From the NCBI RefSeq assembly GCF_020171845.1, contig NZ_JAIVAM010000002.1:372001-436000 (forward strand): DNA of 64,000 nt, given 5' to 3'. This document shows positions 1-64,000 of this stretch, piece by piece. A model generated the notes under the pieces. The model was not told the origin of the DNA and did no database searches. It was given only the letters and a program-made list of their open reading frames with translations. The position numbers were made by a program, and so were the translations under genes. Position 1 is the first letter of the stretch; the number at the start of each line of letters is the position of its first letter. The stretch comes from Cytobacillus kochii (GTDB taxonomy: Bacteria > Bacillota > Bacilli > Bacillales > Cytobacillaceae).

Positions 1-1230
1 GTACTAGAAGATAATTTTGACAGTCCTACATTAGAGCATGTTGGACTAATGGAATCTGCCTCTGATTTTGCAGTTATCATCACTGATGAAACAGGAAATA
101 TCATTATAAACTCTGACCCAGTTGAACAAGAAATGAAAGATGCAATCGAACATACTGATTATAATGATATGCCAACTGAGGGGGAAATCGTTGAGAATCG
201 TTGGAATAAGAAGAAGTATATAGTAGCAGATAGTCCAATTACAATTAATGGTAAACATCAAGGTCACGTCTTTATGTTTGCTCCTACAAATAATGTGAAA
301 AAAATTGTTGATCATTTAAGTGATCAATTTCTCGTAATCGGCATGATAACGATACTATTAACTATTATTACTATTTTTATTCTGTCTAGGTTTATTACGC
401 TTCCAGTGATTAAAATAAAGGAAGCGACGGAACAGTTAAGTAAAGGGAAAAATAAGGTTGAGTTAAATACGGAAAGAAAAGATGAACTAGGAGAGTTATC
501 AAATTCTATTACTAAATTATCCCAGGACTTGGAACGACTAAGAAATGATAGAAATGAATTTTTAGCGAGTATATCACACGAACTTAGGACTCCATTAACC
601 TATATAAAAGGATATGCGGATATAATCAGTCGCCCTGATATTACACGTGAAGAAAAAGAAGAGTTTATTATTATAATACGTGAAGAAACAGAACAATTAA
701 ATGTACTTATAAAGAATTTGTTTGAATTAGCCAAAATGGATAAAAACAATTTTGTCATTCATCCTGAAAAGGTTCTGTTAGAAGAGTTACTCTATTCGCT
801 AGCGGACCGTATTAGACCTGCTTATGCAGAAAAAAACATAACATTATCTGTTAGCTGCCCCAAGGATATAATAGCATTTGTCGATTCAGAGAGAATTCAA
901 CAGGTTTTACTAAATATATTAGATAATGCTAGAAAACATTCTTTTGAAGGTGGCTATGTTTCATTAGAGGTATATGAAACGAATCAAGTTACAAATATTA
1001 TTATTACTGATGATGGGGAGGGGATTCCGAAAGAAGACCTTCCAAAAATATTTGATCGTTTATACAGAGTTGAAAAATCGAGGTCACGAAAAAGTGGTGG
1101 TGCTGGGTTAGGGTTAGCAATTGTTAAAGAAATTATAGAATCCCATGGGGGAAGTGTGGAAGTACTAAGTGAATTAGGAAAGGGTACAAGTGTTACTATT
1201 TCATTAAGGAGAGGCAACAAAGATGAATAA
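1..1230 (+). CDS. Sensor histidine kinase, 5' end outside window
   Basis: Membrane sensor kinase that should phosphorylate the response regulator encoded next. The frame is open from base 1, so the true start and first membrane segment lie upstream. Visible in order: the rest of an extracytoplasmic sensor region (to about residue 108), a transmembrane segment (about 110-135), a HAMP linker, a HisKA dimerisation helix with SHELRTP (phospho-acceptor His193 of the visible part), and an HATPase domain with N-box DNARKH, G1 DDGEGIP and G2 GGAGLGLA. All catalytic motifs are intact. The stop overlaps the regulator's ATG (shared ATGAATAA), implying translational coupling. The gene order kinase then regulator is less common. 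A copper or envelope-stress role is inferred only from the neighbours. Confidence 0.93.
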   Translation, partial: VLEDNFDSPTLEHVGLMESASDFAVIITDETGNIIINSDPVEQEMKDAIEHTDYNDMPTEGEIVENRWNKKKYIVADSPITINGKHQGHVFMFAPTNNVKKIVDHLSDQFLVIGMITILLTIITIFILSRFITLPVIKIKEATEQLSKGKNKVELNTERKDELGELSNSITKLSQDLERLRNDRNEFLASISHELRTPLTYIKGYADIISRPDITREEKEEFIIIIREETEQLNVLIKNLFELAKMDKNNFVIHPEKVLLEELLYSLADRIRPAYAEKNITLSVSCPKDIIAFVDSERIQQVLLNILDNARKHSFEGGYVSLEVYETNQVTNIIITDDGEGIPKEDLPKIFDRLYRVEKSRSRKSGGAGLGLAIVKEIIESHGGSVEVLSELGKGTSVTISLRRGNKDE

Positions 1231-1903
1231 AGTTCTATTAGTTGATGATGAAAAGCGTATGTTAGATTTATTAGCTTTGTATTTGAGACCTCACAATTAT
1301 GATTACAAAAAAGCTATTGATTCAAATGAAGCCTTGAGATTTCTGAAAGAAGAGGCTTTTGACATCGTTTTACTTGATGTAATGATGCCAAAAATGGATG
1401 GTTGGGAACTATGCAAGGAAATCAGGAAATTTTCTGATGTTCCTATTATTATGGTTACTGCACGTGAACAGAGAGAAGATATTGTTAAAGGATTAAAACT
1501 AGGGGCAGATGATTATATTACAAAGCCGTTTAACGAAGATGAATTATTAGCTAGAATGGAAGCACTACTACGCAGAAGAACTCCAACTAATTATGTTGAA
1601 ATAAATGGGTTACTATGGGATGAAAGAAGTTATGAGCTTTCCTATAAAAATAAGGCAATCAAACTAACACCTAAAGAATTTATCATGATTGGATATTTGA
1701 TAAAAAACCCTAATCAAGTGTTTGGACGGGAGCAACTAATCGACCTAATTTGGGGATTTGAATCAGATACAGGTGGAAGAACAGTTGACTCCCACGTGAG
1801 AAATATAAGAGAAAAGATCCGTCAGGCAGGATTCCCTATTGATGAACATTTTATAACTGTTTGGGGTGTGGGGTATAAATGGATTAACACTCCCATCAAT
1901 TGA
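1223..1903 (+). CDS. OmpR/PhoB-family response regulator
   Basis: DNA-binding regulator, 226 residues, the usual family length. The receiver domain has the acidic pocket Asp8/Asp9, phosphorylation site Asp52 (LLDVMMP), Thr79 and Lys101 (TKPF). The C-terminal winged helix has the family signature around GGRTVDSHVRNIREK and ends with the typical VWGVGYKW hairpin. It overlaps the upstream kinase by 8 bases, so the two form an operon. Its targets cannot be read from the sequence. The small secreted protein and copper ATPase just downstream are plausible, but the ATPase has its own CsoR-like site. Confidence 0.95.
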   Translation: MNKVLLVDDEKRMLDLLALYLRPHNYDYKKAIDSNEALRFLKEEAFDIVLLDVMMPKMDGWELCKEIRKFSDVPIIMVTAREQREDIVKGLKLGADDYITKPFNEDELLARMEALLRRRTPTNYVEINGLLWDERSYELSYKNKAIKLTPKEFIMIGYLIKNPNQVFGREQLIDLIWGFESDTGGRTVDSHVRNIREKIRQAGFPIDEHFITVWGVGYKWINTPIN

Positions 1904-2014
1904 TTCCTAAATTAGATTTATGGAAACCCTGCTCTTTTTGTCAATAATTTGTAACGTTTTCTCGATAATTAATTGAAAAACTTTTTTTAAATTTATTATA
2001 AGGGAGGGATACAG

Positions 2015-2233
2015 ATGAAAAAAAGACTTATATCTTTGGGTCTTGTAGTTGCTTTTGTTTTAGGTATAGGAAATGTTGTGTATGCAAATAGTGAGACAGA
2101 AGGCTGGGGCTTTGAGGAAATGCTTCCATTCATGAAACAAATGCACCCAGAGATGAATGAACAAAAAATGGAGCAAATGTATCAAAATTGTCATGGTTCA
2201 AGTGATGAGGTTCCTATGAATAAACAATTATAA
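2015..2233 (+). CDS. Small secreted protein, unknown function
   Basis: A 72-residue protein with a clear N-terminal signal peptide (MKKR, then a hydrophobic stretch, probable cleavage after VYA). The mature part is about 48 residues, acidic and rich in Met and Glu, with one His and one Cys close together (NCHG). The repeated Met residues and the His/Cys pair would suit metal binding, which is an inference from composition and the copper-gene context. GGGAGGG lies 8-10 bases before ATG. It is followed by a strong terminator, so it is the last gene of its unit. I do not recognise a named family. Confidence 0.75.
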   Translation: MKKRLISLGLVVAFVLGIGNVVYANSETEGWGFEEMLPFMKQMHPEMNEQKMEQMYQNCHGSSDEVPMNKQL

Positions 2234-2291
2234 CACCATTTGCCATAACAGACTAATATCCCCCTAACATCAGTCGAAATAATAAAAAAAT

Positions 2292-2320
2292 AGAACTACT
2301 ATGAATAGTTCTGTTTTTTT
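2292..2320 (+). terminator. Rho-independent terminator
   Basis: AGAACTA and TAGTTCT form a 7-bp stem with a short loop, followed by seven T. It separates the two-component/secreted protein unit from the copper ATPase. Confidence 0.85.
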
Positions 2321-2332
2321 GTGGTTAAAAAT

Positions 2333-2347
2333 TACCCAACAGGGGTA
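2333..2347 (+). promoter_or_regulatory. CsoR-like operator before copB
   Basis: TACCC-AACA-GGGGTA is a GC-rich pseudo-inverted repeat in an AT-rich spacer, matching the form of CsoR operators such as that of Bacillus copZA. It abuts a TATAGT -10 hexamer at 2346-2351. A CsoR gene is present at 10.2 kb. Copper-induced derepression of the ATPase is inferred. Confidence 0.75.
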
Positions 2348-2435
2348 TAGTATGGTATGTTAGAAATAAGAAAGGTAGATGTTGTGCAAAATATGTATCG
2401 ACAAATAAAATAATATTTTGGAGGGAGTGTTATCA

Positions 2436-4604
2436 ATGGCAAAACATGAGCATGAAAAACATATGCATAGTGAACATGAACACAATAAACACCAACACCA
2501 TGACCATCAAAACCTCGAACACCATAATCATGACCATAATAGTAAACATAATCATGAGACTCACCATGAACATAGCGGGCATGAAGGCCATAATAATCAT
2601 GATCATGATAGTCACGGAAATAACGGACATCATCATGGTAGTCACGGTGGCCACGGCCATCATGATCATGGAGGTATGGTAGATGATTTTAAGAAACGAT
2701 TCTTTATTTCTTTAATTTTTACCATTCCAATTCTCGCACTATCTCCGATGATTCAGGATTTTACTGGGGTAGATTGGCGTTTTACCGGTGATATGTATAT
2801 TTTATTCGCATTATCATCAATAGTATTCTTCTATGGTGGCTGGCCGTTTATAACCGGTGGAATCCACGAACTGAAAGACAAGAATCCTGGAATGATGACG
2901 CTAATAGCCCTAGCAATCACCATTGCATATGGATATAGTACTCTTGTTGTATTCGGATGGGAAGGTCATCAGTTATATTGGGAATTAGCAACGTTAGTGG
3001 ATATTATGTTGTTAGGACATTGGATTGAAATGCGATCTGTAATGGGAGCATCTAATGCACTAGAGCAACTAGTGAAACTCATGCCTAATGAAGCACATAG
3101 GATAGATGATAACGGACAGATACAAGATGTTCCTTTGTCAGATTTGAAAAGTAATGACAGGGTACTTGTAAAACCAGGTGAAAAAATTCCTGTTGATGGG
3201 ACAATTATTGATGGGAAGTCAGCAATTGACGAGTCTATGCTAACAGGAGAGTCAATTCCAGTTGAAAAAAACAAAGGTGATGAAGTAATCGGTGGGTCTG
3301 TGAATAAAGAAGGTTCGCTTACGATTCAAGTAGAAAAAACTGGTGAAGATTCGTATTTATCACAGGTTATTACAATGGTTAAAGAAGCTCAGGAATCAAA
3401 ATCCAAGACACAGGATTTAACAAATCGTGCAGCAAAATGGTTGTTTTATCTTGCTTTAACGGCAGGTTTCGCAACACTTTTCATTTGGTTATTACTTGGA
3501 TATTCATTTGATGTAGCTGTTGAACGTATGGTGACAGTAATGGTTATTACATGTCCTCATGCCTTGGGATTAGCTGCACCACTTGTCGTAGCAGTTTCTA
3601 CAGCGATATCAGCTAAAAAAGGGTTGTTAATTCGTAACCGTGCAAACTTTGAAGGTGCACGCAATCTAAATGCGGTTGTTTTTGATAAGACTGGTACACT
3701 AACTAAAGGTGAATTTGGTGTAACTGACATCATACCTAGTGAGGGGTATAGTGAAGATGAAATTTTAAAATTGGCAGCTAGTATAGAGCAAAATTCTGAA
3801 CATCCTATAGCAACTGGAATTGTGAAAGAGACGAATGAAAAAGATATTAATTTAGGAAAAGTTACAGACTTTGAATCAATAACAGGCAAAGGTATTCAAG
3901 GGAAAGTAGATGGTAAAAAAGTAAATGTTGTAAGTCCAGGCTATGTAAATAGCAATAACTTATCGTATAACAAGCTATTATTTAATAAAATGTCTGAAGA
4001 AGGAAAAACAGTTGTATTTGTCCTACTTGAAGATGAGCTGATTGGTATGATTGCACTTGCAGACATAGTTCGGGAAACAGCAAAAGAAGCAATTGCAACC
4101 TTAAAGAAAAATGGAATTCATTCAATTATGCTTACGGGTGATAATAAAAAAGTAGCTAACTGGGTGGCAAATCAATTAGGAATAGAAGAAGTTTATGCGG
4201 AAGTTCTACCAGATGATAAAGCAAATCAAATAAAACGGATTCAAGAAAAGGGTTGGAAGGTTGCTATGACGGGAGATGGAGTCAATGATGCTCCAGCACT
4301 TGCGACAGCAGATTTAGGTATTGCAATTGGTGCAGGTACAGATGTAGCAATGGAAACCGCTGATGTTGTTCTTGTTAAAAGTAACCCAAATGATGTTGTA
4401 GCTCTAATGGATTTATCAAGAAAAACATATCGAAAAATGGTACAGAATCTATGGTGGGCAACAGGATATAACATTTTTGCAATCCCACTTGCTGCGGGTG
4501 TCCTAGCCCCAGTTGGAATTGTGTTAAGTCCAGCAGTTGGTGCTGTACTGATGAGTTTAAGTACAATAATTGTGGCTATTAATGCAAGATTGTTGAAAGC
4601 ATAA
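2436..4604 (+). CDS. copB: CopB-type copper-exporting P1B-ATPase
   Basis: Membrane ATPase expected to pump copper out of the cytoplasm. The first 80 or so residues are extremely His-rich with Asp/Glu/Asn, replacing the CxxC domains of CopA. The membrane metal site is CPH (373-375), the hallmark of the CopB group. Phosphorylation Asp417 sits in DKTGT. The actuator TGES loop and hinge GDGVND are present. At 722 residues it has normal length. The ATG at 2436 is chosen because GGAGGGAG sits just before it; an in-frame TTG at 2418 would lie upstream of that ribosome binding site. It is a single-gene unit between a CsoR-like operator and a terminator. Silver transport is also possible for this family. 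Confidence 0.93.
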
Positions 4605-4634
4605 TGTCAACACCTAAAGTAAATATACACCAAA

Positions 4635-4668
4635 AAAACCCTAGGATTGGAATAGTTCTAGGGTTTTT
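4635..4668 (+). terminator. Rho-independent terminator after copB
   Basis: AAAACCCTAG pairs with CTAGGGTTTT over a 13-base loop, ending in a T run. Confidence 0.88.
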
Positions 4669-4761
4669 AATTCTATGATATCAAGTAGTTTTTAAGGAAT
4701 AGTTATATCGTATAACACAAAAGTGCCTAATCATTTTATAAATATTTTTTTTTAAGTTCTA

Positions 4762-5103
4762 TTATAGTTTTTTACTTTTGAGTAATATAAATGATTCGTC
4801 AATAGATAAATAAAGATGAAACACTTCGTCCTTTTTTAAATGCAATGTCCTCATTAATTCTTCTGGAATTCGAATAGATCCCTTGTTAGAAATTATCATT
4901 ATGTTTTCTACTGTTTCACCAATTAGCTTCTTAATGACCAATTCCTGTGAATTTGTTATTAAACTTACTGTAACTGCATCTCCTGCTATTAATGACAGTG
5001 AATTTCTAATAGTAGTTGGAAGTGTTATACACTGGGATTTATTTAGAATACAATACAGACCTGTATTAATTAGTTTATTTTGGGAAGTATTTATTTCGTA
5101 CAC
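4762..5103 (-). CDS. Tandem AbrB/SpoVT-type swapped-hairpin protein
   Basis: About 113 residues made of two similar halves. Each resembles the AbrB/MazE DNA-binding swapped hairpin: a beta start ending in (I/T)xxP, a short helix, then a hydrophobic strand (LNKSQCITLPTTIRNSL and NKGSIRIPEELMRTLHL). A transition-state-type regulator or an antitoxin-like DNA-binding protein is likely; no toxin gene is adjacent. The GTG at 5103 is chosen because GAGGTG precedes it by 7 bases. The longer frame back to 5139 has no such site. It is a monocistron oriented toward copB. Confidence 0.65.
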   Translation of the reverse strand: MYEINTSQNKLINTGLYCILNKSQCITLPTTIRNSLSLIAGDAVTVSLITNSQELVIKKLIGETVENIMIISNKGSIRIPEELMRTLHLKKDEVFHLYLSIDESFILLKSKKL

Positions 5104-5199
5104 AAACAAACACCTCAATTCTTTTAAGAATATTAACAAGAAAATGTTAAGAATTTCTGCAGAAAAATAAAGTGAGGAGAGTTAATTAGTTAAAGGAAA

Positions 5200-5236
5200 A
5201 GAATCGAGTTGCTTATCTTTGATAAGACCCGATTCT
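5200..5236 (-). terminator. Terminator of the cueP unit
   Basis: AGAATCG/CGATTCT outer and CTTATC/GATAAG inner stems. On the minus strand the hairpin is followed by TTTTCCTTT, which fits termination downstream of cueP. Confidence 0.65.
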
Positions 5237-5304
5237 AATGAAAGTATCACTTATAAAAAACACAATTATTTTCTTTTAAAACAAGAGGTATCCATGAGTA
5301 AACA

Positions 5305-5829
5305 CTAAATTAACTGCATTGTTGTTATACAAGTATTATCCCCTTCAAAAGTTGAAATCTCAGATTCTGCTGTTTTACCATCGTATTGAATCTCTACCTT
5401 ATATGTTTTGTCACGAGGTAGCCAAAAATCAATAAATCCATTTTCAAGAGATGTTATAGTTTCATCAACAAGCACATTACCTTCTTCATCTTGAATATAA
5501 ACATCGAATTCCTTTTCTACTAATTCTCCCTGGCAACCAGTTAAGCTATGATCTGAACAAGGATGTGTAGTCTCAATAAATGGTGCAATGGAAACAAAAA
5601 ATTCATCTTCAGGAAGGTCATAAGTAGTCTCTTTATTCTCACTATCAGTTACTATAAGCTCGTCTGAAGTAATGGAAGCAGAAACATCCTCATCTGCATC
5701 TCCAACACTGTAATCTTGGACTATCTTCTTGATATCTTGTGTCTCTACTTCGTTTGTTGTATTGTCACTACAAGCGGCCACGGTTAAGATAAGTATTAAC
5801 CCCAGCACTGCTAATAAACTTTTTTTCAT
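5305..5829 (-). CDS. cueP: CueP-family copper-binding lipoprotein
   Basis: Predicted lipoprotein (lipobox ending at Cys20, AVLG...TVAAC) that should face the outside of the membrane. The mature part carries the CueP cysteines: Cys91 and Cys99 in HPCSDHSLTGCQGE and Cys166 in NTCITT near the C-terminus. In Salmonella CueP, conserved cysteines bind copper and must be kept reduced by a DsbD-type pathway. Here cueP lies downstream of a CcdA and a ResA-like gene on the same strand, which can supply that reductant. Length 174 residues, normal for the family. Start ATG follows AAAGGAG. Confidence 0.85.
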   Translation of the reverse strand: MKKSLLAVLGLILILTVAACSDNTTNEVETQDIKKIVQDYSVGDADEDVSASITSDELIVTDSENKETTYDLPEDEFFVSIAPFIETTHPCSDHSLTGCQGELVEKEFDVYIQDEEGNVLVDETITSLENGFIDFWLPRDKTYKVEIQYDGKTAESEISTFEGDNTCITTMQLI

Positions 5830-5994
5830 AAGTTGCTCCTACTCCTTTTTCATCTAATCTGTTAAACTTTAAAAGACCTTTATGTGGATGTTAAGTAAAC
5901 CCTATATATTTTTACATTACTTATAAGATTAATTATAATATCCAAATGTGCATTATTTGTGCAAATTTAATAGAGAAATTGTGGTAAATTTAAT

Positions 5995-6699
5995 TTAAAA
6001 ACCATAAAAACCAAACCATCCAGCCAAAAATGAAGTTAATTTAGTCATCCAGTCAAAGAACAGTGCTACTCCCATGAAAATCATAATGTATCCACCGATT
6101 TTAACTAATTTAAGGCTATGTTTTCTAATCCACTTTAATTTACCAATAAAGAATGCCAATAAAAGAAACGGAATAGAAAAGCCTAAAACATAGCTAATCA
6201 TCATAATCATACCAACATCGGGGCTGGTTGCAGCCAATGATAATACGATGGCCAGTATTGGACCCGTACAAGGAGTCCATCCTAATGAAAATGCCATCCC
6301 TATAATGAATGATCCAAAATAACCTCCCGGGCGATTTTTGAAGCCTATTTTTTTATCCTTCATTAGAAATTTAAAATTAAATACTCCTACAATTACTAGT
6401 CCAAAGAAAATGATTAAAATAGCACCAATTTGCCTAATGCCATCTTGATAAGTTAATAGGAATTCTGATATAAATGAAGTGGTAAACCCAATCATGATAA
6501 AAATACTTGAAAATCCTATTAAAAATAAAATGGTATGTAAAAGAGCCTTTTTGTTGATTTTTTTATTTTCCTCTCTTATCTCACTTACGCTCATTCCTGT
6601 TATGTAAGATAAAAACGCTGGATATAGTGGTAATACGCATGGTGAAATAAAAGAAAGAAAACCAGCCCCAAAAGCTAAAAATATGTTAATTTCATTCAA
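5995..6699 (-). CDS. ccdA: CcdA-like thiol-disulfide transmembrane electron carrier
   Basis: Six-helix membrane protein of the CcdA/DsbD-beta family (234 residues). It passes electrons from cytoplasmic thioredoxin to extracytoplasmic thioredoxin-like proteins. The redox cysteines are Cys21 (ISPCVLPLYPAFLSY) and Cys144 (GWTPCTGP), both in the conserved Pro-containing motifs. The start is a TTG preceded by AAAGGGGG at 7 bases. It is 32 bases downstream of the ResA-like gene and upstream of cueP, so the three probably act as one extracytoplasmic thiol module. The symbol is by family; it is not necessarily the cell's main CcdA. Confidence 0.9.
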   Translation of the reverse strand: MNEINIFLAFGAGFLSFISPCVLPLYPAFLSYITGMSVSEIREENKKINKKALLHTILFLIGFSSIFIMIGFTTSFISEFLLTYQDGIRQIGAILIIFFGLVIVGVFNFKFLMKDKKIGFKNRPGGYFGSFIIGMAFSLGWTPCTGPILAIVLSLAATSPDVGMIMMISYVLGFSIPFLLLAFFIGKLKWIRKHSLKLVKIGGYIMIFMGVALFFDWMTKLTSFLAGWFGFYGF

Positions 6700-6731
6700 T
6701 TTTTATCCCCCTTTATAAGAACATCAGCAGC

Positions 6732-7307
6732 CTATTGTTTTGGCAATATTTCTTTAAAATAACTCTCCAAACTTTCTAATGATAAGGCTCCATTTACAAC
6801 TCTCTGAATTTTTCCATCCGGATTAATGAATATGGAACTTGGAATTGGTCCTATTTTGTATAAATCCCTGACCTCTCCTGTTTTATCATGGGGAATTGGA
6901 AAGGTTAGATCATATTTATCAATAAAACGATCGACAACCAATTCTGTACTATCTAAACTAACTGCAATAATTTCAATTCCTTTTTCTTTATATTCGGGAT
7001 AAAGTGCTTGCATGTAAGGCATTTCATCTTCACATGGCTTACACCAAGTCCCCCAAAAGTTTAACATAACACCTTGCCCCTTAAAATCACTAAGTTGTAT
7101 AGATTCTAATTCATTATTTTTATTAATTTGTTTTAATGTGAAGTCTGGAGCATCATCTTCTTCTTGATAAATCGTATTATCTGCTTGTAAATTGGATACT
7201 AATGCAAATACAATAGCTCCTATCATTACAGCTAAAATAGTCGTTCTAAAAATTAAGCGATTTCTTTTTTTGTTTTTCTTATTCTTTTTGGCTTGCTTTA
7301 GACTCAT
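6732..7307 (-). CDS. ResA-like membrane-anchored thiol-disulfide oxidoreductase
   Basis: Thioredoxin-fold protein of the TlpA/ResA family, 191 residues. A lysine-rich cytoplasmic tip is followed by one membrane anchor (about residues 19-40), then a thioredoxin domain with active site WCKPC (Cys89, Cys92) and the cis-Pro region GPIPSS. ResA reduces apocytochrome c in Bacillus. Here the partner genes are ccdA and cueP, so reduction of copper-protein cysteines is the more likely job, by inference from context. First gene of its operon. ATG follows GGGAGAG. Confidence 0.9.
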   Translation of the reverse strand: MSLKQAKKNKKNKKRNRLIFRTTILAVMIGAIVFALVSNLQADNTIYQEEDDAPDFTLKQINKNNELESIQLSDFKGQGVMLNFWGTWCKPCEDEMPYMQALYPEYKEKGIEIIAVSLDSTELVVDRFIDKYDLTFPIPHDKTGEVRDLYKIGPIPSSIFINPDGKIQRVVNGALSLESLESYFKEILPKQ

Positions 7308-7635
7308 TTATATCTCTCCCTACAGTAAAACCCATTTGTTATTTATATACACAGTTCATTTTATTTTAAAGAAAATATGTGCATAAATTGTCAAGATATA
7401 TTGTAGTTTTTATGAATACTCCTATTCCAAGACCAACAACAAGTTGTGCTTATACACAGCCAGAAGTATATAATTTCTCATATAAATATCGGTGATGATT
7501 TTGAAGATATATAATGCCAAGATTTATTAAGTTTTTGTGCAGTTTTTATGGAGTTTTTTAATTTCTGTTTATTCTAAAACAGTTTAGGTAACAGTATAAA
7601 AGGTATTAAAAATTTATTGAAGGAGAGATGAAACG
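7308..7635 (+). other. Divergent intergenic region
   Basis: AT-rich spacer between the resA-like operon (leftward) and the csp3-like gene (rightward), expected to hold both promoters. No convincing CsoR-like operator was seen here, unlike at 2.3, 9.3 and 10.2 kb. Confidence 0.4.
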
Positions 7636-7962
7636 ATGGCACATGAACAACATTTAGAACTGATACAGGCATTACATGATTGTATGACTGAATGTAATCA
7701 CTGTTACGATGCTTGTTTAAAGGAAGAGGATATCCAAATGATGGCTGAATGTATTCGTTTGGATAGGGAGTGTGCAGACATTTGTAATTATCTTGAACAA
7801 GCCCTTTCAAGAAATACACCATTTGTTTCTGAATTGGCTGCTGTATGTGCAAAGATTTGTGAGGCATGTGGAAATGAATGTAAAAAGCATGATCATGACC
7901 ATTGCCAAAAATGTGCAGAGGCTTGCTTTAGATGTGCAGAGGCCTGTAAAAGTGTAGCATAA
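7636..7962 (+). CDS. Four-helix-bundle copper storage protein (Csp3-like)
   Basis: Cytosolic protein of 108 residues with no signal peptide and 16 cysteines, mostly in CxxxC or CxxC spacing on predicted helices, plus a HDHDH segment near the C-terminus. This is the pattern of Csp3/YhjQ-type copper storage proteins, whose four-helix bundle fills its core with Cys-bound Cu(I). It should buffer cytosolic copper alongside CopZ. A strong ribosome site (AAGGAGAG) precedes ATG and a bidirectional terminator follows. Confidence 0.9.
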   Translation: MAHEQHLELIQALHDCMTECNHCYDACLKEEDIQMMAECIRLDRECADICNYLEQALSRNTPFVSELAAVCAKICEACGNECKKHDHDHCQKCAEACFRCAEACKSVA

Positions 7963-7991
7963 TGGTACGGGAAGAATATAATCCTAAAACA

Positions 7992-8030
7992 AATACCCTG
8001 AAATGAATCCGTTCATTTCAGGGTATTTTT
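7992..8030. terminator. Bidirectional terminator
   Basis: A 16-bp perfect stem (AATACCCTGAAATGAA with its complement) has A and T runs on both sides. It lies between the convergent csp3-like and cupredoxin genes and can serve both. Confidence 0.9.
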
Positions 8031-8034
8031 AGAT

Positions 8035-8412
8035 TTATTGTACGACTAATGTTGATATCATTTCGTCATGTCCCTGCCCACAAGGGATATTACAGTATAT
8101 CGTATATTCTCCTAGTTCATCTGGGGTGAATGTTGCTTCTCCTTCGCCCTCAATGCTAACATCAAGGCCGTCAATTGCTATTCCATGCATTCCCTCAGCA
8201 TTGGTTAGTGTTACTTTGATCTCCTCACCTGCATTCACTGTATACTCGCCTTGGTCAAATTCAAAATTAGATGCGGTGATGTCGATCTGGCTAGCAGGTG
8301 AAGACTCTTCTTGGGAACCGGATTCACTTTGTTGATTTGTATTATCCCCACTACACGCAGCAAGTACTAACACGACACCTAAAAGTAGAGTAAATAATAT
8401 ATTTCTTTTCAA
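8035..8412 (-). CDS. CuA-type cupredoxin lipoprotein
   Basis: Predicted lipoprotein (lipobox ending at Cys20), then a Ser/Gln/Glu linker and a cupredoxin domain. The ligand set His76, Cys107, Cys111, His115 and Met118 (CNIPCGQGHDEM) matches the binuclear CuA site of cytochrome oxidase subunit II, so it is likely a small soluble CuA-like domain tethered outside the cell. It may bind or deliver copper, or carry electrons. The TTG at 8412 is chosen because GGGAGGT lies directly upstream; the longer frame to 8454 would include this site. Length 125 residues. Confidence 0.87.
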   Translation of the reverse strand: MKRNILFTLLLGVVLVLAACSGDNTNQQSESGSQEESSPASQIDITASNFEFDQGEYTVNAGEEIKVTLTNAEGMHGIAIDGLDVSIEGEGEATFTPDELGEYTIYCNIPCGQGHDEMISTLVVQ

Positions 8413-8620
8413 AATAAGACCTCCCATCTCTATGTTGAATGATGTACTTTTCAAGAATAAGGCTATATGGTAAATATCAATTTATTATGCAGTTAGAGAG
8501 ACGAATGTGTGAACATTTCCATTTCTTGAACAAATTTATATTAAAAAATGCTGGGAGTATTAGCAGTGGTATTGTATTTACTCTTTAACTATTAGTTCTT
8601 CTAGTTTATACCATACAAAA

Positions 8621-9202
8621 TTACTCGTTTGAATGATGCCCAATATGATTTTGTTTATGATCATTCGGAGTCTTAACATCAGTAAAAATCGGTCCTAATT
8701 GATTAAGTACAATAAAAATAAAACCAAAAAGAATAATTGTCAATAGTGGATTAGTATAGAATGTTACCTCTTTTTTACTTACTTCTTTTTGAATCAAATG
8801 GAGAAGGATTAGTAAAGTGGATAGAAAAAGAAAAAACATTATTTTAACGATTGCGTCATGATATTCTATCACTATCATTTCGCCAAGCATGGCTCCCATC
8901 ATACCACCCATAATTCCAGATAACATTCCGTCCAATACCGCTATAATGCTTACTGGTATACCAGCCAAAAAACCAGCCGACATACCAACAGCAATTCCTA
9001 AAATTGTAGCCATAAAAAAGTTTTCAGAAATTAATATTCCAACAATAACACCCACAGTTAGACCAACACTCATACCCATTGACATAGCTATCATCATGCC
9101 AGCCATATTAGTGAACTTTTTTCTGTGGGAAATCGTTTTAAAAATAACAAGAACTGAGAGTGAGAAAATTGTTATGAGTATTAGAAGTAATGATATTTCC
9201 AT
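8621..9202 (-). CDS. Met/Gly-rich multipass membrane protein, unknown
   Basis: 193 residues with about five predicted membrane helices. The central part (residues about 30-110) is dense in small residues with repeated GxxxG and many methionines (MMIAMSMGMSVGLTVGV, GGMMGAMLGEM). The C-terminal tail is His-rich (HKQNHIGHHSNE). Met-lined helices and a His tail would suit copper handling, but I do not recognise the family and the function is inferred from composition and place. It is transcribed alone, convergent with nothing, in the middle of the copper island. Confidence 0.7.
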   Translation of the reverse strand: MEISLLLILITIFSLSVLVIFKTISHRKKFTNMAGMMIAMSMGMSVGLTVGVIVGILISENFFMATILGIAVGMSAGFLAGIPVSIIAVLDGMLSGIMGGMMGAMLGEMIVIEYHDAIVKIMFFLFLSTLLILLHLIQKEVSKKEVTFYTNPLLTIILFGFIFIVLNQLGPIFTDVKTPNDHKQNHIGHHSNE

Positions 9203-9331
9203 TCTTTAGCTCCTTTCTTGTACAATATAATTAACCATATGTGTTCAGCAACTAAAAATATTCCTATCTTACTATCAAAATCGAGTAATTTATTACATAT
9301 GAAGAATCTTAGATTTTTTAAACACTTTACA

Positions 9332-9351
9332 TACACTAGGGGGGGTATAGT
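9332..9351 (+). promoter_or_regulatory. CsoR/CstR-like operator and -10
   Basis: TACACTAGGGGGGGTA followed by TATAGT (9346-9351). The right half matches the CsoR site form and the left half is weaker. It lies about 85 bases before the siroheme-type gene and resembles the sites at 2333 and 10168. Confidence 0.6.
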
Positions 9352-9431
9352 ATCATGTGAGGGGAATTAGTATTTAAAAATACTGTTTATTGTATCGAGA
9401 CAATAATATGGAAAAATAGGGGGAAATGAAT

Positions 9432-10040
9432 ATGGAGGCTAAGGTTAAAATCGCTGTGAATGGTGGAATAGGGTTTGGTGCAAAACTAAATTCAAAACAA
9501 CTTATGACAATCTCAAAATATATGAATGAAGAAGATGAACTTGAGTTAACAACATTTCAACAACTCTATGTAGAAATTCCAGAAGATAAAAAAGAGGAAA
9601 TCATTGAGGAGTTTGAAAGTGTTGGGTTGAGATGTTATCCCGTTGGAAATTACGTAAAGAGCTTGAGAACATGCAATTTCTGTAAAGGGGAAGAAAGAGA
9701 AGGAATGCCAGTGGCAAAAGAAATAAATCGCCGTATAGCAGGAAAACCTGTACCATTTACCCTAAAAGTTGCTTATACAGGTTGTATCATTGGTTGTGGC
9801 GAACCAATGTTAAGTGACATAGGTGTAATGAAGTATAAAGATCATTATAATCTATATGTTGGTGGAAAAACGAAAGGAAAAGATGCTGAGGTGGGTTCCT
9901 TGTTGAAAGAGAGTCTAACACCAGAAGAATTGTACGATACAGTAGAAAAAGTCATTACTGTATATGCTGAAGAGGGTAAAAAAAGAGAGCCATTCTTTAA
10001 ATTTTTAAAAAGGATAGGTAAAGAACAAATAATAAGTTAA
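9432..10040 (+). CDS. Nitrite/sulfite reductase-like ferredoxin-domain protein
   Basis: About 202 residues with one ferredoxin-like half and one 4Fe-4S/siroheme-type half. Cysteines Cys81, Cys84 (TCNFCKG), Cys118 and Cys122 (GCIIGCGEP) fit the cluster motif of the nitrite/sulfite reductase family. It is far shorter than full assimilatory reductases, so it is a one-repeat relative. The operator-like site upstream suggests copper or sulfur-stress control. ATG at 9432 is preferred because GGGGG ends 8 bases before it; ATG at 9426 is too close. Confidence 0.72.
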   Translation: MEAKVKIAVNGGIGFGAKLNSKQLMTISKYMNEEDELELTTFQQLYVEIPEDKKEEIIEEFESVGLRCYPVGNYVKSLRTCNFCKGEEREGMPVAKEINRRIAGKPVPFTLKVAYTGCIIGCGEPMLSDIGVMKYKDHYNLYVGGKTKGKDAEVGSLLKESLTPEELYDTVEKVITVYAEEGKKREPFFKFLKRIGKEQIIS

Positions 10041-10157
10041 TAATAAGCGTTGGATGGAAACTCATCTTCTTTCATTAGCAACTAAGTGAAATGCCTAACT
10101 GAACTTCCGGTGAAGTGTTAATAAAAAGAGAAATTATCATAATCTGAAGTTTTATTA

Positions 10158-10186
10158 TTGACAACAATACCATACTAGGGTATAGT
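10158..10186 (+). promoter_or_regulatory. csoR-copAZ promoter with CsoR operator
   Basis: TTGACA (10158-10163), 17-base spacer, TATAGT (10181-10186): a near-consensus sigma-A promoter. The spacer and -10 contain ATACC-ATACTA-GGGTAT, a CsoR-type inverted repeat, so bound CsoR would block polymerase and copper would release it. Confidence 0.85.
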
Positions 10187-10216
10187 AAAATCATAACAAA
10201 AAAGGAAGTGATTCAT

Positions 10217-10519
10217 TTGGACGAATTCTTACATGATCACCCAAGTAAACCAAGAACACAAGATGAAAAGCAAAAAACAATTAACCGTTTAAAACGAATA
10301 GAAGGTCAAGTTCGTGGAATACAGAAAATGGTGGAAGAGGATCGTTATTGTATGGATATTTTAGTACAAATAAGTGCCATTCAATCCGCTTTGAAAAATG
10401 TAGGTTTTGTTGTCACTGAACGTCATATCAACCACTGTGTCAGTGATGCGATTAAACAAGGTGAAGGTAAAGAAACAATTGAGGAATTAATGGGAGTATT
10501 AAAGCAGTTTTCTAAGTAA
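10217..10519 (+). CDS. csoR: Copper-sensing transcriptional repressor CsoR
   Basis: All-helical metalloregulator of exactly 100 residues from the TTG start at 10217. The copper ligands fall at Cys45 (RYCMD), His70 and Cys74 (HINHC), the same numbering as Bacillus subtilis CsoR. The N-terminal half holds the conserved [14 protein letters not shown] helix. The TTG is preferred to the GTG at 10208 because AAGGAAG lies 8 bases before it. It heads the csoR-copA-copZ operon and probably represses itself and the other operator-bearing units. Confidence 0.95.
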
Positions 10520-10532
10520 GGAGGGAACTATT

Positions 10533-12917
10533 ATGAGTGAAACAAATCATGCAACACTTGGTATAACAGGAATGACCTGTGCAGCTTGTTCTAATCGTGT
10601 GGAAAAGGTATTAAATAAAATGGATGGAGTGGAAGCACAGGTCAATTTGACGACAGAGAAGGCCACCGTAGATTATGATCCAGATAAAACATCCATAGAA
10701 GATATAGCTAAAAAAATAGAGAATGTTGGTTATGGTGTTCTAACGGAGAAAACAGATCTCGATGTCTTTGGTATGACTTGTGCAGCTTGCTCTACCCGTA
10801 TTGAAAAAGTATTGAACAAACAAGATGGAGTAAAACTTGCAACTGTTAACCTAACGACGGAAAGTGCCCAGATTGAATATAATCCTGGTTTGGTTGATGT
10901 ACAATCGTTGATTGATAAAATCAAAAACATTGGTTATGATGCCAAACCAAAGGCGGAGGCAAAGGAAAAACAATCTTATAAAGAAAAACAGCTTAAAAAT
11001 ATGAAGACGAAATTAATTATTTCGGCTATCCTTACTTCACCTTTATTAGTTACAATGCTTGTACATTTATTTGGCATCCATATACCGGATATCTTCATGA
11101 ATCCATGGTTCCAATTTGCTTTAGCAACACCAGTACAATTTATTATCGGTTGGCAATTTTATGTTGGTGCCTATAAGAACCTGAAAAATGGCGGGGCAAA
11201 CATGGACGTGCTTGTAGCATTAGGTACGAGTGCTGCTTATTTCTATAGTTTATACGAAACATTCATGACAATTGGAAATACAGAGTATGTGCCACATTTA
11301 TATTTTGAAACAAGTGCCGTTATAATCACTTTAATTTTATTTGGAAAATATTTAGAAGCTAGAGCTAAAAGCCAAACAACAAATGCTTTATCGAAACTAC
11401 TCAATTTACAAGCGAAAGAAGCTCGTGTAGTACGGGATGGTAAAGAAATGATGGTTCCAGTTGAAGATGTAGTTGTTGGAGATCATTTAATTGTAAAGCC
11501 GGGAGAGAAAATACCTGTAGATGGTATTGTTATCAAAGGAAGAACATCTGTTGATGAATCAATGCTTACGGGTGAATCCATTCCAATTGAAAAAGATTTA
11601 GGAGAAAAAATAATTGGTTCTACAATTAATAAAAATGGTTCCATTGAAATGGAAGCAACAAAAGTAGGGAAAGATACGGCCTTAGCATCTATTGTCAAGG
11701 TCGTGGAGGAAGCTCAAGGGTCAAAGGCACCAATACAACGATTAGCTGACGTTATTTCAGGTTATTTCGTTCCGATAGTCGTCGGTATTGCTATCTTAAC
11801 CTTTATTATATGGATTACTCTAGTTCAACCCGGACAAATTGAATCAGCTTTAGTCCCAGCTATTGCTGTACTTGTTATAGCTTGTCCTTGTGCTTTAGGA
11901 CTTGCGACACCAACATCTATTATGGTTGGAACAGGAAAGGCTGCAGAAAGTGGGATTTTATTTAAAGGTGGAGAACACCTAGAGGGAACACATGGAATAG
12001 AAGCAATTGTACTTGATAAGACAGGTACAATCACAAAAGGAAAACCCGAAGTTACAAACTTCACAGGTGATGAGGAAACATTACAGTTACTTGCAAGTGC
12101 GGAAAAAGGTTCAGAACATCCACTTGCAGAAGCTATTGTTGCCCATGCAACAGAGAATAGTATCGACTTTTTGGATACAGACGATTTCACAGCGATACCT
12201 GGTCATGGTATTGAAGCCACGATTTCTGGGAAAAGGATTCTTGTTGGAAATAGAAAGTTAATGAAAGATCATCAAATTGATATATCAGGCTATGAAGAAA
12301 TATTAGTGAACTTTGAATTAGATGGTAAAACTGCTATGTTAATTGCCATTGATGGTGAATATCGAGGTATTGTTGCAGTAGCAGATACGATTAAAGAAAC
12401 GGCTCCAGAAGCTATTAAGCAATTGAAGGAACTTGGAATAGAAGTAGTTATGTTAACAGGTGATAACGAAAGGACAGCTCAAGCAATTGCAAAACAAGTT
12501 GGAATTGACCAAGTAATTGCTCAAGTTTTACCTGAAGAAAAGGCAAATAAGGTAAAAGAAATTCAAGCCAAAGGTAAGAAAGTTGCTATGGTTGGGGATG
12601 GTGTGAACGATGCACCTGCACTTGTTACGGCAGATATTGGAATTGCCATTGGTACTGGAACAGAAGTAGCGATTGAAGCTGCTGATGTTACAATTCTCGG
12701 TGGCGAGCTATTGCTTATACCGAAGGCAATTAAAATTAGTCATGCAACGATTCGAAATATACGACAAAACCTTTTCTGGGCTTTCGGATACAATACAGCG
12801 GGAATACCAGTTGCAGCAATTGGATTTCTTGCCCCGTGGATTGCTGGTGCAGCAATGGCGTTAAGTTCAGTAAGTGTTGTTACTAACTCCCTTCGCTTAA
12901 AGCGAGTGAAAATATAA
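10533..12917 (+). CDS. copA: Copper-exporting P1B-ATPase CopA
   Basis: 794-residue membrane ATPase that exports Cu(I). Two N-terminal metal-binding domains carry GMTCAAC (Cys16/Cys19 and Cys83/Cys86). The membrane site is CPC (451-453) and the phosphorylated residue is Asp495 in DKTGT. TGES and GDGVNDAP are present, as are the expected eight membrane helices. It starts 13 bases after csoR with GGAGG, and copZ follows within 30 bases, giving the regulator-pump-chaperone order. Together with CopB the island has both CPC-type and CPH-type pumps. Confidence 0.97.
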
Positions 12918-12944
12918 AAATTAATTTAAGGAGGTGAAAAGGTC

Positions 12945-13151
12945 ATGGAAAAGACAACTATGGACGTTCAAGGCATGTCATGTGGACATTGCAAAATGTC
13001 AGTTGAAGGTGCATTAACAAAATTGGATGGTGTATCAGTAGCTGAAGTTAATTTAGAAGCTGGTAAAGTAGATGTAACTTTTGATAAATCAAAGGTAAAT
13101 GTTGATGCCATGAAAGAAGCTATTGAAGAACAAGGCTATGATGTTGCCTAA
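12945..13151 (+). CDS. copZ: Copper chaperone CopZ
   Basis: 68-residue ferredoxin-fold heavy-metal-associated domain with the Cu(I) site GMSCGHC (Cys13, Cys16). It carries copper to the N-terminal domains of CopA. It is the last gene of the csoR-copA-copZ operon, has its own GGAGGTG site and is followed by a terminator. Confidence 0.96.
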   Translation: MEKTTMDVQGMSCGHCKMSVEGALTKLDGVSVAEVNLEAGKVDVTFDKSKVNVDAMKEAIEEQGYDVA

Positions 13152-13162
13152 TTATATGAATA

Positions 13163-13197
13163 AAAGCTGATTTTCTGTATAGAAAGTCAGCTTTTTT
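13163..13197 (+). terminator. Terminator of csoR-copA-copZ
   Basis: AAAGCTGA...TTTC pairs with GAAA...TCAGCTTT, followed by a run of T. Confidence 0.88.
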
Positions 13198-13351
13198 AGT
13201 CTTATGTCTTCCTGCCTTATTCTTCTTATCACTGCTAATACAGTTGGTACATTAAAGAAAGGAGCGGGAGGAAAATAGAGGGCTCAATATATATGTAACT
13301 CGGTAATTCTGATATCTATTAAATGTTTGTTTAACTTAAATAGAGCATAAA

Positions 13352-13557
13352 TTCAGGCTAGATTCAATAGTAAATCAGTCTTTTTGTTTTGTTCAATATC
13401 CTTCAATCCTTTACCAATTGGGTACATCTGGGTTCCTACCCTAACGATATAAATCCAACGTATTCCTACGCTCTATTTAGTATGTTTTCTACTCGTAGCA
13501 GCATCTAATGTTAAGTTGCTACATTTCCTCATCTTTATGTTTCTACTCATAGAGTAA
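13352..13557 (-). repeat. Degenerate dispersed repeat B, copy 1
   Basis: About 200 bases resembling 15282-15460 and 21149-21310. The left end is an imperfect hairpin (GGCTAGATTC...AATCAGTC plus T run), which can act as a plus-strand terminator. The rest reads on the minus strand as broken, frameshifted coding-like sequence, and blocks such as TTGCTACATTTCCT recur in the copies. It is probably a relic of a multiplied small gene. Confidence 0.5.
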
Positions 13558-13570
13558 AAAATAGCTATCA

Positions 13571-13700
13571 AAAGAAAAAAACCACCCCGAATCGCTCGAC
13601 CAAAAGCTAAGGGTAGTTTCTTTATACAAAACTTGTAATTGAGTAGCCTCTCGCTTCGATAATACTACTGGAGACTTCGTGTTACTAGCACGGAGTCTTT
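13571..13700. ncRNA. Three-hairpin structured element, copy 1
   Basis: A 130-base element related to 24164-24296. Hairpin 1 (ACCACCC/GGGTAGT) works best on the minus strand, where it ends in a U run. Hairpin 2 is GTAG/CTAC. Hairpin 3 (AGACTTCGTG/CACGGAGTCT plus TTT) is a plus-strand terminator. Hairpin 2 has different bases but the same pairing in the other copy. It may be a back-to-back terminator pair or a structured RNA; no gene of similar sequence sits beside both copies. Confidence 0.5.
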
Positions 13701-13926
13701 ATATCATAAATTACAGTAACTTAGATATTTAAAAGTAGAAATATAGTCAATTCCATATTTAGGAGGTTTCAAGTGTCTCTCCGAAAATTTTCCCAGTAAG
13801 TCTTCGGATTTTCTTTAAGTTCGAAACTTACTTACCGCTGTAAATTTTATTTACTTTACGACACTCTATTGAAAAACCTTTTGCATGTGGTCAGGGTAAG
13901 CTACATTCCATGCAATGTTAATACAT

Positions 13927-14922
13927 TCATCTCAGCTCTAAGCCTATCAAATCAGCGGTACTGACTAACGCTTTTCTGATTGTGTCTTCAGCAATTATTA
14001 TGTTACCTTTGCTATAATAATCTGCGATCTCCTTTACACTCCATTCTTGAATTTGAAATCTTACCAGCCATTCGAAGTGATCTTTATTTCTTTTTTGTTT
14101 TCCCTCTATATACCCATGTTTCTCCATATATAATTTGGTACGTAACTGATATAACTCTTTGTATTTCTTATAAGCTCTATCAACAGACTCTTCAAATTCA
14201 GTCCAAGTTTCTATTCTCGGGTCCCACCCCTCTCCGATAATGTATCCTTTTACATTTTCTCTATCCCCTTTTAATGCAAATCGAACATCCATATCATAGT
14301 TTACAAGAACATTCTCATAATCATTGGCTTCAGGTTCAAGATTAAGTACATTAAACTCATGTAAATTATCTAGGGCTGGAGTAAAAACGAATGGAAAAAC
14401 TTTATCTGGGCGAAGTTTATCCCCAGTTGCTTCTGATTCATCTTCAAAGTAAATAACATTTGTGATGGACCAAACATAAATGTGTGCTGGCACCTTAGTG
14501 CCGATTCGTTCATAAAACTTCTTCCGATCCTCAATATCTTGTTCATGATCACGTCTATCTGGGATTGCCCATAATGCAATTTCTAAAAACGTTTTGTTAT
14601 CTCCTTGTTGTTGAAATAAACTATATTTTTTAGCCCATGCTACAATAGCATTTTTTAACTCAATTAAATGAGAATTGCTACGCTCCTTTTCAAAAATATC
14701 CCAATTATCTATAAAGCTGCGTGAGGAATTTCTCTGTTGTTCATGAGTTTTTTCAGTTTCTGAATATAACGGAATAATTGAATCTAAATCTTCTACAAGT
14801 TGGGGCTCTAAAGTTTCAGCAACCCTTAAAAAGTAAGTTATGGCTTCGTGGTGGTAGGAATCAGTAAATACGGGCATATGATTTAGCTTTTTTCTCTGTG
14901 GATGAAAGTATACTTTTTTCAC
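13927..14922 (-). CDS. Hypothetical protein, 331 residues
   Basis: Intact, soluble, highly charged protein that I do not recognise. The N-terminal third is helical with long acidic stretches. The middle (VPAHIYVWSITNVIYFED, KVFPFVFTP) is strand-rich. The last 60 residues (WLVRFQIQEWSVKEIADYYSKG...AEDTIRKAL) have the look of a helix-turn-helix in which 'WSVKEIADYY' would be the first helices. It stands alone among decayed sequence. A DNA-binding role is only a guess from the C-terminus. Confidence 0.6.
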   Translation of the reverse strand: MKKVYFHPQRKKLNHMPVFTDSYHHEAITYFLRVAETLEPQLVEDLDSIIPLYSETEKTHEQQRNSSRSFIDNWDIFEKERSNSHLIELKNAIVAWAKKYSLFQQQGDNKTFLEIALWAIPDRRDHEQDIEDRKKFYERIGTKVPAHIYVWSITNVIYFEDESEATGDKLRPDKVFPFVFTPALDNLHEFNVLNLEPEANDYENVLVNYDMDVRFALKGDRENVKGYIIGEGWDPRIETWTEFEESVDRAYKKYKELYQLRTKLYMEKHGYIEGKQKRNKDHFEWLVRFQIQEWSVKEIADYYSKGNIIIAEDTIRKALVSTADLIGLELR

Positions 14923-15281
14923 AAAATCACCTCAATGTTTTAGTTAATAGTATTTTCTCATCTTTAATTTCCATTTGATAGGAAATAGAAATATATTTTA
15001 AAAATCTTGTCAATCTGGAGTTAAAAAGTTAAAGGGAATAACAATTTGGTAAGATCCAAAGATATAGGAAATAGTTTTTCGTTGTTTAAGAGAGACTGTG
15101 GTACGATGAAGGAAAAGAGAAAGCAGGAGGGAAATTGTCTCCCTGCTAAAATCCTCTTCCCTCTGCTAAAATGTCGGTATCCACTGCTAAATAGTTGGTA
15201 TATTAGAGGGAAGAGTGTGGAGGAAAAAAAGAGCAGGCGAATATGTACTCAATCATTTTTCAATCGTAAAATTAATTATAT

Positions 15282-15460
15282 TTCAGGCTGGATCCAATAG
15301 TGGTCCAGTCTTTTTCTATGTTTCCAATAACCCACCAATCCTTTGTCCAATAAGGGTTTCAATAGCCTTTTCAATTTCTAAATCCGTAGGATTTCCAATC
15401 TCTATTTAGTTTGTTTCCTAAATGTAACACCATCCTACAATTGCTATATTTCCTTTCTTT
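15282..15460 (-). repeat. Degenerate dispersed repeat B, copy 2
   Basis: Begins with a good hairpin (CTGGATCC...GGTCCAG plus TTTTT). On the minus strand 15320-15400 reads about 30 codons of plausible protein ending at a stop (GNPTDLEIEKAIETLIGQRI then GG LLET), broken upstream by stops. It shares blocks with the copies at 13352 and 21149. Confidence 0.5.
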
Positions 15461-15526
15461 TCTCTTGATTCTTCTCTCTGTTCGGTACGAACTCTTTAAC
15501 ATTGTCCGAATATTCTATACAATCCA

Positions 15527-15680
15527 GAGCGGAGAAAAGAGGACAAAAATGGGGGTTTTGGGGAAGAACTTAATAACATTGCCTTTAGGCGTAAAAGAGT
15601 GAGTGAAGCCTTGGGGGATAAGGGGTTGAGGGGAGATTGGTGAGGGAAGGAGAAAGTAACAGGGGGATATAGTAGAAGAA
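15527..15680 (+). repeat. Dispersed repeat D, copy 1
   Basis: The first 53 bases are identical to 20225-20277 and the following 100 are similar. Both copies keep one open plus-strand frame (ERRKEDKNGGFGEELNNI, then an R/K-rich stretch, then a DKGLRG motif) with no convincing start. They look like duplicated ends of one small gene. The surrounding 14.9-16.0 kb contains no intact gene. Confidence 0.55.
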
Positions 15681-16043
15681 AGTGAGAATAAAGAGTTAAT
15701 AGACTAATAATATTGGAGATATAAGATAAAATGGGTATAGTCCAATAAAGGATGAGCAATTATGTGTTACCAAAAATATCTATAATAAACAAAGAAAGTT
15801 CTTACTTTTGTAATTCATAACCAGTCTACAAAGAACTTGAATTTATCATTAGAAATAGTAAAAGACCACCGAGGATTTAATTAAGATTGGTATGTAAATT
15901 TTGTTCATGTATTTTTCTTTGATTTTTATTGAAGTATCACTTGGAAGTTTATAATGGAGAATTAAAAAAGAAAATGGATATATGTGACAGATAATAGATA
16001 TGGTGAAAAATTGATGCAAAGGTAAACAATAAATAAATCAATT

Positions 16044-17203
16044 ATGAAAAGAACGGTAAAATCTTCAAAAAGGGCTTTTCAGGAATATTATTTAGATGAA
16101 TTTCTTAAAGACATAGATGTTGGGATGGAATCCACAAAATTATGGTTGGCCTCAATTACAAGAAAACATCGAAAATCATTTCATCCCTATTATCATATTC
16201 TATTACTTAATTTTCTTGGATTAGAAGTTAATGAAGTTTTCCGAAAAACTCCATTAGAGGTTGAACCTTTTGGAAAACCAAAGTGGCCCTGTTTAAACAT
16301 AGTTTGTCCAAATTACAAGAAAGATGTTATTCAGGAAGTCCGATTAGAAGCTGTGAGAGAACGAAACAGCCTATTGATAAGTTTTCTTGTAAACATTGTG
16401 ATTTTACCTATACTAGAAAAGGTCAAGAGCAGAATGGAGTAGATCGTTTTAGATATACCAGAATAATGAACTTTGGTTACCTTTGGAAAAAGGAGCTTAG
16501 TGTATTGGTTGAGGAGAAATTAAGTTATCGGGAAATAGCTCGTAGGCTACATGTTGATCCTAATACGGTGGTTAAATATGCAAATGCAGACGTAAATGAA
16601 TCTAAATCTACGGAATTTTTGAATGTAGATAAAGCTGATTCAATGGTATATCACCATAAAGCATGGTTGCAATTGTAACAAGATTATCCGAATCTATCTA
16701 AAACAAAACTGAGAAACAAAAAGCCGTCAACGTATGCCTACTTGTATAGAAATGATAAAGAATGGTTACATAATAATTCACCTAAACTACTAAAAGGAAA
16801 TAGAGAAAATAAACGGATAGATTGGGAGAAACGAGATCAATAAATTTTAGATAGGGTTCAGAAGGCAACATGGGAACTTAGAAACCGGAATGTAAAACCA
16901 AAGAGGGAAACAGTTAAAAGCATTGGGGATGCAATAGGTGAAAGAGCGTTATTAGGGCAAAAATTAGATAAGATGCCGAAAACCAAAGCATTTATTAATG
17001 AGGCTTGGGAATCCGAACAAGAATTTCGTTTACGTAGGGTAGAGCAAGTTATCCAAGACATGAGTAAAGCGGTTGAAGTAGTAAGGTTATGGAAGGTGCT
17101 AAGAAAGGCAAATATAAAAAAGAAATTTTATATTGAAATACATCAGGTAATTCAGATTCATATGTTTAGAATAACTAATATTAAAGATAAGTCCCTTGAT
17201 TAA
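16044..17203 (+). pseudogene. tnsD/tniQ-family pseudogene (N-terminus missing)
   Basis: Remnant of a Tn7-type target-selection protein TnsD. The conserved middle (LWLASITRKHRKSFHPYYH) and the PFGKPKWPCLN block are in one frame. A frameshift near 16330 moves to the frame reading CKHCDFTYTRKG, DRFRYTRI and YREIARRLHVDPNTVVKYA, a helix-turn-helix. The typical C-terminal blocks follow (STYAYLYRND, DWEKRDQ, KTKAFINEAW). Stops TAA at 16676 and 16841 interrupt it, and the N-terminal TniQ zinc domain is absent. It differs in sequence from the intact tnsD at 57.6 kb, so it belonged to another Tn7-like element. Confidence 0.85.
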
Positions 17204-17211
17204 AACCAAAA

Positions 17212-17255
17212 ACATCAAGAGGCTTTATATATTATACTTCTAATCTCCTTGATGT
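17212..17255. repeat. Spaced inverted repeat after the tnsD remnant
   Basis: ACATCAAGAGG and CTCCTTGATGT face each other across about 22 bases. It may be a hairpin or a relic of a mobile-element end; there is no T run. Confidence 0.4.
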
Positions 17256-17431
17256 CTTATCACGATTGGCTTTCGGGCTTTTACTCTGGCACTTAATTGG
17301 GATTATTTCTGATCTTATTCCTGGCTCTTTCTTAGGCATTTAAGACCGATCTAAGGGAAAAGGTAAAAAAGGATGATAGTAAGAGTGAAGAAAAGCATGA
17401 AATGCCTTCCGCAAATATCTATTGTTAGAAA

Positions 17432-17710
17432 AAATTGAATGACTTGGCTTGGAATTTTAATGAGATTAGAAAGAAAGAATTTTTACCAGCATGGATAGCG
17501 GAGGCAGAAAATCTTGAATTAAGTGAATTAAATAGTTTTCGAACGGAATAAAAAAGGAGATGGATACAGTCCAAAATGCATTTACGTTCTCCTATAATAT
17601 CGGAGTAGCTGATGGAAGTATGAACAAGTTAAAAACAAACAAACGCATCATGTCATGTATGGCAGAAGCAATTTTGAACTTCTACGGAATAAATTATTAC
17701 TGCTTGAATC
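17432..17710 (+). pseudogene. ISL3-type transposase C-terminal fragment
   Basis: Reads LAWNFNEIRKKEFLPAWIAE...LSELNSF, then after a frameshift at about 17548 continues KKEMDTVQNAFTFSYN and NKLKTNKRIM. This order of blocks matches the C-terminus of ISL3-family transposases (a hydrophilic spacer, then 'aEG..NKlK..KR..yG'). Frameshifts and loss of the rest show it is dead. The preceding 17256-17430 holds only short broken hydrophobic reading frames. Confidence 0.65.
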
Positions 17711-17846
17711 ACGTAAATTCGACTAGCTTTGGAAAGAACCTTTTTTACGCTTACTCTTACTATGTATATTTGTACCCATTTATCAAAATTTAGTAGAGGA
17801 ACATTATAGTTTGATAAGTTAGAATAAAAAAACTATAATATCTTGT

Positions 17847-17914
17847 TTGAATTAAAATAATTTTCCGATATAATAATAGGTAGTAATTACCACATTAGTG
17901 GAGTGTAGTTACTA
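17847..17914 (+). promoter_or_regulatory. Promoter and inverted repeat before secreted-protein pair
   Basis: TTGAAT (17847-17852), 16-base spacer and TATAAT (17869-17874) form a good sigma-A promoter. Just downstream TAGTAATTAC (17881-17890) and GTAGTTACTA (17905-17914) form an inverted repeat with one mismatch, in the place of an operator or a 5' leader hairpin. Confidence 0.7.
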
Positions 17915-17940
17915 TATTAATAGGAATGGAGGATGAATAA

Positions 17941-18270
17941 ATGAAAAAAAAGGTGTTTGTTTTAATGTTTTCTACGTTATTATGTTTCTCCGCATTTGGA
18001 AATCCAGTATTTGCAGAAGAAAGTGTGGCTGTTGAAAAGGAAGGCGAAGTTAATCCAGAATGGGCACCGGTTACAAGAATTTGGCATGAATTCGGACCGG
18101 TTGCATATCAAGGACGCACGGTGTATATACAAACAACTAAATATAGAGCGTCCTTCGAGGGGTACGTATCTGCTAGAAATGTAGGTGGAGGACTTTTCAT
18201 GTATGAAGGGTATTTATACAATTCTCAAGGGCCTATTCCGATACCTGCTAAAGTTAAGGAGGATAAGTAA
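17941..18270 (+). CDS. Small secreted protein A of a paralogous pair
   Basis: 109 residues with a typical signal peptide (MKKKVFVLMF..., cleavage after VFA) and a mature part of about 84 residues. The core is strand-rich with aromatic and basic residues: VYIQTTKYRASFEGYVSARN and GGGLFMYEGYLYN. The next gene has the same arrangement (YRGYLYVRN ... YVGTLY), so the two are diverged paralogs. The pattern resembles small exported bacteriocin-like or cell-surface proteins, but I cannot assign a family. GGAGG precedes ATG. Its stop shares one base with the next start. Confidence 0.8.
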   Translation: MKKKVFVLMFSTLLCFSAFGNPVFAEESVAVEKEGEVNPEWAPVTRIWHEFGPVAYQGRTVYIQTTKYRASFEGYVSARNVGGGLFMYEGYLYNSQGPIPIPAKVKEDK

Positions 18271-18614
18271 TGAAATTTTTAACTAAAATTTTAGCTTTTA
18301 CATTTCTGCTGACGTTTGGCTCTATTATTCTAGTTAGTCAAGGAGCTAGTGCAGACGAGCTTGATGGTGATAATGTGGAATTACAAAGTGCCAATTCTAT
18401 AAGAGCAGCTACTCATATTGACAAACCAATTAGAGATTTCGACAGAGGATTGGTATCGTTCCCAGATAAAATTTGGCATACTAGAGGAGAGTATCGTGGA
18501 TATTTATACGTAAGGAACTTTGAAGAATTAAGCAACGGTATGCTTAGAGCAAATTACGTAGGTACTTTATATAAATACGTAAGTCCAGTTAAAACTGATC
18601 CGGAATTAGAGTAG
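18270..18614 (+). CDS. Small secreted protein B of a paralogous pair
   Basis: 114 residues with a signal peptide (hydrophobic core LTFGSIILVSQGASA) and a mature part with the same ending motif as protein A (EYRGYLYVRN then YVGTLYKYV). The start overlaps the stop of A (TAATG), so they are translationally coupled and probably form a two-component exported product. No transporter, immunity or modification gene is adjacent. A strong terminator follows. Confidence 0.8.
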   Translation: MKFLTKILAFTFLLTFGSIILVSQGASADELDGDNVELQSANSIRAATHIDKPIRDFDRGLVSFPDKIWHTRGEYRGYLYVRNFEELSNGMLRANYVGTLYKYVSPVKTDPELE

Positions 18615-18655
18615 TAAGAAAAAGAGGTAAATTTACTTATGTCTTCATCATTCAA

Positions 18656-18697
18656 AAAATTCCAGCAATCAAGGTGCAATTGCTGGAATTTTTTCTT
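18656..18697. terminator. Bidirectional terminator
   Basis: A perfect 14-bp stem (AAAATTCCAGCAAT with its complement), 9-base loop, then TTTTCTTTTT. It ends the secreted-pair operon and may serve the facing lipoprotein gene. Confidence 0.92.
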
Positions 18698-18838
18698 TTT
18701 AGTTATATTAAAAAAGATTCGAACTTGACTAGAGATAGAATTGCTTCTTATTTTACTGTCATTGACATTTATCCTGACTTTGGAGAGCCGGGGGTTCTGA
18801 AAGCTCTTAAAAAGACTGAAGTCCATTATTGATATTTT

Positions 18839-19264
18839 TTATCTTTCAATAAATTCAACGTGAGAATGTGATAAATTCGTGTAGATATTTTTATATTTAC
18901 TTACTTGCTCAGAATCCTCAATTTGGAAATCTGAATCACTGATCTCTGCTGAATACTCGCTAAAGTCTTTATCACTTTCTTTTAGTGTAAATTCTATTTC
19001 TAAAGATTCATTCTCATTTTCAAACTGAATCACAAGTTCATCATCTTTCAGCTCATATGTTCCTTCTTCGCCATCAATAGCATCAGTAATTACCTTTCCA
19101 TCTGTAAATTCTAATGTCATTATAGAGTCATATTTATCAGGAGTGTTAGGTGATGAAACCACACTAACATCGAACGTTTTTCCCGATAAATTGCCGCTGT
19201 TGCTACAAGCTGTTATGATGAGTATGGATAGAACTGCTATTAGTATTATAAAGCTTTTTTTCAT
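18839..19264 (-). CDS. Hypothetical lipoprotein, 141 residues
   Basis: Signal peptide with lipobox (LSILIITAC, Cys near residue 21). The mature domain is strand-rich with the layout of small beta-barrel lipoproteins: SLEFTDGKVITDA, GTYELKDDELVIQF, LEIEFTLKESDKDF. Such domains bind lipids or surface partners, but no function can be assigned. The ATG at 19264 is chosen because AAAGGAGG precedes it; the upstream frame to 19318 lacks such a site. Confidence 0.8.
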   Translation of the reverse strand: MKKSFIILIAVLSILIITACSNSGNLSGKTFDVSVVSSPNTPDKYDSIMTLEFTDGKVITDAIDGEEGTYELKDDELVIQFENENESLEIEFTLKESDKDFSEYSAEISDSDFQIEDSEQVSKYKNIYTNLSHSHVEFIER

Positions 19265-20160
19265 GTAAAAATTCCTCCTTTTATTAGTAATACGATGAAG
19301 GATGTTTATAAGTTTCAAAAAATTATGGTATTTTTATTTTTCGTTCAAAATAACCACCTAACTTTCTCGGGGTAATTCAATTTTCCTTATCCACATCTGC
19401 TACATCATAATTTTTAGTCCGTAAGATGGGTCGTCAACTTCGCCTATTCATTCCCAATGATTAGAGCATTCCTATCTCTTATAATCACGAGGACTAGAGT
19501 AGTTTTTAAACCACACATGATAATTTAATAGGAATTATAGTGAAAAAAAGACTATCTAGCATGTAGCGAATTAATACAAACCATATAACGGGCAACCAAA
19601 GCGTTTCCTGTCATTTTTTAAACTTTGATAGTATTTTCAAAGTTGCCATGAAATCAATATGGCATCGTTCTTGCTTCATCAACACTTCTTCTTTCCTTCG
19701 CTTTTGGAAAACTCAAGTTGTATTAGCGTATGTATTCGGATGGTTTTTCAGTCCTCTTCCAATTACTTTTTTAAGTCAATACAATTCATGCTTCGGTTCC
19801 AGTTCTTTTGCTCAAATTCCAATTCTGAAAGTTTGACGGTGCTTTTCCGGTGGATGATCCCAACTAATAGATTCATAATACTTCTTGTCTGTCTTAACGA
19901 ACTCAAACTATTCATCATTTACTCCCGTAAGGCGGTGACTTCATTCATCATAAAGATACAATTTATATTTTTACCAACTATAATGACCGTTATAAATAAT
20001 AAACAGAAAAACCATTGCTAATCAGATGAAGGAACTTGAAATTAAAGACATATTTCTTGAAGTGTATTTTAATTCAGTATTAATTGCTTACCCTGTATAT
20101 TAGATAATCCATAGTGAAAGTGTTGTGGGGGTAAAAAGCATCTGAAAATACTATTATGAC
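19265..20160. other. Gene-poor region
   Basis: About 0.9 kb with no intact gene. On the minus strand 19760-19900 there are short coding-like stretches in shifting frames (for example ISWDHPPEKHRQTF), probably a decayed gene. I could not identify its family. Confidence 0.4.
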
Positions 20161-20224
20161 GTAAACATTATCGAGGTGCTACCTCAGAAAGGTGGGTGCG
20201 GCTTGCTTTTAAAGCTTGGAGATT

Positions 20225-20389
20225 GAGCGGAGAAAAGAGGACAAAAATGGGGGTTTTGGGGAAGAACTTAATAACATAATTGATGGAAGAAAAAGTCGAG
20301 ATAAGAGGGTGGAAGCCTTGAGAGATAAGGGATTGAGGGGGAATTCGGAAAAATTCCAACTATTTAACAGGGAGATATAGTAGAAGAAG
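20225..20389 (+). repeat. Dispersed repeat D, copy 2
   Basis: Partner of 15527-15680; 53 identical bases at the start. The plus frame reads from about 20216 to a stop near 20380 (LEIERRKEDKNGGFGEELNN then an IIDGRKSRDKRVEALRDKG block). It lies directly before the UPF0489 gene. Confidence 0.55.
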
Positions 20390-20456
20390 GAAATGATGAG
20401 AAGTAGGACGAAATAAGACAATAGTGTGATATTCTGTTTTTTGAGGAGGGGTAAGG

Positions 20457-21131
20457 ATGAAGAAAGTTAATGATATGGATGGTACTTGGAAAATAGCGTA
20501 CCCTAAACGAAATATCTACATAATGCGTGATCATAATTGGGCTTTTTCAGCTTGGGAAATAAGTAGACTTAATAAAAAAATAGAACCAAAAGCAAGATTA
20601 TTACATGTTGATTTTCACGATGATTATTTTGAGCCTATTGAGGAAATAACAGAGTTGAAAACGGAACAAGATGCTCTCAATATTGGGGAAAAACTTGATA
20701 TTTTTGAATTTATAAGAGCGAGCCAAGGGACGGGCACTATTAAAGATGTGTATATGATAGGCGACTATGTTAGACCTCCAGGTGAAGTTTTTCACTCTTA
20801 TACTCTAAATCAGTTTGAACATGAGCATCGGATGGAATTCTTTAGTCCAGAAAATCAAAGTTTTATTTTGGATTTAGACCTGGATTTTTTCAACTTACAT
20901 GCCTATCAATCTATTGAGAATAATTATAATAGCAATCCCTTTCGTTATAGTGACGAGTTCATCAAAAAGCAGTTGGAGCGATTTAAGCAGTATGATGATG
21001 AAGGGTGTTGGGATTTAATAACTGTAAGTATTTCACCTGAACACTGTGGCGGAGATCAAACTGCACAACAAATACTTGAAATTTTCCTTAAATCTTTCGA
21101 GTTAAATGATGAGGAATATATTCATTGGTAG
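20457..21131 (+). CDS. UPF0489-family protein (arginase-like fold)
   Basis: 224-residue soluble protein with the metal-binding signatures of the arginase/deacetylase superfold: HVDFHDD (residues 50-56) and LDLDLDFF (about 142-149), plus SPEHCGGD near the C-terminus. These are the hallmarks of UPF0489, a family that includes the peptide arginases that turn Arg into Ornithine in ribosomal peptides. No precursor peptide or exporter was found beside it, so the substrate is unknown. GAGGAGGGG precedes ATG. The downstream hairpin of repeat B copy 3 should terminate it. Confidence 0.8.
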   Translation: MKKVNDMDGTWKIAYPKRNIYIMRDHNWAFSAWEISRLNKKIEPKARLLHVDFHDDYFEPIEEITELKTEQDALNIGEKLDIFEFIRASQGTGTIKDVYMIGDYVRPPGEVFHSYTLNQFEHEHRMEFFSPENQSFILDLDLDFFNLHAYQSIENNYNSNPFRYSDEFIKKQLERFKQYDDEGCWDLITVSISPEHCGGDQTAQQILEIFLKSFELNDEEYIHW

Positions 21132-21148
21132 TAAAGGGAATAAAAATT

Positions 21149-21310
21149 TGGGCTGGAACCAATACGGGTCCAGTCTTTTGGTTATGTTCAATATCTATCC
21201 AATCCCTTGTTCAATAAGGGATCATGCGTATTTCCAATCTCTATTAAGTTTGTTTCCTAACTGTAATAACATCCTACAATTGCTACATTTCCTATGTGTT
21301 TTAGTCTCTA
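21149..21310 (-). repeat. Degenerate dispersed repeat B, copy 3
   Basis: Starts with the hairpin CTGGAACC...GGGTCCAG plus TTTT, which serves as terminator for the UPF0489 gene. It then shares with copy 2 the blocks TTTCCAATCTCTATT and CATCCTACAATTGCTA. On the minus strand it has short coding-like frames interrupted by stops. Confidence 0.5.
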
Positions 21311-21584
21311 TCTCGCCCTATAATTGTTATATTTAACTCAATTATGCACCAAGAATTGTTCCTTGTAGAAATACTGTATGAATGAGAAATGGCTCAACCA
21401 TGCGTATAATCACTTTCTGGTTCTGGAAAATTTAATAGGAATTAAGCTAAAAGTATGAAATAAAATGCTATCCTATAATTGTTATATTTAGCTTTATTGT
21501 GTAGCTGGGAGATATCCATAAGTTATCGTTTATTAATAAAAAAGGCACAACAGAGAGGTCTAAACCATGATATAATCCGTTGGA

Positions 21585-21760
21585 TTTCCTCTTTCTCCGT
21601 TTTTTTCTCTGTCCAATATCGTCTTACAATTGCTACAATGTTCTGTACTTCCTCAATCCTTTTATTAATAACAACTTCAGTTAGTTTTAATAGTTTTCCT
21701 AATTCTATAAATCCAACGGTTTTCAACCTCTATTCAGTTTATTTTTTCTCATCCACCTTC
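21585..21760 (-). repeat. Partial relative of repeat B
   Basis: Contains the same CTTACAATTGCTACAAT and AAATCCAACG blocks as the other B copies. The minus strand has a 67-codon frame (MKTVGFIELGKLLKLTEVV...) that could be the least damaged version of the ancestral small protein. The surrounding 21.3-21.9 kb has no intact gene. Confidence 0.35.
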
Positions 21761-21897
21761 AGCCTGCTGGGTGTTCAAGTATCTCTTACAGTCTTATCTT
21801 TTCCTCTATTATCGTGCCTACTCTAGATCGAAACTATGATTAAGGATTATAAGAAATGATTAGAACGGTACAATAATTGAAACAGATAAAGAATTAG

Positions 21898-22038
21898 AAA
21901 TTAAAGGATGTTAATGAATATGCAATTTTAGTCGATGACATTTGGGAAGAGCCAAACGGCGAAATGATATTTTCCCATATTACTGCTGAAGATGTATTTG
22001 ATAGGGCGAGGTTCCCTGGAGAACTTAGGTCTTTATAG
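21898..22038 (+). pseudogene. Short gene fragment
   Basis: A 46-codon open stretch without a start codon (DVNEYAILVDDIWEEPNGEM, then FSHITAEDVFDRARF) ends at TAG. The amino acid pattern is clearly protein-like, but the upstream part is lost. No family recognised. Confidence 0.4.
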
Positions 22039-22207
22039 AAAGTTGTTCATAATATTATAATTAGGCTATCAACATTGTAGGTATAGACCTGAAAAGACTT
22101 GATTAATACTGTCGGTTTCTTTATAATTCAAGAAATGTAATAGGGAAGTAATGGTGATATAAGTGGACGGAAGTGGCTTTCATTCAGGAATTAGAATAGA
22201 ATTTTTA

Positions 22208-22241
22208 AAAACTCGTATTCGATAAGGAATGCGAGTTTTTT
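22208..22241 (+). terminator. Rho-independent terminator
   Basis: ACTCGTATTC pairs with GGAATGCGAGT, followed by seven T. No intact gene lies immediately upstream, so the transcript it ends is unknown. Confidence 0.8.
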
Positions 22242-22436
22242 TAATGCTTCCATTGTTTATAGTCAATAGAAAATCCAAATACCAGAAGGGATTGTGTAGG
22301 ATGACAAAAAAATGAATAATATACGGTGGAAGAGCTGGATTTAACTATGTGAGCTTTACAGAGCGATACCAGTCTGTGTCAGAGGATTAATTAGAAAATT
22401 CTATAGGGTAGAATTAAAACAAAGAGGAGGATATAC

Positions 22437-22664
22437 GTGACAGATCATAATAATGATACACATAAAACTTTCAACACGGAAAAAATAAATAACCCGGGTC
22501 GAAAATACGCTCATTTAGATAAGTGGATAAAACTTACAGGTGAGATGGCCAGAGCCCAAGCTAGGGCGAAAGGAAGATACGAAGTTTATATTAAGAATGG
22601 ACAGTGGGTAAAAGAATACCCTAATGGGGAAATCATTCCCTTTTCCGAAGAGGAAAATGATTGA
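22437..22664 (+). CDS. Small hypothetical protein, 75 residues
   Basis: Hydrophilic protein starting at GTG, 5 bases after GAGGAGG. It has a conserved-looking core HLDKWIKLTGEMARAQARAK followed by a strand pair (YEVYIKNGQWVKEYPNGEI). The ending 'N G x W V x E Y P N G' looks like a short beta hairpin. No family recognised. The strong ribosome site and clean frame support it as real. Confidence 0.6.
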   Translation: MTDHNNDTHKTFNTEKINNPGRKYAHLDKWIKLTGEMARAQARAKGRYEVYIKNGQWVKEYPNGEIIPFSEEEND

Positions 22665-22746
22665 ACTGCCTATTTTGCCTGTCTGGATCTTTGACCTTTT
22701 ATTTTAATTTAAACTGATTAGCTTCACAATAATAAGTATGAGGATG

Positions 22747-22914
22747 TTATAGACGTTTCAACAACTTGTCAAAACTTGCTTGTAACTGCTGATACTCTTT
22801 TTCCTTATCATTTTGTTGATAACTCTCTAAATTCATTAGGAATTTTTGATGTAACTCTTTACTGTTACTATAACTTTTGCATAGGTTCCTTTTCAATTCT
22901 TGTCCGATAGTCAT
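22747..22914 (-). CDS. 55-residue coiled-coil protein, paralog 1
   Basis: Starts at ATG 22914 after AAGGAGG; the longer frame to 22962 has no ribosome site. Pure helical, Lys/Gln/Glu-rich protein (MTIGQELKRNLCKSYSNSKE ... LQASFDKLLKRL). It has the same length and layout as the protein at 25118-25285 (both start MxIxxxLKRNL and share KEYQQ). The two are paralogs about 2.4 kb apart, flanking the first repeat-bounded unit. Function unknown; possibly a small plasmid-borne regulatory or scaffold protein. Confidence 0.65.
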   Translation of the reverse strand: MTIGQELKRNLCKSYSNSKELHQKFLMNLESYQQNDKEKEYQQLQASFDKLLKRL

Positions 22915-23092
22915 TCTACATCCTCCTTGATTGTAACTCAGAACATTATTAAACGAATTCATGTAGTGTTCAACCTAACTACATAAGAATAGTATGATTA
23001 TTTATCTTATAATCCTAGTATATAACCTTTTGAGTGTGTGTAAAAGTGAAGAATGTAGATTTCATGAGTATCTTGTATTTTAACTTTAGTGG

Positions 23093-23223
23093 TCAACACT
23101 TCTCTAGGACTAGATAGCTATTTTCAGATAAGGGTGTTGATACTTTTTCATCAAAAAATCGTGATTTAGTAGGAATCTGTCTTACAGGGTATCAACACAT
23201 TTTGAAAGTTGTAAAAGTGTTGA
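23093..23223. repeat. Four TCAACAC/GTGTTGA motifs
   Basis: TCAACAC at 23093 and 23192, and its complement GTGTTGA at 23134 and 23217. The last pair forms an inverted repeat across 18 bases. Such clusters occur at operators and replication origins; the role here is unknown. Confidence 0.5.
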
Positions 23224-23477
23224 GTGTTCCTTTAAAGATAGTCTGATAGTGGCATTTATTTAAGTAATGCTTAGCATAAAAAAGTTAAACCACCAAGGTT
23301 TGGACTCTACTCTAAATACGTTGAAGGCTGGAACTAGAACTGAAAGCAGGGGTGAGAAAAGCATCTATATATCATAGATTGCAAATAGAAATTAATTCTT
23401 TTTGTAGGTGCCAACCGGTGCTTAGTAATCAATATAGTTAGAACAAGTTGAGAAGTTGACAAAGATGTAACGAAAAA

Positions 23478-23505
23478 CAGGATGACCGAATCATAACCCT
23501 ATACA
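23478..23505 (+). repeat. 28-bp direct repeat R1
   Basis: First of five copies whose core is GACCGAATCATAACCCTATA. R1 to R4 are identical over 28 bases. Downstream lie weaker shared blocks (TTCCTTGTAAT about 50 bases on and a GAAGGGCACC-type block about 100 bases on), so the full unit may be about 120 bases. Confidence 0.9.
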
Positions 23506-23730
23506 TTGTATGAAGTAGATAAGCTAATTGTAATCGTAGTAAAAAGCATTTCCTTGTAATTTAAAATATAACAGAAGGAATTTGAAGGGCACCCGTTCTT
23601 TACCTGTACGATACGATGGATTACAATAGGAAATCTATTCTGTGATAAAGGAAGAATGAGGACTTAGTTAAGACAATACTTAATAGATTTGAAAATTACT
23701 ATGTAAAAGATAAAAGGAAGGTGATGCGAT

Positions 23731-24132
23731 ATGACAGACCAAGAACTCACTAAAAGAAGGATGGATGAAGAGCAAGCATTAGGGTTTTTGCTCTTGGCTT
23801 GCAAGCAACTGGGTTACTCCTTAGATCAAGTCCAACAGATTCATTCCAGTATGAATTTACAATTTAATAAGCACTCTCCTGATGTGGCGAAAAAGGAGGG
23901 AGAGAAGTGGTTTAGTTCTACTAAAAGTACTAGACGCAATAACTATAGCAATCTAAAAAATGAAAGCAATAAAAAATATAAAAGAGCAAACGTAAGAATC
24001 CCCAAAATATCGGAAAGTAATCGCTCGAGGAAACTCCGAGAGAAAAACGAAAGAATTGTAAAGGAGTTAAACCGGATGGAGTATGGACCATGTGGATTAT
24101 TCAAATTAATTAGAAAATGTAGGGGAGATTAA
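23731..24132 (+). CDS. Hypothetical basic protein, 133 residues
   Basis: Two parts. The N-terminal 55 residues are helical and well formed (EQALGFLLLACKQLGYSLDQ then VQQIHSSM). The C-terminal half is strongly basic (STRRNNYSNLKNESNKKYKR, SNRSRKLREKNERIVKELNR). The basic tail suggests nucleic acid binding. Ribosome site GGAAGGTG. It is the single gene between repeats R1 and R2 and is followed by the structured element at 24164. No family recognised. Confidence 0.65.
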   Translation: MTDQELTKRRMDEEQALGFLLLACKQLGYSLDQVQQIHSSMNLQFNKHSPDVAKKEGEKWFSSTKSTRRNNYSNLKNESNKKYKRANVRIPKISESNRSRKLREKNERIVKELNRMEYGPCGLFKLIRKCRGD

Positions 24133-24163
24133 GAGTGATATAGGTGTGAGTGTAGTAAATTTA

Positions 24164-24296
24164 AAGAAAAAACCACCCCGAAACGCTCGGACAAAGCTGA
24201 AGGGTGATTTCTCTTTAAATTATTTAATTGAATAGCTTCTCACTTCGAGCAAGCTACATATGATTACTCCGTGTTAGCAGCACGGGGTTTTCTTAT
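24164..24296. ncRNA. Three-hairpin structured element, copy 2
   Basis: Relative of 13571-13700. Hairpin 1 (AACCACCC/GGGTGATT), hairpin 2 (TAGCTT/AAGCTA, different bases but same pairing as GTAG/CTAC in copy 1), hairpin 3 (ACTCCGTG/CACGGGGT then TTTTCTT), a plus-strand terminator that can end the 133-residue gene. Confidence 0.5.
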
Positions 24297-24396
24297 TTCT
24301 ACTATAGCATGCTGCTTTGAAGGATATCAAATTTTCTATAACAAAAAGTGTTTTACAATAGCTTGTTGAGTTAAACCACATTGAAAATCCCGACCA

Positions 24397-24484
24397 AAAC
24401 TGCGGTTTATAACTTAGAATCAATCCAAAGTTTACGAAAAGTTGCAGTTTATAACGATGGAATTGCCCCAGTTTTGACTTTCGG
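24397..24484 (+). repeat. Repeat A, copy 1
   Basis: Contains the core ATCCAAAGTTTACGAAAAG followed by TTGCAGTTTATAACG, shared with four other places. Members are about 60-100 bases long. Confidence 0.75.
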
Positions 24485-24537
24485 CAAATAATTTATAGAC
24501 AAACCACGAATTAATAATACTTTTATTGACTCCCAGC

Positions 24538-24640
24538 AAAAAAGTTGCAGTCTATTACGGAGGATCGATCCAAAGTTTAAGAAAAACTGCAAAACTTAGC
24601 GGGGTGTCGTTACGAGTTTTGCCATTAGTCAAAACACAAA
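24538..24640 (+). repeat. Repeat A, copy 2
   Basis: Diverged copy (GATCCAAAGTTTAAGAAAAA) that also carries the small hairpin GTTTTG-CCATTAGT-CAAAAC found again in copy 3. It lies just before R2. Confidence 0.65.
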
Positions 24641-24741
24641 AGCTCTTGTATGAATTCTTTGGAGGCTATCATTAGGAATTATAATATTTTCAACTCGAAA
24701 CTCGTCCAAGCTGTTAATAGTACGATTTGAATTTAACAAAT

Positions 24742-24769
24742 CAGGATGACCGAATCATAACCCTATACA
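24742..24769 (+). repeat. 28-bp direct repeat R2
   Basis: Identical to R1 over 28 bases. About 70-110 bases downstream are CTATAGGA and AGGTGCCAGTTTTC, similar to blocks after R4. Confidence 0.9.
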
Positions 24770-24910
24770 AAGGATGTATCACAATTAAGCAATTGATCTA
24801 TTAACGAATCTCCCAGGACAATAAACATCTCTATAGGATATGGAGAGGTGCCAGTTTTCTGTTGTTTGTTTTTGTCTTTAGTCAAAACAAATAGCTGAAA
24901 TAAAGAGAAA

Positions 24911-25004
24911 AATAAAGTTTATAACGGAGAATCAATCCAAAGTTTATGGAAAGTTGCAGTTTATAACGATGAAATTGGCCCGGTTTTGCCATTAGTCAAA
25001 ACAA
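24911..25004 (+). repeat. Repeat A, copy 3
   Basis: Carries GTTTATAACG on both sides of ATCCAAAGTTTATGGAAAG, then GTTTTGCCATTAGTCAAAAC as in copy 2. Confidence 0.75.
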
Positions 25005-25023
25005 GGGGTTATTAATAGAAGAA

Positions 25024-25085
25024 AGATGTAGTTTATAACGGTTTAAAGATCCAAAGTTTATGATAAGTTATAACGATAAAAGAGT
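25024..25085 (+). repeat. Repeat A, copy 4 (short)
   Basis: TAGTTTATAACG, GATCCAAAGTTTATGATAAG and TTATAACGAT: a shortened copy 20 bases after copy 3. Confidence 0.6.
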
Positions 25086-25117
25086 CCTAGCCGGGAGTGT
25101 ATCAATATGAAACTGTG

Positions 25118-25285
25118 TTAATCCCTTCTTGTTAATCGCTCTATTATTTCTTGATCTTGTTGATATTCCTTTTCTCTCTTGTTCAATTGGAATCTCTCCA
25201 AATTTTTAACAAGTTGCTGATGTAAATCCTTGAATTCTTTAACGATTTTAGCTAGGTTTCTTTTCAAGATTTCTGCAATAGGCAT
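25118..25285 (-). CDS. 55-residue coiled-coil protein, paralog 2
   Basis: ATG at 25285 preceded by AAGGAGGA. Translation begins MPIAEILKRNLAKIVKEFKD and ends IIERLTRRD; fully helical and charged. It has the same length as, and similar start to, the protein at 22747-22914, including the KEYQQ segment. It is easily missed because of its size. It lies between R2 and R3 with the PD-(D/E)XK gene on the same strand upstream. Function unknown. Confidence 0.65.
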   Translation of the reverse strand: MPIAEILKRNLAKIVKEFKDLHQQLVKNLERFQLNKREKEYQQDQEIIERLTRRD

Positions 25286-25465
25286 TCCTTTTTCCTCCTT
25301 AATTTTAAATTTAGCTACCTGATGTGATAATTATTTGTCTATTATAGATAATTCGTTTTGCTGCCAGACCAAACGCAAAAGGACGAATAAATGCCCCTTA
25401 ATATGATTAAAAAACATATCAAGGTGTGTTCTAAATGTTTTTTGTTAGACGAGCTCTTGTGACAC

Positions 25466-26092
25466 TCAACTACCAAGAAAATCCTTTAAGTAGTATTTGA
25501 GACTATTGAACGAGTCAACACTATCCCACTTCCAGTGACCTCTTCCGTCGATTAAATTATACAATTCAATTGTTCGAATCGGTATTAATTCGTTACCACC
25601 TCCACTTCTTTTGTAAAACTCCCACTTTAAAGAGTCTGTCAGGATTACTTTATTATTTATTGTAGCAGATAAATGACGTTTCATCTCTTTACTCAGATGC
25701 TCATCATAATTTTTGTAGTTCTTGTTGTACATAATATCCTTTTTTGCAAAAGGTGACTTAACCTCTACAACTGCCCGATAGTCAAGGCTGTATTCCCTGT
25801 TAAGCCAATTCCACTTTTTAGTTATTACCAAGTCGGGTGTAGCTGCCTTTTCTATTCCGTTTCTATCTAAGTATGTACCACAGTATTGTAGGTAGTCATG
25901 TTTATCGGTTCGTAACTTTGTGTCACAGCTTTCAACATCAAGGTCATTACGTACACCCCTGATGAAGGGCTTAACTAATTCGTTTTGAAAAGTTATTTCA
26001 CGAGTATCATTATTATTTTTGTACTTTTCAAATATACCCTTGTACTCGTTAAAGGTGATATCCCTGTGTGTTGGAACGGTATAGTCAGTCAT
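25466..26092 (-). CDS. PD-(D/E)XK nuclease-like protein
   Basis: 208 residues with the restriction-endonuclease-type core: Glu38 in the first helix, Asp87 (ATPDLVI), Glu110 and Lys112 (VVEVKSP), in order and with suitable spacing. A long helical region with a His/Lys-rich segment follows (DEHLSKEMKRHLSA). The D...ExK half-motif with 'TPDLVI ... VVEVK' resembles the N-terminal nuclease of HsdR and other defence nucleases. No methylase or specificity gene is beside it. It is the main gene between R2 and R3. An active nuclease is likely; its target is unknown. Confidence 0.72.
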   Translation of the reverse strand: MTDYTVPTHRDITFNEYKGIFEKYKNNNDTREITFQNELVKPFIRGVRNDLDVESCDTKLRTDKHDYLQYCGTYLDRNGIEKAATPDLVITKKWNWLNREYSLDYRAVVEVKSPFAKKDIMYNKNYKNYDEHLSKEMKRHLSATINNKVILTDSLKWEFYKRSGGGNELIPIRTIELYNLIDGRGHWKWDSVDSFNSLKYYLKDFLGS

Positions 26093-26687
26093 TGGTTAAC
26101 CTCCATAGATGCTGTAATAAATTTCTTTCTTATCAGAAGTAGATAAGTTTAAGTGGATTTTATTTGTCGTTTACTGATGTAGGTAGTTTAATTTGGGTCT
26201 TAATAGATTTACAACAATTCATTGTCTGGTTTTTACATTTTTTAATCCATCGGAAGGGTAGTTAAGAATCCCTCTGCTCTTTTTATTATAATTTATTGCT
26301 ATAAAGATTGTTAGTCTATGAGTTCTAACGGAAGGTAAAATACTTGGTTCGCACTCAAGAGGAGGCTGTATAAAATTTGATAACAGTAATTGAATATAAG
26401 GGGGTATTGAGATAGATCCTTGATTAACTTCTTCCAAAGGAATACTACTAGATTAATAAACAGGATGACCGAATCATAACCCTATACAAGTAATAAAAAT
26501 AAGGTTAGGTTTATCACCAATAACATAAACACTCTCCATGTACTGAAATAGTTATAGAAGAGTGATTAATTAACTATATGGCACGACACAGTATAATTCC
26601 CCTTATTTATAGCCCATAGTATTAAGTGCAAAAAAGTGACCCACTCATTTTTTGTTTTTGCCCCGGCTTTTTACATATTAGGATACA
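26093..26687. other. Intergenic region carrying R3
   Basis: No convincing gene. A 72-codon minus frame (26219-26437) lacks a ribosome site. The repeat R3 sits at 26461-26488. Confidence 0.45.
26461..26488 (+). repeat. 28-bp direct repeat R3
   Basis: Identical to R1 and R2. It separates the PD-(D/E)XK gene from the HEPN gene. Confidence 0.9.
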
Positions 26688-27089
26688 TTAAGAAGTAATC
26701 AATGACTTATTAAGGTTATTCTCCATAAAGTTAATTAAAAATGTAGAGTTCCGTTCAAGCAATTCAAATTCAGATAGAGATAATAGATGATGATGGGAAA
26801 TTTTGTTTCTCAATGGATAAATCTGACGAAGCTGAGTGTAAAATTTTGGTGGTAAGTTTATAAAGGCTTTGGGATAATTTCGAAAGTATGTTTCGTAGTC
26901 GCTAAATAGAAGATTTTCAAATGACTTTGATGGCGGGCGTTTTAAAACGATTCGTGGAGCATAATGAAACCAATGAACGCCGTAGCAATCTTCCATATTA
27001 TATTTGATGTAGGTTCGCAAGCAATTTTCTACTTCATATAATATTCCGTAAGCTGCTTTCATTAATTGAACTTCTTGTTCAGCAATCAA
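26688..27089 (-). CDS. HEPN-domain protein
   Basis: 133-residue all-helical protein with the HEPN ribonuclease signature RxxxxH (Arg94-Asn-Lys-Ile-Ser-His99, followed by HH) in the last third, and the conserved N-terminal helix with acidic and Arg residues (YEVENCLRTYIKY). HEPN proteins are RNases in toxin-antitoxin, abortive infection and CRISPR systems. The start is TTG after AGAGGTG. No antitoxin partner (MNT or similar) is directly adjacent; it is the only gene between R3 and R4. It may act as a solitary RNase or non-catalytic dimer. Confidence 0.78.
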   Translation of the reverse strand: MIAEQEVQLMKAAYGILYEVENCLRTYIKYNMEDCYGVHWFHYAPRIVLKRPPSKSFENLLFSDYETYFRNYPKAFINLPPKFYTQLRQIYPLRNKISHHHLLSLSEFELLERNSTFLINFMENNLNKSLITS

Positions 27090-27229
27090 TAAGCTACACC
27101 TCTACCGTGTTATTTTAGGTATATTTTACCTACTTATATAATGTACTATTTTCTCTATTATAGCAATTTAATAGCAGATAAATAGTAAGGGATTAACAAA
27201 GAAAAAGATTGTTGCAAGATACAGCAAAT

Positions 27230-27257
27230 CAGGATGACCGAATCATAACCCTATACA
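27230..27257 (+). repeat. 28-bp direct repeat R4
   Basis: Identical to R1-R3. Downstream blocks TCTATAGGAATTAG and GATACCAGTCTTC align with those after R2. A weak look-alike (GGATCACC...AACCCTATCC) lies at 27358-27380. Confidence 0.9.
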
Positions 27258-27390
27258 TGTATATAAATAAATTAGTTATTAGTCTTTAAACATAAACCTC
27301 CTTGATATAGAATATTTCTATAGGAATTAGTAAGGATACCAGTCTTCGGTTGAGTAAGGATCACCCTAGAACCCTATCCATTTGATTACA

Positions 27391-27462
27391 TCTTATAATT
27401 AATACAATAATTTGATAGTTTAAAAGTAGTAAATATATACAATAGATTTCATACAGGGGATT
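27391..27462 (+). repeat. 71-bp promoter-bearing repeat, copy 1
   Basis: Nearly identical to 34363-34433, the promoter region of hsdM (both run from TCTTATAATTAATAC to AGGGGA). It contains TTGATA and a TATACA-type -10. Here it is followed only by an 18-codon frame (MRKNIIPFIK...), so it drives either that peptide or a leader. Confidence 0.85.
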
Positions 27463-27614
27463 AAAGATGAGAAAAAATATAATCCCTTTTATAAAGGTTC
27501 GCACAATGCTGCAGGAACAATAATCGGAATTTAAAAATTGTTATTCTTATTGTTTATTTATAATTGCTTAACCATACCTTATCCAATAAATTCAATTTCC
27601 ATATCTTATGAAGG

Positions 27615-27692
27615 TAGTAATAGTTTATTAAACAGTTGCTTAGAATATATTGCTAAACAAAATAAAGGGACTGTAATAATAAACAGTTACTA
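27615..27692 (+). promoter_or_regulatory. Inverted repeat before XRE gene
   Basis: TAGTAATAGTTTATTA (27615-27630) and TAATAAACAGTTACTA (27677-27692) are inverted with two mismatches; the second overlaps the start of the ribosome site. Likely operator for autoregulation by the XRE protein that follows. Confidence 0.55.
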
Positions 27693-27707
27693 TTAGGAGG
27701 AAAATAG

Positions 27708-27992
27708 ATGAGTAATCAGGAAAAGGCCAATATTTTAGAAATGATTGATGAACGATTTGGAGAATTGGTGGAGTTGTTAAAGCAGAAACGTGGGTATACC
27801 TTGCAAGAACTGTCCGATAAGACAAATCTTTCGCCAAGTTATATATATAGACTGATGCGTGGTTATCGAGGATGTGAGCTAACCACAAAATTAAACATCT
27901 TGCTGAACGGTTTTGGTATGCAAGAAGAGGCAGAACAGTATTTAAAAACAGTGATTGAAAATAAAGAGACATTGAGAAAGATACTTGATTAA
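27708..27992 (+). CDS. XRE-family helix-turn-helix regulator
   Basis: 94 residues: an acidic N-terminal helix, then a Cro/CI-type helix-turn-helix (GYTLQELSDKTNLSPSYIYR, with recognition helix SPSYIYRLMRG), then a helical dimerisation tail. Strong ribosome site AGGAGG. It is the sole gene between R4 and R5, has an inverted repeat upstream that suits autoregulation, and ends in a terminator. Confidence 0.88.
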   Translation: MSNQEKANILEMIDERFGELVELLKQKRGYTLQELSDKTNLSPSYIYRLMRGYRGCELTTKLNILLNGFGMQEEAEQYLKTVIENKETLRKILD

Positions 27993-28007
27993 TGTCTTCT
28001 AAAGGGC

Positions 28008-28036
28008 AGACTACTAGATTAGCTAGTAGTCTTTTT
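28008..28036 (+). terminator. Terminator after XRE gene
   Basis: AGACTACTAG and CTAGTAGTCT form a perfect 10-bp stem followed by TTTT. Confidence 0.92.
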
Positions 28037-28240
28037 ATATGTCAAGCTAAATTAAGAAATGCCAAGGTAATGACTCGATACAGAGATATTAGCCTACTAT
28101 TTCTAATGTCTTGTATCTAAAACGTTTGTTTTGATGAATGCCGAAAATGAAACTCAGTTTGGTGAATTAAGAATCGAGCAATGTGGTAGAGAGATCAAAT
28201 AGTATTTTGCCTTCAGAAAAACTAAGTCAAAAAGAAAAAC

Positions 28241-28307
28241 AATTTAAAGCGAAGAATCAATCCAAAGTTTACGAAAAGTTGCAGTTTATAACGTTAAAGT
28301 TGTCGCA
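28241..28307 (+). repeat. Repeat A, copy 5
   Basis: GAATCAATCCAAAGTTTACG and TTGCAGTTTATAACG match copy 1 almost exactly although 3.8 kb away. It lies 40 bases before R5, as copies 1 and 2 lie before R2. Confidence 0.8.
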
Positions 28308-28347
28308 AGTTTAAATGGATGTAAGGCTGAAAAGGTGGTTTTATATT

Positions 28348-28375
28348 TAGCATGACCGAATCATAACCCTATACA
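28348..28375 (+). repeat. 28-bp direct repeat R5
   Basis: 24 bases identical to R1-R4 (ATGACCGAATCATAACCC and onward) with two changes in the first four bases. The blocks TTCCTTGTAATGAAA and TTTGAAGGTCATCC downstream match those after R1. Confidence 0.88.
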
Positions 28376-28564
28376 AATAAGTGAAACAGATAAGTCATAG
28401 GTAATCCTAAACAAATTTTTCCTTGTAATGAAAGATACAGTATAAGTAATTTGAAGGTCATCCATGTATGTAATGCAGATGAATATTTTTATTAGCAGTA
28501 TTGTTAATTGTTATGATTAAGTAGCTGCTATCTGTGAATATACCCTTTAAAGAGAACTTACAAC

Positions 28565-28591
28565 AGAAGTGAATTAATTTTTTTCACTTCT
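28565..28591. terminator. Bidirectional hairpin at end of GIY-YIG gene
   Basis: AGAAGTGAA/TTCACTTCT with an AT-rich loop; it overlaps the minus-strand stop codon of the GIY-YIG gene. Confidence 0.6.
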
Positions 28592-29321
28592 ATTTTATAT
28601 TGACATACTTTATTGGATTCTGAGCACTTCTTGTTAGATAATGTTCGACTGATTTTCTAATATACTTACATCTAACTTCCTCTTCTGCTATTTGCCCAAC
28701 AAATTCCCAACGGCTTTCCTCATCAAAAGAACCTCTTGTATTAAAAGTGCTACCTGCTGGGAACCAAGCAAGTATTTTATAAACTTCATGAACAATTCCA
28801 TCAAACACAGCAAAAACGTAGGAGGCTTTTTCTCTATCATCACCAATTCTCCACATTCCACGAGTAGCATCGTATAATTCTACATCGGTCATATTATATC
28901 GGAAAGTAGTGTTTAGACGTATTAATATAACTGGTTCGTCAATTTCGACTGGTTCTCTATCATAGTGAGAAATTATTTGATTCACTTCAACTCTTCCAAA
29001 TACTCCGCTTTGCCAACCTCGAACTCTATTGGTAAGGTTATCTTTGCCAATTAAATCAATAATGGCTGCTTCTACTTTAAGGGCAGTATGTTCATCTTCT
29101 AATCCATGGGTTAGTATTTCGATTTTTGGCTCTTGTCCTCTTTCTAATATCCGTCGTATGGTTCTACTTTTCTCGTTATCTTCTAAGGAAACTAAATGAG
29201 AAAATACTCTATTCCCTATACCCTTACCAACATAGAATATTTCATTGGTTTCAGGATCTGAGTAGATATAGACATAATATTTTAATTGATTAATAACTTC
29301 TTTTGAAAATTGCTTTTTCAA
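28590..29321 (-). CDS. GIY-YIG nuclease domain protein (LEM-3-like)
   Basis: About 243 residues. The N-terminal 100 residues form a GIY-YIG domain: YYVYIYSD, then FYVGKGIGNRVFSH with the catalytic Arg region, and the metal Glu in ALKVEAAIIDLIG. The motif variants and the 'FYVGKG' form match the LEM-3/COG3680 group. The C-terminal 140 residues are strand-rich (EIDEPVILIRLNTTFRY, SYVFAVFDGIVHEVYKI) and resemble a substrate-binding or regulatory domain. The TTG at 29321 is preferred because AGAGGTG lies 8 bases upstream. It is the first gene right of R5. Confidence 0.82.
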   Translation of the reverse strand: MKKQFSKEVINQLKYYVYIYSDPETNEIFYVGKGIGNRVFSHLVSLEDNEKSRTIRRILERGQEPKIEILTHGLEDEHTALKVEAAIIDLIGKDNLTNRVRGWQSGVFGRVEVNQIISHYDREPVEIDEPVILIRLNTTFRYNMTDVELYDATRGMWRIGDDREKASYVFAVFDGIVHEVYKILAWFPAGSTFNTRGSFDEESRWEFVGQIAEEEVRCKYIRKSVEHYLTRSAQNPIKYVNIK

Positions 29322-29763
29322 TGGATTCACCTCTATATATTATAAAAACTCAACTACACGAAAGAATGTCTTCCTTGTAATGATATGAGATTTAGTTGAA
29401 TGGGGTTGCATTTGTGGGACTATATTTCGTTTTCTCTCAAAATTATTTATCCAGTTATGTACCACACTCTTTAAACATAATAATATAAATGTTTTTTAAC
29501 TAGGTGCTATAATCGTATTATAAGATGGAACAAAAGGAATGAGAAGAGAATGAAGCATGCAGAAACTTGATGTGGGAATGATTTTTAGCAAAAAACAATG
29601 TTAAGATTATAGTGGAGATTCTAAATAGTCAAAAACTCTTTGGCACCAAATATTTTCTTGATTATCGCCCGGTTCTGATTTATTATGTAACTTAATAAGT
29701 AGCGAAGTAGGTAATGTTATGAAAAGTAATCATTTAATACAATGTAAATACATATATAAAATG
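29322..29763 (+). other. Intergenic region, possible leader transcript
   Basis: No convincing gene. A 21-codon frame (MKSNHLIQCKYIYK...) at about 29719-29784 runs into the terminator at 29764. It may be a leader peptide or chance. Confidence 0.3.
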
Positions 29764-29800
29764 GCTCACATTCTTAATAAGTAGAATGTGGGCTTTTTTT
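29764..29800 (+). terminator. Strong terminator upstream of XRE gene
   Basis: GCTCACATTCT and AGAATGTGGGC then seven T. It overlaps an upstream ATG at 29788 of the next gene, which argues for the later start at 29845. Confidence 0.88.
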
Positions 29801-29844
29801 ATAATGACTATATTCAATGGAGAGAATGGGGTGTAGTGATAACT

Positions 29845-30261
29845 ATGGATTATAAAAGAGATAATGCTGAATTTGGTTCATTTATTCGAAAGTTAAGATT
29901 AGCTAGAGGGTGGACTCTTTTGGATTGTGCAAATAGGGTGGGAATTTCAACAAATTATGTTTCACAATTGGAAAGAGGAGTAAGAGATCCCACAGAAAGT
30001 TTAATTGTTAAGTTTGCGACAGAATATAAAATTGATGAAGGCATTTTGTTTCGAAAAGCAAGTATGATCTCGCCGGATGTTAGAAATGTGATACTTCGAA
30101 ATGATAGTTTACAGAAGGCTCTTTCCTATATACATAAAAACAATCTTTCTCAGAAGAAGGAAAGAGAAATAATGGATAGGCTTTTTCAAGATATAGCTGA
30201 ATTCTTAAATATAAACGTAGATGACATTTTAAATGAAGATTATCTAATAATAGATGATTAA
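29845..30261 (+). CDS. XRE-family regulator with C-terminal helical domain
   Basis: 138 residues. The N-terminal helix-turn-helix is classical (FGSFIRKLRLARGWTLLDC, ISTNYVSQLERGVRDPT), the type used by SinR-like and phage/ICE repressors. The C-terminal part is helical and acidic. The ATG at 29845 is preferred over an ATG at 29788 that lies inside a terminator hairpin; GGGGTG is upstream. The next small gene follows within 15 bases. Likely a regulator of the replication or cassette region. Confidence 0.83.
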   Translation: MDYKRDNAEFGSFIRKLRLARGWTLLDCANRVGISTNYVSQLERGVRDPTESLIVKFATEYKIDEGILFRKASMISPDVRNVILRNDSLQKALSYIHKNNLSQKKEREIMDRLFQDIAEFLNINVDDILNEDYLIIDD

Positions 30262-30275
30262 AAAGGATGATAACC

Positions 30276-30539
30276 ATGAGTGAAAAATTAAATATTATCA
30301 AGATGCAATCACCAGAGATTTGGCAGTGGGCCGGAACTACTATTAACTCACTAACTTGCAGTGAATCGCTTATTGAAGAATTTATAGACAGTAAGAAAAG
30401 GAAAATTGAAAAAGCGGGGATGGATCTATTGGATATACATGTCTTTAAGTGGGATGATTCTGGTTATGAGATGGCAACTATTGAGTTCTTGATAAGACCC
30501 AAGCAAAATAAGTCTTCTAAATCAGCTTATTTAATTTGA
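30276..30539 (+). CDS. Small hypothetical protein co-transcribed with XRE
   Basis: 87 residues from the ATG at 30276, chosen because AAAGGAT precedes it (the ATG at 30267 overlaps that site). Soluble, mixed helix and strand (IIKMQSPEIWQWAGTTINSL; LDIHVFKWDDSGYEMATIEF). It is 14 bases from the regulator, so likely co-transcribed. No family recognised. Confidence 0.6.
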   Translation: MSEKLNIIKMQSPEIWQWAGTTINSLTCSESLIEEFIDSKKRKIEKAGMDLLDIHVFKWDDSGYEMATIEFLIRPKQNKSSKSAYLI

Positions 30540-31050
30540 TTAACAGAACCCATTACAAAGAAAACTATTTTATTAATGAAGACTATCAGAATGCTACTGA
30601 AGTAAAAGACCTCTATAGTTGTTGCGATTATTATTGTTTTTACATTAGCTATTGCTACTACAACAATTATTTTGAAATCCAAAAAAAGAGAACAGAAAAT
30701 AGTTATAGAATTAAAAATACGGTGTGAAAGGTAAAAAAAACCAATAAGATTCAATGAGTAAATTGGAATACTTAGTTTAAATTAGATAATTTTCTCTAAC
30801 ATGTATCCGTTTAGTAGAGTGATTCGTAATTCATAGATTAGGATAGATATGCAACCCGAGTAAAACTTTTTTATTTTAGATAACTCCATAATAGGGCAGA
30901 ATTTTTGATTTATTTATATAGTATTAAACTCATTTTTCCTGCCCTCAGCTGACTTAAATAAGTATCAATAAAGGTAGAACACACTTAACGATATATCTGT
31001 CTTACACTACATCTACTATAAAGCATCTAAATATAGAAAGGATGCTTATA
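30540..31050 (+). other. Intergenic region before primase-helicase
   Basis: No intact gene. A single-membrane-span frame (VVAIIIVFTLAIATTTIILK) at about 30608-30727 is cut from its only ATG by a TAA, so it is broken or spurious. It includes the direct repeat at 30890 and probably the promoter of the next gene. Confidence 0.35.
30890..30932 (+). repeat. 42-bp direct repeat flanking rep, copy 1
   Basis: TAGGGCAGAATTTTTGAT and TTTATATAG blocks recur at 34251-34292, so the repeats bracket the primase-helicase gene. Confidence 0.7.
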
Positions 31051-34000
31051 GTGAGAAACACCGTGCAAAACAATATTCAAACCAAAGAAAGAAAGATGCT
31101 GATCCAACCATACAAACGAGGATTTAAAACTAAGGACGAAGCAATGCACCATGTAAGGAATATCACAATAGACTTAGATAATGCGAATGTATGGAACAAT
31201 TCTAAATTGAACTCTGTGGTGGAAAGTCAGTTTCTTCAAATACTTAAAAATGGACAACCACATGTAACAGGATCATGGATTGCTTCCAAAAGAAACCCGA
31301 GAGAAATCCAAGATTACCGGACAAATATTTTCTGCTTTGATATAGATCATTTTGAAAATTTTCCGGACATTGTAATACGGAAAATCATCGATCGGTTGTA
31401 TGAATACTTTCATTACGTTCAAGAAAGTTTCTCAAGCGGAAAAAAGTTGCAGCAAAAAAGGTTTCACTGCTATTTAGTAGTTACAACATTACAGGTGGAT
31501 TATGAGGTGATTGCTCTAATTTATAAGCAAGTAAGAGATCAATTAAGTGCCAAAATTGGGGTTTCTTTTGATGAAAGCATCTATCCTGTAAAGACGATAT
31601 TTGCATCTGGAAAAGAAGTGAAAGTGAATAAGAATTTGAGAAAATTTGACCTAAAACCGTTCTTGGAAAACTTTAGCACTGAGAAGATGAAATTAAGCAA
31701 TAAAAGTAAGGAATTATCAAATGGTGAGGTTGTAGATCACATTATAACAAAAGAATATAACAAAGAATATGTGACATCAGCAATAAACTTTGATGTACTC
31801 CTTAATGCGTTAAAGAAACTACCATTAATCTCGGATCATGGTGAGTGGATTAGAATCTTGATGGCTTTCAATAATATGGAAAAAGAAGGTCTTATCACAG
31901 GTGAGCAAAAGATAGTGTTAGCGGAAGCAATTGACGATGGAAATAAAAGTTATGATACCGAAATGAAGAAGATAGAGAGGTATGATGAAGTTACCATTGG
32001 AACATTAATTTATAAATTGCAGCAATATGGCATCTCAACAAGTAAAATCTTCACTGTGTCTGAGAATTTTCAATTGAGAGCTGATTTATCCATGGATATT
32101 CAAGGGAAGATAGCAGAAAATCCTGAAGTTTTCCGTAAGATTGAAGAAATTCTATACAGTGAACAATACAGAGGCAAACGTATTTTACTGACCAGTGATA
32201 CAGGAACAGGAAAAAGTTATGCTATTTTAAAAATCCTCGAAAACATGACGAAAAGAACAGAAAATCCCCAAGTGTCCTCTTGCTCAACTGAAGGCTTTTC
32301 CACACTAATCATCCCACGTCGGAATCTCGTGAATAATTTAAGGAATCAGTTTGAACGAATAACACGTTCAAAAACTGTAACAGGTAGCGATAGCTATACG
32401 AATGGCAAACGAGAAGAAATAATTAGAAACTCAAGGAATATTTTAACCACCCTTGATCATTTCCCTTATGTCTTAAAATTAAAATTAGAACAAGAACACT
32501 GTGATGAGACAACAGTTCGACTAGAAAAACAAATAATGCAAAATGAGCCTCCAAAAATAATGGTGTTTGATGAATGCCATATGTTATCTCTTGATGCTAA
32601 CTTTAAGCCAGATGCCGTCAGAGAATTCTGTATTGCTGAAACTTCTTTGCTAGAAGCACAAGGAATTTCCCTCCATGCAACAGCTACACCAGAAAATCTC
32701 CGTTCAGAGGACTATGATTTCATCATAAAGATTAACCAAATAGATCGAGAGAATCCATTTGTAAACACAGGATATTTGTTTTTGGATGGATCATCTAGGC
32801 AAGTAGAATTAAAAATGTTAGAAATTATCAAAATGGCAGCAAGGAAAGATCCTAACAGACGGCTTTTGGTATTTGTTGAAAGAAAGGAAATCATTAATGA
32901 CTTCAGTAGAAAGCTAAACAAAGAGGGAATCAGGACAATGGAAGTGGTATCGAATAAAGAAGAATTGAAGTCGCAAGAAGAAAAATTGATTGTAAGTGGC
33001 GGGCTGATTCCAAATAATGTGCAGATCATTTTAGCTACAACTTCTCTTTCTGCAGGAGTCTCCATTTTAAACAACAATGTAAGTGATGAAGTATGGGTAC
33101 TTTGCTCTCATAGATCATTGAACCATGAAATGACAAGGATTGTTCAAATGTCTCATCGTTTTCGAAAATCTTATCATGCTTTGAAATTATTTATTCAAAA
33201 GGCAAAACCTCAAGTGAAGAAGAAGGTATTTCCGTATCATAGCATTTTGAATGAAGAGGTCAAAAAAGCAGAGAATTTTAAACAGGCAATTGAGATGTTG
33301 CGTGAAAACCAGATAGAGGGTAGAACAACACTGGATAAGTTAGAGATGGAAAATAGTCTATATGCTGATGAAGAGGGGACTTTGCATGTGTGTACGCCAC
33401 TAATTCAAAGCGAGATTGTTTTTCCAAAAACATACCATAATTACAAGAATCCAGATGTGTTGGTACGAGAATTAGAGAATAAGTTTAAGTGTAAGTTTCT
33501 TGAAATGAATGGGAAAGTAGAGATAGACGAAAAGGAAGAAGTAGTCAAGAGGAGGAAGGTTGCATCTCAAGATATGTTACGAAGAATAGTTGAAGAGCAG
33601 GCTTTCTACAATCAACTGAAAAACGATTATTTCATTTACGGAAGAAGCCAATTCACATCTAAAATGAAGAGATATATGAAGCTATCTACTGTGAAAGACT
33701 TACAGTACTTCTTCGAAAATTCTATCGAATATGGATTCGCAAAGCTCGTCTTGCAGGCACATTTGAATGCTAAAAAGGCTGAAACTCTATCATATACTAG
33801 AGACAAAGAGGCTCTGGCTTGGTTGAAGGATATAAAGAGAGGTAATGGAAACACCTTATCGGGAAGAATGTATAAGGTGATTTCGAAACACTTGAAACTA
33901 TCAATGGAAACAAAGAACTTGGTTGAGTTCAGTAGGAAAAAGGAAATTGATTCTTTTCTTCAAGCTGTTGCAAGAGAAGAGCTAATGGATGAGGGTTTTA

Positions 34001-34146
34001 GTGTCATACCTAACAAGGTTGGGTCTTTCAAAAACCTATTAAACATAAAGGAGAGTAAATCAGGGAATATAAGAGCATATACAATTGAGGGATTCATTGA
34101 TGAAAGGTACATTAAGGGCAAATATGGTATAGAAAAGATTCAATGA
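31051..34146 (+). CDS. Primase-superfamily 2 helicase, likely plasmid replication protein
   Basis: 1031 residues. N-terminal part: archaeo-eukaryotic-type primase-like motifs FDID (Asp97, Asp99) and RFHCYL (His about 139). A PriCT-like helical module (about 250-330) follows, then an SF2 helicase with Walker A SDTGTGKS (GTGKS 385-389), DECH (507-510), HATATP and an ATTSLSAG motif. The C-terminal 350 residues are helical and basic. The fusion fits replication initiator/origin helicases of plasmids and phages. It sits alone between 42-bp direct repeats, with a ParMR system 9 kb away. GTG at 31051 follows AAAGGA at 8 bases. Confidence 0.75.
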   Translation: MRNTVQNNIQTKERKMLIQPYKRGFKTKDEAMHHVRNITIDLDNANVWNNSKLNSVVESQFLQILKNGQPHVTGSWIASKRNPREIQDYRTNIFCFDIDHFENFPDIVIRKIIDRLYEYFHYVQESFSSGKKLQQKRFHCYLVVTTLQVDYEVIALIYKQVRDQLSAKIGVSFDESIYPVKTIFASGKEVKVNKNLRKFDLKPFLENFSTEKMKLSNKSKELSNGEVVDHIITKEYNKEYVTSAINFDVLLNALKKLPLISDHGEWIRILMAFNNMEKEGLITGEQKIVLAEAIDDGNKSYDTEMKKIERYDEVTIGTLIYKLQQYGISTSKIFTVSENFQLRADLSMDIQGKIAENPEVFRKIEEILYSEQYRGKRILLTSDTGTGKSYAILKILENMTKRTENPQVSSCSTEGFSTLIIPRRNLVNNLRNQFERITRSKTVTGSDSYTNGKREEIIRNSRNILTTLDHFPYVLKLKLEQEHCDETTVRLEKQIMQNEPPKIMVFDECHMLSLDANFKPDAVREFCIAETSLLEAQGISLHATATPENLRSEDYDFIIKINQIDRENPFVNTGYLFLDGSSRQVELKMLEIIKMAARKDPNRRLLVFVERKEIINDFSRKLNKEGIRTMEVVSNKEELKSQEEKLIVSGGLIPNNVQIILATTSLSAGVSILNNNVSDEVWVLCSHRSLNHEMTRIVQMSHRFRKSYHALKLFIQKAKPQVKKKVFPYHSILNEEVKKAENFKQAIEMLRENQIEGRTTLDKLEMENSLYADEEGTLHVCTPLIQSEIVFPKTYHNYKNPDVLVRELENKFKCKFLEMNGKVEIDEKEEVVKRRKVASQDMLRRIVEEQAFYNQLKNDYFIYGRSQFTSKMKRYMKLSTVKDLQYFFENSIEYGFAKLVLQAHLNAKKAETLSYTRDKEALAWLKDIKRGNGNTLSGRMYKVISKHLKLSMETKNLVEFSRKKEIDSFLQAVAREELMDEGFSVIPNKVGSFKNLLNIKESKSGNIRAYTIEGFIDERYIKGKYGIEKIQ

Positions 34147-34165
34147 TGAATCTAATTGTGTTGTG

Positions 34166-34199
34166 GAGGACGTTGTAAATAGACAACTTCCTCTTTTTC
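34166..34199 (+). terminator. Terminator of the replication gene
   Basis: GAGGACGTTGT pairs with ACAACTTCCTC (one mismatch), then TTTTT. Confidence 0.85.
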
Positions 34200-34250
34200 T
34201 TTTCATATAGGCTAATATACATAGCCAACCATAGTAAAATTCTTGCTTAC

Positions 34251-34292
34251 ATTAGGGCAGGATTTTTGAATTGTTTATATAGAATAAAGCTC
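34251..34292 (+). repeat. 42-bp direct repeat flanking rep, copy 2
   Basis: TAGGGCAGGATTTTTGAA then TTTATATAGAATAAA; partner of 30890-30932. Confidence 0.7.
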
Positions 34293-34362
34293 CAATAATC
34301 TGTCCATTACATCAACTCTTAATAAATGGTTTGAATTTACTAATGTAGTAGTCTAGCTTATG

Positions 34363-34433
34363 TCTTATAATTAATACAATAATTTGATAGTATAAAAGTA
34401 GTAAATATATACAATAGATTTCATGTAGGGGAG
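34363..34433 (+). repeat. 71-bp promoter-bearing repeat, copy 2 (hsdM promoter)
   Basis: TTGATA (34384-34389), 18-base spacer, TATACA (34408-34413): the likely promoter of the hsdM operon. The whole block is duplicated at 27391-27462. Confidence 0.8.
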
Positions 34434-34440
34434 TACACAA

Positions 34441-36450
34441 ATGATAAATTTTCAAGACAAAGTTTCTTTTATTTGGTCCATAGCAGAGCTGCTTAGAGGC
34501 CCATATAAACCTGAAGATTACGGGAAAGTTGTTTTACCGATGGCTGTATTAAGACGTTTAGACAGTGTGTTGGATAAGACAAAAGAAGAAGTACTAGACA
34601 AGTATAAGCAATTTAAAGATATGCCAGAAGAGTCGAGAGATGAAATACTTAACAGAGTGGCAAAACAAAGATTTAGTAATGTGAGTAAATATGACTTCTC
34701 TAAGTTACTAAGTGATGCAGATAACATAGCTGATAACTTACGAGATTATATAAACGGGTTTTCAAAGACAGCAAGAGACATCATCGAGTATTTTGACTTT
34801 GACAAGCAAATAGATAAGATGGAGCGTAACGATTTGCTATATCTTGTTGTAAAACGTTTTAGTGAGATAGACTTACATCCAAGTGTCGTATCTAATGTAG
34901 AAATGGGATACATATTTGAAGAATTAATTCGTCGTTTTAGTGAGCATGCAGAGGCCGGGGACCACTTTACACCGAGAGAAGTCGTGCGTTTGATGGTAAA
35001 TCTATTATTTTTAGATGATGAAGATATTTTAACGAAGCAAGGGATAACACAAACATTATATGATTCATGTGCAGGTACAGGTGGTATGGGATCCGTTGCT
35101 CAAGAATATTTAAAAGAACTAAACTCAACAGCAGAATTAGAATTTTTTGCTCAAGAATTTAACGAGGAATCATATGCGATTAGTAAGGCAGATGTTTTGA
35201 TAAAGGGTGAGGAAGCCAAGAATATTCGGTTTGGGAATACTTTATCAAATGATGCCTTTTCTGAAATGACTTTTGACTATCTAATAACTAATCCGCCTTA
35301 TGGAGTGGAATGGAAGCCAGCTGAGAAAGCGGTGAAGGCTGAATATGAGGAAAAGGGTTATAACGGAAGGTTTGGAGCAGGATTACCACGTATTAGTGAT
35401 GGACAACTCCTTTTCCTACAACATCTTGTATCCAAAATGAAACCCGTAACAGAAGATAATTCAAAGGGATCCCGTCTTGCCATTATCATGAATGGGTCTC
35501 CTTTATTTACTGGAGATGCGGGAAGTGGAGAGTCTGACATACGTAGATATTTAATCGAGAACGATCTGGTTGAAGGAATTGTTGCTATGCCAACGGACCT
35601 TTTCTACAATACTGGGATTTCAACTTATGTATGGATACTAACTAATAACCAGAGTCCATTTCGTAAAGGGAAAATTCAACTTGTAAATGCCGTAGAGTTC
35701 TATCAAAAGATGAGAAAGAGTTTAGGTAGCAAACGAAAGGAACTATCGGAGGAGCACATTGCTGAAATAATTAGATTGTATGGAGATTTTAAAGAAGGTA
35801 AACAGGTAAAGATTTTTGATAATGAAGACTTTGGTTATCAAAAGATTACAGTAGAAAGACCGTTGCGATTAAACTTCAAGATTAACGAAGAAAGAGTAGA
35901 AGAATTAAATAATCAGACTGCTTTCGCAAACTTAGCAAAGTCTAAGAAAAAAGGCGAGGCTGGTTTAGAGGCTATAGGGTTAGGTAAACAACAGCAAAGA
36001 GCTATAGTGGATGCTTTGCTAGCAATGAAATCTGATGAGACATATAAAAATAGAGAAGAGTTCACGAAGAAGCTGAAGAAGAAGTTTAAAGAAAACGATA
36101 TCAAGGTTGGTGCCCCTTTATTTAAAGCTATTCTAGCTGCGTTGTCTGAGAAAGACGATACAGCTGATATTTGCGTAGATAGTAAAGGAAACCCTGAACC
36201 AGATGCGGACTTACGTGATACGGAGATTGTACCATTGAAAGAATCTATTCATGATTATTTTGAAAGAGATGTAAAACCACATGTTCCAGATGCTTGGATT
36301 GATGAATCTAAGACAAAAGTAGGTTACGAAATTCCTTTTACACGTCACTTTTATGAATATACGGAATTGAGAAGTTCGGAAGAAATAAAAGAAGAGATAA
36401 AAGAGTTAGAAGAGAGTATTTTGGAGAAGTTGAAGAAGGTGATGGGATAA
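34441..36450 (+). CDS. hsdM: Type I restriction-modification methylase HsdM
   Basis: 669 residues, adenine-specific DNA methyltransferase. The N-terminal helical domain is followed by an SAM site (DSCAGTGGM), the catalytic NPPYGVEW (about 284-291), and a C-terminal extension of about 150 residues rich in Lys/Glu. It binds two-per-complex with HsdS. First gene of a four-gene operon; its stop overlaps the hsdS start (TAATGG). Good ribosome site (AGGGGAG). Confidence 0.95.
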   Translation: MINFQDKVSFIWSIAELLRGPYKPEDYGKVVLPMAVLRRLDSVLDKTKEEVLDKYKQFKDMPEESRDEILNRVAKQRFSNVSKYDFSKLLSDADNIADNLRDYINGFSKTARDIIEYFDFDKQIDKMERNDLLYLVVKRFSEIDLHPSVVSNVEMGYIFEELIRRFSEHAEAGDHFTPREVVRLMVNLLFLDDEDILTKQGITQTLYDSCAGTGGMGSVAQEYLKELNSTAELEFFAQEFNEESYAISKADVLIKGEEAKNIRFGNTLSNDAFSEMTFDYLITNPPYGVEWKPAEKAVKAEYEEKGYNGRFGAGLPRISDGQLLFLQHLVSKMKPVTEDNSKGSRLAIIMNGSPLFTGDAGSGESDIRRYLIENDLVEGIVAMPTDLFYNTGISTYVWILTNNQSPFRKGKIQLVNAVEFYQKMRKSLGSKRKELSEEHIAEIIRLYGDFKEGKQVKIFDNEDFGYQKITVERPLRLNFKINEERVEELNNQTAFANLAKSKKKGEAGLEAIGLGKQQQRAIVDALLAMKSDETYKNREEFTKKLKKKFKENDIKVGAPLFKAILAALSEKDDTADICVDSKGNPEPDADLRDTEIVPLKESIHDYFERDVKPHVPDAWIDESKTKVGYEIPFTRHFYEYTELRSSEEIKEEIKELEESILEKLKKVMG

Positions 36451-37814
36451 TGGAAGAAGTTATGAAATACCCATCTTATAAAGATAGTGGCTTAAAGTGG
36501 ATTGGTGAAATACCTGAACATTGGAAAAAGACTAAAGTTGGTAACTTATATGAAATAACACTAGGGAAAATGCTTCAGCCAAAACCAAGAACTAGCAATG
36601 ATTTACTGGTACCATATCTCAAGGCTATGAATATACAGGATGGATATATTGATACAAGCAATGTAGATGAAATGTACTCAAATAATACCGAAATTGAGCA
36701 AATGTCGATAGACAAAGGTGATCTACTAGTCTGTGAAGGAGGAGAAGTGGCAAGGTCAGCGATTGCAAATTCGAATTATGAAGGTTATATATTTCAAAAT
36801 TCTCTACACAGAGTAAGAAGCACAAATAAAGGCATGAACTTGTACCTCCATTATCTTTTAAATGCGGTAAGAGGAAGCGGATATATAAATATCCTTGTTA
36901 ATAAAGCAACTATAGCACATTTTACAAAGGATAAATTTTCTTCGTTAAAAATTTGTGTTCCACCATTAGTAGAACAGAAGGCTATTTCTAAGTACCTTGA
37001 AATCAAAACGGCAGAAATTGACTTACTCATATCCGACAAAGAAAAACTCATTGAATTACTTGCGGAAAAACGTCAAGTAATTATCAACGAAGAGGTGACA
37101 AAGGGACTGAATCCTGATGTGAAAATGAAGGATTCAGGTGTGGAATGGATTGGGGAGATACCTGAGCACTGGAATATAGTTAAACTGAAATATTGCCTAA
37201 AGGATGGAAGTCTTGGGGTGAAAATAGGGCCTTTTGGAAGTAGTCTAAAACTTGATACTATGGTAAACGAAGGTTATAAGGTATATGGACAGGAAAACCT
37301 TATTAAAAGAGATTTTGATATAGGCAAAAGATATATAACAAAAGAAAAGTTTGAAGAACTCAGTGCATATGAAATTAATACTGGGGATGTACTTATTTCG
37401 ATGATGGGTACGATAGGTAAATGTATGGTGGTTCCAAGTAATATAAAAAAAGGAGTTATGGATTCCCATTTAATAAGGTTATCATTTAAAGAGGATGTTG
37501 TCTTTCCAGAATTTATAAGTTTATTAATCGGTAGCTCTAATTATGTAGAGGAACAATTTAAGATTAGCAGCAAAGGTTCTATAATGTCAGGACTAAATTC
37601 TACTATTATTAAGTCATTAAATATAATATTACCGCCTATCACGGAACAACAAAAGATCCTAGCATTCTTAAATAAAAAGTTAAATGAGTTAGATAACCTT
37701 AAATCCTCTGTAGTAATTCAAATTGAGAAACTAAAAGAATACCGCCAATCCCTCATCTATGAAGCGGTCACAGGGAAAATAGATGTGAGGAACCATAAAG
37801 GTAAAGAGGTGTAA
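36450..37814 (+). CDS. hsdS: Type I restriction specificity subunit HsdS
   Basis: 454 residues with two target-recognition domains, each opening with the same phrase (DSGLKWIGEIPEHW near residue 9 and DSGVEWIGEIPEHW near 228), and each followed by a coiled-coil spacer (about 170-215 and 400-440). It sets the two half-sites of the DNA target for the HsdM/HsdR complex. One base overlaps hsdM. The duplicated layout is intact, so a bipartite target is expected. Confidence 0.95.
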   Translation: MEEVMKYPSYKDSGLKWIGEIPEHWKKTKVGNLYEITLGKMLQPKPRTSNDLLVPYLKAMNIQDGYIDTSNVDEMYSNNTEIEQMSIDKGDLLVCEGGEVARSAIANSNYEGYIFQNSLHRVRSTNKGMNLYLHYLLNAVRGSGYINILVNKATIAHFTKDKFSSLKICVPPLVEQKAISKYLEIKTAEIDLLISDKEKLIELLAEKRQVIINEEVTKGLNPDVKMKDSGVEWIGEIPEHWNIVKLKYCLKDGSLGVKIGPFGSSLKLDTMVNEGYKVYGQENLIKRDFDIGKRYITKEKFEELSAYEINTGDVLISMMGTIGKCMVVPSNIKKGVMDSHLIRLSFKEDVVFPEFISLLIGSSNYVEEQFKISSKGSIMSGLNSTIIKSLNIILPPITEQQKILAFLNKKLNELDNLKSSVVIQIEKLKEYRQSLIYEAVTGKIDVRNHKGKEV

Positions 37815-37818
37815 TTGC

Positions 37819-39651
37819 ATGAACAAGATTACAGGTAATGCAACGAATGTAAGAACTCTCTTTAATAACCGATATACAGTTCAATACTATCAACGAGAAT
37901 ATGGTTGGGAGAAAAAGCAAATAGAGGAGTTAATAGAAGATTTAACGAATGAATTCTTTGAATTTTATCAAGATGGTCAAAAACAAAGAGATGTAGAACA
38001 ATACGGTGATTATTTCTTGGGTCCTATTATTCTCACAAACGATAATGCGATTATTGATGGCCAACAACGATTATCATCAACAACTCTCTTTCTTATATAC
38101 CTAAACAATTTGCAACATCAATTAGGTACACAGAAGGTAAACATTGATAATCTAATTTATTCTGAAAAATATGGAGAGAAGACCTTTTGTATTAATGTGG
38201 AAGAGAGGGAAAAATGTTTAGAGGGCTTATATGATAATGGGTACTATGATTTAACAAATGAAATGTCGGAAAGTGTTATTAATCTATTTAATCGTTATCA
38301 GGATATAGAGGCTTTGTTTCCCGATGATTTAAAAGGCGATGCACTTCCAGTATTTATTGAATGGTTAATAGAGAAAGTTGTATTCATTGAGATAAAGACA
38401 GATTCAGAACAGGATGCTCATAAAATATTCGTTAGCATGAACGACCGTGGACTTAGATTGACTCCGACTGAAATGTTAAAGGGATATTTATTATCTGAAA
38501 TAAATCACAATAGTGTCAGAAATGAAGCTAATGATCTATGGAAAGATAAAATCCTTAAATTAAAAGATATTGAAAAAGATGGAGACGCTGATTTTATAAA
38601 AAATTGGTTAAGGTCCCAGTACGCTGAAACAATTAGAGAAGGTAAAAAGGATGCTGAAAATAAGGATTTTGAGATTATAGGGACTACTTTCCATAAGTGG
38701 GTAAGGGAAAATAAGTCTGTGATTGGCCTTAGTAATAGCCAAGATTTTGAAAAAATTATTATGAACGAATTTCAGACGTTCTCAGATATTTATATACGGT
38801 TGAAGAAATATTCAAGAGAATTTCACAATGATTATGACTGCGTGTTCTATAACGCAGATAGAGGTTTCACTCTACAATATCAATTAATCCTAGCATCTAT
38901 TTCTCCAAGTGACAGTACACAGATAATAGATAAGAAAATAAAAATGGTATCTTGTTTTATAGATCAATATATTGCTCAGCGTGTTTTTAATTTCAAAACA
39001 GTTGATTATTCTTCTATTCGATACACAATTTTTAATTTGACAAAAGCAATTCGAAGGAAGACGGAAGAGGAGCTTGCTCAAATACTTATAGATTATATTG
39101 GAAATATGGAACAAACTTTAGATGGAATTGATGATTTCTATTTGAATCAGTTTACCAGAAGGTATATGTTACACATTTTATCCAGAATGACTTATTATAT
39201 TGAACAGCAGAGTGGGATAAATAGTAGATTCAGTGATTATGTAAATCGTCAACAAAAGAACCCTTATGACATAGAGCATATTTGGGCGGATGATTATACA
39301 CAAGGGAAGCATCAGTTTGAGTTCAGTACAGAAGATGAATTTAGGGACTATAGGAATAGCTTTAGTGGTTTATTAATTTTATCTAAGGATAAGAACAGAA
39401 GTTTTCAAGCAATGAGTTATGATAAAAAAGTCGTGAAGTACGACAGTGAGAACCTATTGGCGAGGACCCTAAACCAAAATTCCTATACTAATAATCCACT
39501 ATTTTTACGGTTTATGCAGGAGAGTAATTTAGAATTTAAGCCTTATGATGAATTTAATAAGGGTCAACTATTAGAAAGACAGCAATTATATAAAGAGATT
39601 TGTAAAAGAATTTGGGATGTTACCCGTATAGAGCAGATTGTAAATATGTAA
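37819..39651 (+). CDS. GmrSD-like DUF262/DUF1524 nuclease
   Basis: 610 residues. N-terminal DUF262 (GmrS-like) with YQREYGWEKKQIEELIEDL, GPIIL and the nucleotide-hydrolysis DGQQRLSS motif (80-84). C-terminal DUF1524 HNH region with DIEHIW (His487) and SGLLILSKDKNRSF. GmrSD enzymes cleave phage DNA carrying modified cytosines. Here a single-chain version lies between hsdS and hsdR, with 4- and 18-base gaps, so it is transcribed with the type I system and could catch phages whose modified DNA escapes HsdR. An accessory role in the type I complex is also possible. Confidence 0.88.
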   Translation: MNKITGNATNVRTLFNNRYTVQYYQREYGWEKKQIEELIEDLTNEFFEFYQDGQKQRDVEQYGDYFLGPIILTNDNAIIDGQQRLSSTTLFLIYLNNLQHQLGTQKVNIDNLIYSEKYGEKTFCINVEEREKCLEGLYDNGYYDLTNEMSESVINLFNRYQDIEALFPDDLKGDALPVFIEWLIEKVVFIEIKTDSEQDAHKIFVSMNDRGLRLTPTEMLKGYLLSEINHNSVRNEANDLWKDKILKLKDIEKDGDADFIKNWLRSQYAETIREGKKDAENKDFEIIGTTFHKWVRENKSVIGLSNSQDFEKIIMNEFQTFSDIYIRLKKYSREFHNDYDCVFYNADRGFTLQYQLILASISPSDSTQIIDKKIKMVSCFIDQYIAQRVFNFKTVDYSSIRYTIFNLTKAIRRKTEEELAQILIDYIGNMEQTLDGIDDFYLNQFTRRYMLHILSRMTYYIEQQSGINSRFSDYVNRQQKNPYDIEHIWADDYTQGKHQFEFSTEDEFRDYRNSFSGLLILSKDKNRSFQAMSYDKKVVKYDSENLLARTLNQNSYTNNPLFLRFMQESNLEFKPYDEFNKGQLLERQQLYKEICKRIWDVTRIEQIVNM

Positions 39652-39669
39652 AAGAAAAGGGGTGAGAAG

Positions 39670-42666
39670 GTGAGCATTGACTACTCTGAAAAAGGTTTTG
39701 AAGCTAATATAGAAGCTAATCTGATTAATTCAGGTTATATTCAAAGAATTATTTCTGGTCAAGCATTGGATGATTTTAGAAAATATGCAATTGATGTGGA
39801 GACTTTTTTCGAGTTTCTGGAGAACACACAACCGAAGTCACTCGAACGATTACGAAAAGCCTATAAAGACCAATACAAAAAGAAAATCTTAGATCGTGTA
39901 CACAAGGAACTTGATAAACGTGGAATGATTGATTGTTTGCGTCATGGTGTAAAGGACTATGGGGTAACCTTAAAATTAGCATATAATAAGCCTGTTAGTG
40001 ACATGAATCAAATGCTAATAGATCTCTATGAGAAAAACATATTCACTGTAAGTAGACAAGTATTCTACAGTAGTAAAAATAATAATAGCATTGATATGAT
40101 GCTCTCTCTTAATGGCTTACCCATAGTTGTTATGGAGTTAAAGAATCAACTAACCAATCAAACAGTAGATGATTCCAAGAATCAGTTTAGAAAAGATCGT
40201 GACCCTAGAGAGTTGTTATTTCAGTTTAAGAAACGAGCAGTTGTTTATTTTGCTGTTGATACGGATGAAGTTTTCATGACAACACAGCTTAATCGAGAAA
40301 AGACATTCTTTCTGCCTTTCAATAGAGGAAATGATGGAGGTAAGGGTAATCCTGTAGTCTACAATGACTATCGTACATCGTACCTATGGAATGATATTCT
40401 TCAAAAAGATAGCTTACTAGATATTCTTTTTCGGTTCGTCTATGTAAATCAAGAAGATGTTTTAGACTCTACAGGGGAGATTATTGATAAAAAAGAAACA
40501 GTTATTTTCCCTCGATACCATCAGTTAGATGCAGTTAGAAAGATAGAGCTAGATGTAATAGAAAAAAAGGTTGGTCAAAACTACTTGATTCAACATAGTG
40601 CAGGTAGCGGTAAGACTAACAGTATTTCTTGGCTAGCACATCGTCTTGCTAAACTCCATGATGAAGAAAATAATGCAATGTTTACTAGCGTTATCGTCAT
40701 TACAGACCGAAGAGTGTTAGATAAGCAGCTACAAGATGCTGTTTATCAATTAGAGCATAAAGCGGGAATGGTAGAGAAAATAGATAAAGATTCTGCACAA
40801 TTGGCTAACGCTATTGCTGGAGGAACCAGGGTGATTATCACTACGTTACAGAAGTTCCCATTTATTATAGAAAAGCTAGAAGAGTTTTCTGCTGGTCAAT
40901 ATGGAATCGTAATAGATGAGGCTCATTCATCCCAGGGTGGAAAGGCCTCGACAGCAATGACTAACATCTTATCAGATAAATCGTTAGAAGATGCTTTTGA
41001 GGCTGATAGATTAGCAGAAGAAAATATGGAAGATGTAGATGAGAAAATTGCAGAGACAATTGCTAAGAGTGGGAAACAAGACAATATCTCTTTCTTTGCT
41101 TTTACTGCAACACCAAAACCGAAAACGATTGAAAGGTTTGGAACCTATGATAAAGAGGGAATGCCACATGCTTTCCACGTCTACTCTATGCGACAAGCAA
41201 TTGAAGAGGGTTTCATTTTGGATGTATTAAAGAATTATACAACTTATAAAACCTTCTATAAAGTGGCTAAAAGTATTGAAGATGATCCTGAAGTTTCTAG
41301 TGAAAAAGCAACAAAGCAAATAGCGAAGTATGTATCTTTACATCCACACAACATAGCTCAGAAAACTGAAATTATTGTGGAACATTTTCGTCAAGTGACT
41401 AGACATAAGATTGGCGGTCGTGCTAAGGCCATGGTAGTTACAGGGAGCCGTCTTCACGCAGTAAGATATAAGCAAGCATTTGATAAGTATATCAAAGCAA
41501 AAGGCTATGGCGATTTAAACACTTTAGTAGCATTTTCAGGAACCGTTGAGGATAAAGGTGTACCATTTACGGAACCGGAGATGAACGGTTTTGGAGAAAA
41601 AGAATTACCAGATAAGTTTCATACGGATGATTATCAAGTTCTATTGGTTGCAGAGAAATATCAAACTGGTTTTGATGAACCGTTACTTCACTCTATGTAT
41701 GTTGATAAGCCATTAGACGGGATAAAGGCGGTACAGACACTTTCTAGGCTAAACAGAACTTGTAAGGGTAAGAATGATACCTTCGTACTTGATTTTGTAA
41801 ATGAGGCAGAAGATATACAAAAGGCATTTCAACCATATTACGAAGTCACGGGATTAGAAAGTACAACAGATCCTAACTTGCTATATGATTTGGAAAGAGA
41901 ATTAGATGCTTGTCAGGTGTACACAAAGGAAGAAATCGAAGAGGTTTGTAAATTAGAATTTAGTGAAAAGAGGAAAACAAGTAAGACACAGGAGAAGTTG
42001 AATTCTATCCTGGACAAAGCTGTGAATCGTTATAATAAAGAACTATCAAAAGAGCAGCAAGAAGATTTTAAAGGAGCTACTACCAAATTTGTTCGGACAT
42101 ATTCTTTTATCTTACAGATAGGTCCATTTGCAGACATTGATCTTCACAAGCTATATGTCTATCTAAATTATCTATTAAGAAAGCTACCTAAAAACGTTTC
42201 TGACGGTGTGTATCTGGCTGATGATGTTGCACTGCAATACTATCGAAATGAAAAAGTATTTGAAGGTAACATATCACTTAATCCTGATGGAGAAACTAAA
42301 TTAAAGCCTGCAAGTCATGGAAAAGGGCAATCAGTAGAAGAGGAGAAAGAAAGGCTTTCTTCAATTATTGACAGATTGAATGAACGATTTGGTACTGAGT
42401 TTTCGGAAACAGATAAATTATCCCGAGATCAGATAAAAGAGGATATGATAAATAATGAGGACTTAGCTCAAAAGGCACAGAGTAATACAAGGGAGAATTT
42501 TAAGTTTTCCTATGAGAGAGCATTTTTGGATTTTGTTATTTCAAGAATGTCGCAAAATGAAAAATTCTTTATGAAGATGTTAGAAAACGGTGAATTTAGA
42601 TCACTTATTATGGATGATATGTTTGAAGAAGTTTACGATGGCTTAAATGAGCGGACAGTTTCATAA
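39670..42666 (+). CDS. hsdR: Type I restriction endonuclease HsdR
   Basis: 998 residues, the motor and nuclease subunit. N-terminal PD-(D/E)XK nuclease (IDMML..., VVMELKNQ with Glu156/Lys158), then a double-RecA SF2 translocase: Walker A SAGSGKT (310-316), DEAH (416-419), FTATP, and motif VI with QTLSRLNRTC. The C-terminal 250 residues are helical and dock to HsdM. Starts at GTG 39670. Last gene of the operon, followed by a terminator. All motifs intact, so active restriction is likely. Confidence 0.95.
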   Translation: MSIDYSEKGFEANIEANLINSGYIQRIISGQALDDFRKYAIDVETFFEFLENTQPKSLERLRKAYKDQYKKKILDRVHKELDKRGMIDCLRHGVKDYGVTLKLAYNKPVSDMNQMLIDLYEKNIFTVSRQVFYSSKNNNSIDMMLSLNGLPIVVMELKNQLTNQTVDDSKNQFRKDRDPRELLFQFKKRAVVYFAVDTDEVFMTTQLNREKTFFLPFNRGNDGGKGNPVVYNDYRTSYLWNDILQKDSLLDILFRFVYVNQEDVLDSTGEIIDKKETVIFPRYHQLDAVRKIELDVIEKKVGQNYLIQHSAGSGKTNSISWLAHRLAKLHDEENNAMFTSVIVITDRRVLDKQLQDAVYQLEHKAGMVEKIDKDSAQLANAIAGGTRVIITTLQKFPFIIEKLEEFSAGQYGIVIDEAHSSQGGKASTAMTNILSDKSLEDAFEADRLAEENMEDVDEKIAETIAKSGKQDNISFFAFTATPKPKTIERFGTYDKEGMPHAFHVYSMRQAIEEGFILDVLKNYTTYKTFYKVAKSIEDDPEVSSEKATKQIAKYVSLHPHNIAQKTEIIVEHFRQVTRHKIGGRAKAMVVTGSRLHAVRYKQAFDKYIKAKGYGDLNTLVAFSGTVEDKGVPFTEPEMNGFGEKELPDKFHTDDYQVLLVAEKYQTGFDEPLLHSMYVDKPLDGIKAVQTLSRLNRTCKGKNDTFVLDFVNEAEDIQKAFQPYYEVTGLESTTDPNLLYDLERELDACQVYTKEEIEEVCKLEFSEKRKTSKTQEKLNSILDKAVNRYNKELSKEQQEDFKGATTKFVRTYSFILQIGPFADIDLHKLYVYLNYLLRKLPKNVSDGVYLADDVALQYYRNEKVFEGNISLNPDGETKLKPASHGKGQSVEEEKERLSSIIDRLNERFGTEFSETDKLSRDQIKEDMINNEDLAQKAQSNTRENFKFSYERAFLDFVISRMSQNEKFFMKMLENGEFRSLIMDDMFEEVYDGLNERTVS

Positions 42667-42695
42667 GTTAATACAGTGATGAATCACATAATAAA

Positions 42696-42720
42696 AAAGG
42701 ACCCTGCGTTTGGGTCCTTT
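42696..42720. terminator. Bidirectional terminator between hsdR and parR
   Basis: AAAGGACCC and GGGTCCTTT stem between A and T runs, in a convergent gap. Confidence 0.85.
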
Positions 42721-42736
42721 ATGTTTGTGTGAAGAA

Positions 42737-43015
42737 TTAGAAGAGATCCATAATGATCTCCTTATCTTGCTCATCAATAGATTTTGTAGCTTCTTGAGCA
42801 CCTATATCATCAATATGTAATCCGTCTTCTTTCATTCTTTTTGCTACATACTCATATATTTGCTCTAAATCTGAAATATCCTGATTTTCCATGTCTTTTC
42901 GAATCAATTCCCGAATATAGGCACTTAATCCAATTGACTTTCTTTTGTTCTCAATGTAATGGATTAATTCAGAGTCTTTAGAGAGGATGCTGATGGTATA
43001 TCTGGCATTAGGCAT
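42737..43015 (-). CDS. parR: ParR-like ribbon-helix-helix partition adaptor
   Basis: 92 residues from ATG 43015 (GAGGTC upstream; the longer frame to 43084 would overlap parM deeply). N-terminal ribbon-helix-helix (ARYTISILSKDSELIHYIEN, then SAYIRELIRKD) that would bind centromere repeats, then an acidic C-terminal helix suited to contact the ParM filament tip. It overlaps parM by 8 bases, the typical parMR order. The symbol is by position and fold; sequence identity to named ParR proteins cannot be judged here. Confidence 0.82.
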   Translation of the reverse strand: MPNARYTISILSKDSELIHYIENKRKSIGLSAYIRELIRKDMENQDISDLEQIYEYVAKRMKEDGLHIDDIGAQEATKSIDEQDKEIIMDLF

Positions 43016-43982
43016 ATTTGACCTCGAGAATTTTGAGGAAAGAGAGGCAATTGCTGTAGAGGGGATTGTCGCTAATGAGTGCATGGGGAAATAGCTGCTT
43101 AATGTATCTTCTTAGAGTGATGGATCCACCTCCCACAAAATGAATGTCTGACATATTGAAAGTATATCCACGACTCTTTGCAAATTGAACGATTTGCTGA
43201 AGGTGATCATACTTTAGTTCTTCAATAAAAACCTTACTATCTTCAAAAATTTCTCCGTTACTTGCAAAGTATCCAGATCGCAATACGTGTTCGAGGTCAT
43301 CAGAAGAAACAGAAAGTCCATAACGTTCATTAATAGATTTTCCGATTTTGCCGAGAAGGATTTTGACACCACCTAAATCTGATGAAATCATTGTGTTAAC
43401 CATAGGTTGCACGCCTTTAAACTGGCAATATGTGCAGTTTAAGCCACCTACATCTATCACTGTTGTATATCCTTTTCTGTATTTTTCAGGTTTGGCGTAC
43501 ACTTCACCCATACCTTCAAATGCGATGGTAATATCCGATAAGTCAAATGAGAATGCTTTTCCATTTACGATTAAGTGGATTGTTCGATTTTCATTTTCAA
43601 TCATAGATTTAAAATTCTCTTTTTGAATCTTATCTTTGTAGGCGGAAATTGGTACATTGACAGCTAAGCGAATATCAACATTACTTGGAGCATTCGCCTT
43701 TTGGAGGAGACGGGTAATAGCTGTGTAAATGGCTACTTTATGGATGAGTGAGTTTTTGGTTAAGTTGAAATCAGAGTAACTCTCTGAGACCATTTCTCCC
43801 AGAAGAAATTCATCTCCGTTGTACTCGGCTAGATAGGAGTTGGGTTGAATTTCTACTCCGAATCTTTTAACTTGTTGCATTCTCGTTGGAAAAGTTGTTG
43901 TGTAAGTTCTACCTTTCCATTTTGCTAAAGCCTTGGTATTTCCTTTGCCGCAATCTACGGCAATTAAAATTTGTTCTTTCAT
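43008..43982 (-). CDS. parM: ParM/StbA-family actin-like plasmid segregation ATPase
   Basis: 324 residues with the actin fold: phosphate-1 loop AVDCGKGNTKA (Asp10), phosphate-2 loop VIDVGGLN, and adenosine loop FVGGGS. Filaments of this protein push plasmid copies apart through ParR bound at the centromere. A candidate centromere is upstream (44069-44117). Presence of a parMR pair supports a low-copy plasmid origin for this region. Confidence 0.9.
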   Translation of the reverse strand: MKEQILIAVDCGKGNTKALAKWKGRTYTTTFPTRMQQVKRFGVEIQPNSYLAEYNGDEFLLGEMVSESYSDFNLTKNSLIHKVAIYTAITRLLQKANAPSNVDIRLAVNVPISAYKDKIQKENFKSMIENENRTIHLIVNGKAFSFDLSDITIAFEGMGEVYAKPEKYRKGYTTVIDVGGLNCTYCQFKGVQPMVNTMISSDLGGVKILLGKIGKSINERYGLSVSSDDLEHVLRSGYFASNGEIFEDSKVFIEELKYDHLQQIVQFAKSRGYTFNMSDIHFVGGGSITLRRYIKQLFPHALISDNPLYSNCLSFLKILEVKYA

Positions 43983-44068
43983 GTGAAACCACTTCCTTTG
44001 TTTATTAGATTTAACAATTTATACTATGCACCTTAATCATAAATATAAGAAAAACTCATATTAGTATA

Positions 44069-44117
44069 GTTCTAGTATGTGTGATAATTTCATAATTCTC
44101 ATAAATAATACTAGAAC
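44069..44117. promoter_or_regulatory. Candidate parC centromere / parMR operator
   Basis: GTTCTAGTAT (44069-44078) and ATACTAGAAC (44108-44117) are a perfect inverted pair across 29 bases. Further AGTAT/ATACT half-sites lie between here and parM. It sits upstream of parMR, where centromeres of this type lie. Confidence 0.6.
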
Positions 44118-44221
44118 ATGGTTGAACCTAAGAAACTATTTATTAAAGAAGCGAGGCAGTACAATAGAAGTATAAAGAAAGAAAAAATCAATACTTTATA
44201 AAGAAATGGAGTGAAAGAAAA

Positions 44222-45289
44222 TTGAATAAAAAAGTAGAAGAAATACAAAACTGGTACCGAAATGAAAGAGAAGTATTTAACTATAGCATCATGGACATTG
44301 GTGAAAAACTAAAGAACCTAGCGGAGAAAGGATTAATTTGGGTTCTCAAAGATCTAAAAGATACCACCGAATCTGAGAGAATTGTAATTAATTATTATTT
44401 GGACAAGTATAGAGCTGTTCAAATTTACGATAATCTCCAGCACCTCTCCCCAATCTCCCCTTCAAATAGTCAGTGTGCAATTACTCCATCAAAATCCTCA
44501 AAAAAAGACACTTCTCTACAAAACAAGCAGCATACACTAAAAGTAAGAGATTCAAAACAATTTTTTGGATATAAGAAGGCAAAGAAATTAGAAAAGCAAA
44601 TCATCGAACTATGTAAGAACTTTCCTTCATACGAGGTTGACCATATTGTTGTTCAAATTATGAGGAGTGCAAAGTCGATTAAAAAAAGAATACAAATAGG
44701 GGAACAAATCTATATTCGAGAAAAGTTTAACCAATACAGTATTGCCATAGGATCTGCAAAAGAAACTTCTGCATGGCTCCAGGTCTCATTGGGTCAAAAG
44801 TATATCACTCAAAACCAATTCGAGGAATTAGATACCATGGTTGATCATGTGATAGGTATTCTTACAAGAAACTTATCCAATATCAAAGAAAAAGAGGGAA
44901 AGGGATTAGATCTGCCAAGCCCATACACACCAAATGTAAAAAAATTTGGAGCATATGATAATGCTTTGCTGTTGGTGGAAAAGATATATGAAGTTACAAG
45001 AAAAAGAGAGTTTTGGAAGGAAAAGAACCTTGTAAGTGATATGAGAAAGCAAGCAACTTCATGTGTTGCTAATATTGCCGAAGCACATCAATTATATAGA
45101 AAAAAGAAATTTCGTTTCTTTAATGATTCTTTGAAGGCATTAGGAGGGCTTGAAAGTTCGTTGGAGACATCGGTGAGTAAAGGTATTATTTCAAAAGAGT
45201 CTTTAAAAGGAATTAGTGAGTTAAGGATTTCTATACGGAATGTGCTTTCTGCGAACATGGGCAACATTAGTAACGAGAAAGCAGGTTAA
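44222..45289 (+). CDS. Tandem four-helix-bundle (S23/Avd-type) protein
   Basis: 355 residues. An N-terminal helical part (1-110) is followed by two copies of the fold known from 23S rRNA intervening-sequence proteins and the Avd subunits of diversity-generating retroelements: residues about 120-215 (KKAKKLEKQIIELCKNFPSY ... IRSAKSIKKRI) and about 240-345 (YDNALLLVEKIYEVTRKREF ... SCVANIAEAHQL). Each has the 'IAEG'-like helix 2 and long helix 3. These domains assemble as pentamers. No reverse transcriptase was seen here, so a retroelement role is unsupported. TTG start follows GGAGTGAAAG. Confidence 0.75.
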   Translation: MNKKVEEIQNWYRNEREVFNYSIMDIGEKLKNLAEKGLIWVLKDLKDTTESERIVINYYLDKYRAVQIYDNLQHLSPISPSNSQCAITPSKSSKKDTSLQNKQHTLKVRDSKQFFGYKKAKKLEKQIIELCKNFPSYEVDHIVVQIMRSAKSIKKRIQIGEQIYIREKFNQYSIAIGSAKETSAWLQVSLGQKYITQNQFEELDTMVDHVIGILTRNLSNIKEKEGKGLDLPSPYTPNVKKFGAYDNALLLVEKIYEVTRKREFWKEKNLVSDMRKQATSCVANIAEAHQLYRKKKFRFFNDSLKALGGLESSLETSVSKGIISKESLKGISELRISIRNVLSANMGNISNEKAG

Positions 45290-45327
45290 TCTTTTGAAAT
45301 AGGTAGTGACTATCCTTGCGAAGGAAA

Positions 45328-45361
45328 ATTGCTCGTTTAACTATTTTGTTAAACGAGCAAT
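45328..45361. repeat. Perfect 14-bp inverted repeat
   Basis: ATTGCTCGTTTAAC and its complement with a 6-base loop; no T run. It may be a terminator relic or a protein site. Confidence 0.6.
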
Positions 45362-45527
45362 GTCATTGTAATTATTCCCAATAGAGGCTTAAAAAGTTAT
45401 GTATATAGTTTTGTGTTGCTTATTTAACAGTGAAATTAAGGGAGTCCGCATTCTTGTGTTTATGAAAATCTTCTTCTGTCAGCTTAACTTAGAGATATGA
45501 TTTGGGAATATTTAGACAGCTAGAATC

Positions 45528-45556
45528 TTGCCATTTTGCACATATCACTCTATAAT
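45528..45556 (+). promoter_or_regulatory. Sigma-A promoter of leader RNA
   Basis: TTGCCA, 17-base spacer, TATAAT: strong consensus promoter. Start of transcription is expected about 45563, just before the structured leader. Confidence 0.8.
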
Positions 45557-45582
45557 AAACTATTATTAATATAATCTAACTT

Positions 45583-45668
45583 AAAAATACCATTGATTAC
45601 AGTCGGAGGTACTGAGTAAAAAAAACTCGGTAGTCTCCGGTGAATATAATCAATGGTATTTTTTTTAT
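45583..45668 (+). ncRNA. Structured leader or small RNA ending in an intrinsic terminator
   Basis: AATACCATTGATTA at the left pairs with the AATCAATGGTATT at the right over a long range, enclosing a second hairpin (GGAG-TACTGAGT with ACTCGGTA-CTCC), and ends in eight T. With the promoter at 45528 it gives a transcript of about 100 bases. It lies before the gene at 45695, so it is either an attenuator for that gene or an independent small RNA. Confidence 0.7.
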
Positions 45669-45694
45669 TCCCAAAAAAGGAGGTGAGGAATTAG

Positions 45695-46078
45695 GTGACA
45701 CGTATCAGAGTTTTTATTCGATATGAAAACGGCTCATATAAACTTAAAAAAGTGCCCATTTCTATAAATGTGGGAATACAAGGGCTGTCCTTTGAAAAGG
45801 TGATAGAAAATGTGTTTGGCTATGCAGAGTGCGATGAAAAAGAAATGCCTCAATTATTGAAGGTAAAGAACACAGAATATTCGTTTGGTGATACGTGTTC
45901 TGAACTAGCTTGTTACAAAGTAAAGGATAAAAAAGATGTAGAGGACAGCAGATTATTGTTTTTTAGAAAAGCCATTCTACATAATAATCCTTTATCAGAT
46001 ATATTTCCAATTTATGTTGACCTTTTGGATAGTGATGTCGATTATCTTAAAAAATTCTGGACACATACAAAAACTTAA
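45695..46078 (+). CDS. Hypothetical protein, 127 residues
   Basis: Soluble mixed protein starting at GTG after GGAGGTGAGG. Strand-rich start (RIRVFIRYENGSYKLKKVPI) and helical end (LSDIFPIYVDLL, DVDYLKKFW). Preceded by a promoter and terminator-like leader RNA, which could attenuate it. No family recognised. The following gene is 58 bases downstream on the same strand. Confidence 0.65.
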   Translation: MTRIRVFIRYENGSYKLKKVPISINVGIQGLSFEKVIENVFGYAECDEKEMPQLLKVKNTEYSFGDTCSELACYKVKDKKDVEDSRLLFFRKAILHNNPLSDIFPIYVDLLDSDVDYLKKFWTHTKT

Positions 46079-46136
46079 AATAGTTGATAAACAAGTGGTT
46101 CATTGGATTTTATCCATTTGAGAAAGGGGAATTGAA

Positions 46137-46595
46137 ATGAAGCAAAACTACAAATGCAAATTAGCGAAATCAGTAATCATGGAGGAGCATGAAGAGGATG
46201 AAGTAAATATCCATTTTATTTTTGAATATAAAGCTGATGGTGGAAGCCTTAAATCAATAACTAATAATGTCTTAGCCCCAACATTGTTATCACCAATGGA
46301 CTTTGAGGGAATAGAATTTCTAGGAAAGGTAGATGAATCCTATGGAGTAATTGCTAATAATTATCCAGTGATTGAAGTAGTTTCTAATACTGAATTCAGA
46401 TTGGTAACTGCAGGATGTTCATTATTCGGGGATATTACTGAAAATGATTTGGAATCTTGTGGACTTGGGTCTTTGAACGATTTGGAGAATACTGATTTTG
46501 GATATGATGTCTTATTCGTTAATGATGCTCCCCTGGTTGCAAAAAAGGTTGTCATTTTCATATCAATAGATGCAATATTACCGGGAAGAAAATAG
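46137..46595 (+). CDS. Hypothetical protein, 152 residues
   Basis: Acidic soluble protein (EEHEEDEVNIHFIFEYK; AILPGRK at the end) with alternating strands and no membrane segments. AAAGGGGAA precedes ATG. Likely co-transcribed with the 127-residue gene, and the terminator at 46716 should end both. No family recognised. Confidence 0.65.
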   Translation: MKQNYKCKLAKSVIMEEHEEDEVNIHFIFEYKADGGSLKSITNNVLAPTLLSPMDFEGIEFLGKVDESYGVIANNYPVIEVVSNTEFRLVTAGCSLFGDITENDLESCGLGSLNDLENTDFGYDVLFVNDAPLVAKKVVIFISIDAILPGRK

Positions 46596-46715
46596 AAAGA
46601 AATCAAATGCAATTGGGGATTTTTTCTAAATAGAAAGGATATCGGATTATTGTCACCCTCTATTTATGTCATGTTTTATGTAAGGAATTCCACTTCTGTT
46701 AATATATAAGGTCAA

Positions 46716-46744
46716 ATGTCCTCACAGGTGTGGGGATGTTTTTT
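46716..46744 (+). terminator. Terminator after the two unknown genes
   Basis: ATGTCCTCACA pairs with TGTGGGGATGT (some G-U) and a T run follows. Confidence 0.7.
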
Positions 46745-46850
46745 AGTTCATTTATTAATGAATACTTTGCAAGATAAATCTATTAAAGTAGGTGTCACAG
46801 AAGTAAAGCAATTGGATCTGCAAATGATGAGAAAGCAAGTTAACATATCT

Positions 46851-46885
46851 AAAGGATAAGGAGACAGTTTTCTCTTTATCCTTTT
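46851..46885 (+). terminator. Second terminator
   Basis: AAAGGATAAGGAGA pairs with TCTCTTTATCCTTTT. No intact gene lies between it and the previous terminator; 46596-46957 has no other feature. Confidence 0.75.
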
Positions 46886-46957
46886 GCTCTTTATTTGCTC
46901 TGCATATAAATCAATTCATAAGTTGAAAGAATTGTTGTAATATCTAATTGAAGGGGT

Positions 46958-47818
46958 GTGAGGAATGTGGATTTCATTAAGGATCTGTCAGAAATAATGG
47001 TGCAGGCTTATAAAGAAAAAGGGATAAATCCTCCTAATGGCGATACTCATACTTTATTATCCCGGTATTTCAATTTAAAGGATAAAATAATTGTTCCTAG
47101 GATAAGAAACGTTAAAGTATCCAAAGAACTTAGAGGGAAAATATTAGAGGACGATTACAAACAATGTTTGCATCATATTAAAAACAGATTTAAGAATGGC
47201 AAAGATGTAAGTATTTTTCTAAGTAAAAAAAGTATCAAGCCTTCACAAAAAGATTTACTTTTATATAATTGGGGCATTCATCATTTGCATTTAAGTATGC
47301 CAGAAAAGGGAAAACAATTTGTAGAAAGATCAGACTATCTATTATTTCTCATGATTAACGATAATAATGCCTATTTTATAGATGTAACAAAACATAAATT
47401 ACCAGATGGAACGGAGTTTTCACAGCAAGAATTACTGCTGATAATAAAGAGAAATTGGCCTTATTTGCTCGATCCATATAAATATCAAGGTGCCTTTTCA
47501 TTAGATAGAAAAATGACAGATAAGGACTATTCAGAAATGAGAAAAGCCGGCAGCCTTTCATTAGTAGAAATTGATGGTGAAGTTTATGGATTAATTGGTG
47601 GAGGAATAACGACTGCCCGAACCAATATTAATCATACTATAAAAACAGATGGTGTTTTTCGAGTATTAAGGAATATGGAAGCTAATATCAGAGAAAACAC
47701 CAAGAATTTGTCATCTTTACTTTCACAAAATGGATTCAAGCAAATTGATTCTTCCTTCAAGTTAATTGTTGAAGATGAAATCTTTTATGTTATTAATGAG
47801 AAAAGTTTTGGAATCTAA
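46958..47818 (+). CDS. Hypothetical protein, 286 residues
   Basis: Soluble protein I do not recognise. A helical, basic N-terminal third (residues 1-95) is followed by a core with clustered histidines in WGIHHLHLS (about 108) and YFIDVTKHKL (about 143), a Pro/Trp segment NWPYLLDPY, and a Gly-rich loop YGLIGGGITTART. The His cluster and strands would suit a metal- or phosphate-handling enzyme such as an RNase or toxin, but that is a guess. GTG start at 46958 or 46967; the AAGGGG upstream fits 46967 slightly better. Alone between terminators. Confidence 0.6.
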   Translation: MRNVDFIKDLSEIMVQAYKEKGINPPNGDTHTLLSRYFNLKDKIIVPRIRNVKVSKELRGKILEDDYKQCLHHIKNRFKNGKDVSIFLSKKSIKPSQKDLLLYNWGIHHLHLSMPEKGKQFVERSDYLLFLMINDNNAYFIDVTKHKLPDGTEFSQQELLLIIKRNWPYLLDPYKYQGAFSLDRKMTDKDYSEMRKAGSLSLVEIDGEVYGLIGGGITTARTNINHTIKTDGVFRVLRNMEANIRENTKNLSSLLSQNGFKQIDSSFKLIVEDEIFYVINEKSFGI

Positions 47819-47924
47819 AAGTATTTATGATTCAATTTTTCGCTGAATTGTACTTTTGAATTTTTACTTTACAAAACCTTGGGGAGTAAAGCAGGGGAAT
47901 GTTAAGATAAGCGTTCTATTATAT

Positions 47925-47966
47925 AAAAGGCTCTTACCCTTTAATAATAAGGATAAAAGCCTTTTA
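47925..47966 (-). terminator. Terminator of the dynamin-like gene
   Basis: AAAAGGCT...TTACC and the matching GG(A)TAA...AGCCTTTT form a long hairpin. On the minus strand it ends in TATATAA/T tract right after the stop codon. Confidence 0.75.
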
Positions 47967-47969
47967 TAT

Positions 47970-50216
47970 TTATGCATGTGAGGCATCTACGGTATTACTA
48001 ATCAAATCATCTAAGAAAACAATCATCTGTTCTATATCTTGAACAAGTTTATTATACATCTTAACTTTATTAGACAAATAGGCATCATCTAAGGTATTTA
48101 TATCATTATTTAAAGATTGAATCCGTTTCCTTGCAGCTAATTTCATTTCATCGTCGGCTTTTTCGAATGCTCTTTCAGTATCTTTCCAGAATGAATTAAT
48201 CACAGTTTCATACTTCGATAATGCATTTTGTTTATTATATTCTTTTACAATCTTTTTTGAAATGCTCTTTTTCCATGTCCCCGAAGTTATTGCAAAAGTT
48301 GATAGGCTAGCAATTACTGCTAAAGCAATTCCTAAAGTCACTGGTCCACCAATGGATGCAACAGCAGAAACAGCAGCCGCAGTACCTCCAACAGAAATGC
48401 CAATAGAGGATAACAAACCTACGGATTGAGTAACTAAAATATAGCCCCCTAAATTTCCAAGTGTGGAAGCCCAAATGGCTAATCCGCCAAAGGCCGCTAG
48501 TCCTGTGAGTCCGCTGGCGAATGCATTTTTAACATCGAAAGCTATATTATTGTAGACATTCACACTATAAAAATTATTGCTTGTATTGTTAATATTATTG
48601 TTAACATTTTTAAGATAAGTATCAATTATATCCGATAGTTCTTCAGATTTTTTAACTAATACATTTTCTAATTTAGACTCTAATTCACCTGAAATATATC
48701 CTGATAGCCTTTGTAAATCTTGTTTCTTTTTAGAGTACTTATTGGTTTTAATTACTCCTAAAATGTGTTCTTCGTTTATAATCCTATTAAACCGATTTTT
48801 GTATTCACTTAAACTTTCTGATTTAAGTGCCCTGATTTTATTTAGAACTTCTTTTCTTAAAGATTCGTTTATTCTTTCTTCTTGTGGCATATTCGTAATT
48901 GTTTCTTCAAGTATTTTTACATACTCATCTCTTTTATTTAACAACATCTTATTGAAATCAATCTTGGATTGATACTCTACTCTCAATTTGGAAAAAAAAC
49001 CATTCAGTTGTTGTTGAAAGTTCTTAATAACTATACTAGGAATATTTTCTAATAACCTTTTTAAATCAATCTCCAATTCATCTCGTAAGACATGCTTGTC
49101 TGTCGCAAAGGTAAAAAATCTCCCACGTAAAATATCAAGAGAATATTCATAACCAGAGATATTTTGTTTCTTTTCCCATATGTCAGGGTTGATATCTGTA
49201 TACAATCTATTGGCACCCTCATCAAGTACCGTTTTAAGTGAAACTAAATTTCCTTGGTCAACTGCCATTGCTTGAGATGCAACAACATAGAAATTTCCTA
49301 GTGGAGAGATAATATTGTTATCTTTTCTTTCTAACGGTTCTAAAATATTCAATGTGTTCCGTACAAACTGGAGTTCTTCTCCACGTAAAAAGGCATTAGA
49401 AGGTGATAAATAAATGACAATATCAGCAATTTTTTGAGTTGAATTAGCCATTGTGTTATCAAGGGTGCGATCTCCTGTACCAAATCCAGGTACATCAATA
49501 AGGTCGCATACTTTGAGAATCTCTTTATCTAAATAGGTAATTATCAGGAGATTTTTATCTTCTTCATAATACATACCTTTTCGAGTGCAAAATTCTTTAA
49601 GTAGGTCTAAGTTGCCAGAAGATACTTTATGTTTTTCATAATACTCAGGGTCTGTCAAATTTTCAATTAATATTGAGTTATTTTCGTTGTCTAGTATTAT
49701 TACGTCTTCTTTTAGATATTCCGGACGATCTGACACATGCTTTATATGTACGTTTGTTGATGTTGCAGGTGTCCAATATGCAGGGAGTTCATTAGATCCT
49801 AATAGTGAATTAATGAAAGTACTTTTACCGGCATCTGACATTCCTAATACGGCAATTTTAGGTTTGGCTGGGTTATAAATTTTCTTGAAATTATCACATA
49901 CTTCATTTATTGGGCCTGCATTCTTGTCATTAATTAAACTGAGTAACTTATCGTTAACAAGATTTTTAAATTCCTCTACCTTTTCCCATTTGTTTAGGAC
50001 TGAGAATGTATTAGGTAACTTTTTACTGTACCCGGTTAGTTCTTCAAGAGTCTGTCCCGTCACTTGGGCAAGTTTTATTATCATGTCTAATTCTATTTTC
50101 CCGGGTTCATTTTCCATTCTTACAACTTTATCCCTACTAACTTCTAGCATAGTTGCTAATTCAGCTTGTGATTTACCTAAAATGTCTTGTCTAAAATTTT
50201 TTAAATCTAATGCCAT
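47970..50216 (-). CDS. XRE-dynamin-like GTPase fusion protein
   Basis: 748 residues. The N-terminus is a Cro/CI helix-turn-helix (KSQAELATMLEVSRDKVVRM, residues 15-34). A dynamin-type GTPase follows: P-loop GMSDAGKS (125-132), switch I TPATST (149-154), DVPGFG (241-246). A long helical stalk and two or more membrane-active hydrophobic segments (about 560-640, GLAAFGGLAIWASTL ... TLGIALAVIASLS) follow, then a charged helical tail. Bacterial dynamins remodel membranes and some act against phages. Fusing one to a DNA-binding domain is unusual. The ATG at 50216 is chosen because AAGGGG lies 9 bases before it; the frame back to 50348 is not used. AT-rich like its neighbours. Confidence 0.8.
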   Translation of the reverse strand: MALDLKNFRQDILGKSQAELATMLEVSRDKVVRMENEPGKIELDMIIKLAQVTGQTLEELTGYSKKLPNTFSVLNKWEKVEEFKNLVNDKLLSLINDKNAGPINEVCDNFKKIYNPAKPKIAVLGMSDAGKSTFINSLLGSNELPAYWTPATSTNVHIKHVSDRPEYLKEDVIILDNENNSILIENLTDPEYYEKHKVSSGNLDLLKEFCTRKGMYYEEDKNLLIITYLDKEILKVCDLIDVPGFGTGDRTLDNTMANSTQKIADIVIYLSPSNAFLRGEELQFVRNTLNILEPLERKDNNIISPLGNFYVVASQAMAVDQGNLVSLKTVLDEGANRLYTDINPDIWEKKQNISGYEYSLDILRGRFFTFATDKHVLRDELEIDLKRLLENIPSIVIKNFQQQLNGFFSKLRVEYQSKIDFNKMLLNKRDEYVKILEETITNMPQEERINESLRKEVLNKIRALKSESLSEYKNRFNRIINEEHILGVIKTNKYSKKKQDLQRLSGYISGELESKLENVLVKKSEELSDIIDTYLKNVNNNINNTSNNFYSVNVYNNIAFDVKNAFASGLTGLAAFGGLAIWASTLGNLGGYILVTQSVGLLSSIGISVGGTAAAVSAVASIGGPVTLGIALAVIASLSTFAITSGTWKKSISKKIVKEYNKQNALSKYETVINSFWKDTERAFEKADDEMKLAARKRIQSLNNDINTLDDAYLSNKVKMYNKLVQDIEQMIVFLDDLISNTVDASHA

Positions 50217-50733
50217 ATTTTTCATCCCCTTGAATAAATTTTCTTTATAAATATATAATATCATGTTCAAAGGTGTAAAACAACTAAAAATTATATATAA
50301 GTGTGTGAAATTCGCACATTTATTATTAGGTTGTTCATTTGACTTCACATTGATCTACTGAATATGGAATTCCATTTATCAAATTATTGTCAAGGTTTTG
50401 GGTGAATTTTATGTGTTTACAAAATTATCCGATATAAATAGAAGTAGTTGATTTAAACTTTGTTAGAAGCACGTGGATATTAAGGAGACGAACTACATGG
50501 AGATTTTAGAGATTTATATGAAAGAATAAAGAGGTTTGTTTTTGACCATGCATTTGGTTTGGTTTCAGACGTTTAACGATTAAATAAGATTTGAATCTTA
50601 CAAAAGCCAGGGGAGTAAAGAGAGGAATGCCGCAATATCAGCATTCCTCTCTTTACATATTTACTACATCGAAGTGAACCTTACATAATCTTTGGTGAGA
50701 ACGGATAGTGTAATATTCATATACAGATCGTTG
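50217..50733. other. Intergenic region with long hairpin
   Basis: No gene seen. It contains the hairpin at 50615-50656 and, upstream of the dynamin-like gene, probably its promoter. The 47881-47910 region carries a similar GGGGAGTAAAG stretch. Confidence 0.4.
50615..50656. repeat. Perfect 16-bp hairpin
   Basis: GTAAAGAGAGGAATGC and its exact complement with a 10-base loop. It lies downstream of the TerB_N gene's stop (minus strand) and may be its terminator, though only a short T tract is present. Confidence 0.65.
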
Positions 50734-52263
50734 TTAAGTCTCTAATTTCTTTTGAAGTCTATCAATTCTTTTTTCAAATTCAGACGTTTCCATTCCTTGA
50801 TTATTATAATAGGTGATTGCTTGTTTTGAGATCTTGATTGCATAATTATATTCTTTTCTTTTTTCGTAGATTATTGCTAACCGACTAAAGGCTGGAATTC
50901 TTCCTCGAAATTTCTCTTTTTTAATTCTTTGTATGTCTTTATCTAAATCCTCATTTGAATAAAATGAACCAAGTTTTTTATGACGATCTATTTCTTGGTT
51001 AACATAGACTTTATTTAATTCATCGAGTATCTCAATATCCTCGTAACAATATCTGATGCATGCTTCTAGGTACTCAGGATCCAAATCCCTGTATTTATAA
51101 TAAAAATCTTGAAGTTGAATATAAATGAAATGCTTTGTGACTAAGTCATTATAATTACTCTTTAATTCACCTAATAAGTCGCTTTCCTTAGTAGCATCGA
51201 ACTTTATTTTTTGCGGGGGCTTTTTTGTCTCTTTTTTCTTTAGGACAACTTTATTTTTTCTCATTTCAGCTAAATGCTTTTTAACTGATTCATGTGTGTT
51301 AACAAGTAAATCATTCATAACCTTCCATAATTCGTTCGATGAAATCATATCAGGTACTATGACTACTTCGTCCATCAATGAAATATTTGCAAAAAGTCTC
51401 ATTTCTGTTTTTGGAAGTGTTTGGATCCTAGGAGTAATGTCTTTAAGAATTATATTTTTAGTTGTATATTTATCGAAGATCAATTTTTCCATAGTTTGTT
51501 CAAATACGTCTGGATATCCTTTTATATAATTGGTGTTAGTGAAACCGAATGTTTTTGCAAGCCTCATAATGTCTTTGGCTAGTAAGGGTACATCAAAACT
51601 ATGCAATGCAAACAAATATAGATTATCTGAAAAACCTCTTTTATAGTCTTGATTTAAAGATTCTATGAAAACTTGCATCATATCAGCTCGTTGATGAAGT
51701 AAACAAGATAGGACAATTGCATTCCCAGAATAAGATTGAAACGAGCTGTTTTTGTGAATTTCTCTTAACTTAATAACTGTTTTAACAGCATTTTCAAAAT
51801 CATGCGTGAATAGATGCCGTTCTAATCCGTAATAAAGAATGAATACATAACTTATATCCCTTTGACAGTGATAAGGATTTGAGAGGAATTGCCAATATTT
51901 GTATTTTTGTTCAGGACTAAGGCTCTTGTAATTAGGGTAGTAAGGTGGTGAAGGTACTTCTTCTGAACTTAGAGGTTCTTTTATCTCCTGTTGCATGTCA
52001 ATAAGACTAGGTTCTTCTCCACCGCTAAGCGAAAGTGTGACAACAATGCCACCAAATTTATAGGTTTCCTTTTGGCCTTTATCAGGAACAAAATTCCTTT
52101 TCGCACCATTTTCAATCCAGATTAAATTCTTTATATCAGCATGAATAGAGAAATAATCGGTGGGATGGCTCAATTGATTAGATTTCGTAGGAACTAATCT
52201 ATTTCCATTTGACTCTCTTATTTTTGGCTTTTTGTTTTTCTTAAAGATATCAAATAATCCCAT
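50734..52263 (-). CDS. TerB_N-domain protein
   Basis: 509 residues. After a basic N-terminal leader (MGLFDIFKKNKKPKIRES) and a small strand domain, the TerB N-terminal domain is visible at about 135-170 (LSPEQKYKYWQFLSNPYHCQ then a VFILYYGLERHL block). Helical repeat-like regions follow, ending with TPR-like helices (SRLAIIYEKRKEYNYAIKIS). TerB_N proteins occur with tellurite/stress and phage-defence genes. The ATG at 52263 is chosen for the AAAGGTG upstream; the longer frame to 52341 is unlikely. It neighbours the XRE-dynamin gene on the same strand, 0.5 kb away. Confidence 0.75.
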   Translation of the reverse strand: MGLFDIFKKNKKPKIRESNGNRLVPTKSNQLSHPTDYFSIHADIKNLIWIENGAKRNFVPDKGQKETYKFGGIVVTLSLSGGEEPSLIDMQQEIKEPLSSEEVPSPPYYPNYKSLSPEQKYKYWQFLSNPYHCQRDISYVFILYYGLERHLFTHDFENAVKTVIKLREIHKNSSFQSYSGNAIVLSCLLHQRADMMQVFIESLNQDYKRGFSDNLYLFALHSFDVPLLAKDIMRLAKTFGFTNTNYIKGYPDVFEQTMEKLIFDKYTTKNIILKDITPRIQTLPKTEMRLFANISLMDEVVIVPDMISSNELWKVMNDLLVNTHESVKKHLAEMRKNKVVLKKKETKKPPQKIKFDATKESDLLGELKSNYNDLVTKHFIYIQLQDFYYKYRDLDPEYLEACIRYCYEDIEILDELNKVYVNQEIDRHKKLGSFYSNEDLDKDIQRIKKEKFRGRIPAFSRLAIIYEKRKEYNYAIKISKQAITYYNNQGMETSEFEKRIDRLQKKLET

Positions 52264-52435
52264 CAATATAACACCTTTCCATAAAATATAAATTATAAGT
52301 GTTGTATTTATCTTATCATAAAACCCTAGGATAAATTGCAAAATAAGTTAAAGAACCTATTTTGCCTCCAGGCTCTTGAGGTTTCTTCATTCACCGTATA
52401 GAATGTTTTTGTAAGGTAATATAGGAGGTGAAACA

Positions 52436-53005
52436 TTGAAAGTAGTTCAGCCAATAAGAGATTTGAAACAACTTGAAGCTGTAAAAGGATATCTACGTGG
52501 GAAAAATAAAAGGGATTATTTACTCTTTATGGTAGGAATATCATCAGCTTTAAGAATAAGTGATATTTTAACACTAAAGGTAAAACATGTTTGGAATGGG
52601 AAAAAAGCTAATGAATTTATAGAAATAAATGAAAAGAAAACTGGAAAATACAAAAGGTTCCCTATAACAAAGAACCTTACAAAAGCTATCAATGAATACA
52701 TGAAAGAGTATTTTAATAAAAATCAGGATGATTACCTTTTTACAAGTAGAAAGGGAATAAATCAACCGATTTCAAGGCAATATGCAGCATCCATGCTAAA
52801 TATTGCTTGTGACATGGTGGGTATTAATGAAAGATTTTCTACACACGGAATGAGAAAAACTTGGGGATACTGGGCATTTCAAAAAGGTATATCGCTCGAT
52901 TATATATGTATAGCTCTAAATCATAGTTCTGTAGCAGAAACAAAAAGATACCTTGGGATATTACAAGAGGATCTCGACAATCTATACCTAGAGGTGAACT
53001 TATAA
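52436..53005 (+). CDS. Small tyrosine recombinase (catalytic domain only)
   Basis: 189 residues, lacking the usual N-terminal arm- or core-binding domain. Catalytic residues visible: Arg in SSALRISDILTL, HxxR in THGMRKTW, His in LNHSS and the nucleophile Tyr in KRYLGI. Such short recombinases act as resolvases or inversion enzymes (FimB-like) or plasmid dimer resolvases. It is directly upstream of the tns operon in the same direction, with a terminator between. It could resolve cointegrates made by the transposon, or be an independent plasmid resolvase. TTG start after GGAGGTG. Confidence 0.85.
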   Translation: MKVVQPIRDLKQLEAVKGYLRGKNKRDYLLFMVGISSALRISDILTLKVKHVWNGKKANEFIEINEKKTGKYKRFPITKNLTKAINEYMKEYFNKNQDDYLFTSRKGINQPISRQYAASMLNIACDMVGINERFSTHGMRKTWGYWAFQKGISLDYICIALNHSSVAETKRYLGILQEDLDNLYLEVNL

Positions 53006-53042
53006 AAGTGTTCAAACTACATTTAATAAAAGATAAAGTATT

Positions 53043-53097
53043 TGACTATTGATAATCAGTTCAAAAAAAAACGAACTCGATTGCCAATAGTCATTTT
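53043..53097 (+). terminator. Long hairpin between recombinase and tnsA
   Basis: TGACTATTG and CAATAGTCA outer stem, GTTC/GAAC inner stem, then TTTTTAT. It may also mark a site with repeated TGACTATTG half-sites. Confidence 0.7.
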
Positions 53098-53124
53098 TAT
53101 TTTCAAATAAACAGGAGGGATTTT

Positions 53125-53922
53125 ATGGGTGCAAATAATTGGTCAAAGGAAAAACTAAATAGGTATCTAAAAGAAGGGAGAGGTCAGGGAGTTGGAAAAG
53201 ATTATCTTCCATGGAACTATACCTACAATTACAGTTCCAAAGGTAGAGTTTCCAGAATTTCCGGACTTAAAACCAGACGTATACATCACCTTCATTCTGA
53301 TAATCAATATAGAGCTTTTCTATTATTCGAATTTAATTCAAATGTTGCTGACATAAGAGAATCTTTCCCACTATTAGATGTCGAAGAAGTAATTGATGAT
53401 AAAGAGGATTTGCGGTTTGATAAGTTCATTGATAGAGAGACTAAAGAACCCTATGTGTTAACCACAAACTTTTTGCTAACTGTTAAAGACGTTAATGGTG
53501 AGCAGAAGGGACTGGCAAGAACCGTAAAAAATACAACAGAACTCAAAAGGAAAATAACTTTTGAAAAGCTGGAGATTGAAAGAAGATATTGGAACCAAAA
53601 GGGAATTGATTGGAAAGTAATGACGGAAAAACAACTACCTAGACAATTAGCCAAAAATATTGAATGGGTAAGGGAAACATTGTTGGAATGGAGTGAGGGG
53701 GAGCTGAATAAAAGTGAGCAATCGATATTGATGCTTAGATTTCTTTTAGAAAACGATGAACTTCCTTTAAGAGAGGCCTTAAAATTATTTGAACAGACAG
53801 AAGGATTGAAAAAGGGGGCGGGTTTGTTCCTTTTTCGCTATTTGATAGCAAAGAAGGAGCTTGCAGTTGATATGACAAAAAGAATAGATTTATTATCAAA
53901 AGTTAAAGACTTGCTTCTATAA
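53125..53922 (+). CDS. tnsA: Tn7-like transposase subunit TnsA with catalytic substitutions
   Basis: 265 residues, close to Tn7 TnsA length, with a clear N-terminal match (EGRGQGVGKDYLPW, then TRRIHHLHSD). TnsA makes the 5' cuts in Tn7; its known active-site residues are Glu63, Asp114 and Lys132. Here the matching positions read SDNQ (Gln61 where Tn7 has the Glu of SDLE), TTN (Asn115 where Tn7 has the Asp of STDF) and TVK (Lys135 kept). Two isosteric losses in an otherwise intact protein predict no 5' cleavage while structure and partner contacts remain. First gene of the tns operon; tnsB begins at 53934, 11 bases after its stop. Confidence 0.9.
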   Translation: MGANNWSKEKLNRYLKEGRGQGVGKDYLPWNYTYNYSSKGRVSRISGLKTRRIHHLHSDNQYRAFLLFEFNSNVADIRESFPLLDVEEVIDDKEDLRFDKFIDRETKEPYVLTTNFLLTVKDVNGEQKGLARTVKNTTELKRKITFEKLEIERRYWNQKGIDWKVMTEKQLPRQLAKNIEWVRETLLEWSEGELNKSEQSILMLRFLLENDELPLREALKLFEQTEGLKKGAGLFLFRYLIAKKELAVDMTKRIDLLSKVKDLLL

Positions 53923-53933
53923 GGTGGTTGATT

Positions 53934-56081
53934 TTGTTGGAGTTTAACGAGAATTTGTTACTACGATATCATGATGGGAAAACAATACGGATTGTGTATT
54001 GTGATAGGATTTCTACTATTATATATGCAATTGATATGGATAAAGTTAGGTGGCCATTTCTCATTAGAGAAGATGAATTAATTTCTGATTATAATAACGA
54101 AGAAATAACTATTTTAGAAAATGACCCATACACACGTTATGTTGTTGAAGAAGAACTAAGCAATGCAGAGAAGGAAAGAAGGGGGAAAGCGTGGGAAATA
54201 GTGAAATTTGTACTTGAACAAGTAGATACAGAGGTTTTGATATTCAAAAGCAGGTATCGAGAAAAAGCCATTAAACTAGCAGTAGCACAATATAAAATCA
54301 ATTATTCAACCGTAAAAAGTTACCTTGTACGGTATTGGAAAGGTGGTAAGATTCGAAATGGATTACTTCCTGCATTTAACTTATGTGGCTCTATAGGTAA
54401 GGAAAGAAAAAATGGTGACAAAAAGCGGGGAAGACCTAGAAAATCTGGAAGTAAACAAGGGATAAATATTGATGACAAAATTAAGAGATATTTCCAAACA
54501 GGTTTAAATCGCTATTACTATAGTGGTAGGCAGAACTCGCTAAAAGTGACTTATGAACTGATATTAAAGGATTTTTTCACAGAAACGAAGGTTGATATAA
54601 ATGGTAATAAAGTCCCCGTTATTAAGGAGCCTTCAAGTATTCCTACCTACCATCAATTCTTTTATTGGTTTAAGAAGTTAAATAATCCAAAAAAGGAATT
54701 AATTAATAGAAAAGGAGCAAGAAACTATTTCCAAAATCATCGTACTATCATTGGAAATTCAACACAAGATGCTGGATTAGGTCCAGGAACACTTTGGCAA
54801 ATAGACTCTACACAGTTTGATATTTATCTGGTTTCATCCATAGATCGTAACTTGATTGTTGGCAGACCAACTTTAGTATGCGTAATTGATGTATTTTCCA
54901 GGATGATAGTTGGGGTTAATGTCACTTTTGAGTCATTTAATTCGTACACAGGCACTATGGTTGCTCTTGCAAATAGCATGTTACCCAAGAGTGAATTTTG
55001 TAAACAGTTTGGTATCACACTGGATAAAGATGAGTGGGATGTGGCTTGTGTGCCGCAAAGGATTTTTGCTGACAGGGGTGAATTAAACGGTAAACAGATT
55101 GAAGATGCTATTGGAGGATTAGGTATTTCGATACAGAATGCCCCTCCGTACAGAGCTGACTACAAAGGAATTATTGAACAGGCATTTGCACAATTAAACA
55201 TAAAGGTTAAACCATTTGCTGATGGGGTTGTAAAGAATGGGAAGAACACACTAAAGAGGGGAGACGAAGATTATAGACTTAAAGCTAATCTGACAATAGA
55301 CGAATTCACACGAATTGTTATCAAATGTGTGCTATTCCATAACAATCATCATGTCTTGAGTGAATATGTATTGGATGAAATGATGATTAGTGAAGAAGTT
55401 GAAAAAATACCCGTTAAGATATGGGAATACGGTGTGAACGATATGAAAGGGCAATTACGAGTATTACCTGAACAAACAGTAAAGATGCACTTACTTCCGA
55501 CTGATATAGGAACCATTACTTCACGGGGGGTTAGATTTAAGAAGATGTTGTACGCTTCGGATTACTCATTGAAAAATAATTGGTTTCAGACAGCAAGAAT
55601 TAATGGTAGCAAAAAAGTAAAGATTTGGTATGATCCGAGGGACCTTTCATATGTTTATACAATTAATGAGGATGGGGAGTTTCACAAGTTGAATCTACTT
55701 GAACATTTGACTAAGTATGAAAATAAAGGAATTGATGAAATAAAACAGATAATAAAGCATGAACAAACTATGGATAACAAAAGTAAGGAACAAGAATTGC
55801 AGGAAAAGATGAAGTTGTATGACGATATTCAAACAATTGTTGGACAAGGAAAAAGGAATACAGAAGCAGAAAAAGATGATTATTTAAGCAAAACCCAACG
55901 TTTGAGAGGTATAAGGGAGAACCAACGGGAAGAAAGGGAACTACAACGGGAATTGAATATACAGAAGGTAGAGGCAGGGGAAACATTGATGGAATCAGTT
56001 GAAAAACAGGGATATACAGAGGATGAACTTGATTTGTTTAGAGCTATACAAGAGCTAGATTGGGATGATGATATTGAGTAA
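53934..56081 (+). CDS. tnsB: Tn7-like DDE transposase TnsB
   Basis: 715 residues. It binds transposon ends and makes 3' cuts and strand transfer. An N-terminal DNA-binding region includes an AT-hook-like KRGRPRK. The RNase-H core has the triad in order: QIDST (Asp291), ADRGE (Asp380) and KGIIEQ (Glu415), with the D-35-E spacing. The C-terminal part is charged (ENQREERELQ). All catalytic residues are present, in contrast to TnsA. TTG start: several in-frame TTG follow AAGGTGG; 53934 fits the spacing. The end overlaps tnsC by 17 bases. Confidence 0.93.
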   Translation: MLEFNENLLLRYHDGKTIRIVYCDRISTIIYAIDMDKVRWPFLIREDELISDYNNEEITILENDPYTRYVVEEELSNAEKERRGKAWEIVKFVLEQVDTEVLIFKSRYREKAIKLAVAQYKINYSTVKSYLVRYWKGGKIRNGLLPAFNLCGSIGKERKNGDKKRGRPRKSGSKQGINIDDKIKRYFQTGLNRYYYSGRQNSLKVTYELILKDFFTETKVDINGNKVPVIKEPSSIPTYHQFFYWFKKLNNPKKELINRKGARNYFQNHRTIIGNSTQDAGLGPGTLWQIDSTQFDIYLVSSIDRNLIVGRPTLVCVIDVFSRMIVGVNVTFESFNSYTGTMVALANSMLPKSEFCKQFGITLDKDEWDVACVPQRIFADRGELNGKQIEDAIGGLGISIQNAPPYRADYKGIIEQAFAQLNIKVKPFADGVVKNGKNTLKRGDEDYRLKANLTIDEFTRIVIKCVLFHNNHHVLSEYVLDEMMISEEVEKIPVKIWEYGVNDMKGQLRVLPEQTVKMHLLPTDIGTITSRGVRFKKMLYASDYSLKNNWFQTARINGSKKVKIWYDPRDLSYVYTINEDGEFHKLNLLEHLTKYENKGIDEIKQIIKHEQTMDNKSKEQELQEKMKLYDDIQTIVGQGKRNTEAEKDDYLSKTQRLRGIRENQREERELQRELNIQKVEAGETLMESVEKQGYTEDELDLFRAIQELDWDDDIE

Positions 56082-57555
56082 CTCTATATTTCTACCAAAT
56101 GGAATGGAGGCTATTCAGGCAGAGTATAAGGAATTCCCGTTGGAAGAGTTTAATCAAAACCCGTTGATTCAAGCACTACCACCATTATTGGATAAAGCAA
56201 CAATCATTAGAAAGCTCATGGTTAAACCAATCTATAATGATGAAGAAAAACATGCTGAAAGTATTTATCGAATACACATGATAAACCGATTGTTTCAGCT
56301 ATATACTCCTCTTCCGGTGCACATAGATGTGTGGAATATGATTCATACATTGATTCTGCAAGGTTATTTGGCTAGGAACCCTTTTGATAAGAACTATAAA
56401 AAGTATATTAATGACTCTGGAAAAGAAATTATTAATCGTTCATATGAAATAAATAGTAGACAAAATTTCAGAACCACTTCTTCTTGCGGGACATTTATCG
56501 GTTTTTCTGGCATGGGTAAGACAACAACAATTAATAGAGTTCTAAGCGATATTCCACAAGTGATTATTCATAATGAGTATAAAGGAATCCATTTCAACCA
56601 AATCCAACTTGTATGGTTGAAGTTGGAAGCACCAAGTAATTCAAGTCTGAAAGCATTGTGCTTACAATTTTTCATGAAGGTCGATGAATTGCTAGGAACT
56701 AATAATTATAAGAAATATGTTTCGAGAAATATGTCTGTAGACAGTATGTTACCTTTAATCAGTCAGGTTGCACACAATATAGGACTCGGTCTCCTTGTAA
56801 TTGATGAAACACAAAATATAAAAAAACGGGGTGCTGAGCAAATCATGAACTTCTTTGTCTACTTGATAAATACAGGAATTAATCTTTGTTTAATTGGAAC
56901 CCCAGGAGCATATGATTTATTTGGTAAGGAATTGCGTATGACGAGACGTTTAACTGGAAACGCTGAAATCATTTATAACAATATGCAATATGGAAATGAA
57001 TTTACCCTTTTGCTAGAGTCTGTATGGAAATATCAATGGACTCGAAATTTTGTCCCCTACAATGAAGAGTTCGGAAAGGTAATTTATGAAGAAACTCAAG
57101 GTATATCGGATTTGGTTATAAAACTATTTGTATACTCGCAACAACAGGCTATAGAAAATGGAAAAGAAGAGCTTTCCATTGATCTAATAAAGAAAGTAGC
57201 AAAGGAAAAGTTTAGATTACTTCAACCGATGTTAAATGCCATTCGTTCGGGGAACCCTCATAAAATAGCAAAATATGAAGATATTAGGAAGATTGAGTTA
57301 GAAGAGTCGGATATAAGGAAAAGTAAAGAATTGAAAAAAGAAGAACCAGTAAAAAAGAAGAAGGAAGATAAGGTAAAAGCAACCGAAAACATTGAGGAAC
57401 CTAAGAAGAAAGGAAAGCGTAAGGAATATAAGGAAGATGATTTACGCTATTTACTTCAGCGGGGAAATGAAGAAGAAAAGTCACCATATCAAGTACTCCT
57501 AGAAAAGGAGTTTATTGAGGATACTTCAAAATGGATTGAGGTGGAGGGAATATGA
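56065..57555 (+). CDS. tnsC: Tn7-like AAA+ regulator TnsC
   Basis: 496 residues. AAA+ ATPase that links target proteins to the transposase. Walker A GFSGMGKT (146-153), Walker B LVIDETQ (Asp247-Glu248), sensor region LIGTPGAYDLFG. The C-terminus ends in a strongly charged Lys/Glu tail (KKKEDKVKATENIEEPKKKG) where Tn7 TnsC contacts TnsA/B. Overlaps tnsB at its start and tnsD by 4 bases (ATGA). Confidence 0.92.
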   Translation: MMILSNSIFLPNGMEAIQAEYKEFPLEEFNQNPLIQALPPLLDKATIIRKLMVKPIYNDEEKHAESIYRIHMINRLFQLYTPLPVHIDVWNMIHTLILQGYLARNPFDKNYKKYINDSGKEIINRSYEINSRQNFRTTSSCGTFIGFSGMGKTTTINRVLSDIPQVIIHNEYKGIHFNQIQLVWLKLEAPSNSSLKALCLQFFMKVDELLGTNNYKKYVSRNMSVDSMLPLISQVAHNIGLGLLVIDETQNIKKRGAEQIMNFFVYLINTGINLCLIGTPGAYDLFGKELRMTRRLTGNAEIIYNNMQYGNEFTLLLESVWKYQWTRNFVPYNEEFGKVIYEETQGISDLVIKLFVYSQQQAIENGKEELSIDLIKKVAKEKFRLLQPMLNAIRSGNPHKIAKYEDIRKIELEESDIRKSKELKKEEPVKKKKEDKVKATENIEEPKKKGKRKEYKEDDLRYLLQRGNEEEKSPYQVLLEKEFIEDTSKWIEVEGI

Positions 57556-59072
57556 TCAATTTCCTTCCACAATTGTATGATAACGAGCTATTTTATTCAG
57601 TTATTGCACGTTATAGGAGAATGTGTGGAATGGTTAGTGGGAGGGCGTTTATAAGGGATTTATTTGGTGAATTTGTTGTTATCACATCGTCCAATTTTCC
57701 ACAGTATATACGAAACTTTATTGGAAACCTTCCTCCAACTTCAAAAGTAACAACCAAGGAGATTATTGAAAAGCATACTCTATTTAATTTTTATACATCA
57801 TTTCTCAACGAGGAAAAAGCGGATCACATATACGAAACGATGGGAAAAGGTTCAAATGGATCAAGATTAAATGTTGAACAGCAAATTGGATTTGGTGGAA
57901 GCAAAGTTCGTAAACCAAGTTATTTAAGGTATTGCCCGTTGTGTTTTAAAGAAGACATTGATACATTAGGCGAGAGTTATTGGCGTATTAATCACCAGAT
58001 AATCGGAGCATATTATTGTTCTAAACATCATGTCCTTTTAAAGGAAAGCTCTGTATTAAGTACTGGAAATGGAATTGAATTTATATGTGCAGATGAACAG
58101 ATCTGTAACGAAGAACTATTAGAAGATAATTATTCGGACACGATTAAATTATTAAATCTTGAATACATACATAATGCCGAATTAATATTGAACAGAAACT
58201 TTTCAAGGAAGGATTTGAACTATATTATTGATTTCTATATTGATAGATTAAGGGAGAAAAGGTTAGCCTCCAAGAATGGAAACCTTTATATGAAGGATGT
58301 TCAAGAACGATTTTTGCATTTCTACCCTAAACAGTACTTAGAATTAATGCAGAGCAGCATTAATCCTGATAGTCCGTCTAATTGGCTTCGATTATTTGTT
58401 AGACATAATAAAGGGAATAGAAGTCCTGTGAGGCATTTGTTATTCTTACAATTTCTTAGCATTGATCCACCTGATTTATTATTAAGTGAAAAAGTTGTGG
58501 GTAAGAAAAAGGATTCAATTGTTCATAATCCAAGTTTTGATCTTAATCAAAGGAGAGAAAAGTGGTTAAAATTGATAACTGAAAATCCTGGTGCCAACAG
58601 AAGTCAATTAAAGGATAAGGGGAAAGGTCTACATACGTGGGTATACAAGTACGATTGGGATTGGTATGACAAAGTAACCCCAAAGGCACAATTAGGGAAA
58701 GAAAAGGCTGGAACCATTGATTGGGAGAAGAGGGATGAAGAATGTTTGAGTCTTGCTATGGAGGCTGTTGAATTTATTCTCCAGAGAAAAGGTAAACCGA
58801 TAAGGGTAACACCTTCGAGTATAAGAAATATTTTAGGGTTTGGCCCGTGGTTTCACAATGTAAAGCTAGTAGGAACGCAACGATATTTGCACGAAGTGAA
58901 AGAGGATATAAATGATTTTAGGATTAGAAAGATTAAGTGGGCACTAAATGAAATGGTATATAAGGGTGATAGAATAACTCCATATAAAGTCCAGCTTTAT
59001 GCAGGATTTGGTGGGAGTAATAAAGAAGTGAGAAAACTAATTCTGAAAGAATTAGTTTGGATAAAAAAGTAA
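57552..59072 (+). CDS. tnsD: TnsD/TniQ-family target selector
   Basis: 506 residues, the size of Tn7 TnsD rather than short TniQ. The N-terminal TniQ domain (LPQLYDNELFYSVIARYRRM) carries a zinc site (Cys128, Cys131, Cys156, His159: CPLC...CSKH). The mid block SNWLRLFVRHNKGNRS and the C-terminal block DWEKRDEE...DFRIRKIKWALNE match the domains used to bind a fixed DNA site. It should direct insertion to one chromosomal or plasmid attachment site, not identifiable here. No tnsE is visible before the window ends. Last gene of the operon, followed by a terminator. Confidence 0.9.
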   Translation: MINFLPQLYDNELFYSVIARYRRMCGMVSGRAFIRDLFGEFVVITSSNFPQYIRNFIGNLPPTSKVTTKEIIEKHTLFNFYTSFLNEEKADHIYETMGKGSNGSRLNVEQQIGFGGSKVRKPSYLRYCPLCFKEDIDTLGESYWRINHQIIGAYYCSKHHVLLKESSVLSTGNGIEFICADEQICNEELLEDNYSDTIKLLNLEYIHNAELILNRNFSRKDLNYIIDFYIDRLREKRLASKNGNLYMKDVQERFLHFYPKQYLELMQSSINPDSPSNWLRLFVRHNKGNRSPVRHLLFLQFLSIDPPDLLLSEKVVGKKKDSIVHNPSFDLNQRREKWLKLITENPGANRSQLKDKGKGLHTWVYKYDWDWYDKVTPKAQLGKEKAGTIDWEKRDEECLSLAMEAVEFILQRKGKPIRVTPSSIRNILGFGPWFHNVKLVGTQRYLHEVKEDINDFRIRKIKWALNEMVYKGDRITPYKVQLYAGFGGSNKEVRKLILKELVWIKK

Positions 59073-59099
59073 GCTACTGGTAAAAACAGTGGCTTTTTA
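59071..59099 (+). terminator. Terminator of the tns operon
   Basis: AAGCTACTG pairs with CAGTGGCTT, then TTTT; it overlaps the tnsD stop. Confidence 0.85.
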
Positions 59100-59248
59100 T
59101 TCTATTTTAAGATTTCTAATATTGGTTACCTTATAATGTTCATATATACTAGCCTTATATTCTAGTAAGATATTGATATGAGATTGTTCGGCTTTTTATC
59201 TTTTATCTGCAGCAATAACGCAGATTATCTTATTAAGGAGGCATTTTT

Positions 59249-62200
59249 TTGATTAAAATTAACTGGGATTATTTTAAGGTGAAAAATAAAGATTATACAA
59301 CTGACTTTGAGTTGTTGTGCTACCATATTTTTTGTAGAAGATATGGTCAAACAGATGGTATAATTGCAGACTTTAATCAGGTGGGTCTTGAAACAATGCC
59401 CTGGCTATCTGGTAAAAAATACTATGGATTCCAAGCAAAGTTTTTTGACAAAGTAAATTATAGCAGTATAAAGAAATCAATTGATAAAGCACTTAAAACA
59501 TTTACTGCTGATAATGGAAACCAATTAGATCATATTATTATTTTCTTGAATTGTAATATCCAAGTTAGTAGTAAGAGTGCTAAGCAAATAGTAGAAAAAT
59601 GCGAAAAAAAAGGGGTTACAGTTGAGTGGTTTGTTACAAATCATTTCGAATCAGTTCTTAATCAACCTAAGAACTTGGATTTGGCTCAACTTTTTTTTGG
59701 TGAAGCCGACGAACTAGGATTTATTTTAGATAGCAAGAATATTAGATTAAATACTCTTCTTTTATCGAAGGAATATATAGAATTAGAGCTATTAGGGGAT
59801 GAGAAAAGAAAATCAATCACGGATTACTCTAAAGAAATTCTAAGCAGTAAAAATAAAATACACTTATTATCAGGAAGTCCTGGTTCTGGGAAAAGTGTAT
59901 GTATGAATAAATTATTTCAACTATACACAGGTACTGAAAAAAGTAGTAATGCGGAACAATTAGCAGTTATAGAGGAAATAGAGGCTTTAACGATGTACGT
60001 AAATTTGAATACTGTTTCCCTAGATAATTTAGAAAACATAATACATAATCGACGGAGTGAATATGGAATAAGAAATCAAAATACAAAGGTTATCTACTTG
60101 TTTGATGGTTTAGACGAAGTATCAGATCTTAGGATAGACACAACATTATCATATATCTTTGAACTGGCTGATAAAGTATCAACTAAATTAATAGTTATTT
60201 CATCAAGAATAGCAAGTCCCAATAAAATCAAATTGAAAATAGGCTATAAAAATATAGTTGAACATCAAATAGTTGAATTATCAAAGAAACAAATACAAAG
60301 TTATTTTTTAAGTAAAGGAGTAAGAAAAAAACAGGAACTACTAAATAACCTTGAAAAATCTAATCCGACGTTTTTTGAAAATATTCAAGACACATTAACA
60401 TTGTCAATATTATGGAAGCAAATTGAAAAAATCAACAGAGATAGTTATATAACCGATTTGATAGAGATTCATGTTAATGAGACTTTAAATGATATTTCTC
60501 ATTCAAAATATCTAAATGAATTAAATATACCAAACCCCAAGATAGCGTCTATTATAGAACTGAATAAGCAAATATCTTTATATAGTTTTGAACATCAAAT
60601 TGTAAGTATTAAATACGAGGAAATTTATTCACTACTTTTAGATTTATTACCAAGATGTGACTATCAAGCGATTAATAGAATAATTGATTTTTTGGCAGAG
60701 AATTACTTTGATGTCTATGGGACTAACACAGTCCAATCATATACCTATAAGCATAGGAGATATTCAGAATACTTTCTAATGCTTAGTATTGTTGAAAAAA
60801 TGGAGATAGATAGTAAATTTATCCGTGAAAAACATTTGCTTACTAATATGGACTTTTTCTATAAAATGTTAATTCCATATTTGAAAAATAAAGCCATTAC
60901 AACAAATGACATAGCTCTAACTCAAAGTTTGGGATTATATGATGTTTATTTAGGAAACAACAGAAATTGGGGGGCTGATGAACCTTATTATAAATGGTCA
61001 GACTACTTAACGTACGCATTAACGAGCCAGAAAAATGACATTTTTGAGATCATTATAAATGATGATAATCTTGTTTTTAAAGATTATCTTTTGGAGTTAC
61101 CAAATGAGATTATAGAAAAATTACAAAGTTTAGCAATGAAAGATCGATCCAAAGATACAGAAATAGATTACTTATTGAAAATATTTTTTAGAAGTTTAGT
61201 AGAGCTCTATAAACATAATAAAAAAGAAACTGTAAAACTTTTCCTTGTGAAATATGAACAAATAATGGAATTACTTGTAGATGTAAAATATATTAATAAC
61301 TACACAGAAGAAAAAGCTACAAATGAATTTTGGAGAAACAAGTTTTATATTGATATAGTTATTAGACAAAAAAACGTATCTGAATATAAAGAAATGGTTA
61401 CTGAACATAAACTTGATTTGTCAGCAGAGGAATTTATGGAAGATTATACACCAACTAAGTTAACTGTTATGAAATCATTAACATATATTTTAACTATGGA
61501 ACGTCCTAATGAATTTGTATCATTTATAAAAGACTTTAACGAATACCAGTTGGGAGCCTATCTAATTTCAATTTGCGAACTTGATTGTTTAGCCTCAATT
61601 CACCAATTTCCAGTATTAAAAAGTGAAATTTTAAAGAGAATTAGTTCTTTAAATCCATCTGAAGGGTTACATCAAGCCTTAATATATGGGTTTAAAAAAT
61701 ATTCTGGTGAAATTTTAACTGATGAGGAAACAGAATGTATAGAAAAATATATAACTAAATTAGGGAGAATAGAAACTTCTGTATTTTGGAAAAACCACCA
61801 TAATGTAATTGCATTTTTGTCATTGCCAGATAAAAATAATAAAAGAATGCAAATTAAATTATACAGTAGCATAATGACATATAATAAGTTTTATGAAATG
61901 TATGTCTTATTATTAGATGGAACGTGCTCTTTAGCTAAAATAGTAAAATTATTCTCTACTTCTACTATTCTAAAAAAATCAACTGTAGGATTCTATGTTC
62001 GTTTACTACTTGGTTATGCGTTTGTGTTTACTGGGGAGAATATAAAAACAGTAAAAGGTAGTATTAATTACCTAAACCATAAAGAAATAGAAAATATGCA
62101 AATGGTGTACTTCCAAATAAAGAAAGCTGATGGTGAGAAATATAGGGAATTATTTAGTGCCGATGAGTTACTAAGGCTAACGTCGGAAGTGAATTATAAG

Positions 62201-63370
62201 GATATAGATTATTCTAGTACAAGTGAATCCATGTTTATTATTTCCTTTTTATTGGCCGATTTTGTTGAAAACGTAAGTTATCAATTTTTAATAAGTGGTG
62301 TCGATAATGGAATAATGAGGATGAATTCCAGAAAAGATACAATAGCTGATGAAATACTGGTCGGATCATTTGAAATTCTCCTCAAAAATCATTGGATTAC
62401 AAAAGAACAAGCGTATATTTATGTTGATAAACTAATAGATATTGCACTTACATTAAACAATAACCATGTAGACAATAGAGTATTAGAAATGTTAATTGAG
62501 GTATTGATTAGGACTAACTTTGAAATAGCATTCTATTGTTATGAAAAGTCGATAAGGTTTGTGGAATTAGATAATAAATTACATCGTGACGTTGCATGTA
62601 CAATGGTGGATTTGGGAATCCCTTTAACAGAAGTTGAAAAATCTATTATGAATTTTAATCCCTATTTCGATAATTATCATCAAAGAACAAATTGGTCTTA
62701 TTATTATGGAAAAATAGAAGTATACCTTGCTATAGGTCTATCAGATTTATACAGTAATAAAGAACATGAGTTGGTTTTAGAGAAAATTCAACAAGAGATA
62801 GATGCACTTGACTATGCTGGTTGGGACAGAGAGTTATATTCATCTGAGTTTCAGAGTTATATAAGATTATGTGAACGATTTTCAAAAAACGTAGATGTAG
62901 ATGAAAAAAAGGAATCTGAATATTATACGGGAGCGAGCATAACTAAATCAGAAAAAGTAGACCTGTCTAAAATTATCAAAGGATTGAATTCAAAAGAAAA
63001 ACTAGAGCAGTTTTTCAAGAATCTTGATTCTAAGTATTGTCTGGATGCTCTTGAACAGTATGAATGTTTGATTGAAAAGTGTGTAGATTTATTTGGCAAC
63101 ATTGATATATTAATTAAACATATGCGTGAAAATAGATACCCCGATATGACCTACTTAAAGAATAACAGTGAATACTTATATTTTGGGATAACTGCTGCTT
63201 TAGATAATGCAAATTCAAAGCAACAAATGGTCAATTATCTTAATAATGAAGGTGGGGGACATGATAGCTATTACGAGTTGATGAAAGTATATGAAGTATT
63301 AGGAGACAAAGACATGTGTCTAAACTTGTTTAAAAGTTTGCTAAATGATGTCAACTTGTTCGTATACTAG
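59249..63370 (+). CDS. Nuclease-NACHT NTPase with helical sensor (Avs-like)
   Basis: 1373 residues. N-terminal restriction-type domain (about 1-150): FELLCYHIFCRRYG, then NQVGLETMP and GFQAKFF (Gln62-Ala-Lys64, the modified ExK of Mrr-type families). A STAND/NACHT NTPase follows with Walker A GSPGSGKS (209-216) and the NACHT form of Walker B DGLDE (286-290). The rest, about 900 residues, is helical with repeat-like segments, the usual place of a sensor. This domain order matches antiviral STAND NTPases that detect phage proteins and then cut DNA. It starts 177 bases after tnsD, so it is likely transposon cargo. TTG start after AAGGAGG. Confidence 0.82.
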   Translation: MIKINWDYFKVKNKDYTTDFELLCYHIFCRRYGQTDGIIADFNQVGLETMPWLSGKKYYGFQAKFFDKVNYSSIKKSIDKALKTFTADNGNQLDHIIIFLNCNIQVSSKSAKQIVEKCEKKGVTVEWFVTNHFESVLNQPKNLDLAQLFFGEADELGFILDSKNIRLNTLLLSKEYIELELLGDEKRKSITDYSKEILSSKNKIHLLSGSPGSGKSVCMNKLFQLYTGTEKSSNAEQLAVIEEIEALTMYVNLNTVSLDNLENIIHNRRSEYGIRNQNTKVIYLFDGLDEVSDLRIDTTLSYIFELADKVSTKLIVISSRIASPNKIKLKIGYKNIVEHQIVELSKKQIQSYFLSKGVRKKQELLNNLEKSNPTFFENIQDTLTLSILWKQIEKINRDSYITDLIEIHVNETLNDISHSKYLNELNIPNPKIASIIELNKQISLYSFEHQIVSIKYEEIYSLLLDLLPRCDYQAINRIIDFLAENYFDVYGTNTVQSYTYKHRRYSEYFLMLSIVEKMEIDSKFIREKHLLTNMDFFYKMLIPYLKNKAITTNDIALTQSLGLYDVYLGNNRNWGADEPYYKWSDYLTYALTSQKNDIFEIIINDDNLVFKDYLLELPNEIIEKLQSLAMKDRSKDTEIDYLLKIFFRSLVELYKHNKKETVKLFLVKYEQIMELLVDVKYINNYTEEKATNEFWRNKFYIDIVIRQKNVSEYKEMVTEHKLDLSAEEFMEDYTPTKLTVMKSLTYILTMERPNEFVSFIKDFNEYQLGAYLISICELDCLASIHQFPVLKSEILKRISSLNPSEGLHQALIYGFKKYSGEILTDEETECIEKYITKLGRIETSVFWKNHHNVIAFLSLPDKNNKRMQIKLYSSIMTYNKFYEMYVLLLDGTCSLAKIVKLFSTSTILKKSTVGFYVRLLLGYAFVFTGENIKTVKGSINYLNHKEIENMQMVYFQIKKADGEKYRELFSADELLRLTSEVNYKDIDYSSTSESMFIISFLLADFVENVSYQFLISGVDNGIMRMNSRKDTIADEILVGSFEILLKNHWITKEQAYIYVDKLIDIALTLNNNHVDNRVLEMLIEVLIRTNFEIAFYCYEKSIRFVELDNKLHRDVACTMVDLGIPLTEVEKSIMNFNPYFDNYHQRTNWSYYYGKIEVYLAIGLSDLYSNKEHELVLEKIQQEIDALDYAGWDRELYSSEFQSYIRLCERFSKNVDVDEKKESEYYTGASITKSEKVDLSKIIKGLNSKEKLEQFFKNLDSKYCLDALEQYECLIEKCVDLFGNIDILIKHMRENRYPDMTYLKNNSEYLYFGITAALDNANSKQQMVNYLNNEGGGHDSYYELMKVYEVLGDKDMCLNLFKSLLNDVNLFVY

Positions 63371-63511
63371 CTTTTCTTTTTTGTTTTTTTTTCTATGTAA
63401 TCAAAATAAACATTTCCAATTTCAGAACTAGATTCAATGTTTTTTCGTCTTGTTCAATTAATGTTTATTTTATTGAGTGTCTTTAGAATCAAGTTTATAA
63501 GGGTGGCATAA

Positions 63512-64000
63512 ATGGAAAGAGATTTTATGGGTGAATTAATGGATATAGGAAGTATAGTTGATGAGTTGGATACATCCCTAATTGAGAGTAAATCAAGTAA
63601 TGCCGAGGATGTTTTAATGTATGTTACTACAATAGAAGAAAAATTTGAGCTAATTGATGTTGAACAACTTGATACAATTCAAAAAATTGTTTATTTGTAT
63701 ACTAAAGCTAATTATAGAGCTATTTTGCAACATATCTCTTATACGGAATTTGAACAATTACAGGAAGTTTCTAAGTTAATAAGGCAATCTGAAGGTTATG
63801 ATGATTTTGCTTTTCAAAACTTCGCATTAAGAATAAAGGATTACCGAGAGGCAATTAGTTTATCGAAAGAGAATGATAAATTAAGTCCGGTATATGCTTC
63901 GCAAATTTATGTTAATTTAGCAAATGTTTATAATGAAATGGGTAGAACAGTTGAATCTATTGAAGAGCTAAAAAAGGTTGAAAATCTAGTTGATCGTTTT
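63512..64000 (+). CDS. Helical-repeat protein, 3' end outside window
   Basis: Open from ATG 63512 (AAGGGTGG upstream) to the window edge, 163 codons. It begins MERDFMGELMDIGSIVDELD and is almost all helix; a TPR-like repeat is visible (YASQIYVNLANVYNEMGRTV). It lies 140 bases after the NACHT gene on the same strand, so the two may be co-transcribed parts of one defence system. Because it is cut by the window edge, domains further on are unknown. Confidence 0.7.
   Translation, partial: MERDFMGELMDIGSIVDELDTSLIESKSSNAEDVLMYVTTIEEKFELIDVEQLDTIQKIVYLYTKANYRAILQHISYTEFEQLQEVSKLIRQSEGYDDFAFQNFALRIKDYREAISLSKENDKLSPVYASQIYVNLANVYNEMGRTVESIEELKKVENLVDRF

Follow-up and report, generated by a model that had tools for sequence, protein, structure and literature searches.

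Tn7-like elements that keep a TnsA with replaced acidic active-site residues carry their tns genes outside the transposon ends and probably integrate as replicative cointegrates

The stretch of DNA analysed here, referred to as the window, comprises 64,000 nucleotides of the Cytobacillus kochii contig NZ_JAIVAM010000002.1 and carries a Tn7-like operon in which tnsA, tnsB, tnsC and tniQ/tnsD are adjacent and stand in the same order as in relatives (Table 1). In Tn7, the catalytic residues of the TnsA endonuclease are Glu63, Asp114 and Lys132. The first-pass annotation of the window had read Gln61, Asn115 and Lys135 at these positions, and this reading is borne out by alignment to the solved Tn7 TnsA (1f1z; E 1.2e-35), in which SDLE of Tn7 pairs with SDNQ and STDF with TTNF, both motifs being internally free of gaps, and the lysine motif VK is retained. 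The same placement holds in an alignment with 23 proteins, and the two codons are those that had been claimed. In place of the triad of a canonical cut-and-paste TnsAB, the window protein thus has Gln, Asn and Lys, and judged by these residues it is probably catalytically dead and structurally retained. TnsB was said to keep its DDE residues, and the triad is indeed intact, although the residues are D293, D382 and E417 when counted from position 53928, the earlier numbers 291, 380 and 415 being two too low. The three positions are D, D and E in all TnsBs aligned, both in the 37 encoded beside a TnsA that lacks the Asp and in the 22 encoded beside a Glu/Asp TnsA.

Table 1. Features of the window and of the element that contains it (window numbering)
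Feature	Position	Strand	Evidence or remark
Whole window, backbone and cargo of the 69,035-bp element	1..64000	.	S1 and S2 lie outside the window
S1, 338 bp	-3181 to -2844 (contig C2:368819-369156)		S1/S2 repeat comparison
Actin-like protein (ALP_N), backbone	43008..43982	-	profile match
Short tyrosine site-specific recombinase	52436..53005	+	profile match
Strong hairpin (A-rich loop) in the gap from the recombinase gene to tnsA	53043..53093	+	-19.6 kcal/mol, z -6.5
tnsA, endonuclease subunit	53125..53922	+	intact ORF, 265 aa; Pfam Tn7_TnsA-like_N and Tn7_Tnp_TnsA_C
Codon CAA, Gln61 (Tn7 Glu63)	53305..53307	+	alignment to Tn7 TnsA
Codon AAC, Asn115 (Tn7 Asp114)	53467..53469	+	alignment to Tn7 TnsA
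tnsB, DDE transposase, D293/D382/E417 present	53928..56081	+	profile match, alignment
tnsC, AAA+ regulator	56065..57555	+	AAA_22, TniB
tniQ/tnsD target selector	57552..59072	+	profile match
S2, 338 bp	65516-65853 (contig C2:437516-437853)		S1/S2 repeat comparison

The replaced residues are shared by relatives. In an initial homologue set, Gln was present in all nine proteins covering the first site, and the second site was Asn in seven and Ser in two; taken alone this set is biased, because one of the six search peptides held the SDNQ motif. Unseeded searches covered the family (193 genomes, E<1e-3), the order (397 genomes, E<1e-60) and the class (398 genomes, E<1e-30), and at most 30 loci were taken per search. 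Together with four plasmid loci, after removal of five partial TnsA entries (two distinct places) and merging of copies, these yielded 68 distinct TnsAs, which are the best-scoring matches of the family, order and class searches and lie near the query, so that the share without Asp is inflated. Glu and Asp are both present in 25 of the 68, all with the Lys, and 43 are without the Asp (22 Gln/Asn, 9 Gln/Ser, 3 Gln/Thr, 8 Glu/Thr and 1 Glu/Ser). In a TnsA tree from which the three trait columns had been removed, 42 of these 43 form one clade with an SH-aLRT of 99, hereafter the Asp-less clade, and the TnsB tree agrees, with two trait changes over the 63 usable rows of the 68, one of them for the stray protein L055; both trees were made in 'quick' mode, with SH-aLRT as the sole support measure. 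A search of the phylum gave 11 further TnsAs, of which three more were without Asp and grouped with the clade in a tree that kept the trait columns. The clade is found in Bacillaceae and Paenibacillaceae, and three of its members come from outside the class. Given that Glu/Thr and Glu/Ser members exist, the Asp appears to have been lost first in the clade and the Glu afterwards. L055 (genome G112), the lone such TnsA outside the clade, has Glu/Ser and an Arg for the Lys and sits on a long branch among the Glu/Asp rows; it is perhaps an independent loss.

The dN/dS of tnsA was 0.066-0.127 (8 of 10 pairs computable) and that of tnsB was similar, 0.075-0.118 (three pairs), and a value near 0.1 for tnsA indicates that the protein is kept under selection. 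Relatives with intact genes sharing the acidic loss, which the first-pass annotation had proposed to look for, therefore exist as a clade of 42 with low dN/dS, and a sequencing error, which it had named as a counter-explanation, is ruled out by Gln in nine of nine relatives covering the site and by the 42 clade members among 68 distinct TnsAs from unseeded genome searches. The same data contradict the idea, to which we give next to no weight, that TnsA is merely decaying along with an element that is itself dying out. The catalytic residues are lost and some TnsA matches of the family carry stops or truncations, but the state is conserved across the clade, tnsA is as constrained as tnsB, tnsABC and tniQ are intact in the window, and the identical segment copies described below suggest recent activity.

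The ends of the element lie outside the window. Two identical direct copies of one segment, S1 beginning about 3 kb before the window start and S2 lying 1.5 kb past its end, flank the window, so that the window forms the interior of an element of 69,035 bp. ATATA stands at the outer side of both copies as a 5-bp target duplication, their inner flanks are CTACTA/TAGTAG, and the element ends carry repeated, putative TnsB-like sites. The TGT...ACA unit is S alone, with the tns genes between the two S copies and outside S, so that the window element is not a Tn7-like element with tns between its ends. Indeed, classical inverted ends around tns were searched for in the window clade and none were found, because the ends of this clade do not enclose tns. 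The left flank of the element is the 3' end of rlmD (23S rRNA uracil methyltransferase; TIGR00479, E 1.3e-177), and G063, a genome of the same genus, has an uninterrupted rlmD locus without the element; the junction sequence there has drifted, and the five bases of the duplication differ. The window's genome has another rlmD-like gene, named by eye from its translation, at which tandem solo S copies occur with a repeated GGTAT as their own duplication, two of them 90% and 77% identical to the window S, plus a fragment. Two other candidates were rejected. The tyrosine recombinase gene upstream of tnsA is not the host attachment gene, since recombinases of unrelated kinds are found at this position and the element's outer flank, roughly 56 kb distant, is rlmD, and the repeats at about 65.5 kb are no IS21-like remnant, being S2, identical to the far-side S1.

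The same layout recurs in other Asp-less elements. Of the 42 loci, 29 were examined for S; 15 of the 29 are well covered (at least 9 kb upstream and at least 19 kb downstream of tnsA) and the other 14 too short to judge. S1/S2 direct repeats are present in 10 of the 15 well-covered elements and were not found in the other five (G165, G039, G690, G853 and G764), among which G690 and G853 have long direct repeats without TGT...ACA ends. Four of the ten cases come from single-contig assemblies (G061, G622, G708 and G811), some of the other genomes being drafts. Besides the 338 bp of the window, S measures 608 bp in G708, about 330 in G101, 474 in G221, 499 in G811, 2197 in G007, 2805 in G449, about 460 in G622, 1334 in G061 and about 4.2 kb, with a run of N, in G041. 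The two copies are 100% identical in eight of the ten elements and 98.7-98.8% identical in G221 and G101. Perfect outer 5-bp duplications were found in eight (ATATA, CTTTG, AAAAT, CTGGT, ATAAT, GCAAT, TGTGT and GGATG), of which CTGGT belongs to G061, AAAAT to G041 and TGTGT to G622, a member of the window's own group; in G708 both S copies are present and the outer 5-mers differ (AGTGG/GCTAA), and G101 has only a shifted AAAG. Outer flanks are variable and inner flanks constant: in nine of the ten elements S1 is followed by TAG and S2 is preceded by CTA; in G811, a Glu/Thr member, S starts with TTT instead of TGT and the inner flanks differ. CTA/TAG makes up a short inverted repeat on the backbone side that is kept despite different recombinases and targets.

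By eye, we take the outer flanks to be rlmD-like in G622, G101, G708 and G221, glmS, in or near it, in G007, G449, G041 and G061, and rlmB-like in G811. In the glmS group the clusters of TnsB-like sites face the other way, bounding S beside the tns genes, and a pair of identical S copies in direct orientation flanks tns and the cargo. A third copy in G061, S3, is a solo S with its own duplication, ATTCA. The S of G007 (L047 10480-12690) carries a ynfA-like gene, and S is therefore not always empty.

For comparison, 11 Glu/Asp regions were scanned over 9.5-20 kb upstream and 40-50 kb downstream of tnsA, and S1/S2-type repeats were found in none of them. Ends were tried in four of the 11. Classical TGT...ACA ends around tns could be drawn in three of the four, with the right end 150-220 bp before tnsA and the duplications ACTAC, CTTGG and TTAAT; in the fourth, G616, no duplication was found. 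These three controls are canonical Tn7-like elements, which keep Glu and Asp and have tns between their ends, whereas the ends of the Asp-less clade enclose S only. Two direct repeats span tnsA in the 11 regions, both without TGT...ACA ends: one of 315 bp at 88% in G717, where it involves a second tnsA copy, and one of 105 bp at 88% in G029. At the Glu/Asp locus L226 (G029:C15), an outward-oriented, end-like cluster lies 0.8 kb before tnsA and a gene for a serine recombinase lies 4.7 kb upstream; this may be an exception or a neighbouring element.

A recombinase gene directly upstream of tnsA and on the same strand accompanies 29 of the 42 Asp-less loci versus none of the 25 Glu/Asp loci, a count made with profiles trained on Asp-less loci and with short upstream sequence at one Glu/Asp locus (136 bp) and at two recombinase-less Asp-less loci (219 and 303 bp). 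Where the window has a short tyrosine recombinase, a long tyrosine recombinase or a serine resolvase is found in relatives. With short tyrosine, long tyrosine, serine and 'none' each counted as a kind, the TnsB tree requires at least 13 changes of kind over its 41 Asp-less rows. Ten of the 13 Asp-less loci without an upstream recombinase are the glmS group, and in all five that were followed further a tyrosine recombinase lies downstream of tns, 11-31 kb after the tnsA start. In G622 a serine recombinase is encoded 2 kb upstream on the opposite strand, and none was found in G764 and G811. Scans of 14 genomes, 11 of them with Glu/Asp regions, with Pfam PF00589 and PF00239 placed, among the matches listed, only the G029 gene within 30 kb of a Glu/Asp tnsA, the next nearest listed recombinase being 33 kb upstream in G205, outside the drawn ends. 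Similarity of S to the stretch before the recombinase gene was seen in none of the four cases tested against mononucleotide shuffles, and we therefore make no claim that the recombinase acts on S; its job may be the handling of circle dimers or resolution.

In a textbook cointegrate, donor DNA is flanked by two direct copies of the transposing unit and the target duplication stands only on the outside, and it is this form that the S copies take around the backbone, with perfect duplications in eight of ten elements, the window included. We therefore consider, with a probability of roughly three in four, that the clade consists of Tn7-like elements keeping a catalytically dead TnsA, in which a circle of S plus backbone integrates as a replicative cointegrate. 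The mobile form would be a circle made of S, a short segment with the TnsB ends TGT...ACA, and a backbone that carries tnsABC, tniQ, cargo and, in most cases, a recombinase. The attachment site would be selected by TniQ, the rlmD 3' end here and glmS or an rlmB-like gene in relatives; TnsB would cut the 3' ends of S and join them to the target 5 bp apart; and TnsA would leave the 5' ends uncut, so that the backbone remains attached. Replication through S would then give the cointegrate target-S-backbone-S-target, from which recombination between the S copies would release the circle and leave a solo S. We think it likely, with somewhat less assurance, that this amounts to an integrate-and-excise cycle like that of a phage or ICE but run by a DDE transposase, with ends that enclose only a scar-like S and genes that lie outside, deliberate entry as a cointegrate, and excision leaving solo scars at rlmD and glmS. 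An active TnsA would cut out S alone and strand tns, so that loss of catalysis goes with the layout; the loss of TnsA catalysis and the position of tns outside the ends each explain the other. Tn7 TnsA cuts three bases outside the transposon ends, which is where the CTA/TAG flanks lie, and as a matter of speculation the dead TnsA may still hold these constant flanks. The first-pass proposal that a dead TnsA leads to replicative cointegrates stands as far as the acidic pair is gone, relatives share this state and the chromosomal structure fits a cointegrate; the inactivity of the enzyme, the circle, the replication and the release by recombination of S1 with S2 are what we infer.

It is very unlikely, in our judgement, that TnsA is still a nuclease with a rearranged site and that the element cuts and pastes. 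The D85 position is acidic in 90% of the Asp-less clade versus 8% of the Glu/Asp proteins, and D85 could be a displaced acid filling the metal site; moreover, Lys135 is kept in 41 of 42 clade members and selection is strong. A predicted structure model of TnsA (mean pLDDT 53.7, pTM 0.40) was too poor for placing D85. Yet the position of Asp114 is Asn, Ser or Thr in all 42 members, cut-and-paste of S would abandon the tns genes, and S1-backbone-S2 within one target duplication is not a cut-and-paste product.

The main rival to cointegrate integration, an outside chance in our estimation, is entry of the circle by a RecA single crossover into a solo S already present at the attachment site, inside an old target duplication. 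Such an event would give an identical end structure, solo S copies do exist, S is long enough for homologous recombination, and the unmatched outer 5-mers of G708 would also be consistent with recombination between two distinct copies of S. Against it stands the complete identity of S1 and S2 in eight of ten elements, compared with an identity to the window S of only 90% and 77% for the two longer solo copies elsewhere in that genome; besides, the first S at any site would still need transposition, and the rival does not explain why TnsA lost its active site. Less likely again is that the S1-backbone-S2 block as a whole is one replicative transposon that moves by its outer ends, like Tn5053, with the recombinase resolving at a site in the backbone and the inner ends as leftovers. 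The outer boundaries do bear ends and a duplication, and the recombinase gene is usually within the block, but co-travelling S1 and S2 should diverge, while eight of the ten pairs are identical, and there would be no reason for a full S on both sides in ten cases.

The circular form proposed in the cointegrate reading was looked for among plasmids and viral contigs. The best plasmid match for TnsA, among the best 20 of 503 matches (three of which were read), is 38.6% identical and of the Glu/Asp type. The window S matched no plasmid record, the S of G007 had six plasmid matches, only at its ynfA gene, and no relative was found in viral contigs.

The likeness to canonical Tn7 and Tn7-like elements lies in the order tnsA-tnsB-tnsC-tniQ, the several TnsB-like sites per end, the 5-bp duplication and the use of a housekeeping gene's 3' end for attachment. 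In Tn7, laboratory active-site mutants of TnsA at E63 and D114 lose catalysis and give cointegrates. These carry an engineered defect, whereas the Asp-less clade represents a natural, selected state, and the expected product common to both is the cointegrate. In the part of the Vibrio cholerae CAST study compared here, the TnsA mutation D90A gave more than 95% cointegrates (of reads), with a duplicated mini-transposon and the inserted backbone (PMC8188705). Tn5053-like elements and type V-K CAST, compared by description only and from parts of the sources (PMC11406308, PMC8649781), share a replicative route with no 5'-end cut, which is what we infer for the Asp-less clade, and Tn5053 has a resolvase, as the window element also has a site-specific recombinase; unlike those elements, which are without tnsA, the window has an intact, selected tnsA and genes outside the ends. 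According to the text compared (PMC11406308), a resolvase is usually present in elements that are without TnsA, and type V-K lacks both. The first-pass idea of an evolutionary step between Tn7 and TnsA-less elements is not supported, as the clade is diverse and has its own arrangement, with ends that exclude the tns genes.

The relevant part of another study predicted a replicative Tn7-like path from loss of tnsA and gain of a resolvase, and took the presence of tnsA as arguing against a replicative role of the resolvase (PMC8649781). The Asp-less clade breaks this rule, insofar as it can be taken from the portion compared, for tnsA is present, selected and, by its residues, apparently dead. 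BCEGI-1 of Bacillus cereus ATCC 10987 is similarly an island beside glmS, with two tnsABCD sets; compared by description only, the portion of its report considered makes no mention of active-site loss or of direct end copies (PMC2359905). Integrative plasmids and ICEs resemble the element in whole-circle integration at a gene 3' end and in excision, both of which would apply here, as well as in the actin-like segregation gene of the window backbone, but they use an integrase at a short att site, whereas here a DDE transposase would act and the duplicated segment is 0.33-2.8 kb long (about 4.2 kb, across a gap, in G041). No conjugation gene was found among the window proteins scanned, a subset of the ORFs. 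Further literature was compared in part (PMC10293859, PMC3401170, PMC13228271), and in the portions of the open-licence PubMed Central literature compared, no report of natural TnsA active-site loss or of tns outside the ends was recognised. The clade would be a natural counterpart of the TnsA-dead laboratory systems and raises the question of TnsA roles beyond cutting. It also leads to the prediction that some Bacillota island boundaries are misdrawn, the true unit extending beyond the TnsB ends.

Several smaller features accompany the element. Hairpins similar to the one between the recombinase gene and tnsA (Table 1) were seen by eye before tnsA in several relatives with different recombinases, and none is present in L005 and L008, in which only 40-60 bp separate the end of a long tyrosine recombinase gene from tnsA; could the window hairpin be a terminator or attenuator? 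The actin-like protein of the backbone hints at a plasmid-like state. At 16044-16678 of the window, a pair of short ORFs that overlap, of which the first encodes a TnsD domain (E 1.6e-27), is a remnant of another Tn7-like element within the backbone. The same genome has a second Tn7-like locus, L061 (G000:C16:10578-10787), directly before a tnsB, where the TnsA match spans residues 11-79 only and SDLE is kept. Defence cargo is dense at 34441-42666, 46958-50348 and 59249-63370 of the window, as well as at 11513-13051 of L121, and includes type I restriction-modification genes with a HEC-06/Orf5-like gene, a PD-T4-7-like gene, a dynamin/LeoBC-like GTPase, a large protein with an Avs4-like N terminus and a TPR/HEPN protein. 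Finally, the stretch 2418-12917 encodes two P-type ATPase-like proteins and a CsoR-like regulator, read from translations alone, and is possibly cargo for metal resistance.
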